The notes below the pieces were generated by a model, which searched no databases, was not told where the DNA came from, and worked only from the letters and a program-made list of their open reading frames with translations. 34,767 nucleotides of DNA, taken from positions 1 to 34,767 of the forward strand of contig JAFPVA010000112.1 of NCBI GenBank assembly GCA_017413105.1, written 5' to 3'. The DNA comes from Butyrivibrio sp. GTDB lineage: Bacteria > Bacillota > Clostridia > Lachnospirales > Lachnospiraceae. The translations under genes were made by a program, and so were the position numbers. Numbering within the stretch: position 1 is the first letter of the stretch; every line of letters begins with the position of its first letter. This document shows positions 1 to 34,767 of this stretch, piece by piece.

Positions 1-396
1 GATAGCTCTTTACTAGCACTTTTATCCGTACATCATCTGCCAAAAGAGCTTTTTACTCGCCGTTTGTACGGATAAGATAGCTCTTTACTAGCATTTTTAT
101 CCGTACATCATCTGCCAAAAGAGCTTTTTACTCGCCGTTTGTACGGATAAGATAGCTCTTTACTAACATTTTTATCCGTACTTCATCTGCCAAAAGAGCT
201 TTTTACACGCCGTTTGTACGGATAAGATGGCTCTTTACTAGCACTTTTATCCGTACTTCATCTGCCAAAAGAGCTTTTTACACACCGTTTGTACGGATAA
301 GATGGCTCTTTACTAGCACTTTTATCCGTACTTTATCTGCCAAAAGAGCCAAAGAGCTGTCTACTGACCATTTGTACGGATAAGATGGCTCTTTAC
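1..396. repeat. 75-bp tandem repeat, five copies plus a partial sixth
   Basis: Units start at 1, 76, 151, 226 and 301, with a partial sixth from 384. The first four are exactly 75 bp and nearly identical; the fifth is 83 bp and diverges in its second half. Each unit holds TTATCCGTAC and its exact reverse complement GTACGGATAA about 35 bp apart, and AGCTCTTTAC near AAAAGAGCT, so every unit can fold into a nested hairpin. There are no variable spacers. It probably belongs to the chromosomal flank of the ICE, but this is inference. Confidence 0.9.
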
Positions 397-576
397 CGTA
401 GAATAAATCCCTCTAAAAAGCAAAAATGGAATAGTAGTCCGTGAATAGGACTCACTGATAGCGCATCCGCGCCGAAATTTAAAAGATTGCCACACACAAA
501 ATGCCGCGCCGATACTGGGCTACATTGATCAGGTGTGGTCAAAATGTTGTCAAACAAATAAATTGTTGTCAGAATA

Positions 577-617
577 ATTGCTCTGAAATCCGCATAAACA
601 CTGGATTTCAGAGCAAT
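577..617. repeat. Perfect 15-bp inverted repeat beside the putative arm sites
   Basis: ATTGCTCTGAAATCC at 577-591 pairs exactly with GGATTTCAGAGCAAT at 603-617 around an 11-base loop. No T-run follows on either strand, so it is not a typical terminator. The central CCGCATAAACACTGG (590-604) recurs with two changes at 678-692, again inside a dyad, and with one change at 3249-3263 in the promoter of the sigma-like gene. It may be a protein binding site or a recombination core. Confidence 0.65.
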
Positions 618-954
618 AATGATTTTAGATGTATTTAAGTGTTCTAAAAAAATTTCAAATCAAAAATCTCCGCAAACCCGCATGAATACTGGGGTTTACT
701 TATCAAGAGATTTTAGGGTTGGAATTTTAGCGAGTTGCTGCACTACTCGGCACTGTATTTACGTACCAAGCAGTACTGCCGCAGACTTGACTAGCACTTT
801 ATGCTACTATAAAGCCCTACGATATCGGCTTCATTTTGCTGTATTCGTGCTGTCAGGAATATTCGATTGTGATTATGGCCCATAAAATGAGTCATTTTTG
901 ATGATGTTTGTTTTACTGGAGATTCAAAACCTTTTTCGCTATCTTGATGAATGG

Positions 955-1001
955 TTGCTGTCATTTGCTGTCAAAAAAACTGTCATTTAGATTTGCTGTC
1001 A
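955..1001. promoter_or_regulatory. Putative integrase arm-binding repeats
   Basis: TTGCTGTCA occurs at 955-963, 965-973 and 993-1001, with a shorter CTGTCA at 980-985. This lies directly downstream of the int stop codon. A second cluster of the related TGTTGTCA motif lies at 534-571. Direct repeats near the element end are the known targets of the N-terminal domain of Tn916-type integrases; assigning that role here is inference. Confidence 0.45.
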
Positions 1002-1014
1002 AAACCGTTCCAGT

Positions 1015-2250
1015 TTAAAAAACATCATCCATCTTATCAGAAAGCAGTCCCATAATTTCATTGTTCTTTGTCTCACTCGGATCTGCATATATGTCCATCG
1101 TGGTCTCAACACTCTTATGTCCCATGATAGAGGTGATGACCTTCAGGTTCGTACATACTTCTACAAGTCTTGTAGCGAATGTATGCCTGCATATATGAAG
1201 TGAAAAATCCGGGAGCAGAACTGGGTCTCTCTTCTCCTTTAGTGCACGCTTTTCTTCTTCCGCATTGTAGTGTGCAACAATGCATTTGATCTCGCGATTA
1301 AGTGTCTGTGGATTATGGACCGTTGAATACTTGTTTAAAAAAACAAAATTTGTAAGTCCATCAATTACAGGCTGCTCATATTCACATCCCTCAAGTTCTT
1401 CCTTAGCCATCTCGAATGCAAGCTTTACTGAGTCAAGCATTGGTATGAGTCTTGTTCCAGCATCAGTCTTTGGTCTGTGAACATGCATCCTGCAAATCCT
1501 CTCGCCTCTCTTTTTGTAGTATGACAATGTATGATTGACGCTAATCGTGCGCTTCTCCATATCAATGTCGTCCCAGGTAAGGCCTACGAATTCTCCCGCT
1601 CTTAAACCTGTTCCAAAAAGGACTACGAAGATTGGCCACCATGCACAGAATATAGGATGTGATGCAATATATCCCATGAACGTTCTAAGCTGGTCCATGG
1701 TAAGTGCTTCTCTTGAGTTCCTGTTCTTTCCTCCACACTTGCATACCTCAGCCATTGCACCATCAGTGGGATTCTTTCGGATTATATCGTCTCTTACCGC
1801 CATCTGAAATGTTGGATGTAAAAGGCAATGCACATTATCAAGCGTTGCAAGCTCAATGTCATCTTCCTTAAGCAGCTTTAAATAGAACTGCATTATGTCT
1901 GAGAACTTGAAGCTTGATATAAGCCTATCTCCGATACTGTTTCTCACGAAATGGTCATACATGTAATAGTATCCGTTTTCAGAGGATCCGCGAAGACCAT
2001 ATTTAGTTTTCATGTATCTGTCGAATGTTGCGTTAAGGGTTGCTGTCTTTCTCTGGTACAGATCAAGTCCATCAAGCAGATCACGCTGGATTTCTTCTTC
2101 CTTTTCTCTCAGTGAAAGAAGATCTCGGTCATATATGTACCGTCTTCTTCCAAGAGCATCTGCATAGGAGAAGCAGAACCGCCCGTCACTCTTCCGGACA
2201 AACTCACCTTTCTTCAACCTTCGACCCCTATTGTCTTTTCTTGCTTCCAT
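1015..2250 (-). CDS. int: Tn916-type tyrosine integrase
   Basis: The 411-residue protein catalyses integration and excision of the ICE by strand exchange between attachment sites. The N-terminal 60 residues (NRGRRLKKGEFVRKSDGRF and following) match the arm-binding domain of the Tn916 integrase family. A SAM-like core-binding domain follows at about 70-165, then the catalytic domain with R217 (TGLRAGE), K261, H352 and R355 (HICRH), H378 (MGHKS) and the nucleophile Y388 (MDIY). All catalytic residues are present and the length equals the family norm of about 400. AGGAG lies 7 bases before the ATG. It is the last gene before the putative attachment region, as expected for a Tn916-type module. 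Confidence 0.95.
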   Translation of the reverse strand: MEARKDNRGRRLKKGEFVRKSDGRFCFSYADALGRRRYIYDRDLLSLREKEEEIQRDLLDGLDLYQRKTATLNATFDRYMKTKYGLRGSSENGYYYMYDHFVRNSIGDRLISSFKFSDIMQFYLKLLKEDDIELATLDNVHCLLHPTFQMAVRDDIIRKNPTDGAMAEVCKCGGKNRNSREALTMDQLRTFMGYIASHPIFCAWWPIFVVLFGTGLRAGEFVGLTWDDIDMEKRTISVNHTLSYYKKRGERICRMHVHRPKTDAGTRLIPMLDSVKLAFEMAKEELEGCEYEQPVIDGLTNFVFLNKYSTVHNPQTLNREIKCIVAHYNAEEEKRALKEKRDPVLLPDFSLHICRHTFATRLVEVCTNLKVITSIMGHKSVETTMDIYADPSETKNNEIMGLLSDKMDDVF

Positions 2251-2348
2251 AAAATCTCCTAATTAATATAGAAGACATGGCATGCTAAAACATAGGGCTT
2301 CATCACTTATAATTATGACTCTGATTCTTTGATAAAGCAATCTGTTTT

Positions 2349-2362
2349 CATGACATGTCATG
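2349..2362. promoter_or_regulatory. 14-bp perfect palindrome between xis and int
   Basis: CATGACATGTCATG is self-complementary and lies in the 138-bp gap upstream of int, just after the excisionase stop codon. A small dimeric repressor or excisionase could bind it and set the level of int. No partner can be named from the sequence. Confidence 0.4.
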
Positions 2363-2388
2363 TCTTATAACGCCGCTGTTGACTCGTT

Positions 2389-2589
2389 TTAGCAAGCTGG
2401 GCTTGTGTCAAAATATCTCTTCATTCTGGCGTAGTTATAATAAACTGCCCCATCTACTTTCCGCTGTGCATCACATGCATTTGCAATCTTTCTAACAGTG
2501 TCTTCACAGCAGTTAAACTTAAACATTGCCTGATCAATTCTGATATAATCAGGTTCCCCAAATTCTCTTGGTCTTTTTAATCTTCCCAT
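2389..2589 (-). CDS. xis: Excisionase-like winged-helix protein (DUF6462 type)
   Basis: The 66-residue protein is the size of Tn916 Xis (67 residues) and sits directly upstream of int, the classical arrangement. The segment YIRIDQAMFKFNCCEDTVRKIANACDA resembles the helix-turn-helix of MerR-like excisionases, and the VDGAVYYNYARMKRYF tail fits the wing. Such proteins bend attachment-site DNA and favour excision. The start follows the upstream sigma-like gene by only 3 bases, so the two are cotranscribed. It has two adjacent cysteines in the recognition region. The function is inferred from size and position. Confidence 0.75.
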   Translation of the reverse strand: MGRLKRPREFGEPDYIRIDQAMFKFNCCEDTVRKIANACDAQRKVDGAVYYNYARMKRYFDTSPAC

Positions 2590-2592
2590 TGC

Positions 2593-3186
2593 TCATGCTC
2601 CTATCTTTAATTCAATTTCAGCTTCATCGCTGAAATACTTATCTTCCATAAACAGCATGGCTCCTTCTTTGACTATTTTCTTAGTACGCTTGATTCTTGA
2701 CTTCACTGCTTCCGGTGAAAGATTCTCAGCATCTGCAATTGTGAATAAGCTTTCCTTTGCGACAATATATCTTTCAAGAAGTTCTCTCTCGTCAATATCA
2801 AGGCTTTCCACCTGACTGCAGACTATCTCGTAATCATCTCTCATATCCAGCAGCGTCAATATTTCTGCTCTATGTCTGAAATAGTCCTCGGAGTCCTTAA
2901 GTGCTGTGTTATAATCCCCCTCATGGATTGCTTCCTGAATGGAAACATTCTCAACCGCAGTATTTGCAGTCACATCACTTATGTTAGATGTCTGGACTCT
3001 CACGCCCAGTTCCCCATGCTCCCTGCGCCTCTTATGCTCGCGCTCATTTCTGATAACAATGCTAAGGCACTTCTCGTAACCTTCAACCATCTTGGTGAAC
3101 CTTGCATAGTTACGCAGGATGAAATCCACTCTAGTGTCTAAATCAGATATACGATATTTGTCTACAATAGTCCGTACTACAGCCAT
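2593..3186 (-). CDS. Sigma-factor-like or ArpU-like HTH protein
   Basis: The 197-residue protein has a C-terminal segment (about 130-175) reading ERELLERYIVAKESLFTIADAENLSPEAVKSRIKR, which has the pattern of a sigma-70 region 4 helix-turn-helix. The N-terminal part is charged and helical with no clear region 2, so it may be a regulator rather than a true sigma factor. It is immediately upstream of xis and int and probably controls or is cotranscribed with them. Similar proteins occur next to DUF6462 excisionases in gut Clostridia ICEs, as far as I recall. The start ATG follows a GGGGG-containing leader. Confidence 0.6.
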   Translation of the reverse strand: MAVVRTIVDKYRISDLDTRVDFILRNYARFTKMVEGYEKCLSIVIRNEREHKRRREHGELGVRVQTSNISDVTANTAVENVSIQEAIHEGDYNTALKDSEDYFRHRAEILTLLDMRDDYEIVCSQVESLDIDERELLERYIVAKESLFTIADAENLSPEAVKSRIKRTKKIVKEGAMLFMEDKYFSDEAEIELKIGA

Positions 3187-3240
3187 AAGTCCCCCTCTCT
3201 GGAAAGCCTGTAATAATCAATAATTGTAATCCCATAAACT

Positions 3241-3270
3241 ATCATAAACCGCATAAACACTGAGCTTCAA
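3241..3270 (-). promoter_or_regulatory. Promoter of the sigma-like, xis, int operon
   Basis: On the minus strand TTGAAG (3270-3265) and TATGAT (3246-3241) are separated by 18 bp, a good fit to a vegetative promoter. The start codon at 3186 lies about 50 bp downstream. The spacer contains a copy of the CCGCATAAACACTG motif also found in the attachment region (590-604), so a protein binding that motif could block this promoter. Confidence 0.6.
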
Positions 3271-3290
3271 TGTCATTATTGTGTCGTTTA

Positions 3291-3307
3291 TGTCACACTG
3301 TGTGACA
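3291..3307. promoter_or_regulatory. 17-bp palindrome upstream of the xis-int operon promoter
   Basis: TGTCACAC and GTGTGACA flank a single T. The site is about 20 bp upstream of the -35 element at 3265-3270 and immediately follows the stop codon of the XRE gene. Position and symmetry suggest an operator or activator site. There is no T-run, so it is not a terminator. Confidence 0.5.
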
Positions 3308-3309
3308 CC

Positions 3310-3639
3310 TCAAAAGCATTCCAGGCCCTCGATTTGTCTGAGCACAGCCTTCTTAACTACTTCATTATTAATAGAACTATATGCCCTAACCAGCTCATCT
3401 ATCTCACTGTTACCTGAACTTGTTTCCCCCTTTAGGATCCAGTCTGTTGATACATTGAACTTTTTGGAATACAGCAAGAGAATACTTACCGGTATTTCTC
3501 TAAGTCCGAGCTCATAGTTCGCCAGCGTGGATCTCCCCGTTATGACGAATTCATCCGACATATCCTTTTGGCTTAGTCCCCTGCTCTCACGCAGTGCTTT
3601 TATCCTGTCCCCAACAGTTGCTCCTGCAGCTAACTTCAT
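3310..3639 (-). CDS. XRE-family transcriptional regulator
   Basis: The 109-residue protein begins with a canonical HTH_XRE domain (about residues 5-65: GDRIKALRESRGLSQKDMSDEF, then TLANYELGLREIPVSILLLYSKKFNVSTDWIL). I chose the ATG at 3639 because GGAGAGGAG lies just upstream; an open frame continues to 3708 without a better ribosome binding site. It is preceded by a pair of 33-bp direct repeats (3729-3794) likely to be its own operators and followed by a palindrome before the xis-int promoter. A role as the ICE excision repressor, as for CI-like proteins, is plausible inference. Confidence 0.85.
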   Translation of the reverse strand: MKLAAGATVGDRIKALRESRGLSQKDMSDEFVITGRSTLANYELGLREIPVSILLLYSKKFNVSTDWILKGETSSGNSEIDELVRAYSSINNEVVKKAVLRQIEGLECF

Positions 3640-3728
3640 AGGCACTTCTCTCCTCTCCATTTTATGTAGTAGAAACTCATGAGATATTTCTGTTGCAACA
3701 GTATGCATGGTAACACCAAAAATGCCAT

Positions 3729-3794
3729 CCGGATTACATATTAATTACGCTACAGGTACAGCCATAATACACATTAATTACGCTCCGATTACAG
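3729..3794. promoter_or_regulatory. Tandem 33-bp repeat, likely repressor operators
   Basis: Two adjacent 33-bp copies (3729-3761 and 3762-3794) share CATTAATTACGCT-type cores. The 33-bp period equals about three helical turns, which puts both copies on the same face of the DNA. They lie 90-155 bp upstream of the XRE gene and include a TATTAT that may be its -10 box. Confidence 0.55.
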
Positions 3795-3804
3795 CTAATA
3801 GGGC

Positions 3805-3830
3805 AAAAAGAAAAGACTGCCGAAGCAGCC
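3805..3830 (-). terminator. Rho-independent terminator of the 186-residue ORF
   Basis: On the minus strand GGCTGC and GCAGTC form a 6-bp stem, with one G-T pair, around a TTCG tetraloop, followed by TTTTCTTTTT. It begins at the base after the stop codon at 3831, so this gene and the next XRE gene are separate units. Confidence 0.8.
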
Positions 3831-4391
3831 TTATTTCTCAATCTTATTCCCGTTTTCATCAATGATTCCGTTGATCTTATCTTCCATATCCCTGCGCTTG
3901 CAGTATTTCCAGATCAGAAGTCCAAACAACACTATAGCATCTTTCTTGACCTTGAAAAATCTCGTGTTCGGAATCCCTGTTTCCATCATCATGGTATCAT
4001 TGGAGACCAATCTGTTTTTCCCCTTAAGATACATTTCATTCACTATCTTAGCCAAAACATCTCCATCTTCAGCAAATGCCTTCATCTGATCAAGTACCTG
4101 ACAACTCTTTGCCTCAAACCATTTTTCACATGCTACTTTCCAGGCAAAAGCTTTCTTCTGCTGCTGCGTGTATTTCCAAGGATTATCTACAATATCAAGG
4201 AACTTAGTCCTATATGGAATCTTTTTCGACTCGTTGTCAGTCCATTCATGTCCTTGGCTTTCAGCATATGCTTTACCATCATTAAACATCTCAAGCAGAT
4301 ACCTGATTACATCGTCCATTTCATCATAATCGATATCCTGAGCAAGACACTCATTTACAATAATCTGGTGCGTAGTGATAGTTGTCATCAT
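3831..4391 (-). CDS. Hypothetical protein in the regulatory block
   Basis: I do not recognise this 186-residue protein. I chose the ATG at 4391 because GAGGGAAGAG lies just upstream; the frame could extend 10 codons to a TTG at 4421. It is mostly helical and charged, with a central W-rich part (DNPWKYTQQQKKAFAWKVACEKWFEAK) and a hydrophobic helix near 155-168 (DAIVLFGLLIWKYC) that is too short for a confident membrane segment. It is flanked by terminators on both sides and is its own transcription unit between two XRE genes. The segment MMMETGIPNTRFFKVKKDAI could be a small DNA-binding helix-turn-helix, but this is weak. Confidence 0.7.
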   Translation of the reverse strand: MMTTITTHQIIVNECLAQDIDYDEMDDVIRYLLEMFNDGKAYAESQGHEWTDNESKKIPYRTKFLDIVDNPWKYTQQQKKAFAWKVACEKWFEAKSCQVLDQMKAFAEDGDVLAKIVNEMYLKGKNRLVSNDTMMMETGIPNTRFFKVKKDAIVLFGLLIWKYCKRRDMEDKINGIIDENGNKIEK

Positions 4392-4423
4392 AATCTCTTC
4401 CCTCTTTTCCCTCAAATCCAACT

Positions 4424-4480
4424 AAAAAACCGCAAAACAGGCAACCAGTTATGAGATAGAACTTCACACTGATTGCCTGT
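4424..4480 (-). terminator. Terminator downstream of the second XRE gene
   Basis: ACAGGCAACCAGT (4437-4449) pairs with ACTGATTGCCTGT (4468-4480), a 13-base arm with one mismatch. On the minus strand it is followed by TTTTGCGGTTTTTT. It ends the transcript of the XRE gene at 4564-4980. Confidence 0.75.
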
Positions 4481-4563
4481 CACTTCCACTTGTAGTTAAA
4501 AATCTTTGTTGTCACTATGCAGGCGCATTCCCCGATGCCCACAGTAATTGATTACTATTTCTC

Positions 4564-4980
4564 TTACTTCTTGCTATTTTCTTTACTAGACCTCCGTGTC
4601 TTTTTCTTTGCTTCTGTAACTGCTTTATATCTTTCTAAATCTTCGCCTTCCTGTAATGCTAACAATGAATCTATAATTTTCCATACTATCTGTTGATATT
4701 CCGGTTTGAGTTTCCTGTATTTTCTAAACTGAGAGTCTTCTGTTTCACTAAGATGTAATGTGTTTACTCCCGGATCAAGTATTTCTGAAAGTTCATATCC
4801 AAGAGCACGCAATAGTATCTGAACAGTATCCAACTTTGGAACTCGTCCCTCTTTAAGAGCATCAACAACAGTACTGTATGTTAAGCCTGTAGCAATGGCC
4901 AGTTTATGGAAATTAGAATTCTGTTTATCCATCTCATCACGTATGACACGCGTGAGATCTGCCATATCAACATTAGCCAT
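4564..4980 (-). CDS. XRE-family transcriptional regulator
   Basis: The 138-residue protein has an HTH_XRE-like domain at about 8-70 (LTRVIRDEMDKQNSNFHKLAIATGLTYSTVVDALKEGRVPKLDTVQILLRALGYEL), followed by a helical C-terminal part and a strongly basic tail (AEAKKKTRRSSKENSKK region). GGAAGGAG lies 6-9 bases before the ATG. It forms its own unit, with a terminator downstream. It is probably one of several switches controlling ICE maintenance or cargo; the target is unknown. Confidence 0.85.
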   Translation of the reverse strand: MANVDMADLTRVIRDEMDKQNSNFHKLAIATGLTYSTVVDALKEGRVPKLDTVQILLRALGYELSEILDPGVNTLHLSETEDSQFRKYRKLKPEYQQIVWKIIDSLLALQEGEDLERYKAVTEAKKKTRRSSKENSKK

Positions 4981-5052
4981 GATATTGCTCCTTCCGTAGA
5001 ATTTATTAAACTACAAAACTCCGTATAATTCGTCATCAACTACACGTAACTC

Positions 5053-5244
5053 TCACTCACGACAAATCGATATAATCTCATTTGTCACAACAGAGCTGTT
5101 ACTTGATTTTCCCGGAGGAGCTCTTCCATAATATTCTATGTTTCTATGCTGAATAGCATAAAAAAGAAGCCCCGTCCATCCCGGCACAAGGCTCCTGTAC
5201 TCACATTCTATATAATTAGCATTTTCTCTAACAGCAAAAAACAC
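5053..5244 (-). CDS. Possible small protein, weak support
   Basis: A 63-codon frame opens with GTG. AAGGAG is present upstream but at 17 bases from the GTG, which is too far for good initiation. The peptide has no recognisable domain. It fills the gap between two XRE genes in the same orientation and could equally be chance. Confidence 0.25.
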   Translation of the reverse strand: MFFAVRENANYIECEYRSLVPGWTGLLFYAIQHRNIEYYGRAPPGKSSNSSVVTNEIISICRE

Positions 5245-5306
5245 ACTGATAAATCAAACGCTCCTTAAGCTGGAAAGCTTAAACAAAACAAAGTAAAAAA
5301 ACTATA

Positions 5307-5657
5307 TCATTTACCCGCCCCTTCGTACTCTCTGTTCCTCTTTTTTATGTCTTTTAACATTGCTATGTAGTATTTTTTCTCATCTGGAGAACAGTCCGAT
5401 ACAAGATCCGCTATTTCCTTACCATATTTCGCCACTACGTCATTATTCTTTCTTCCAACTAGATAATCTACAGATACTTTTAATGTTTCTGATATATTCA
5501 CAAGTATCTCAAGTCCTACTCTAGTCTGTCCTCTCTCAATTTCACTCATATAGGTATGGGACACACCCACCAGATCAGCCAGGTCAGCCTGTTTAATGTG
5601 CTGCTTTAGCCTCATATTCTTGATTCTACGTCCAACTTTGTCGTATTGAATATCCAT
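5307..5657 (-). CDS. XRE-family transcriptional regulator
   Basis: The 116-residue protein has a textbook HTH_XRE domain at residues 6-60 (VGRRIKNMRLKQHIKQADLADLVGVSHTYMSEIERGQTRVGLEILVNISETLKVSVDYLVG) and a short charged C-terminal tail. The ATG at 5657 has GGAG at the right distance; a longer frame to 5687 has none. The SinR/Xre-like sequence suggests a dimeric repressor. It lies between the Nudix gene terminator and the small ORF at 5053. The third XRE gene in 2.4 kb suggests a layered control circuit. Confidence 0.9.
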   Translation of the reverse strand: MDIQYDKVGRRIKNMRLKQHIKQADLADLVGVSHTYMSEIERGQTRVGLEILVNISETLKVSVDYLVGRKNNDVVAKYGKEIADLVSDCSPDEKKYYIAMLKDIKKRNREYEGAGK

Positions 5658-5839
5658 AAGCGCTCCATAATCTGTAAAACAAGTCACTTCTATTCAAGTT
5701 TAACTAAATGGATAATTGCTATAAATAAGCCACACACGAATCACTTAAACCACAGTTGAAGTCATAAATCGTTTTCCATAGCACTTATGCGGTAATTTGT
5801 CATTGAGCCTAAATTGTATATGAATTGATATTTCTATAT

Positions 5840-5869
5840 AAAAAAAACGAACTGACAATTTGCCAGCTC
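5840..5869 (-). terminator. Terminator downstream of the Nudix gene
   Basis: On the minus strand GAGCTGGC and GTCAGTTC-type arms (5849-5869) form a stem with two G-T pairs, followed by eight T residues (5847-5840). It lies 20-50 bases after the Nudix stop codon. Confidence 0.75.
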
Positions 5870-5888
5870 GCTCTTAACTGATCATTCC

Positions 5889-6449
5889 TCATTCTTTCGT
5901 ATAACCTAAATATCTCATTACAGTCTCAAGCCCTTCAGTTGGCACGCAGAAAGTGCCGTCACGGTGATTGCATCCTTCAATTACTTCCTCAATGTCAAAC
6001 CACTTGACTTCTTCCACCTCTTCGGTCTGAAGGACCAGCTTGGTCTCATCCACAGGCTTTTCATAAACATAGACAAAAGCAACTTCATTGTCCCTGAACA
6101 TTTTGCCATGGAATCCCATAGCATATTTGATATGGAACTTACCGGCATATGTCAGATCACCTTCATTTGCTCTTATTCCCAGCTCTTCAAAAAGCTCTCT
6201 CTGGGCTGACTCCAGCGGCTCATCCCCTGCCTGGATATGTCCGGCTGATGAAGTATCATACATTGACGGAAAAGATTCTTTCTCTGCGCTTCTCTTCTGC
6301 AGAAGCACCTGATAGGAATCTCCGTTTTTTCTCACAATCCATATGTGTGCTGTCCTGTGCATGATACCCTTATCATGAGCTTCAGATCTTGTTACTGTCT
6401 GCCCCGTCACAAAACCATTTTCATCAGTTATGTCAAACAATTCTTCCAT
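5889..6449 (-). CDS. Nudix hydrolase, Idi/YfcD-like
   Basis: The 186-residue protein contains a Nudix box at about 70-92 (GHIQAGDEPLESAQRELFEELGI), which matches GX5EX7REUXEEXGU except that D replaces the first conserved E. The N-terminal pattern MEELFDITDENGFVTGQTVTRSEAHDKGIMHRTAHIWIV is typical of the isopentenyl-diphosphate isomerase-like Nudix subgroup, whose members hydrolyse nucleoside-diphosphate-linked compounds of often unknown identity. The substrate cannot be told from the sequence. It is cargo rather than transfer machinery, with a terminator downstream and an unknown gene upstream. Confidence 0.9.
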   Translation of the reverse strand: MEELFDITDENGFVTGQTVTRSEAHDKGIMHRTAHIWIVRKNGDSYQVLLQKRSAEKESFPSMYDTSSAGHIQAGDEPLESAQRELFEELGIRANEGDLTYAGKFHIKYAMGFHGKMFRDNEVAFVYVYEKPVDETKLVLQTEEVEEVKWFDIEEVIEGCNHRDGTFCVPTEGLETVMRYLGYTKE

Positions 6450-6511
6450 AGTCTCTATTCTATCTATCCCCTTGCCGCAAATACATTTTCACTTTTTTTC
6501 TATCATTTGAT

Positions 6512-7300
6512 CTAAGCTTCTCTACGGATGATCTCATCCAACTCCTGTTTGATATAAATAGCCTTACCACCACTGAATATTTCTGTCATTTCAAGGTGGC
6601 GCGCCCTAATCTTTTTGAACTCTAACCAATCCCATCCATACGCTGCCTCAATATATTTTCCCATACCATTTTCACTTATGTACACAGGATCGTCATAGTG
6701 TAGCACCTTAGTAGCATCTAATTTGTGCTTCAAATGCAGGTTTACACTAACGGCCCCAGCTATATATGCTGGTATCGAGCAACAACTTATGGCACATTGA
6801 TTATCTTTATTTGAGAAATCATTAAATCTGCTGGACATAAAAGAAAAAATATTTTCACACAGAGAAATCTTGACCACTTCATCATGCTCAAATAGGAAAA
6901 CCAAAAGTTTTTCATCCTCCTCGTGATAAGGGCAGATTAATAGTTTTTCATTATATTCCTGTCTGTTTTCGATCAGTTCTCTGTCTATCTCTGCACAGGT
7001 CTGATAAAACTCATCTAAGTCTATACTTCTTACAACATCAAGGGACCCTGACAATCGCTGAAATTCTTTCTTTGCTTTCTCCTGCTTTTCAATCCAGCGC
7101 TCTATTTTCTGGCGTTCCACGGGACAATGACACCTATGTCCATGTAGTAATTCCCATTTTTCCGGGCTTACTGATGAACAATCAAGCTCATAGCAATCAT
7201 AGGAATCCTCTTCAAGATTCGGAGTCTTTCGTGTTAATGGGCATATCTTGATAGCGTCTCCACTTGTTGTTCTTCCAGCTGTATATTTATATTGATTCAT
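6512..7300 (-). CDS. Hypothetical protein, Cys/His-rich N terminus
   Basis: I do not recognise this 262-residue protein. The first 70 residues hold several cysteines and histidines (ICPLTRKTP, DCYELDC, HGHRCHCPVE), which could bind zinc. Residues 65-120 are a likely coiled coil rich in K, E and R. The C-terminal half contains ISCCSIPAYIAGAVSVNLHLKHK and looks globular. It lies between the Nudix gene and the defence-related genes, about 100 bp from the 397-residue ORF. It could belong to the restriction island or be an independent cargo gene. Confidence 0.7.
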   Translation of the reverse strand: MNQYKYTAGRTTSGDAIKICPLTRKTPNLEEDSYDCYELDCSSVSPEKWELLHGHRCHCPVERQKIERWIEKQEKAKKEFQRLSGSLDVVRSIDLDEFYQTCAEIDRELIENRQEYNEKLLICPYHEEDEKLLVFLFEHDEVVKISLCENIFSFMSSRFNDFSNKDNQCAISCCSIPAYIAGAVSVNLHLKHKLDATKVLHYDDPVYISENGMGKYIEAAYGWDWLEFKKIRARHLEMTEIFSGGKAIYIKQELDEIIRREA

Positions 7301-7398
7301 ATCTTTTCCTTCAGTGCATCATGAACCACCACTGCATTACCATGATGATTACAATACTATGCCATTGTTGTTTATTTTATCAAAGCTTATGATATTCA

Positions 7399-8592
7399 CT
7401 AAAAACGCTTTTGCGCCATATAGTAATAATACATTACATTATTATTGATTTTTCTCTTTGCCTCTTTACTATCACTTGCTGCCTTATTCAGTAGATCTGC
7501 AGTTTTCAAAAAAGCTGCAATACCTGCACTTGTAAGCCCAATCTTAGCCCCAAACCTTATTAGGTTTTCTAAAACGTTCATAGCCCCTGCTATGTCTGCC
7601 CCTGTTGTTATTGTAGCTGCCATCCCCGCACCTAGATAACCTATTTTTTTCCGTTCTTCCTCATCTTCCAAAACTCTTTTTCCAAAATTCAACAGCGTAT
7701 TTGTCTCCCCGGTTAATTCATTAATCTCGTTAACATTTGGAAGGACCTGGGTTTCATACAGCTTTAGACACTCATATTGGAAATCATCATCCCATGGTAA
7801 TGATGACATTTTTTCCGCAAATCCATATATTGCACTTCTAAAATTATCCAATGGTGCTTTCATTTCTTTTTTAAAATCTATAATCTCTGAAATCTCAGCA
7901 TATTCAAGCATAGGCAATGTCATCATTATATTCGAAGCTACACCAGCATGCCTCAGTATTTCTTTATCCATGTCCGAAAGCTTAATACAGTTTGGCGTTG
8001 CATCCAAAACGCTTCCTATAACATCAGTACAAATACTGTCGAATAACGGGAATGATGTTTGATGTTTCATTGTACCGACTAGATTAGCAAAAAAACCACC
8101 CGTTAACTCATTTACATCAAATGCCTCAAAATCATAATCATATACATCAATAACTTCCTGTTTTATTAGATCTCTGATTTCACTTCCCACGCCAACTTCG
8201 GTCATCTTGTTTAGAGCTTCTTCAAGCATTTCTTTGCAATACTTCTCATACTTCTTCATCATTAGTTGTGCTTGAATCTCTTGCCCGGTTCTTCTCTTAT
8301 TTTTGCGCAACAACGGCAGATATGGTTGTATCTGAATTTCAAGGTTTTCCAATTGTGCTACTAATACTTTTGCTTCCTCGTTATCCAGGGACTTCAAAAA
8401 GGGAATAAAGCTCGTGATAAGCCCTTCCATATCCTTTGCTTTTGAAAGTCGAGCTGGGAAATACTTAAACACCGCATATTCTGCCATGCCTACAAGCTCC
8501 ACCTCATCAGCATATAATAATGCCCCCTTAATAAGCTTCATGTCTTCATTAAACTCAAGATTACTCGAAGCAGTTCCAATTGTAAATTTCAT
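7399..8592 (-). CDS. Hypothetical protein linked to vsr
   Basis: The 397-residue protein starts 3 bp after the vsr stop codon, so it is in the same operon as vsr and the HNH gene. I do not recognise a family. It is mostly helical. There are two small-residue-rich hydrophobic helices near the C terminus (about 320-345, IGYLGAGMAATITTGADIAG, and 355-370, GLTSAGIAAFL), and a charged end (SKEAKRKINNN). No catalytic motif is visible. Cotranscription with a Vsr nuclease suggests a role in the restriction system or another defence, but this is guilt by association. Confidence 0.75.
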   Translation of the reverse strand: MKFTIGTASSNLEFNEDMKLIKGALLYADEVELVGMAEYAVFKYFPARLSKAKDMEGLITSFIPFLKSLDNEEAKVLVAQLENLEIQIQPYLPLLRKNKRRTGQEIQAQLMMKKYEKYCKEMLEEALNKMTEVGVGSEIRDLIKQEVIDVYDYDFEAFDVNELTGGFFANLVGTMKHQTSFPLFDSICTDVIGSVLDATPNCIKLSDMDKEILRHAGVASNIMMTLPMLEYAEISEIIDFKKEMKAPLDNFRSAIYGFAEKMSSLPWDDDFQYECLKLYETQVLPNVNEINELTGETNTLLNFGKRVLEDEEERKKIGYLGAGMAATITTGADIAGAMNVLENLIRFGAKIGLTSAGIAAFLKTADLLNKAASDSKEAKRKINNNVMYYYYMAQKRF

Positions 8593-8595
8593 ACA

Positions 8596-9048
8596 TCATT
8601 CCTCATAAGAATCTTTGTCCTCAAACTTGATTTCAAATACTAAATCTTCTATTACCTTTACGCACTCCTCAGTGCTTTTCTTTATATCATTTCCCCAAAA
8701 TCGCACCACATTCCAACCAGCATAAATCAGCTGTTTATTTATCTCATCATCCCGTTCACGATTCCTAGATATTTTACTTATCCAAAAATCACTATTATTG
8801 CTGTTCATAAGCTTTGACTTAAGAACCTGCCAGTCTCTACCATGAAAGAACTCGCCATCACAGAAAATTGCTATTCTGTACTTGGTAAGAACAATATCCG
8901 GATGTCCCGGCAGCTTGTCATAATGTTTTCTATAGCGGTATCCTTTCTTCCATAATGCTTTTCTTAGAATTACCTCTATCTTTGTATCCTTTGACCGGAT
9001 ATTTTGCATATTTTTTCTTCGTTGGTATGGTGTTAAAACATCAGACAT
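8596..9048 (-). CDS. vsr: Very short patch repair endonuclease
   Basis: The 150-residue protein matches Vsr in size and motif order: LTPYQRRKNMQNIRSKDTKIEVILRKALWKKGYRYRKHY, then the catalytic core LPGHPDIVLTKYRIAIFCDGEFFHGRDW (about 47-75) with the metal-binding Asp of PDIV and the conserved FFHG His, then NRERDDEINKQLIYAGWNVVRFW. Vsr nicks next to T:G mismatches made when 5-methylcytosine deaminates. Its presence beside an m5C methyltransferase is the known pairing and supports the methyltransferase call. It lies 20 bp after the HNH gene and 3 bp before the 397-residue ORF. Confidence 0.93.
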   Translation of the reverse strand: MSDVLTPYQRRKNMQNIRSKDTKIEVILRKALWKKGYRYRKHYDKLPGHPDIVLTKYRIAIFCDGEFFHGRDWQVLKSKLMNSNNSDFWISKISRNRERDDEINKQLIYAGWNVVRFWGNDIKKSTEECVKVIEDLVFEIKFEDKDSYEE

Positions 9049-9068
9049 TTCGCTTCACCTTATAAAAA

Positions 9069-10112
9069 TCAACTTTCATTCCTTGGCATGGCAATGAACA
9101 ATCTTTGATACTCCGCCAATCTGTTCTTTAACGCTTCCACATCACATTCATTATTTAAAACATGCATTTTTCTGTGACAATTAGGGCAAAGTGCCACAGC
9201 ATTGTTTATCGAATCTTCACCACCATTTGCAAGCCACTCCACATGATGCTCTTCCAAATATGGCCTTCCATACTGATCAAAAAAAGGCGCATTTTCACGG
9301 CATAAATCACACTTACCTTCTGCTCGACTTTTTACTGCGGCAGCTATAACGTCATCTCTTTCATAACTTTGGATTATACGACTTGCTCTTCCACGTTTTT
9401 CGTTTTCAGCTTCGATTGATTGTTGTTCATTCCGCGTATGTTCTCTATTAAGTGCTTGTTCCAGCAATTCCTGCGTAGTTTTATTGGTTCTTACACTATT
9501 CTCATTTCTACGCTTAACGATTTGTGTGTCATGTCTAGCAAAATCTTCATTAAAAAAAAGTCTAAATATATACTCTGTACTATTTCCATACAGCTCCCTC
9601 TTTTCAATAGCCAGCGACGTATACTTTGGGATTACTGTATAAGCTATTAGCATGGAATAAATATTACTGATATCATTTGATCCAGCATAGCACCTACCAT
9701 TAGTTGATTTTTTTATATAAAAAGGGAAGGATAAATCATTCTTATTAGCAACCACTTTCTGTAATCTATAATTCCACCCTGCTCGCCCAACATTCTTCCA
9801 CATATCAGAATGTCGCTCAAATGATTTGTAATTATTTAACCATGGACGTACATACTCACTCTTCACTTGGGTCAAATAATTAACAACATTATCAAAGTCA
9901 AATCGGAATATATTTCTTCCAACCAGTTCATATACCTGCTTGTTTTTATCTGTTTTCCCAGAGACCTCTACAATATTGCCAGTAATGTCAAAAAAACCTA
10001 TCTCACTTTCACTGATATAGATTTCTCCACCAAGCCCCCCAGAGTCTTTTTCAATAATTAACGAACAATATGCAGGTAAATTCTCGAGTAATAAAACATT
10101 GCCATCTATCAT
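9069..10112 (-). CDS. HNH endonuclease, McrA-like C-terminal domain
   Basis: The 347-residue protein ends in an HNH domain (about 265-320): CDLC, EEHHVEWLANGG, NNAVALCPNCHRKMH. Both CxxC pairs and the HH plus N and H catalytic residues are intact. The N-terminal 200 residues are unique and probably read DNA or a modification. I chose the ATG at 10112, with TAGGAG upstream; the longer frame to 10139 begins inside a terminator hairpin. It could be a second restriction nuclease or a methyl-dependent (McrA-like) enzyme. The latter would be hard to reconcile with an m5C methyltransferase in the same cell unless sequence contexts differ. Confidence 0.88.
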   Translation of the reverse strand: MIDGNVLLLENLPAYCSLIIEKDSGGLGGEIYISESEIGFFDITGNIVEVSGKTDKNKQVYELVGRNIFRFDFDNVVNYLTQVKSEYVRPWLNNYKSFERHSDMWKNVGRAGWNYRLQKVVANKNDLSFPFYIKKSTNGRCYAGSNDISNIYSMLIAYTVIPKYTSLAIEKRELYGNSTEYIFRLFFNEDFARHDTQIVKRRNENSVRTNKTTQELLEQALNREHTRNEQQSIEAENEKRGRASRIIQSYERDDVIAAAVKSRAEGKCDLCRENAPFFDQYGRPYLEEHHVEWLANGGEDSINNAVALCPNCHRKMHVLNNECDVEALKNRLAEYQRLFIAMPRNES

Positions 10113-10129
10113 AATATCTCTCCTAAGAA

Positions 10130-10161
10130 AAAACGACACAGTTTCAGCACTATGTCGTTTT
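10130..10161. terminator. Bidirectional-looking terminator between the two HNH genes
   Basis: AAAACGACA (10130-10138) pairs with TGTCGTTTT (10153-10161). On the minus strand the hairpin is followed by TTCTTAGG, a weak T-run. It splits the methyltransferase-nuclease pair from the second HNH-vsr operon or attenuates read-through. Confidence 0.55.
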
Positions 10162-10170
10162 CAACAAATC

Positions 10171-11160
10171 TTATCCCTTATATACATTTGCTCTATGATA
10201 TTCCAAATACTTGCACCTCTTATCATCAATCTGCAATTTAGGCAAATTCATACCATCATAGATATTAAGTCTATGCTGATTCATTGGTGAAATCCATGGT
10301 GAAACGGTTACTGTCTTGTCATCATTAAACGTAATAAATCCCTGATCAAACAATCTATCATATGTGGGTGTGAGAGCAAATCCATTTTTATAATCAACCT
10401 TCTCTTCATCTGTTGATCTTGCCCATGGTTTTATATGACTGGCTATAAGAAGTCTCTCATCATTAACAAGCGTAAATGGGCAAAACTGGCAATCTTCAAT
10501 AAGCTTTCTTCTATATTCGCCTTGCCCCTGCCTTGCCTCTACAAGGTTTTGCTTTTTCTTCTCAGACATATTGCTTTCTATAATCTTCTTCTCTTCAGCC
10601 TGCGCAAGAGGAGATTCATATTTGACAATATCTGATTTGTAATCAATGAATATTCTGCAATAGTAATATATTTTCCCTGCAGGGCTCTTTACTTTCATAA
10701 TTGAAAGATATGAAATATTAGGAATTCCCACAGACCGCATTAAATCGTAATAATCTGAATCTGACTGCAGATATACTCTTGGCGGATTTACATCTTTACG
10801 ATACACAGAGAAAGACATTATCCGTTTAGCATACTCTGACACTCTTGCTTGAAGATCCGAGTATATCTCAGGCATCTTATCCTTTTTTACATAATCCTGC
10901 TGTGGATTCATATATTCTTCTTTTGCATCAAGTAAATATTTATCGAAATCCTCCTTCAAAAAGAAGAACTCCCTGTCGATATTGTCGAAGAACTCATGAT
11001 ATCTTTCTCCAACGTTACCTACATAAAGCTTTGCTTCTCCATGCCCTGTGCCAGTTTTGTTCTTAACAAAAGAATCTGCCAGCGTAATATTATTAAGTGC
11101 ATCAAGAACCTCATATGTTTCGTTCGCTATTCTAATCTTCTGCGTCTTAGGCTCCGACAT
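10171..11160 (-). CDS. HNH restriction endonuclease
   Basis: The 329-residue protein overlaps the methyltransferase 3' end by 14 bp, the usual arrangement for a cognate restriction enzyme. Its HNH domain lies at about 220-285: C224 and C227, the H242 motif IASHIKPWA, N259 (YKNGFALTPTYDRLFD) and F-D-Q-G-F-I-T-F. The SHIKPW...N..L.P..D.LFD..F pattern is typical of HNH restriction enzymes of type II. The N-terminal 190 residues have no recognised domain and should carry sequence recognition. The cleavage site cannot be predicted. Confidence 0.9.
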   Translation of the reverse strand: MSEPKTQKIRIANETYEVLDALNNITLADSFVKNKTGTGHGEAKLYVGNVGERYHEFFDNIDREFFFLKEDFDKYLLDAKEEYMNPQQDYVKKDKMPEIYSDLQARVSEYAKRIMSFSVYRKDVNPPRVYLQSDSDYYDLMRSVGIPNISYLSIMKVKSPAGKIYYYCRIFIDYKSDIVKYESPLAQAEEKKIIESNMSEKKKQNLVEARQGQGEYRRKLIEDCQFCPFTLVNDERLLIASHIKPWARSTDEEKVDYKNGFALTPTYDRLFDQGFITFNDDKTVTVSPWISPMNQHRLNIYDGMNLPKLQIDDKRCKYLEYHRANVYKG

Positions 11161-12952
11161 TAAGCTTTTCCTTTCCTTCCAGCTGCGGACACACCGACAA
11201 TATCTCTTCCATGATATGAATCAGCACATCTACAACAATAGAATTTCCTGCTTGCTGGTACATTGAAGTATCTGCAACAACAATCTTAAACTCGTCAGAG
11301 AATCCCATTAGTCTTAGACACTCTCTCGGAGTAAGTTTGCGAAGTCTTCCATCAGTTGTTACATAGTTATCGACTCCGGCTCTATGCATTTTATGCATTG
11401 TTGTAAGCAAAGGTCTTGCTATATCAAGATCTGTCTTGGGCTTACTATAGAAATTCTTAGTACCTGAAGAAAGCACATATTTTACAACTTTCTCAGACAA
11501 AAAATACTTCTCAAGCTCCGGAATATTATTCTTAACAGCATCTTCTTCAGACTGGAATACAAAATCGCCATGCCAGTTAAATTGCTGATTTTTCTTTTGG
11601 CAAAGCTGGATGTCTCCATCTATCTGTGTAAATCTTTTCTCTAGATTCTTTTCCTTAGTTACAAATTCAACACCCTTCTTAGGAAGGAAGTACCCTCCAG
11701 GAGCATTATCGAAAAGGAAGTCCTTCATCTTCTTTTCAAGCTTTATTGCCTCAGGAAATTCAAACTCGTGATCCAAATCAAGATCATCCCTGAATCCGAC
11801 AACAAAAAGTCGCTCTCTATTCTGAGGAATACCATAATCTCTCGCATTTAATACTTTCCATGAAAAGTGGTATCCCAGTTCCTTGAACACTTCCTGCATC
11901 TTCTTCCAGGTTTTTCCCTTGTCATGAGACGTAACAGCCCTTACATTCTCATATATAAATACTTTTGGCTTTATCTCATTTATAAGACGAGCATATTCGT
12001 AGAACAGTGTTCCTCTAGTATCATCAAGACCACGCTGCTTACCAACTAGCGAAAACGACTGGCATGGACTTCCACCAACAAACAAGTCTACCTGACCTTC
12101 ATACTGCTTTCCATCTAAAAAAGCTACATTCCAATGAAAATCATCCTCGCTTATTTTGTAATTTGCCATATAGGACTGCTTAACCTTATTTCTAGACTCC
12201 AATCCTTTATATAAAGAGTCTATATAAGCTTTTCTTGCTTTCCAATCATCTCCAAGATCATCAAGATGCCTTTGTACTTTCATATAATTGATTTTCTCAT
12301 ACAACTGGCTTGTTCTCTGAGAAATATCCTGAACTTTGCGAATAATCTTCTTACCGTTAACTTCCTCAAGATAATCATATAAGTCCTTCAGTGATCCGGA
12401 TATTTCTTTCCAATCAATGTTATCCACGGATGTAAAATCTGCAGACTCTCCCAACTCTTCCAGCGAATTATCCTTCTTAAAATCGTTGCTAACCTCAAGG
12501 ATAATCTGCAGTTTTCTAAATTTTCGTTCAATATCACTTCCAGAATCAAATGAATTCTTGAAAGTCACATACTCCTTTATTCTTGATTTCTTCACCTCTT
12601 CCATGGAAATGATTTTATCAAGCAGAGTTATAATGGATGCTTCCTCATTTATATCAACTGACTCTAAAGCATCGACCACTTTTCTATATTCCTTTTGAGC
12701 CTCGCTCAGCATACCCTCCAACTGTTTTTTATACAAATCGTCGTATTCATCAGCGAAGCTAATATCCCTGATGGTAGCCTCAAGTGACTTAAGCTCAGCT
12801 CCTATATCATCAATATTCATCCCTACATCCTTATCGAGGATGTTTACATCTCCATTATCACAGGCGAAAACAATCTCACTATCTATGCCCATTCTATCCA
12901 AAGCATGTTCAATTGCACCAATCCCCGAAAATACTGTAGCTAATCTAATCAT
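11147..12952 (-). CDS. DNA (cytosine-5) methyltransferase with a large insert
   Basis: The 601-residue enzyme methylates cytosine at C5 and protects the host from the adjacent nuclease. Motif I is VFSGIGAIEHALDRMG (7-22), motif IV SPCQSFS (295-301) with catalytic C297, motif VI ENV (335-337), motif VIII QNRERLFVVGFR (377-388), and motifs IX-X RKLTPRECLRLMGF and QAGNSIVVDV near the C terminus. All are intact. Residues 40-265 between motifs I and IV form a long charged helical insert where most family members have about 60 residues, which makes the protein unusually long. The ATG gives MIRLATVFSG, a normal family start. Confidence 0.95.
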   Translation of the reverse strand: MIRLATVFSGIGAIEHALDRMGIDSEIVFACDNGDVNILDKDVGMNIDDIGAELKSLEATIRDISFADEYDDLYKKQLEGMLSEAQKEYRKVVDALESVDINEEASIITLLDKIISMEEVKKSRIKEYVTFKNSFDSGSDIERKFRKLQIILEVSNDFKKDNSLEELGESADFTSVDNIDWKEISGSLKDLYDYLEEVNGKKIIRKVQDISQRTSQLYEKINYMKVQRHLDDLGDDWKARKAYIDSLYKGLESRNKVKQSYMANYKISEDDFHWNVAFLDGKQYEGQVDLFVGGSPCQSFSLVGKQRGLDDTRGTLFYEYARLINEIKPKVFIYENVRAVTSHDKGKTWKKMQEVFKELGYHFSWKVLNARDYGIPQNRERLFVVGFRDDLDLDHEFEFPEAIKLEKKMKDFLFDNAPGGYFLPKKGVEFVTKEKNLEKRFTQIDGDIQLCQKKNQQFNWHGDFVFQSEEDAVKNNIPELEKYFLSEKVVKYVLSSGTKNFYSKPKTDLDIARPLLTTMHKMHRAGVDNYVTTDGRLRKLTPRECLRLMGFSDEFKIVVADTSMYQQAGNSIVVDVLIHIMEEILSVCPQLEGKEKLNVGA

Positions 12953-13156
12953 TACTGCTCACTCCCTAAAACATTCTTCCAAACATTATAACACTTTCAT
13001 GCTATTATTTATTATGCCAGATCATAATAAAACTTACCAGATGTAAAAGGTATTTTTTCACCCTTACGTTCTATTAATGACACAACAATAGTCCCATAAA
13101 AATACCACCTCACAAAATCAGTATCCATGCGGAATTTCCGTTAATCACAGAAACAT

Positions 13157-13196
13157 AAATAGAAAAGAGAATCAGATCAGCTCTCTGATTCTCCTA
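13157..13196 (-). terminator. Terminator of the GIY-YIG gene
   Basis: GAGAATCAGA (13167-13176) pairs exactly with TCTGATTCTC (13184-13193). On the minus strand it is followed by TTTTCTATTT. It isolates the GIY-YIG gene from the methyltransferase. The remaining intergenic bases (12953-13156) hold the methyltransferase promoter region, in which I see no clear box. Confidence 0.8.
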
Positions 13197-13202
13197 TCAC
13201 TT

Positions 13203-14114
13203 TCAATATTGAACTCTCTTTATTATGTATGAAGAAAAATCTACTCCACTTCGCTTGTCTATAAAGCTCCCCGGATCTATCTTTATATCCATCTGGTCCG
13301 TTTTGTCCGCCCTGACTAATAGCCCCGGTTCTGTTTCAGTTGCAAGTTTCAAAGTATAAGCCGGTACTCTCATGATAACAAGTTCCATTTTTGAATTATC
13401 ATTGAGGATTATATCCCAGTCTTTTTCCAATAGGTTGGTTTTGGGGTTTGCCCAAAATGCAGACTTATCATCCGGTAATACTGAATATGTTGCTGTTTTA
13501 TCTATAGCAACACCATTCTCGTTAAGAAATGTTATCGCTTCTGTTTTTGCTCGTTTACCCAAAGCAAGCTTAGTCTTAATGTCAATTGTATTTATAAGTG
13601 AGTTCCCTTTATCAGCTTTTGGATCAGCAAATACAGTAATACCGATAAGTCGCATCAGAAATAGCGCTTCATCAAGATACTGCCCAAGGAACACCTCCCT
13701 GAACTTATCAACCTTTGGATTGTTCCCTTTATTCTTATTATCACAGTCAAGTTTCCCTATATCTTTGGCCTTTTCAATCAAAACTGATTCCAAATAATCA
13801 ATATCAGTATGCGTAAGGCTATCGCTCTGTGTAGTAAGAATGACCACACTTTCCCACCAGTCTTTACCTACTAAATGCTGGTTTATTCTTTTTGCAAGAT
13901 CTGATGACTGGCCAACATAGACCTTATCTTTAGACAGTAACAAATAAACTCCATATTTGTTACATGCATCTGTTTCTAGAAGTTCTGATACAGATTCTCT
14001 TGGTGCAGAATATAATTCTCCTGAATTCCAGCTGGAATCCTCCATGCTTATTACGCCGGATAAATCACCCTCATGCAAAAGTAAATTAATAGTCTTAGCT
14101 TTAGCTGTTGCCAT
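13203..14114 (-). CDS. GIY-YIG nuclease family protein
   Basis: The 303-residue protein has a GIY-YIG domain at about 50-120: YGVYLLLSKDKVYVGQSSDLAKRINQHL carries the GVY and YVG elements, the Arg of AKRINQHL, and a later YLESVLIEKAK with the conserved Glu. The C-terminal half includes ATYSVLPDDKSAFWANPKTNLLEKDWDIILND, which resembles the DUF4357-type tail of such proteins. I chose the ATG at 14114 with AGAGGTGG upstream. GIY-YIG proteins cut DNA, and this one may be a stand-alone nuclease of the defence island. It has its own terminator. Confidence 0.85.
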   Translation of the reverse strand: MATAKAKTINLLLHEGDLSGVISMEDSSWNSGELYSAPRESVSELLETDACNKYGVYLLLSKDKVYVGQSSDLAKRINQHLVGKDWWESVVILTTQSDSLTHTDIDYLESVLIEKAKDIGKLDCDNKNKGNNPKVDKFREVFLGQYLDEALFLMRLIGITVFADPKADKGNSLINTIDIKTKLALGKRAKTEAITFLNENGVAIDKTATYSVLPDDKSAFWANPKTNLLEKDWDIILNDNSKMELVIMRVPAYTLKLATETEPGLLVRADKTDQMDIKIDPGSFIDKRSGVDFSSYIIKRVQY

Positions 14115-14221
14115 TTGACCCACCTCTTTTAACATCCATCATTTTTAAGTATAAGGGCTCCAAATTCTGTGATCAAATACTTTTTCTCTGTCAGCTGTAT
14201 GTCTGATTTAATATGTGAAAA

Positions 14222-14259
14222 TAAAAAAGCAGGGCAGCTACACCAAAATGTAACTGCCC
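14222..14259 (-). terminator. Terminator of the MT-A70 gene
   Basis: GGGCAGCTAC (14232-14241) pairs with GTAACTGCCC (14250-14259) with one mismatch. On the minus strand it is followed by TGCTTTTTTATTTTC. It lies 17 bp after the MT-A70 stop codon. Confidence 0.85.
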
Positions 14260-14275
14260 CTAACATCATTCATTA

Positions 14276-14851
14276 TTAAGCTGCCAACTCTAAATCTTTC
14301 TCCACTTCATTCCCCCAACTATCCCAGCCTGGAGTCTTCTGTCTTGCAAATAATTCCACCCTTGGCACATCCCCCACTAGTTCCACAATCCGGTCACGAG
14401 TCTCTGCTGGCTTTTTACTGTGCTGTTCAATATGACTGATTATCACCTGATGGACTGCTCTGCCGATTCGTTTTGGATGTCCTTTGGTGGCAAGCAGGCA
14501 GATTTCTGCATTGGATCTTGTCCAATAGCCCATGCCCCAGAAAAGAGAATCGCATTTCTTGTTCTGCTTCACCCAGACAAATGCAACCGTTTTGTAATCA
14601 AAGCCCCATGCTTTTATGACATCAAACGCTTCCATGAGGTTTGGGAAGGTTGCCCACATGAAAAGAACACAGTCATCCGCAGCAATATCCGCAACAGGAA
14701 GTCTGCAGATATCCTCCACGCTCATTGTGGGATAATGATTCTCTGCACTCCTTCCCTTGCCCTTGTCTGACCAAACGCCATATCTCCATGGTGGGTCGCA
14801 ATAGATCACGTTGTATTTTTTCTGCTCTCCATTTTTATTTTTGTTTTCCAT
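14276..14851 (-). CDS. MT-A70-family adenine N6 DNA methyltransferase
   Basis: The 191-residue protein has the MT-A70 catalytic motif CDPPWRYG at about 18-25, preceded by YNVIY, then DCVLFMWATFPNLMEAFDVIKAWGFDYKTVAFVWVKQ and AEICLLATKGHPKRI, which fit motifs of the family. These enzymes transfer a methyl group to adenine N6. The ATG at 14851 has AAGGGGG upstream. An alternative GTG at 14938 adds 29 codons and would begin within the dyad-rich region, so I do not favour it. No partner nuclease is adjacent, so it looks like an orphan that may protect ICE DNA after transfer. Confidence 0.93.
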   Translation of the reverse strand: MENKNKNGEQKKYNVIYCDPPWRYGVWSDKGKGRSAENHYPTMSVEDICRLPVADIAADDCVLFMWATFPNLMEAFDVIKAWGFDYKTVAFVWVKQNKKCDSLFWGMGYWTRSNAEICLLATKGHPKRIGRAVHQVIISHIEQHSKKPAETRDRIVELVGDVPRVELFARQKTPGWDSWGNEVEKDLELAA

Positions 14852-14916
14852 TCTTACAAATCCCCCTTCAAAAGATTCACCTACCCCATCTCCAGTACCC
14901 TGGCGTACTAACGCTG

Positions 14917-15013
14917 CAAGTGGTGCAGATGTGGTCACATCTACTCACTTGTTGGGGCACATCCCCAATCCCCTTAGCATCAGATTGCAAATCTGACTAC
15001 GCTCCTACGGAGC
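14917..15013. other. Four consecutive dyads, candidate oriT
   Basis: Four inverted repeats follow one another in 97 bp between the relaxase and the MT-A70 gene: a nested dyad 14917-14951 (outer CAAGTG/CACTTG, inner AGATGTG/CACATCT), 14952-14968 (TTGGGG/CCCCAA), 14980-14996 (TCAGATT/AATCTGA) and 15001-15013 (GCTCC/GGAGC). Loops are 2-5 bases in the inner stems. No T-run follows, so they are not terminators. A strongly structured non-coding site beside relaxase genes is typical of an origin of transfer. The nick site is not identifiable here, and the hairpin at 16504-16536 is a rival. Confidence 0.45.
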
Positions 15014-15082
15014 TAAATGAGAAAATTCGCCAAGATGATGGCATAGATTTGGGCACCGCCTTAGATGACAGTGCCCTGATTG

Positions 15083-16480
15083 TTATCGTGTATGTTCATG
15101 TTCCTTGTTTTCTTTCTGCTGACCATCGATGCCAAGCATCTGGTCGATGTCATACTTTGCAGTCTGATATAACTGCATATCATTCTTTACTTCTTTGTAT
15201 TCTGCATAGGCAGCTTTCTTTTTAGCCAGGACTTCATCATATTCTGCTGAGAGTTCTTTTACCGACGGAAGCTTTCCTTCGTGGTTGTTAAAAGAATCCT
15301 TTGCAGCTTTGTGAGCCATGATGTCTTCCTTATGCTCTGCAAAAAACTTTTTGCTGTAACCGGACTTGCGATAATCAGCATATACATCCCTGGTCCTGGC
15401 ATAAGTGATGATGTTGCTGCGAAGCTCTGAGATTTCCTTAAGCCTTTTCTCATATTTTTTTATGTCAGAACTAAGTTTGCTGAAACGATCCGAAGTGTCT
15501 CCTGCTCTTTTTTCCAGTTCGTTGTAACTACGAAGTCCCTGCTCCTGAAAAAAAAGAATTGCCTTCATGACATTTTTTACATTGAACTTCTTAGCCCACA
15601 ATTCATAGCCTGGACCTTTTCCTTTTGCAATGATGTCCTGAAGATTAAGGAGAAGGTCGAAGCTGTCATCCCTGTAAAATGGCTTGCTGTCTTTTTTCAT
15701 GTCAGCGCCTTTGGCAACACCCTCTATCTTTTTTACCAGCTCGTCCTGAGTGTAACCTTTTCCCAGAGATCTGAACCGGATGAAGCGCTGCTGACCATTC
15801 CCTCTGACAGAAATATGTTTGCCACGCTTTATCTCGTACCCTGAAGAAGCTAACTCTTTCAAAAAGTCATCAAAAGTCTTTGGTTTTTTTGAAAGAGCGA
15901 TGTCGATTGCCTCACGAAGTTTATCACGAAAGCTCGGCCCATTATCTTCATGGATGTAAGTTGTCTTACTGTGATAAGGAGCCGGAGCTATAACGGAATA
16001 ACCATTTTCCATGCAGATTATGTTGGAAAGTTTTCCAAGAGCAATACCAGAGCCCCAGAAGTTTCTGAATTTCTTTTGGCAGTCTAGTGTTGTGGAATTA
16101 AAGATCACATGATTATGGATGTGTTTCTTATCGGTATGAGTCGCAACGATGAAAGCATGATTACCTTTTGTAAATCTCATGGCAGTCTCATATCCGATTC
16201 TGTTTGCTTCCTTCGGTGTAATTTCTCCAGGCTTAAAAGACTGCCTAATCTGATATGCTATTACATTGTCAGTTCTTTTTCGCCCGGTCATCTGCTCATA
16301 ATCCCTTTTTGAAACTGCGAACTCTTCATCCACTGTCTTAGGATCACAGGCATACGAAGTTACATAAGTACCATTCTCTGTTTTGTCCGGGTTCATTGCA
16401 TAATCAGTTCTCTCACCAATGCACTTGTTCAGAGTCCTGCCCTTATTCTGATGTAATGCAATAAGTCTTGTTGCCGCCAT
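15083..16480 (-). CDS. Relaxase/mobilization nuclease, MOBP-like
   Basis: The 465-residue protein begins ATRLIALHQNKGRTLNKCIGERTDYAMNPDKT and carries the histidine triad in a metal-binding motif at 115-124 (HTDKKHIHNH), followed by VIFNSTT; Y27 is a candidate nicking tyrosine. This is the relaxase pattern of PF03432 proteins, which nick oriT, stay covalently attached and lead the DNA into the recipient. Residues 330-440 look like coiled coil. MobC lies just upstream, the usual pairing. The length is in the family range. The stop codon is followed by a gap that leads into the four-dyad region. Confidence 0.93.
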   Translation of the reverse strand: MAATRLIALHQNKGRTLNKCIGERTDYAMNPDKTENGTYVTSYACDPKTVDEEFAVSKRDYEQMTGRKRTDNVIAYQIRQSFKPGEITPKEANRIGYETAMRFTKGNHAFIVATHTDKKHIHNHVIFNSTTLDCQKKFRNFWGSGIALGKLSNIICMENGYSVIAPAPYHSKTTYIHEDNGPSFRDKLREAIDIALSKKPKTFDDFLKELASSGYEIKRGKHISVRGNGQQRFIRFRSLGKGYTQDELVKKIEGVAKGADMKKDSKPFYRDDSFDLLLNLQDIIAKGKGPGYELWAKKFNVKNVMKAILFFQEQGLRSYNELEKRAGDTSDRFSKLSSDIKKYEKRLKEISELRSNIITYARTRDVYADYRKSGYSKKFFAEHKEDIMAHKAAKDSFNNHEGKLPSVKELSAEYDEVLAKKKAAYAEYKEVKNDMQLYQTAKYDIDQMLGIDGQQKENKEHEHTR

Positions 16481-16503
16481 ATTTCTCCCTATGAATCATA
16501 AAA

Positions 16504-16536
16504 GTGCGGCTATAGGATTCTCTCCCATAGCCGCAC
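16504..16536. terminator. Perfect 10-bp hairpin between mobC and the relaxase gene
   Basis: GTGCGGCTAT and ATAGCCGCAC form a perfect 10-bp stem around a 13-base loop. On the minus strand it is followed by TTTTATGATTC, a short T-run, so it may attenuate relaxase transcription. It could also be part of oriT because it sits between the two relaxosome genes. Confidence 0.45.
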
Positions 16537-16539
16537 ATA

Positions 16540-16869
16540 TCACTTTATATTTGATAACCTATCAAGTATCTCTCTGATTTCTTCCCAGATTCCGTCCTGC
16601 TGTTCCTTTAACTGCTGAATGTCATGGAGATAAATACTGCCGGTCTCATTTGCTTTCTTTGCATACTGATTCAGATTGTTGCTATTGATGCGCATGAGTC
16701 TGACAACCTCTTTTACATCAGAAAGGTCCAGCAAAATGATATAGCCATCTATTGCCATCTTCATGATATAGGCGCTCATGTTTTTTACTCCGGCTGTTTC
16801 CATGTTGGCACGGATCTTAGCTTTATCAGCTTCAGAAATCCTAAGATGTATCTCTGTGTTCTTTTCCAT
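16540..16869 (-). CDS. mobC: MobC-like relaxosome accessory protein
   Basis: The 109-residue protein matches the MobC family (PF05713) in size and pattern: IHLRISEADKAKIRANMETAGVKNMSAYIMKMAIDGY is a ribbon-helix-helix DNA-binding segment, followed by VVRLMRINSNNLNQYAKKANETGSIYLHDIQQLK, the family signature. MobC helps the relaxase open and nick oriT. It is encoded directly upstream of the relaxase, across a 59-bp gap containing a hairpin, and 1 bp downstream of the XRE-type gene. Confidence 0.9.
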   Translation of the reverse strand: MEKNTEIHLRISEADKAKIRANMETAGVKNMSAYIMKMAIDGYIILLDLSDVKEVVRLMRINSNNLNQYAKKANETGSIYLHDIQQLKEQQDGIWEEIREILDRLSNIK

Positions 16870-16870
16870 G

Positions 16871-17473
16871 TCACAGCACCAGCTCAGGAGTCAAACTTCG
16901 ATGTGGTCTGTCATCTGTTTCAGGCTTACAGTCGCGAAGCTGCTTCAACAAAGATGTTTTCTCCACTTTCTCTGCTACCTTCTCATGATGCTCTCTGATT
17001 TCCTCTTCGTCGGGAATACCATTACAATTATCATCCCTGAATTTATCAGTATGCTCATCAGCCTTGACGTTGTTAATGATGCCATCAAGATTATTGTCAT
17101 TCTGCTCAATCTGATCTTCCAAACCTCGTCTCACATTTCCAAGAGTGTTCGGATCAAGTTCCTGCGGAAGCTTCATTCCAAATTCAGCCCTGACCTTGTA
17201 CTCGATAAGCGAAAAGACATATGCCGGCATGGTACGGACATCTCGCTCCCAGTCCTGCATCGTCCTATATGGAATACCAAGGTACTCAGAAAATTCATTT
17301 CTGCTCATACCGGTGGACTCACGTAGCTGTATAAATCTTTCGCCCTGAGTCATGTCATTAGTGATCATCGGCATGACATTAGAATCTGCAAACAGTTCTG
17401 TGTGCGGTGCTGCAGGAGCTACTCCATTAACATCGTCCCACTTTTCAATAGGTGTTCCTGTTCTTCTTTCCAT
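16871..17473 (-). CDS. XRE-type HTH protein in the mobilization operon
   Basis: The 200-residue protein has an HTH_XRE-like domain at about 40-100: MTQGERFIQLRESTGMSRNEFSEYLGIPYRTMQDWERDVRTMPAYVFSLIEYKV. The C-terminal half is acidic and polar, with a DDNCNGIPDEEE segment that resembles calcium-binding loops. I start at 17473 because GGGAG precedes it; the frame is open to 17560 but overlaps the upstream gene. It is in the same operon as mobC and may regulate transfer. Confidence 0.8.
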   Translation of the reverse strand: MERRTGTPIEKWDDVNGVAPAAPHTELFADSNVMPMITNDMTQGERFIQLRESTGMSRNEFSEYLGIPYRTMQDWERDVRTMPAYVFSLIEYKVRAEFGMKLPQELDPNTLGNVRRGLEDQIEQNDNNLDGIINNVKADEHTDKFRDDNCNGIPDEEEIREHHEKVAEKVEKTSLLKQLRDCKPETDDRPHRSLTPELVL

Positions 17474-17480
17474 AACAGTA

Positions 17481-17894
17481 TCACTCCCTTCTGTATTTCC
17501 TTTCAGGAAATCGGATCTCGTACTGCACCTTGCCCTCATCATCGTATGTGATATCAACATAGCAGTTAAATGTCTTACCGGTCTTTCTGGACTTACATCC
17601 CATGAGCTTTACAGTTCCACAGTTAAGAAGTTCCTCTGCTATTTCTTTTGTCATCTCCTTACCGATAGCCTGGAAAAACTTATTGTCTTTCCAGATGGCA
17701 AAGCTGCAGTCCATGTTGTCACAGAAATATGCCATGTCTTTTTCAACCACGTTGGTTCCGCAGCAGGGACAAACTCCAACGACATCTGCTGTTTCAGGCA
17801 CTTCTATCTTTTCTTTGTTATCAAAACCTCCAAATGGCAGCTCTTCATCATAAGCTGCCGCATCCATCCAGCCGTCATCATTTACATTTCCCAT
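17481..17894 (-). CDS. Stand-alone topoisomerase III C-terminal zinc domain
   Basis: The 137-residue protein matches the Topo_C_Rpt module of type IA topoisomerases at about 40-130: CPCCGTNVVEKDMAYFCDNMDCSFAIWK with four zinc-ligand cysteines, then the GKEMTKEIAEELLNCGTVKLMGCKSRKTGKTFNCYV part. The catalytic domains (Toprim and the active-site Tyr) are absent, and the N terminus is a normal start with an acidic linker. It is therefore a separate small protein rather than a broken topoisomerase gene, since no remnant lies upstream. It may bind single-stranded DNA during transfer. Confidence 0.75.
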   Translation of the reverse strand: MGNVNDDGWMDAAAYDEELPFGGFDNKEKIEVPETADVVGVCPCCGTNVVEKDMAYFCDNMDCSFAIWKDNKFFQAIGKEMTKEIAEELLNCGTVKLMGCKSRKTGKTFNCYVDITYDDEGKVQYEIRFPERKYRRE

Positions 17895-17899
17895 AATGC

Positions 17900-18229
17900 T
17901 CAGCCCTCCTCTTCATCATCAAAAGAATCTTCGTAAGCACCGGGGCTCAATTCATACTCGTCCTTATACTCGTATCTGTAATCATCGATAAGAATATCCG
18001 CCATGTTCTTCATGGACTCTGTCAGATCCTTTGATGTTTCAAAAAGATCTCTTGTCTCACCAAAAATACTTACTTCTTTTTCCGCAAGATCAAGAGACCT
18101 CTTCATCGTCTGTGCCATGTCTTTTATAAGATGTGCAATATCTGCACCACTCTTTACTGCTTTTAACAGCTTTCTATTTTCCTCATGAAGCTCTATATTG
18201 ATTTCCATTATGTCCTGCTTCTTTGCCAT
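17900..18229 (-). CDS. Hypothetical coiled-coil protein
   Basis: I do not recognise this 109-residue protein. It is largely alpha-helical with heptad-like spacing (IELHEENRKLLKAVKSGADIAHLIKDMAQTMKRSLDLAEKE) and has a very acidic C terminus (DSFDDEEEG). Its ATG overlaps the ArdC-like gene stop by one base, so translation is coupled. It probably acts in the transfer module. Confidence 0.75.
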   Translation of the reverse strand: MAKKQDIMEINIELHEENRKLLKAVKSGADIAHLIKDMAQTMKRSLDLAEKEVSIFGETRDLFETSKDLTESMKNMADILIDDYRYEYKDEYELSPGAYEDSFDDEEEG

Positions 18230-19437
18230 TAGATTGCTACCCCCTTTTCATTGGCTGCACCCCCAGCCGCCTTATCTTTACTTAGCTTTTCCTTTTCAAC
18301 CTTGAGCTTATCCAGAAGAGATGGTCTCTTTCCTCCATTTCCATCAGGAAGGATCCTTACAGTTCCAAGAATCTTCCTTCCAATATTTCCATTAGTAGCT
18401 GGCTTATCAGCAACAACACCCTCATCATCTTTAAGTGGCCAGTCATCACCTGGCTGCTTCTGCTCTTCTCTCTGCTCCTTGGCATATTTTTCAAGCTCTG
18501 CCTCCTGCTCTGGACTCATCTCCTGCGATTTTTCTTTATCAATCATCTTATCTTCTACAGAACGGATGATCATAGCCGATGTGGACCTTATGGTATTAAG
18601 AGCAGCCTTCAGTTCCTTCATGGACTCATCCGTAGTGTATGACGCAAGATAAGGAAAAGAATAAGCCCCAGTATCATACCCAAAGAAATTAAGTACTACT
18701 GCTGCCGTTCCTTCAGCTTCAATTTCTTTTCTGTTCTTACTAATGTCTTTTCCAGCATCGGCATGAAGCTTCGCGTGAACCACTTCATGAAGGCAAGTCT
18801 TAAGAGTCTGCAGCTCAGACATATCCTTCTGAATTGCTATTCTCTTTTCAGCCACATGGTAGTAGCCCTTGGCTCCCGTAGTGATATCCTCATATCCGAT
18901 TGGAACAGGACTGATATCCCTTATCACACCCATGAGAATAGAGAACTTATTAACATCGCCCTTTAGCTCATCTATGCCGAGTTTGGGAAGTTCTTTTCCT
19001 TCTGTCTGCGATACATCAAAGGTACTTTCAGCCTTAAATCCCATGAGATTAAGTTCCTGTTTTTCCTTTACAGGTTCGCCATCTTTATCCAGGACTACCT
19101 TTCCGTTGGCATCCAGCTTGTCCACTTCCTTTTCAATGGTATATGGAGCAGGTGCTATTACCTTGATTCCCTTTTCACCCTTTTTCACATAGCGCCCCAT
19201 CTTTTTCCAAGCGCTATAACTCTGGCATAAAGTTGCGTCAGGCTTCTGCATGGAAATTAGGATGCAGTTATTCAGAGAGTAATGAGGAAACTTTGCCATT
19301 GTTGCTAAAAGAGTCTTGAACTCTGCACTGCTCCTAACAGACTTAACACCAACTTCAAGCTGGTCTGTCAGCTCTTTCAGTCTGTCTTCACGACTTTTGA
19401 AGTTCATGTTCTGGGCATTATTATTTGTTTCAGCCAT
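18229..19437 (-). CDS. ArdC-like antirestriction protein
   Basis: The 402-residue protein has an ArdC N-terminal ssDNA-binding domain (about 18-100: REDRLKELTDQLEVG, the LATMAKFPHYSLNNCILISMQKP motif, and WKKMGRYVKKGEKGIKVIAP) and a zinc metallopeptidase-like motif HEVVH at 217-221 within TCLHEVVHAKLHADAG. ArdC proteins protect incoming single-stranded DNA during transfer. A long acidic and basic C-terminal tail (300-402) is additional. It lies in the transfer operon, coupled to the next gene by a one-base overlap. Confidence 0.85.
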   Translation of the reverse strand: MAETNNNAQNMNFKSREDRLKELTDQLEVGVKSVRSSAEFKTLLATMAKFPHYSLNNCILISMQKPDATLCQSYSAWKKMGRYVKKGEKGIKVIAPAPYTIEKEVDKLDANGKVVLDKDGEPVKEKQELNLMGFKAESTFDVSQTEGKELPKLGIDELKGDVNKFSILMGVIRDISPVPIGYEDITTGAKGYYHVAEKRIAIQKDMSELQTLKTCLHEVVHAKLHADAGKDISKNRKEIEAEGTAAVVLNFFGYDTGAYSFPYLASYTTDESMKELKAALNTIRSTSAMIIRSVEDKMIDKEKSQEMSPEQEAELEKYAKEQREEQKQPGDDWPLKDDEGVVADKPATNGNIGRKILGTVRILPDGNGGKRPSLLDKLKVEKEKLSKDKAAGGAANEKGVAI

Positions 19438-19447
19438 TCAGATCACC

Positions 19448-19561
19448 TCACTTTGATTTCTTTGGTGCTTTAACTGAAGAAGGAGCCTGCTTAGCAGACT
19501 CCTCCTTTGCAGCTTTCTTTGCTGCCTGTGCATATGAAATGTATCTTGATTTACGTGCCAT
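19448..19561 (-). CDS. Small basic protein
   Basis: A 37-residue lysine- and alanine-rich peptide (MARKSRYISYAQAAKKAAKE and onward, ending KAPKKSK). Its ATG overlaps the stop codon of the 182-residue gene by one base (TGATG), and the ArdC-like gene follows 10 bp after its stop. The tight coupling supports it as a real gene. Its charge suggests nucleic acid binding; function unknown. Confidence 0.55.
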   Translation of the reverse strand: MARKSRYISYAQAAKKAAKEESAKQAPSSVKAPKKSK

Positions 19562-20109
19562 CACTCATCCTCCTCGCCGCAACAACCATCGCAGATATCA
19601 CAGAGTCTAAAGTAAAGATCTTCTTCATCAAAGCAGAAGTCTTCTCTGTCAGTGAGCGTTCCTATCTCAGTTTTATACTCTGAGCAAATGTTTCCATGTC
19701 CCATACGGATGGATTTCACAAGAACGATATCTCCATCTGTCAACAGATATATCTGGTTTCTGTCGAGAACATCAGTCACACCATCATAGTGTGCACACTC
19801 GATTTCTTCATAGATTTTTACTGCAGGGCAATAAAACAGCCCTTCAGGAATGATATCTATACCTTTTTCATAAGTCTTGATAACCGGAATAAACTCTCGA
19901 AAGCACTCATAAATATTGGGACAGAGCTTTTCTGTATATCTATCAGCAAGAGCTTTAATAATGACTTCGTCATCCTCATGCTCATATCCATCACGACCAC
20001 CAGTGTATTTTAAGAGATCCATCCACTGGCTATATTCCAAAAAGCCAAAGAGTTTTACAAGAGACTCATGTAGTTTTTCTTTAGGAAATTTCTTTTCATC
20101 TATCATCAC
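19561..20109 (-). CDS. Hypothetical protein in the transfer operon
   Basis: I do not recognise this 182-residue acidic protein. The end is rich in Cys and Asp/Glu (LYFRLCDICDGCCGEEDE), with three to four cysteines that could bind a metal. The rest looks globular with a YFCPAV-like hydrophobic core. It overlaps the DUF4366 gene stop by 4 bp (ATGA). Confidence 0.75.
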   Translation of the reverse strand: MMIDEKKFPKEKLHESLVKLFGFLEYSQWMDLLKYTGGRDGYEHEDDEVIIKALADRYTEKLCPNIYECFREFIPVIKTYEKGIDIIPEGLFYCPAVKIYEEIECAHYDGVTDVLDRNQIYLLTDGDIVLVKSIRMGHGNICSEYKTEIGTLTDREDFCFDEEDLYFRLCDICDGCCGEEDE

Positions 20110-20897
20110 TCATCCCCCTCATCATAGGACTGCTCTTCTCCGGTATCATCATAAGAAGATTCCTCATCTTCACTAAGGCTCTTAAGATAATCTTCATCCT
20201 CATAGTCCTCGTCAGGGTCAGGCAAAGTATTTTTCTTTTTGGAATTTTTAGTAGATGTGTAATACATAAATCCACCAGCGGCGCCAAGTCCAAGAATCAA
20301 TATAATAGCCATGATGCCATTCACATTTACGTCCTTCTTTGGCTCCGTCTCTGGTTCAGGTTCTTTTACCGGCTCAGGTTCCGGCTCAGGCGCAGGAACA
20401 ACAGGCTTCTCTTCTACCTTTTCCTCTACCTTACCTTTTCCTGTTACTGCAATATATTCACTGACCTGGTCCTCATCCATCAGGGACAAAAGATCCGACT
20501 CATCCACCATGTTAAGGAAGTGTACCTTCTCGTTGCCGTCATCGTCACGGTCAATGATGATGTAGAAATAATTGCCATTCTTAGTCATGACTGTGATGAA
20601 CTGCTTGCCACCAGCTTCAAGACTGCCGTAGTCATCCACCAGCTCCATGTTCCCGTCAGGAGTAAGTGGCCCCCACTTCTCCTCGATCTCAGGCTCTTTA
20701 CCCTCGCAGTTACGATAGTCCTTCTTACAGAGCTTGCACTCCTCATTAACATGGTCTTCTGTACACTTTTCCTCGCAGATACAGTCATAACCACCGGCTG
20801 CAGCTGTAACAGGATTCAAATAAAAAAGTGACCCGCAAAGAGCCACTGACATGCCAAGAACTTTTAACCTGGCAGCTATAGAATTAATAAACTTCAT
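20106..20897 (-). CDS. DUF4366 membrane protein of the transfer system
   Basis: The 263-residue protein has a signal peptide (LKVLGMSVALCGSLFYLNPVTAAAG, about 12-36), a Cys-rich segment at 38-70, and the DUF4366 core (about 75-160: WGPLTPDGNMELVDDYGSLEAGGKQFITVMTKNGNYFYIIIDRDDDGNEKVHFLNMVDE). A Pro/Glu linker and a transmembrane segment (about 193-215, IMAIILILGLGAAGGFMYY) follow, with an acidic cytoplasmic tail. It is anchored outside the membrane, next to DUF4315, as in other Tn1549/CTn-type ICEs. The exact role is unknown. Confidence 0.9.
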   Translation of the reverse strand: MKFINSIAARLKVLGMSVALCGSLFYLNPVTAAAGGYDCICEEKCTEDHVNEECKLCKKDYRNCEGKEPEIEEKWGPLTPDGNMELVDDYGSLEAGGKQFITVMTKNGNYFYIIIDRDDDGNEKVHFLNMVDESDLLSLMDEDQVSEYIAVTGKGKVEEKVEEKPVVPAPEPEPEPVKEPEPETEPKKDVNVNGIMAIILILGLGAAGGFMYYTSTKNSKKKNTLPDPDEDYEDEDYLKSLSEDEESSYDDTGEEQSYDEGDE

Positions 20898-21225
20898 TTA
20901 AAACATCCCCCTCAATCTTGATATCGTTATTGTCTGCAGTGTCCTTAGCACTGCCAAAAGGCTCTCTCTTCTCAGAGTTCTTTTCAGAATTCTTGTCTGT
21001 TGCAGGGCTCTTCTTAGGAGCAGGCTTTCTTTCCTCTTCAATATATCCAAGTCTCTCCGCTGCCTTTTCCGGAGTAAGCTGCAAAAGATTCATTACTCCG
21101 ACCATTGTTGTAGCCTCTTCTGATCTGATATTTTCGTCCAGTGCATCGACCTTTTTCTGGAACTCTTCAATCTTTTTAATGTAGCGTTCCCGGTCAGCCC
21201 TGTACTTTCTTAGCTTTTCAAACAT
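20884..21225 (-). CDS. DUF4315 protein
   Basis: The 113-residue protein opens with a coiled coil (LRKYRADRERYIKKIEEFQKKVDALDENIRSEEATTMVGVMNLLQLTPEKAAERL, residues 4-60), the DUF4315 pattern, then a K/S/P-rich linker. It is a conserved neighbour of DUF4366 in Gram-positive ICEs. It overlaps the next gene by 14 bp. Its biochemical function is unknown. Confidence 0.85.
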   Translation of the reverse strand: MFEKLRKYRADRERYIKKIEEFQKKVDALDENIRSEEATTMVGVMNLLQLTPEKAAERLGYIEEERKPAPKKSPATDKNSEKNSEKREPFGSAKDTADNNDIKIEGDVLNEVY

Positions 21226-21239
21226 ATTCCCTCCATGAT

Positions 21240-22994
21240 TTAAGGCAGACGGCCAAATCCAAGATAATGGCTCTGCCAGTATGGTGTATTGATTGATGAA
21301 TAATGAATAGGATTTCCGGCATGGATCATCATTCCATTTCCGACATATATGCCTACATGGCTTGCCCCTGGTGTATCATAAGTACCCTGAAAAAAGACAA
21401 GGTCTCCCGGCTTTGCTTCTGACGCAGGAACATTTCCTGTGATGGCACGAAGGCCATTAGCTGTCTGTCTCCCCACATTCCAGCCATTGCCACAGTGATT
21501 GATCACGTAACTTACAAATCCTGAACAGTCAAAGCCATCAGGTGAGTATCCTCCCCACACATAAGACACACCCAAATACCTCTCAGCTTCGTGGAGCATA
21601 CGGGCAAACTCTTCATCAGTAAGATATTCTCCAGGCACATGATAATCGTCATAGTCCCCAGGTCTCGAACCAGGTATGCCGTAGATATCATCCTCTCCAA
21701 AGAGGTATTTCTTATTTCCGAATGTCTCAAGGAGCACCTCGTATCTTGCCATCTCATCATCCGTAAATCCAAGCTCTTCAACCACATGTTCAAGTCCATG
21801 ATTAACAAGATAGATGTCGCAGATGTAATATTCATATTCTTCGATATAGGTGTAATCCTCATAGTACCCGCCTTCAGCATAAGAGTCGTCTTCAACCCAT
21901 CTGGTATCTTCTACTTCACGTTCCCTTGTCTCTACTGTTTCCTCATATGAAATCTCATACTGAAGCTCGAAGATTTCCTGTATCTTGGCCTGTACTTCAG
22001 ACTGTGTATATGACTCGAAGATGACTGTAAGTATCGCTGCAAGCTGATAAGGATTGTGACCCATTTCGTCCAGATGGTAATTGATCTCATCGTAATCAGC
22101 ATGGTCCTCAGCTATTTCATCAACCTCGTCCATAAGACCTTCTTCCAGTTCCTTGTAATCATCTTCCACGGCAAGTATATCCTCATCCTTTGCAGTAAAA
22201 GATGTTGCAACAGTAATGTCACCACCACCGGCTCCAAGGGCTGAACATGAATTCATCATTCCAGAGAAGACCAGGATCAGTATAAGGATAGCTGCAATGA
22301 TAAGGGAAATCACAGGATTGTCTTTTACAAACTCCTGTATCTTCTCAGCAAGAAGTCCCACCATATCCTCTGCCTTGTCCGTGATCTTACGACCTATCTT
22401 CCCTGTATTCTCTGCAGCTTTGGCATTCCTTGATGCCGCTTTCCTCTGCATTTCCTTTTTCATTTTTTCCTTTGCAGCCTTTTCAGCAGCACCTTCAGCA
22501 TCCTTACCCTGATGGAGCTTATTGCTATACTTGCTGTTTTTCACTTTGCTTGTAACACGGCTGACTGCACCACTGGCCACATAACCGCCGGCTTCAAATG
22601 CTTCCTCCGCAACACTGCTCTCATCCTTGTTCTGGTCCTCACTGTTGGCTCCGGAAATATCACTGGCAAAAGAAGCTGCAGCACCGACTTTTCTAACAGC
22701 TTCTGAAATTCCAGCTTTTGTCCTCTCCCTTGCTACCTTCTGTTCTGATTTCTTAGCAGAATCCTTCTGTTTTCTTACTTTCTCAGCATTTGCAGTCTGC
22801 TTTTTTACTTTCTCATGGCGGATATCCTCAGAAGTTTTTCTTTCAGTATTTTTCTTTGAACGCTCCTGTCTGAACTTTTCGCCATAATACTTCTGCGCTG
22901 ATTCCTTATTACGGAGCTTATCAGCATGTGTCCTCTCTCTTTGGGTTGCCCCCTTATTCTTGGAATTATCCCTTGTGAATAAGCTTTCATCCAT
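21240..22994 (-). CDS. NlpC/P60 cell-wall hydrolase of the transfer apparatus (CD1108-like)
   Basis: The 584-residue protein has a basic, low-complexity N-terminal 210 residues, one transmembrane helix at about 225-245 (NPVISLIIAAILILILVFSG), an acidic extracellular linker and a C-terminal NlpC/P60 domain (about 465-584). The catalytic Cys is in FDCSGF (about 490), with His in ASHVGIYVG (about 546) and a second His in IHAGN (about 558). It opens peptidoglycan for the mating channel. I start at the ATG at 22994, with GGGGAG upstream. Order VirB4, NlpC/P60, DUF4315, DUF4366 is canonical. Confidence 0.92.
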   Translation of the reverse strand: MDESLFTRDNSKNKGATQRERTHADKLRNKESAQKYYGEKFRQERSKKNTERKTSEDIRHEKVKKQTANAEKVRKQKDSAKKSEQKVARERTKAGISEAVRKVGAAASFASDISGANSEDQNKDESSVAEEAFEAGGYVASGAVSRVTSKVKNSKYSNKLHQGKDAEGAAEKAAKEKMKKEMQRKAASRNAKAAENTGKIGRKITDKAEDMVGLLAEKIQEFVKDNPVISLIIAAILILILVFSGMMNSCSALGAGGGDITVATSFTAKDEDILAVEDDYKELEEGLMDEVDEIAEDHADYDEINYHLDEMGHNPYQLAAILTVIFESYTQSEVQAKIQEIFELQYEISYEETVETREREVEDTRWVEDDSYAEGGYYEDYTYIEEYEYYICDIYLVNHGLEHVVEELGFTDDEMARYEVLLETFGNKKYLFGEDDIYGIPGSRPGDYDDYHVPGEYLTDEEFARMLHEAERYLGVSYVWGGYSPDGFDCSGFVSYVINHCGNGWNVGRQTANGLRAITGNVPASEAKPGDLVFFQGTYDTPGASHVGIYVGNGMMIHAGNPIHYSSINTPYWQSHYLGFGRLP

Positions 22995-23017
22995 CACTCA
23001 TCTCCCCATAAAACAGC

Positions 23018-25468
23018 TCAGGCTGACGCTTTATTTGCATCAGCCTGGTTAGAGTTCTTTTCGATAAATTTTGTGTTGATAACCTGATACAGCATGGTCT
23101 CCTTCGGGAACCTGTCAACAAATGGCAGGATAACATTGCCATAAAAAATAAGTCCTTCACCTTCTCCCGAATGTGTAACATACGAAAGCTGATGTGGACT
23201 TATGTTGAGCTGCTTCGCCAGGATTGCCCTGTCTCCCACGGCCTGATTGAGCATGAGAATGAAGTCAGAGTTCTCAAAAATATTCTCAATCTCACGGGAA
23301 GCTAAGAGATCCTTTATGTTCTGGGTTATACCTGTTGGCATTCCGCCCCACTTTCTGAAACGCTTCCAGATCTCTACTGTATAAGCTGCCGTCTGATCTT
23401 CACGCAACAAAAGATGGAGCTCATCAATGTAGTATCTTGTACTCTTTCCAAGTTCTCTGTTAGCAGAAACCCTGCCCCATACTGCATCCTCTACAATAAG
23501 CATGCCAATCTTCTTAAGCTGCTTGCCCAGATCCTTGATATCAAAGCAGACTATTCTGTTGTTAATATCAACATTGGTGCGATGATTGAACACGTTCAAG
23601 GAACCTGAAACATAGATTTCAAGCGCTGTTGCTACAAACTTTGCTTCCGGTTCTTCCTGCTTAAGAAGCTCATTATAGAGGTCTTCCAAAATAGGAATGT
23701 TCTCCGGTCTCGGATCTTCAAGATATTTTCTGTAGATCATCCTTGTACATCTGTCAATGACTGTCCTCTCTGCAGGCTTAAGTCCATCTCTTGAACCAAG
23801 GATGAGCTCACATAGAGACAAAATGAAATCCACCTTCAGCATGACCGGGTTATCATCATCAGAATAGTTCATGTTGATATCCATTGGATTTACGTACTGG
23901 TCTGATGTAGGACTGATGCGGATTACCTGTCCTCCAAGATATTCGACCATTGCACGATACTCATTTTCCGGATCACAGATAATAATGTCATCATCTGTTA
24001 CCATGAATGCATTTGCGATCTCCCTCTTCGCTGCAAATGATTTACCAGAACCGGGAGTTCCAAGAATAAGACCGTTAGGATTCTTAAGCAGTTTCCTGTC
24101 AACCATGATAAGATTGTTGGAAAGTGCATTTAGTCCATAATATAATGCTCCCCTGTGGTCCTGGAACAGCTCCTGTGTTGTGAATGGCACAAATATCGCA
24201 GTAGAGCTTGTAGTCATTCCCCTCTGAATATCCACCTCGTTATATGCAAGTGGCAGTGAGCTCACAAATCCCTGCTCCTGCTGGAAGTCCAGACGCACAA
24301 GGTTGCAGCTATGTTTCTGCGCAATAGAAGAAGCCTGAAATATATTATTATCAAGCTCTTCCTTTGTTCTTCCGGTATTCATGATAAGGAAAGTCAGAAG
24401 AAACATTCTCTCATTCTGCTGCTGAAGTTCCTTCAGAAGGTCTTTGGCATCCTTGCCATAAGTAGCCAAATCTGAAGGAATTATGTCCATATCATATCCG
24501 GAACGGACTGCCTTTTTCTGTTCCTCAATCTTACTTCTATCAAGTTCGGTTATAGTGTGCTTAACAGTTTTTATCGCCTCATTCTGGTCTACAGACTGAA
24601 GGTGCATAGTCACAATCTGGCTTGATTCCATGCCCAGAATCTCAGCAAGCATTCTGTCGCTGATATCCGAAGCATCTATGGAAAGAAAGCTCATGGCACA
24701 CCATGTATCTCCCATCTTGAAATATCTGCCTGTCGGGAACTCGAAAGAGCTTGGCGCAACGAAGTCCTTTACTGAAAGTCCTGTCTTTACAAGATATTTC
24801 CAGTTGAAATGGAACTTTGAAGTATCTCCCATGTGCATTTCTTTATGCATGAGTTCAAGTCTCTCATAACCATTTAATGTACGGGCTATAACTCCCAGAG
24901 TCTTGAAGTTATTAAGGATATCCATCTCAATATGAACAAGTCTTGGCTTTGCTGACTTCATAGAGTCTGCATGGATACCGAAAGTAATGTACTTGGTCTT
25001 TGTAAGACCATTGTTACCGGCTTCCATGTTTTTAAGAAGCACTCCGGAATACTCATCACGAGTGTCGTTAAACCTGTCATCCTGATGCTGGATCTTTATC
25101 TTTTTCTCAAAATCTCCTACTTCAGTAGCAAAGTTCATGAAGGAAAGCTCGAAGTGAACGGAGCTGTCAAAGAAATTAAGGAAGCTGCACCACTCCTCAA
25201 ATATCTCCTTCTTATCCTCCTGCTGTGCAAGCTGATAGTTGATATCCTGGAACTGTATCGTCTTAGTATAGTAATCTACTCCGACTCTGCAGATACCATC
25301 AGGGAACATCCTCTCAAAAGGAATCGTCTGCTGTGCAGTCCTCGGAGTTCCATCATTCTTCTGAGCATTCTTAATGATCTGTTTTATTTCTTTCTGTTCA
25401 CGTTTTGACAGGCCTTCCGGCATATCAAACTCTCTTGTGTTCTTATTTTTCAGTGGAAGAACGAACAA
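23018..25468 (-). CDS. VirB4-family conjugation ATPase
   Basis: The 816-residue ATPase powers the type IV secretion channel. Walker A is GTPGSGKS at 470-477, and Walker B YYIDELH at 679-685, followed by the arginine-rich TQNIKDLLAS motif. The N-terminal 250 residues match the VirB4 N-terminal domain. It starts at a TTG with AGGAGG 9 bases upstream and overlaps the PrgI gene by 26 bp; a later ATG at 25423 is a less likely start. No membrane helix is seen. Confidence 0.93.
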   Translation of the reverse strand: MFVLPLKNKNTREFDMPEGLSKREQKEIKQIIKNAQKNDGTPRTAQQTIPFERMFPDGICRVGVDYYTKTIQFQDINYQLAQQEDKKEIFEEWCSFLNFFDSSVHFELSFMNFATEVGDFEKKIKIQHQDDRFNDTRDEYSGVLLKNMEAGNNGLTKTKYITFGIHADSMKSAKPRLVHIEMDILNNFKTLGVIARTLNGYERLELMHKEMHMGDTSKFHFNWKYLVKTGLSVKDFVAPSSFEFPTGRYFKMGDTWCAMSFLSIDASDISDRMLAEILGMESSQIVTMHLQSVDQNEAIKTVKHTITELDRSKIEEQKKAVRSGYDMDIIPSDLATYGKDAKDLLKELQQQNERMFLLTFLIMNTGRTKEELDNNIFQASSIAQKHSCNLVRLDFQQEQGFVSSLPLAYNEVDIQRGMTTSSTAIFVPFTTQELFQDHRGALYYGLNALSNNLIMVDRKLLKNPNGLILGTPGSGKSFAAKREIANAFMVTDDDIIICDPENEYRAMVEYLGGQVIRISPTSDQYVNPMDINMNYSDDDNPVMLKVDFILSLCELILGSRDGLKPAERTVIDRCTRMIYRKYLEDPRPENIPILEDLYNELLKQEEPEAKFVATALEIYVSGSLNVFNHRTNVDINNRIVCFDIKDLGKQLKKIGMLIVEDAVWGRVSANRELGKSTRYYIDELHLLLREDQTAAYTVEIWKRFRKWGGMPTGITQNIKDLLASREIENIFENSDFILMLNQAVGDRAILAKQLNISPHQLSYVTHSGEGEGLIFYGNVILPFVDRFPKETMLYQVINTKFIEKNSNQADANKASA

Positions 25469-25826
25469 TCTTTTCCACCTCCTTCTCTGCAGCCGCCTGT
25501 CTCATCAGGGCTGCATAATAGTTATCCGTTTTGTACGGTCTTTTCTTAGGCCTTATGAAAATAGCCTCAATAAAATGCCCAAGGTACACTTCCAAAGGTC
25601 TTCCGTTCTTTTCATACATGGCAAAAAAGAATATAGGCATCATAATTACCATCATTCCCATTACTGCCACATTTACCGTAGCCACGCTCTTTATAAGAAA
25701 AAATGACGGCACTCCTATAAGCGCCGCCACTCCAAAGCATATGAGCTGTCTTTTAGTTAAGTTGAAAAGAATCTTGCTTTTGACCTTTGTTAAGTCCCTG
25801 GGGACACTGATGTACGAAGCTGCCAT
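25443..25826 (-). CDS. PrgI-family membrane protein (VirB3-like)
   Basis: The 127-residue protein begins SYISVPRDLTKVKSKILFNLTKRQLICFGVAALIGVPSFFLIKSVATVNVAVMGMMVIMMPIFFFAMYEKNGRPLEVYLGHFIEA, the PrgI pattern with two transmembrane helices (about 30-48 and 51-70). PrgI is VirB3-like and works with VirB4, encoded directly downstream. It lies 12 bp downstream of the TrbL-like gene. Confidence 0.9.
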   Translation of the reverse strand: MAASYISVPRDLTKVKSKILFNLTKRQLICFGVAALIGVPSFFLIKSVATVNVAVMGMMVIMMPIFFFAMYEKNGRPLEVYLGHFIEAIFIRPKKRPYKTDNYYAALMRQAAAEKEVEKIVRSSTEK

Positions 25827-25838
25827 ATAATCCTCCTG

Positions 25839-26705
25839 TTACATTGCGTTCAGAATAGCCTTGCTTACTGTGCTTGTCTTGAACAGTGACAATCCAAGAA
25901 GGAATGTATATCCAAGTACAGTCCAGAGCGAACCGACTATATCTGATGAATATGAAATCGTTGAGATCAGCATTGCATAGATACCAACGCATATCATAAT
26001 GAGAAATCCCTGGAATCCAAGAGCAAACAGGCTCTTAACAAAATGGATTCCTATTATTCCATGTTCCTTGCTGCCAAAAGTTGAAAATGGTATTGGAGCC
26101 ATGGAAACATACATGTAGATCTCAATCATACGGACCATAATGATTACAAAAATGAGCTTTGACGCAAGCTGTGTCAGAATCATGATTATCGAAACCTGGA
26201 AAAACAGAGCAAATATGCTCCAGATATCCATAGCCCTTATTGTTGATTCCATAGCCGCCAGTGCTGATGCATCAATAGCTGTTGAAGCACTGATGATTCC
26301 CCCTGCGCTTGTTATAACGTGCTGGGCTACATCAAACACTGCCATGGTGAAATCAAATGTATGCGTTATAAGCTCAACTGCAACAGTTGTCTTTAGTATC
26401 CACTTGAAAATGAACCAGGTCTCAAAGTTCGCAAGGTTGTTGTAGCTGATTATCAGCTGTATCAGTTCATAACAGGCCACAAAAGTCAGGACTATGCCGG
26501 CAATCGGCATTATGACAGTATCGGATATGTTTTTGATCATGTTAAAGACTGACGGAGAAAAAGCTGACGGTGTCCTTGCCACATCTGATGCAATAACACC
26601 CACCTGATCATTTACACAGTTAAACATACTGCTCAGACAGCTCATGAGATAAGGGATTATCAGCTCTTTTAAGTGCTCCTCAATCTGTTCAAATAATCTC
26701 TCCAA
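25839..26705 (-). CDS. TrbL/VirB6-like channel membrane protein (CD1107-like)
   Basis: The 288-residue protein has about six hydrophobic helices: around 60-80 (VIMPIAGIVLTFVACYELIQ), 100-120, 160-185, 185-205, 225-250 and 260-280. It fits the polytopic VirB6/TrbL family that lines the transfer channel. Position between Maff2 and PrgI is canonical. A strong hairpin (26739-26775) separates it from maff2, possibly adjusting expression. Confidence 0.85.
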   Translation of the reverse strand: MERLFEQIEEHLKELIIPYLMSCLSSMFNCVNDQVGVIASDVARTPSAFSPSVFNMIKNISDTVIMPIAGIVLTFVACYELIQLIISYNNLANFETWFIFKWILKTTVAVELITHTFDFTMAVFDVAQHVITSAGGIISASTAIDASALAAMESTIRAMDIWSIFALFFQVSIIMILTQLASKLIFVIIMVRMIEIYMYVSMAPIPFSTFGSKEHGIIGIHFVKSLFALGFQGFLIMICVGIYAMLISTISYSSDIVGSLWTVLGYTFLLGLSLFKTSTVSKAILNAM

Positions 26706-26738
26706 TCTGTGTCTCCTGTTCTTGTTTCGTTGTTGTTA

Positions 26739-26775
26739 AAAGAGCTGGTCATGGTTTTTACCACGCCAGCTCTTT
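26739..26775 (-). terminator. Strong hairpin between maff2 and the TrbL-like gene
   Basis: AAAGAGCTGG (26739-26748) pairs exactly with CCAGCTCTTT (26766-26775). On the minus strand TTTTAAC follows, a short T-run, so it may be a leaky terminator or an mRNA-stabilising stem that gives Maff2 higher expression than its downstream partners. Confidence 0.5.
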
Positions 26776-26814
26776 ATGAGTACCATATTCAGTTTTTATT
26801 TTTCTTCTGACAGA

Positions 26815-27027
26815 TCAGAAAAGACCTGAAAGAAGAGGAATGAGTGTTGTTCCGATTAAGGCAACACCACCTCCCGCCATCAGCTGCTTCATTCCCTGGC
26901 TCTTTGCGCCTGGGTTGTCATTGCCATAACCTTCAAGAAGGTTGATGATTCCCCATACTCCAAGGCCTGCGCCAAGGGCGATTACTACTGTCTGTAATGT
27001 TCCTACTGCTGAGTTAAAAAATGCCAT
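26815..27027 (-). CDS. Maff2-family small membrane protein
   Basis: The 70-residue protein reads MAFFNSAVGTLQTVVIALGAGLGVWGIINLLEGYGNDNPGAKSQGMKQLMAGGGVALIGTTLIPLLSGLF, the full Maff2 family length with two hydrophobic helices; it resembles a VirB2-like pilin in layout. I start at 27027 by homology although there is no ribosome binding site upstream of this ATG. The frame stays open to 27306, which would add 93 residues derived from the transposon end; this extension is probably artefactual. Translation may instead be coupled to a small upstream ORF. Confidence 0.85.
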   Translation of the reverse strand: MAFFNSAVGTLQTVVIALGAGLGVWGIINLLEGYGNDNPGAKSQGMKQLMAGGGVALIGTTLIPLLSGLF

Positions 27028-27143
27028 AATGTTTTTGGGAACCGGATTTTTGTTTTGTTCATTTTTTTGTTCATTTCTTGTGATTGCCAGAGGAACTGGA
27101 AAGCAAATCCCATTGTTTTTTTGTTTATTTTGGGACCCATCAC
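27003..27143 (-). CDS. Possible leader ORF coupled to maff2
   Basis: A 46-codon frame starts at GTG 27143 with AAGGAGGA 9 bases upstream, the best ribosome binding site in this region. It ends at 27003, 25 bases inside maff2, in another frame. Such overlap could let ribosomes reinitiate at the maff2 ATG, which lacks its own site. The peptide has no recognised domain. Confidence 0.3.
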   Translation of the reverse strand: MMGPKINKKTMGFAFQFLWQSQEMNKKMNKTKIRFPKTLWHFLTQQ

Positions 27144-27300
27144 CGGTTCCATCCTCCTTCTTAATTTGTGTACGCTTTCCACTTCTGGACAGATCACATT
27201 CGCAATATTCAGTTGTCTTCCCCAAAGCCCGTCGACTGACTTTGAGATATGCGCGCATAAAAATACCGCCCTGTTTTTTCAGTGCGGCTATATAGTAAAA
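27028..27300. other. Transposon left-end region, no recognised gene
   Basis: This 273-bp stretch between maff2 and the terminator holds two ATGAACAAAA copies (on the minus strand at 27062 and 27074 downward), a 12-bp perfect palindrome TATGCGCGCATA (27248-27259), and a hairpin at about 27267-27287 that is followed by TATTTTTA on the minus strand. I see no clear promoter for the downstream conjugation genes. Confidence 0.5.
27044..27074 (-). repeat. Left terminal inverted repeat of the transposon
   Basis: On the minus strand two ATGAACAAAA copies (first base at 27074 and 27062) precede AAATCC at 27049-27044. The sequence matches the right end in inverted orientation over 15 bp. Probably a binding site for the tyrosine recombinases. 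Confidence 0.6.
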
Positions 27301-27329
27301 GGACATCGAACTAATGATTTTCGATGCCC
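27293..27329 (-). terminator. Terminator of the transposon operon
   Basis: GGACATCGAA (27301-27310) and TTCGATGCCC (27320-27329) form a 10-base stem with one G-T pair. On the minus strand TCCTTTTACTATA follows. It ends transcription 28 bp after the repeat-protein stop and probably insulates maff2 from the transposon promoter. Confidence 0.7.
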
Positions 27330-27357
27330 TCTCGCTATTATGTTATTCAGTTGCCGT

Positions 27358-29100
27358 TCAGATAAGACGCCGTCTTTGCGGTGTCTTTCCATCACAGAAA
27401 GGGCACCCTTGCCCTACTGACCTTTGATTTGGCGAAGCCCTCCAGCTATGTCCGTTACTACACTTCCACCAAACCTCCCTGTTGGAACTCGGAAAAACAT
27501 CTTCCGGTCCTAAATCCCCATTAAGCTGATAATCCCATTCTTTTGCCATTTCGGGATTATTCTCTTTCAAGTCGTTATAGCCGGAATATACTACATGCTT
27601 GTTCTTTTTTCGATTACAATATGGACACCCCGTACCCTTTGTTCTATCACTTACAGATGTTTTCCAGCTATGGCCATACTTGCATTTCCACCAGACTTTC
27701 AGACGGCTGCCCTTTAAAAGATTTGAAGACTCAATTCTCTTGTTCCTTTCCCAGTCCCACTCTTCCATAAGCTCAGGATAGAGCGTCTTTATATCATTTA
27801 CCCCTGTTTCCGCTTTAGTACCTGCGCAATATGGGCAACCAGTATTTCCGTTTGTCCGACTTGCCAGCCTGACATGCCATTCATGTCCTTTATTGCACTT
27901 AAACCATATATATTTCTTGCTACTTGGACTGATACTATCCGGAGAGGTCCCATTGTTTCTGTCCTCATGCCATTCGGCAGCAATATCAGGGTATGTAGTC
28001 GCAAGGTCATTAAAACCTTTCAACACTTTCTTACCGCTACAATATGGACAGCCCGTCCCATAAAATCTGTTAGCAACAGTTGCCTGCCAGCCATGTCCGA
28101 GACTGCATCTCCACCACGCTTTATATTTCGACGCAAATGAAGTATTCACTGGCGTTTTATCCCCATTCTTCTCATAATCCCACTCCTGCGCCATGTAAGG
28201 TGCGGCATGAAACAGATCATTTTCACCTTCGATCACACGTTTACCATTGCAATACGGACAGCCTCCGCCCCTCGTCCTTACCGATACTGGTGCTTCCCAC
28301 TCGTGCCCACTATGGCAGATCCACCAGTATTTTTTGCTAGTCCCTGAAGTGATCATATCCGGTTTTTCATTATTATTCTTTTCATAATTCCATGAAGCTG
28401 CAATTTCCGGATATTTCGTGGCAAGATCATTAAATCCTTTCAAAACCTTTTGCCCTGCGCAATACGGGCAGCCTGCGCCGGCCTTTCTTGCGTAGATATA
28501 TGCCTGCCAGTTATGACCGCACCGGCCATTCCACCACACCTTCTTTTCAGTTCCTGCCATAACCATCTGAGGTGTCAAAGGATAGTTTTTCTCCCGGTCC
28601 CACTCATCCGCAAGAAAAGGATATGTCGTTGCAAGATCATTAAACCCTACAAGTATCTTCTGGCCTGCACAGTATGGGCACCCCCTCCCATCATGATTTC
28701 TTCTCGATACAGTATCCATCCAACTATGGCCATTAGAATCAATCCAATATACTTTTCTGTTACTTCCGGCAGTCACCATATCAGGTTTTAAGTTACCATT
28801 CCTTTCAAAATCCCATTCTTTAGCAAGCTCTTTATTTGCGCTGGCAAGATCGTTGAACCCCTTCAAAACCTTTTGCCCTGCACAATATGGACATCCATTT
28901 CCATTCGTATTCCGGCTTCCCACTGAAGCTCTCCAACTATGGGCATGTTCAGTACAGATCCACCAAACCTTTTTATCACTGCAGCCGGCAACATCGTATG
29001 GGGTGAGTGGACTGTTTTTTTCATAATCCCACTCCTGAGATACTTTAGGATTAACTACCGCAAGTGAATTTTTATCACGTATCAGTTTATTCGATCCCAT
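27358..29100 (-). CDS. Protein of eight 70-residue zinc-finger repeats
   Basis: The 580-residue protein consists almost entirely of eight tandem units. The CPYC (last one CPFC) motifs begin at residues 70, 141, 211, 281, 351, 422, 492 and 566, so the period is 70-71 residues, then 74. A unit reads: NDL, then EWDYEKN, then KVWWKC..GHSW.A.V..R..G.GCPYC. The C...GH plus CPYC set gives the ligands of a treble-clef zinc finger (PF14311/DUF4379-like). Unit 2 lacks the first Cys (YWIDSNGHSW) and unit 3 has it displaced (WWNGRCGHNW). In known relatives the repeats are often fused to Vsr/DUF559-type nuclease domains; none is present here. The gene overlaps the TnpC-like gene by 14 bp, so it is made with the recombinases. 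Role unknown; DNA binding is likely. Confidence 0.85.
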   Translation of the reverse strand: MGSNKLIRDKNSLAVVNPKVSQEWDYEKNSPLTPYDVAGCSDKKVWWICTEHAHSWRASVGSRNTNGNGCPYCAGQKVLKGFNDLASANKELAKEWDFERNGNLKPDMVTAGSNRKVYWIDSNGHSWMDTVSRRNHDGRGCPYCAGQKILVGFNDLATTYPFLADEWDREKNYPLTPQMVMAGTEKKVWWNGRCGHNWQAYIYARKAGAGCPYCAGQKVLKGFNDLATKYPEIAASWNYEKNNNEKPDMITSGTSKKYWWICHSGHEWEAPVSVRTRGGGCPYCNGKRVIEGENDLFHAAPYMAQEWDYEKNGDKTPVNTSFASKYKAWWRCSLGHGWQATVANRFYGTGCPYCSGKKVLKGFNDLATTYPDIAAEWHEDRNNGTSPDSISPSSKKYIWFKCNKGHEWHVRLASRTNGNTGCPYCAGTKAETGVNDIKTLYPELMEEWDWERNKRIESSNLLKGSRLKVWWKCKYGHSWKTSVSDRTKGTGCPYCNRKKNKHVVYSGYNDLKENNPEMAKEWDYQLNGDLGPEDVFPSSNREVWWKCSNGHSWRASPNQRSVGQGCPFCDGKTPQRRRLI

Positions 29101-29821
29101 CTTTCACCTGCTCCTCCATAGCTCTAAAAAGGCGATCCTGCTTTGATTCCTGCTCCTGAACTGTTCCCCTGATCCCCTTGAACGCCTCCGGAAACTTAGC
29201 TTCTATAAGCTCATCAAAAGCATCGGCACACACCGTATTGTTCTCAGAAACTGGTATTTTTTCCTGCTTTAAGAGTTCATTTGCAACAGACGGGTACAGA
29301 TACTTCTTGAGCATCTTCCTCATATATCTGCAAGCAAGCGTAAGGTGTCGGTTCTCTCTTTCAAGCTCTCTGATCCTTGTCTCAAGACGATTATTGGCAT
29401 CTCTGGCCTCCTGAAGTTCATTTGGATCTGCCTTATGCGATCTCAGCCTTTCATTTTCCTTTTCCGTATTCACTGAAGCCTCATATACAGATTTCCAATA
29501 TTCATCCAGCTCTCGTATACAGGTCTTGAATTCACTGATGTTCCTGCTCTTAATAAGCAGCGCATCAATGTCCAGAGTCCGATATGCCTTTGATGTTACA
29601 CCGCTATCGCCACCTGCTTTTTTCTTCATGTCTTCAATAAAATCATTGACAGCCTTATCCCTCCTGAAGTCATAAGCCTTGGCATCACTCCCGTGTTTTT
29701 CTGCGTACCTGGCAAAGTTGGAACACTTCAGCCTGGCAATGTTTCCTTCGCCCTCTGTTTCAAAGTATTCCCTTGCAAAATTCACCAACATTTCCGAGCT
29801 ATTCTTTTTATTTCTACCCAT
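29087..29821 (-). CDS. TnpC-like transposition accessory protein (DUF6262 type)
   Basis: The 244-residue protein resembles Tn554 TnpC: a small basic N-terminal domain (GRNKKNSSEMLVNFAREYFETEGEGNIARLKCSNFARYAEKHG, the DUF6262 pattern) followed by a long coiled coil (about 115-175, KENERLRSHKADPNELQEARDANNRLETRIRELERENRHL). Tn554 TnpC (125 residues) influences transposition frequency and orientation; this one is twice as long. I chose the ATG at 29821, with GGAGGAAAT upstream, over the GTG at 29827. It overlaps both neighbouring genes. Confidence 0.8.
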   Translation of the reverse strand: MGRNKKNSSEMLVNFAREYFETEGEGNIARLKCSNFARYAEKHGSDAKAYDFRRDKAVNDFIEDMKKKAGGDSGVTSKAYRTLDIDALLIKSRNISEFKTCIRELDEYWKSVYEASVNTEKENERLRSHKADPNELQEARDANNRLETRIRELERENRHLTLACRYMRKMLKKYLYPSVANELLKQEKIPVSENNTVCADAFDELIEAKFPEAFKGIRGTVQEQESKQDRLFRAMEEQVKDGIE

Positions 29822-29823
29822 TG

Positions 29824-31371
29824 TCACATTTCCTCCATGTACTGTCTGAACAAAACACCTGCATAATCATTACCGGCCTTACACAGCCTTGCCATTGCCG
29901 CTTGTATGCTTTCGGTCTGTCCGTTGCCCTTTCTTACAGCCTCGATCATCTGCATCAGGAATTCTCCCGACATATCTACAGCTTCCTTCCGTTCATTACG
30001 GATACTCAATCTCAAGCCCTGCCTGTCCGGATAAAAATGCCTGCAGTCATGACATTCGCCAAGGCGCATCTGACCCTGAAAGTTTTTAACGCACTCTGAT
30101 ATATCTCCCCTCTCAACCGGAAGATAGTCACAATACCCATCAGACAGGCGTACCTTATGTTCCGGAAGCGTTATCGGAAAAAACAATTTTCCATCCAGCA
30201 CAGCTCTCTGATCACCGGAATGACAGTATTCATAGACCGTACTTTCAACGATGGTCGAAAGATTGGAATAATAATTTGAGCTTATGTCTATATCCTCATG
30301 TCCCGCCAACTCCCTGCAGATCACAGGCGATCCACCTGAAAGCATCAGATTTATCATTGCAAGATGCCTTGTATCGCCAAGATTAACAGCTGTCTCATCC
30401 ATCATGAGCTCCTGTCTCAGGAACTTGTGTAAGCGATAATTCATCTGCTGGTAAGACAGATACCATGTCTGTGCGTCTTTCCCCGGAATGAGAAGCGTTA
30501 TGTTCTCGTCCCTTCTGATCTTCCTGGTTCTTTTTACATACAACTGTATCTCCTTGTACAGTTCTTCCGGTATTCCGTATTCGCAGATTTCATAATCATC
30601 GTTTACCTTATAGCGCTTCTTTTCATGGTTCTTCTTATTCCTCGTTCTCCTGACCTTAATAAAATATCCATCGCTTTCACTCCGAATACATTTCTTCGGG
30701 ATGAGGAGGAATTCTGTGGGCCGGAGCGGCAGAATTGAAGTAAGCTTCCACCAGAAGAATACCGGAAAATAATATACTTTCTTCTGTTCATCCGCCGATC
30801 TCCAAAAATCAGCAAGCCTCGCATCAAACCTAAGATAATTACTGAATTCCTCAAGTTTTCTGCTCTTACTCTTTTTCCATATCTGGCTGTTTTTATCATC
30901 ATCGAGCGATTCTAATACCCTATCCCTGCTTTCAGAATCCCCCGGAAGAGCACCGAGGAATTCCAACACATGGGATCCGTTCCTTCCATAGGACACCTCG
31001 TCAGGATCCATATATGCAATATCAAGAATATCCTTACATACAGTGCATAAATGTCCCAAGACCACTTCCCCCAGTCTCATAACAATGAATGTCTTCATAC
31101 AAAGCTTGAATTTGGCTGCATTCAGGCCGCTCCACTTTCCAGCTTTTGCAGAATATTTTCTTCCATCGATCACAAAGCGAAAACGGTAATCCTTCAGCTC
31201 GTTATTAAGCACCCACTCATCATCTTCAAAACTGCCTTTAACAACTACACTTTCTGACCTATAACGTTCAAAATCATCTCTGGCATTCCTTATCGCTTTA
31301 TTGTCTATCGTGTATAAGGTCAGGTATCTTGAATAGCTGTCATTTACCTCCTCATTCATTAGCGGCCGCAT
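29824..31371 (-). CDS. Tyrosine recombinase, TnpB-like (second copy)
   Basis: The 515-residue protein carries R217 (LPLRPTEFLLIP), R335 (GDTRHLAMINLMLSGG), H358 (ELAGHED) and Y367 or Y368 (DISSNYYSN), the order of a tyrosine recombinase active site. The His of the usual HxxR box is replaced by Asp. The C terminus has a Cys cluster (C414, C427, C440, C443: CHDCRHFYPD) of the kind found in Tn554 TnpB. It overlaps the TnpB-like gene by 20 bp and TnpC by a few bases. Its partners are the other two recombinases. Confidence 0.85.
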   Translation of the reverse strand: MRPLMNEEVNDSYSRYLTLYTIDNKAIRNARDDFERYRSESVVVKGSFEDDEWVLNNELKDYRFRFVIDGRKYSAKAGKWSGLNAAKFKLCMKTFIVMRLGEVVLGHLCTVCKDILDIAYMDPDEVSYGRNGSHVLEFLGALPGDSESRDRVLESLDDDKNSQIWKKSKSRKLEEFSNYLRFDARLADFWRSADEQKKVYYFPVFFWWKLTSILPLRPTEFLLIPKKCIRSESDGYFIKVRRTRNKKNHEKKRYKVNDDYEICEYGIPEELYKEIQLYVKRTRKIRRDENITLLIPGKDAQTWYLSYQQMNYRLHKFLRQELMMDETAVNLGDTRHLAMINLMLSGGSPVICRELAGHEDIDISSNYYSNLSTIVESTVYEYCHSGDQRAVLDGKLFFPITLPEHKVRLSDGYCDYLPVERGDISECVKNFQGQMRLGECHDCRHFYPDRQGLRLSIRNERKEAVDMSGEFLMQMIEAVRKGNGQTESIQAAMARLCKAGNDYAGVLFRQYMEEM

Positions 31372-33238
31372 AATCGATCCCCCTTTCCATTATTTCAAGC
31401 ATAGATTCCATTTCCGCCTTCGGATAAAGCATCTCCAAACTTGCAAATATCTGTGATACTGCCGGAAGTATTCCTTCCGACATGATCTTTGAAAGCCTTG
31501 TCCGTTCCATTCCTTCCGACATTCCCCTTTTCTTCGATAAGAAAACATACTCCTGCATGAGGACATGAAATGCTGTTTTTGTATATATTTCATAACCACA
31601 TCCCATACAGCAGCCCCTATCAGAGTGACAACAGGATAATCCTGCCGCGAAACGCAGACAAAGCATTTCCTCTTGCTTTGCCGGTATTTCATCTGCACAT
31701 AGATTCTGAAGTATCCTGTGGACTGACTCCTTGGAATTGTCCACTAAAGACAGGATTTCTCCAACAGCTTTTTCCGCTTTATCCATTGATCTGTCAATAC
31801 TGCTCACAATGCCTTCTAACTGCACGGGACTGAGTCCGATCATCTTTATGATCCTTGTCTGATCAGATACTCCAAGCTTTCTATACTCATCATGACAGTA
31901 TTCATTAAGGAGCAATGCCGGTATGAATCCGAATACTCCCCTTTCAAACATCTCTCTTAAAATAAAGTCAGGCTTGTAACCGGTGAAGGATGCGTCACAC
32001 AGATATATTTCAGTAATATCCGCAAGCTCTCCTATACCGCCCTTATGGCTTCTCGCTAACGCTGCAAGCATATATCCTTTTGCACTTCCGGGCTCTACTT
32101 CTGTTGTTGCTTCTATTCCCTGAAGATATGCTTTATTGGCACGCCTTGTCATGAACCTCCGCTTCCCGGCAATCTCTGCGAAATCATCCCCGAAGAATGC
32201 TTTAATATGATTTTTCTCCGCTGAAGGGGTTATGCAGTTATCGCCCTTTTCATGATGCAAAAGTGCAAGTGCGAGCATAATCCCTATAGGTTCCTTCAAA
32301 CTCTCGGGGACAAAGAACTTTACATCAGGGATCATCGAATATCTCTCTGTTTTGTTGGGCTGTCCCATCGTCATCCCCGAAAGATAAACCCAATGTTCCG
32401 CAAAGCTAATGGCTGCTCTCCCCTTAAAGTCACCATCGGAGATCTTTCCAGCCAGCAGTGCCCTATCACAAGGCAGCTCCGGTGCCGGAAGTCTTACCAT
32501 GTCCGTACTTCTCAACCCGCAGACAAAATGCAGCGATATATACAGCCACATATCTGCATACTTCCTTTCAGCCAGAGCCTTTGCTATCAGCCCCCGGTCA
32601 TCCCATGCTTTTTCATTAAAAAGGACATATGCCATAAACGAAAAATCGCGCAGCGGATATGCGGTATTATCCCTCTCGACAAGTCTTCTGCTATGCATCT
32701 CGTATTTCCAATCAATTCTCAGCTTTCCCTTTCCCCTGAGACTTCTCATGAAATCGATCATCGTATCACAGTTAGATATGGCAAGATAATCCGAAGCATT
32801 TGCAATAATCATCTGGACCTCTTCCTCCGTATAATCCGTCAGCTCCCTGTCTATTTCCGACAGAAGATAATCAAGTATGCGGAGACCGCCCTCGCTCCCA
32901 TAATTTCCGGATTCCTTGAAATACTTCTTGAACGATACGCATGTAATAGGATAACTGTCAGAAAAGTAATTGATCAGGATATCCATTTTTTCTGCATTTG
33001 TCCTTTTGTATGCCATCAGCCAGAGGTTAAGCCTTTCCGATATTTCCGCACTGTTCAGGATATATAAATCATCCCCTGTTCCCATAAGTTTTTGTCCAAA
33101 CCAGCCATTAGCAATAAAAAAGTTCAAGAGATCATCCTTACATTTCCGCGTATCCTTGTAGAGGGATCCTATAGAGCCAGCTATGATCTCAGCTTCTTTA
33201 TAGATATAGAATCTTTCATTTTTCATAGACCTGCTCAC
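31352..33238 (-). CDS. TnpB-like recombinase, divergent active site
   Basis: At 628 residues it has the same size as Tn554 TnpB (630). An arginine in CGLRSTDMVRL (R243), basic residues in RRFMTRRANKAY (360-371), H398 and Y412 (ARSHKGGIGELADITEIYL) follow the order of tyrosine recombinase motifs. The HxxR box is not recognisable, so catalytic activity is uncertain. A C-terminal Cys cluster (CCHSDRGCCMGCGY, 536-547) probably binds zinc. It overlaps both neighbours by 20-23 bp. The identification rests on size, position and motif order. Confidence 0.75.
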   Translation of the reverse strand: MSRSMKNERFYIYKEAEIIAGSIGSLYKDTRKCKDDLLNFFIANGWFGQKLMGTGDDLYILNSAEISERLNLWLMAYKRTNAEKMDILINYFSDSYPITCVSFKKYFKESGNYGSEGGLRILDYLLSEIDRELTDYTEEEVQMIIANASDYLAISNCDTMIDFMRSLRGKGKLRIDWKYEMHSRRLVERDNTAYPLRDFSFMAYVLFNEKAWDDRGLIAKALAERKYADMWLYISLHFVCGLRSTDMVRLPAPELPCDRALLAGKISDGDFKGRAAISFAEHWVYLSGMTMGQPNKTERYSMIPDVKFFVPESLKEPIGIMLALALLHHEKGDNCITPSAEKNHIKAFFGDDFAEIAGKRRFMTRRANKAYLQGIEATTEVEPGSAKGYMLAALARSHKGGIGELADITEIYLCDASFTGYKPDFILREMFERGVFGFIPALLLNEYCHDEYRKLGVSDQTRIIKMIGLSPVQLEGIVSSIDRSMDKAEKAVGEILSLVDNSKESVHRILQNLCADEIPAKQEEMLCLRFAAGLSCCHSDRGCCMGCGYEIYTKTAFHVLMQEYVFLSKKRGMSEGMERTRLSKIMSEGILPAVSQIFASLEMLYPKAEMESMLEIMERGIDYAAANE

Positions 33239-34538
33239 CCACTTTCATAAGGAGACTGGCAAGTCTCTCATCAGCTTCCTTCAGTTCATTTACAAGATCC
33301 CCCTTATTCTGAAGGTACTCAAATGCGCTCTGCGGATTCCTGTCTCCTCTCCAGAACTGGATTCCACCTATATCCTCTTGATTGATTACCAGCTGCACGG
33401 TAAACCAGTGTCTTAATGAATGTGGTGTCAGCTGATGCTCGCATAAAAGCTGCCCATAAATCCTCATCTCCGGATCATCGCTTTCCAGTAACGTCGGTCT
33501 TAAGTGATTATTTACAAGGCTTTCAAATTTCTTCCTGTAACTGTCATACGACATCGCCATACCGTCCTCATTTATAAACATAGGACGATATTTTTCCTCG
33601 CATGGTCTGTTTGCAAGCCGTTTCATATGGAAGTCATATCCTACATAAAATGCATCAAGAAATCTCTGATAAACATGCTGTGTCCTCGGTTTTTTAATCC
33701 TGCCAACCTTAATCCCATCACTCCTGAGCGTATACACATGCCTGAGGTCGATTGATACATTCTTTACCCTACCGGCAATGGAAGTGATAATAAGGCCCTG
33801 TCCCAGAGGGCTTGATACCTGTCTTACATTCATTGCCTCACCTGCACGAAGCCCTGCAAAAGCCTGGAGACACATCGCAAACGCAATATCAGGCGCATAT
33901 ATGAAAGCCATGGGTAACAAAAGCTCAAATGCCTTTGTCGGGAGGTCCCTGAATGTATCCCTATGCTCATCTATTCCCTTTATATGAAAGTCAGGGATAC
34001 TTTTTAAAACTTTCTTTCCCCTGTCAGTTACAACTACCTGCTCCCTGTATAGCATCTGCCCCGTAAGTACAACATAGTTGCCAAACCTCTTTCTCAGAGC
34101 GTACATAAATCCTGTTACTGCACTAATACACCGTTCTACTGTATCCTTGCTACGATGGCTTCCATCGTCCTTGGGGGATAAAGCATAATCCTCAAAGAAA
34201 TCTGTCAGCATGTCCTTTGTAATATCAAAAACATGTTTGATGTTGTATGCCTCACCCATCTCTACAAGAACATAATTCAGCATCATACATATGTATGACA
34301 GTTTCTTCTTCGGATCTGCGCTTATCGGGAGAAAAGTTCTTCTGTCGTAAACCCCGGCGTACTCATGAAATCTTGTAAACTTCACGATTACATCAAATCC
34401 ATTCTTGATCACTATAAAAGACCTGGTATATGCGATCCCATCCGGGGTTTGTGCCTCATACGAGTACACAGCATATCTCATCTGCCTTTCTTCGGGTGGT
34501 CCTCCTCTCTGATACTCCTCCATTTTTACAATGTTCAT
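33216..34538 (-). CDS. Tyrosine recombinase, TnpA-like
   Basis: The 440-residue protein has the active-site set R231 (GLRAGEAMN), H373 and R376 (TPHSLRHW), and Y408 (SAFEYLQ). The second His of the family (usually GH) is W396-R397 (QFWRGDR), a common substitution in this branch. It is the first gene of the transposon operon, as tnpA is in Tn554. I chose the ATG at 34538 with TAGGAGGAATC upstream; the frame is open to 34625. It presumably cuts the element ends at the repeats 70-170 bp upstream. Confidence 0.88.
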   Translation of the reverse strand: MNIVKMEEYQRGGPPEERQMRYAVYSYEAQTPDGIAYTRSFIVIKNGFDVIVKFTRFHEYAGVYDRRTFLPISADPKKKLSYICMMLNYVLVEMGEAYNIKHVFDITKDMLTDFFEDYALSPKDDGSHRSKDTVERCISAVTGFMYALRKRFGNYVVLTGQMLYREQVVVTDRGKKVLKSIPDFHIKGIDEHRDTFRDLPTKAFELLLPMAFIYAPDIAFAMCLQAFAGLRAGEAMNVRQVSSPLGQGLIITSIAGRVKNVSIDLRHVYTLRSDGIKVGRIKKPRTQHVYQRFLDAFYVGYDFHMKRLANRPCEEKYRPMFINEDGMAMSYDSYRKKFESLVNNHLRPTLLESDDPEMRIYGQLLCEHQLTPHSLRHWFTVQLVINQEDIGGIQFWRGDRNPQSAFEYLQNKGDLVNELKEADERLASLLMKVGEQVYEK

Positions 34539-34603
34539 TTTGATTCCTCCTAATCCTATGATGTCGTCTTTACAGCAAGACGCATGGACTATCTTAACCA
34601 AAA

Positions 34604-34710
34604 ATGAACAAAATAAAATAGACAAAACCCAGGAGGTTTCACCTATCAGATCTATCAGATATTTATTGTTTATTGTTCATACCCTAAAAATGAACAAAAC
34701 GAATAAATCC
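34604..34710 (+). repeat. Right terminal repeats of the transposon
   Basis: ATGAACAAAAT at 34604-34614 and ATGAACAAAAC at 34690-34700 are direct copies, with a reverse copy TTGTTCAT at 34673-34680. AAATCC at 34705-34710 closes the end. The sites lie upstream of tnpA, so a bound recombinase could also repress its own operon. Confidence 0.6.
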
Positions 34711-34767
34711 AGTATTTTCAACGGTTTGTGGGGATGATTATTTTGTTTATTTCATTCCGGTGCCAAA
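34711..34767. other. ICE sequence outside the transposon right end
   Basis: The minus strand begins with six codons and a stop (FGTGMK then TAA at 34751-34749), which could be the end of the gene upstream of maff2, expected to be virD4 in Tn1549-like ICEs. Six codons are too few to identify it. The remaining bases to 34711 look non-coding. Confidence 0.3.

Follow-up and report, generated by a model that had tools for sequence, protein, structure and literature searches.

Gene E, which closes a block of five overlapping genes in a contig of Butyrivibrio sp., encodes an array of zinc-finger units that is real and part of a conserved family of mobile elements. We tentatively propose, at slightly less than an even chance, that E serves as the subunit recognizing the target in a site-specific tyrosine-recombinase element related in type to SE, GInt and Tn554. 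According to this proposal, the products of genes A and C (with B and D) would cut and join the element ends, and E, made from the same operon, would bind nucleic acid through its row of treble-clef units and bring the recombinase complex to the 5' end of a chosen gene, here between the ribosome-binding site and the start codon of Maff2.

The element and its recombinase genes

The window, i.e. the whole stretch of DNA analysed here, is one complete contig of 34,767 nucleotides. Its genes match parts of conjugative elements (a relaxase, a CD1107-like protein, a TraG-type ATPase, TrbL/VirB6 and Maff2), and the A-E block lies at its right side (Table 1), within an element inserted just before the Maff2 start codon of the conjugative element. 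The five genes are all encoded on the minus strand in the order A-B-C-D-E, and each overlaps the next one (A/B by 23 bp, B/C by 20 bp, C/D by 4 bp and D/E by 14 bp, positions 29087-29100). A preliminary description of this DNA spoke of a five-gene recombinase operon, with the last gene overlapping a TnpC-like gene by 14 bp and hence made together with the recombinases. The overlap is confirmed, the overlapping gene block supports a co-expression layout, and the word operon holds for the genes as a block; of the five products, however, only those of A and C retain the Arg, His/Arg and Tyr columns typical of tyrosine recombinases.

Table 1. Features of the element and of its target gene in the window
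Feature	Position	Strand	Description and basis
Target gene Maff2	26815..27027	-	intact, 70 aa; PF12750 (E-value 5e-40), translation
Hairpin 3' arm CCGGTTCC	27038..27045	-	probably marks the right terminus of the element; 10 nt upstream of the Maff2 ATG; folding
Hairpin 5' arm GGAACCGG	27143..27150	-	would bridge the ribosome-binding site and the Maff2 start; folding
Element-borne ribosome-binding site AAGGAGG	27153..27159	-	sequence
Copy of Maff2 leader segment (ATGCGCGCATATCT..AGTCGACGGG)	27190..27265	-	inside the right end of the element; read by eye
Gene E	27358..29100	-	580 aa; eight DUF4379 treble-clef units and a short basic tail (PQRRRLI)
Gene D	29087..29827	-	246 aa, in TnpC/Srap/GinD position; position and conservation
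Gene C	29824..31371	-	large tyrosine recombinase (IntB-like), 515 aa; conserved residues
Gene B	31352..33238	-	628 aa; probably a degenerate recombinase (Tfp-like), with a CxxC conserved close to the C-terminus
Gene A	33216..34625	-	tyrosine recombinase (IntA/GinA/TnpA-like), 469 aa; conserved residues
Left terminal motif GGCACCGGAATG	34753..34764	-	resembles the left end of L014, GGAACCGGAAAG

Gene A gave weak, sub-cut-off matches to PF00589 and to XerA/XerC (Pfam, NCBIfam), and in the alignment of 10 homologues R260, H402, R405, H406 and Y437 are invariant. Gene C likewise has a weak, sub-cut-off match to PF00589 (Pfam), with R217, K246, R335, H336, H358, Y367, Y368, C427, C440 and C443 invariant among 10 homologues. 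From what is known of the tyrosine recombinase family, we take the conserved motif residues of A and C to be catalytic. Gene B is probably a degenerate recombinase: an Arg and an RSHKG block are kept in its 10-member alignment, and no conserved catalytic Tyr was seen among these members. Pfam reported for the 10 members a best E-value of 0.05 (two families, one member each), and the predicted structure of B is poor (pLDDT 63), with Cre/XerH in the top Foldseek rows at non-significant E-values of 0.3-1.4. For gene D, searches of Pfam and NCBIfam found no family match of weight and no TnpC-type family.

Relatives of the element are designated here by locus numbers (L011 etc.), and the element of the window by W. 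The 3' arm CCGGTTCC is the last segment common to the window and L011 before the two sequences diverge; on the other side, the contig stops 3 bases past the left terminal motif. Segments resembling the Maff2 leader were seen by eye in the left flanking DNA of L015, beyond the element, and partly upstream of Maff2 in L073.

The zinc-finger array

Gene E matches PF14311 (DUF4379, "Probable Treble clef zinc finger domain") in eight stretches, with a whole-protein E-value of 5.1e-149 and a score of 485 bits (curated cut-off: 24.5), and its CP[YF]C knuckles are spaced by 70-74 residues. The complete C..H..C..C zinc set is present in six of the eight units; the first Cys is replaced by D121 in unit 2 and by G192 in unit 3. 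Besides DUF4379, Pfam reported only sub-cut-off zinc-type matches, NCBIfam gave only sub-cut-off matches (several of them to glutaredoxin-type models over the CPYC motif) and PADLOC gave none, with no catalytic family above the cut-off in any of the three. The PHROGs matches, located on the repeats, are to families named HNH endonuclease or endonuclease. E has a pI of 9.0 and a net charge of about +20. Its AlphaFold2 model (11 sequences; mean pLDDT 87, pTM 0.43) exhibits strands and short helices in every unit; the individual units are predicted confidently and their overall arrangement is uncertain. The eight repeats of about 70 residues lacking a detected catalytic domain, as reported in the preliminary description, are thereby confirmed. 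The zinc ligands that it assigned to the units hold for six of them but not fully for units 2 and 3, and the term treble-clef is the label given by Pfam, the model giving strands and short helices in each unit.

Distribution of the array among related elements

Every element counted below was found with C or A as a query; the copies in the window's own genome were found first with E and again with C. The genome samples, which overlap and were searched with different thresholds, yielded 9 of 299 genomes of the family (E-value <= 0.001), 8 of 392 of the order and 1 of 391 of the class (the window's own genome), and further samples yielded 5 of 79 genomes of the genus, 8 of 397 of the family, four named loci and two viral contigs. 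All C proteins were ranked with one profile and divided at 470 bits. In each of the 20 distinct elements above this line (W, L011-L016, L031-L036, L060-L063, L134, L138 and L165) a DUF4379 array directly follows D; the divergent arrays of L033-L036 and L063 were confirmed with Pfam. Loci on the same contigs (L012 = L137, L013 = L136, L035 = L167) and the identical L134 and L135 were counted once each. Three of the 20 are incomplete (A is cut in L011, E is cut by the contig in L012, A is not covered in L035). L017 (3954-4351), a further fragment with two DUF4379 units that lies at a contig end in the same genome as the window, was left out. The arrays comprise 5 units in L032, 6 in L016, L060 and L061, 8 in W, L011, L013, L014, L015 and L035, 9 in L031, L062, L063 and L138, 11 in L165, 13 in L036 and 16 in L033; in L034 only 2 units were detected, and for L134 the counts were 8 or 9.

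Among the more distant loci (<470 bits) the array directly follows D in two of nine: L166 (269 bits) has a D-like ORF and then an array, and L065 (237 bits) has two array ORFs after D. The latter (11502-14146, 7 and 5 units) may be one broken gene. No array was found next to the fourth gene in L064 (302 bits), L066, L067, L068 and L039, and since these five distant loci have none, such recombinases can work without an array. By the C profile the array-less L064 outranks L166. In L038 an array protein with further domains is encoded two genes on, and the sequence of L037 ends after C. L067, a distant four-gene plasmid element, contains a mercury-resistance set by annotation (11451-14390).

A reverse search detected DUF4379 units (E-value <= 1e-10) in 22 of 150 family genomes, at 24 places outside the window's own genome. 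Of these, G043 and G106 correspond to counted elements, and 20 of the other 22 were examined (all but two in G025): none of these 20 arrays adjoins A-D, with only 327 bases covered upstream of L145. The reverse search misses divergent arrays, e.g. that of L036. With E as a tblastn query, 93 plasmid and 84 phage records were matched, and eight plasmid neighborhoods of DUF4379 arrays contain no A-D-like operon by annotation, one of them having a single tyrosine recombinase gene nearby. As judged by these searches, the DUF4379 domain is general, but gene E belongs to this element lineage. The fixed association of the array with recombinases is borne out by the closest 20 elements. Homologues without recombinase genes, which the preliminary description named among the observations that would speak against its proposal, prevail in the domain family (0/20 arrays), but not for the gene E of this lineage.

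The proteins of W and L011 are identical in 93% (A, over the 296 aa present in L011), 82% (B), 84% (C), 85% (D) and 82% (E) of positions, and in 66 pairs the identity of E correlates with the mean identity of A-D (0.95). The divergence of E keeps step with that of B, C and D, which suggests that the protein is a resident component of the element. We consider it unlikely that E is passing cargo or an artefact, the operon slot being constant in the closest 20/20 elements. By eye, the genes found after E in L134/L135 and L062 resemble a toxin-antitoxin pair and a histidine phosphatase gene; in L060 the recombinase block is followed by a 1447-aa protein (8870-13213) with weak, sub-cut-off TPR/STAND-type matches.

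Insertion sites and the leader of Maff2

The right end could be placed in 12 insertions. In nine of them (W, L011, L014, L015, L016, L032, L061, L062 and L135) it is followed after about 7-11 nt by the start codon (ATG) of Maff2 or of a Maff2-like gene, the target of L016 being called Maff2-like from 25 residues only. In the other three, it is found where a Toprim (topB-like) gene begins (L060), close to the beginning of a phage tape-measure gene (L031) and against another such element (L013). The left flanks of L015, L016, L032, L061, L062, L134 and L138 have one upstream gene in common, not always adjacent, encoding a relative of the T4SS coupling protein (PF02534 on part of the L062 gene). 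Since this gene is common to the left flanks of Maff2-inserted elements, L134 and L138 are probably located at the same (Maff2) site. L134 and L135 are identical over their whole overlap and are most simply explained as two copies in one genome; because both contigs break exactly at the element ends, the termini are fixed at CGTAACCAACTC and GTTTTTGGTTTC. In the same genome the right end of L013/L136 abuts the left end of L135, i.e. two different elements follow each other in tandem, their termini about 6 bp apart (by eye). L031 is an IMG/VR contig, and its element near the tape-measure gene indicates that the family also enters phages.

Insertion of the element parts the ribosome-binding site from the Maff2 start. 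All nine Maff2 insertions exhibit the same leader geometry: an element-borne site of the AAGGA type, 0-2 nt, a stem, the arm at the terminus, 8-11 nt and the ATG, with a predicted hairpin of about 100-150 nt that ends at the element terminus (region 27027-27159, minus strand, in the window). The pairing of the arms is stronger than in 500 arm shuffles (p 0.004 for L011 and 0.000 for the other eight); where several ribosome-binding sites were available one was picked by hand, and in L062 and L135 the site is drawn partly paired. Folding of the whole segment is not unusual in W and L011. The sequence of the arms varies between element groups and the geometry is constant. The geometry found in 9/9 insertions, together with the element's own site in the right end, suggests that the insertion may be tolerated because the hairpin would bring the element-borne site next to the Maff2 start.

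Order of the units and the insertion target

We compared the variable columns of the units, aligned from the C-terminus, with those in shuffled unit order for pairs among 10 arrays. For pairs of Maff2-inserted elements with C identity <0.46, the mean z is 2.04 with p<0.05 in 14 of 22 pairs (1.42 and 9 of 22 if the last unit is fixed), versus a mean z of -0.22 and 0 of 17 for pairs with different targets; with gaps allowed, the respective values are 1.72 (10 of 22) and 0.38 (1 of 17). All six same-target pairs with C identity >=0.46 have p<0.05. The pairs lack independence, and since the two elements with other targets come from a single lineage, the contrast amounts to little more than one independent event. 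The same-target term is the largest of all 36 choices of two odd elements out of nine. The identity of the whole E protein shows no target effect (residual 0.005 cross-target vs -0.002 same-target).

The left ends were compared in nine elements (L016 was omitted, its left end not being placed), and their similarity has no explanatory power for the collinearity pattern. In L014, L015 and L134 the left ends resemble one another little or no more than shuffled sequences do; these elements have the same target and z of 3.0-4.1. The sisters L031 and L060 (C 49% identical, similar left ends, different targets; 9 vs 6 units) have z of -0.5 to -0.1. The array of the window is weakly collinear, with a mean z of 1.0 over seven Maff2 pairs and p<0.05 in two of them (without gaps, z 0.5 with L014, -0.2 with L061 and -0.9 with L032; with gaps, -0.4, 1.1 and 1.9, respectively). 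According to these alignments, unit order tracks the insertion target better than it tracks recombinase divergence or element ends, and we take this association as moderate evidence for an involvement of E with the target. Of the roles offered in the preliminary description, the choice of target sites is thus favored over the binding of element ends.

A simple repeat-programmed code, as suggested in the same description, is not supported: arrays of 5, 6, 8 and 9 units all reach the Maff2 site, which argues against a simple unit-per-base relation. The most code-like columns (5, 42, 51 and 66, with 0 changes in 25 orthologous units of three close pairs) are not jointly conserved among the more distant Maff2 elements, where the values for matched vs mismatched units are 0.09 v 0.15 (column 42) and 0.41 v 0.37 (column 51), with a moderate gain for columns 5 (0.31 v 0.13) and 66 (0.23 v 0.14). 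Columns 4, 45, 68 and 73 follow the register better and leave room for a looser code. The best register-following columns among the Maff2 elements are 4-5, 44-50 and 68-73, which the model places in the loop that precedes the first hairpin strand and at the start of the helix; they are candidate contact positions.

Possible ligands and function of E

E is basic in all eight elements tested (pI 8.5-9.4). From its basic character and from the occurrence of the same units in phage endonuclease families of PHROGs we infer that it binds nucleic acid. These families, together with a nuclease-type match of the free-standing array L139 (MTES_1575, 20.1 bits, below the cut-off of 38.2), lean towards DNA. 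The only relatives with solved structures are mitoribosomal and lean towards RNA-protein complexes: mt-SAF33 was matched by sequence, and by fold the eight structural matches with E-values <= 0.001 are all mitoribosome or assembly entries (seven of the eight named trypanosomatid).

If E is the target-recognition subunit, its ligand would be the target DNA and it would presumably contact the recombinases. Its closest working analogue may be TnsF of Tsy/Tn6022, described in the portion of the source covered here as a target selector with N-terminal zinc fingers (PMC10293859). We further speculate, with less confidence, that a separate, rearrangeable array steers this recombinase family: upon the move to a new target the units would be reordered, gained or lost, at the same target their order would be kept even between recombinases only ~40% alike, and the hairpin with its ribosome-binding site would spare the target gene. 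Such an array would represent a naturally occurring modular protein for the targeting of site-specific recombinases.

Alternatively, E may bind the ends of its own element or the circular intermediate, as an architectural or directionality factor in synapsis rather than in the choice of target. Its place in the operon after the TnpC/Srap-like gene and its fixed association with the recombinases fit this possibility, and columns 5, 42, 51 and 66 are unchanged in the 25 units of pairs with ends alike as far as read (the left ends of L013-L015 and L062-L138, the right ends of W-L011). However, left ends are similar (scores of 0.39-0.46, against a shuffled mean of 0.23) in L015-L031, L015-L060, L031-L060 and W-L014, and yet z is -0.9 to 0.5 in these pairs, whereas values of 3-4 are attained where the target is shared but the ends are dissimilar; L032-L061 and L062-L134, with similar ends, the same target and collinear units, are also the closest pairs. 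We regard end binding as unlikely. A role in RNA binding, e.g. on the hairpin leader in front of the target gene or on the element's own mRNA, would agree with the mitoribosomal character of all eight structural matches and with the similar hairpin possible between the ribosome-binding site and the start codon in 9/9 Maff2 insertions, but the stem sequence varies between element groups and DUF4379 units are also found in phage proteins named endonuclease, which leaves it somewhat less probable still.

The existence of four-gene relatives without the array, and of 20 other DUF4379 arrays apart from such recombinases, would be expected if E were a passenger with an accessory function (anti-restriction, competition with other elements, regulation) dispensable for transposition; the closest 20/20 elements nevertheless keep the E slot, whereas the genes after E vary, and we find this explanation improbable. 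Least probable, in our opinion, is a protein-protein scaffold for A, B, C and D, in which contacts with the recombinases would keep the order of units: the correlation between the divergence of E and that of A-D agrees with it, but L031 and L060, despite the 49% identity of their C proteins, have arrays of 9 and 6 units with no collinearity, and the order of units is conserved in many same-target pairs that are more distant. Target recognition remains our preferred, if tentative, interpretation: unit order that tracks the target better than the ends favors an E that chooses target sites over one that binds element ends.

Comparison with known systems

SE elements (IntA-Tfp-IntB-Srap) are described, in the part of the source covered here, as strand-biased circularizing integrative elements (PMC10214605), and some GInt elements (ginABCD) are reported to insert site-specifically at gene ends (PMC5385486). 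Both kinds have three recombinase-related genes, one of them lacking the catalytic motif, followed by a small fourth gene, and insert site-specifically (PMC10214605, PMC5385486). The element of the window agrees with them in gene order and overlaps, in the catalytic columns kept by A and C and in site-specific insertion; B, with its non-significant fold matches, is a probable recombinase relative. The element differs by the additional zinc-finger array gene, which does not appear in the covered parts of the SE and GInt accounts, the word "zinc" being absent from the GInt main text (PMC10214605, PMC5385486). In SE a 6-bp core is carried between sites; here about 6 bp were seen by eye between the termini of L013 and L134/L135. 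Tn554 (TnpA-TnpB-TnpC), as described in the covered literature, is similar in its two recombinases and small third product and in bringing donor sequence to the right junction, but it has no counterpart of Tfp, i.e. of the extra gene B between the two catalytic recombinases; moreover, D matches no TnpC-type family, and no array is mentioned for Tn554 there. As far as these accounts go, the layout of the window is closer to the four-gene SE/GInt elements than to Tn554, because B is without a conserved catalytic Tyr.

As in the TnsF/TnsD systems and in Tsy (yrec, hth, GIY-YIG, tnsF), where according to the covered part of the source a dedicated protein selects a conserved gene site and TnsF has zinc fingers (PMC10293859), E would be a dedicated selector; unlike TnsF, which combines zinc fingers with a recombinase domain (PMC10293859), E is separate and consists of repeats only, with DUF4379 as the sole Pfam match above the cut-off. 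The PF14311 arrays found elsewhere, in phage, plasmid and chromosomal zinc-ribbon proteins, are built from the same unit but are not accompanied by A-D. As in modular readers of the TALE type, the units of E stand in tandem and combine conserved scaffold columns with variable ones, but no unit-to-base relation was found and the length of the array varies at a constant target. In the literature searched DUF4379 is hardly mentioned and PF14311 is not mentioned.

How elements of the SE, GInt and Tn554 type find their sites is not settled in the literature covered. If E is a selector, it would represent a modular nucleic-acid recognition system attached to a DNA-joining recombinase, and the arrays with known insertion sites would form a natural data set for the relation between units and sequence. 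Even if it is not, a fifth gene fixed in an element lineage offers a clear experimental handle.

Other insertions in Maff2

Two types of mobile element apparently target Maff2. L032 contains pieces of group II introns (926-3570 and 12808-15513; Rfam RF02004, RF00029), located in Maff2 near codon 43 and in the region of the upstream coupling-protein gene. L014 and L061 also break near Maff2 codon 43, with no Rfam match. Among the Maff2 match rows many end at residues 43-52, and five cover only residues 39/40-70.
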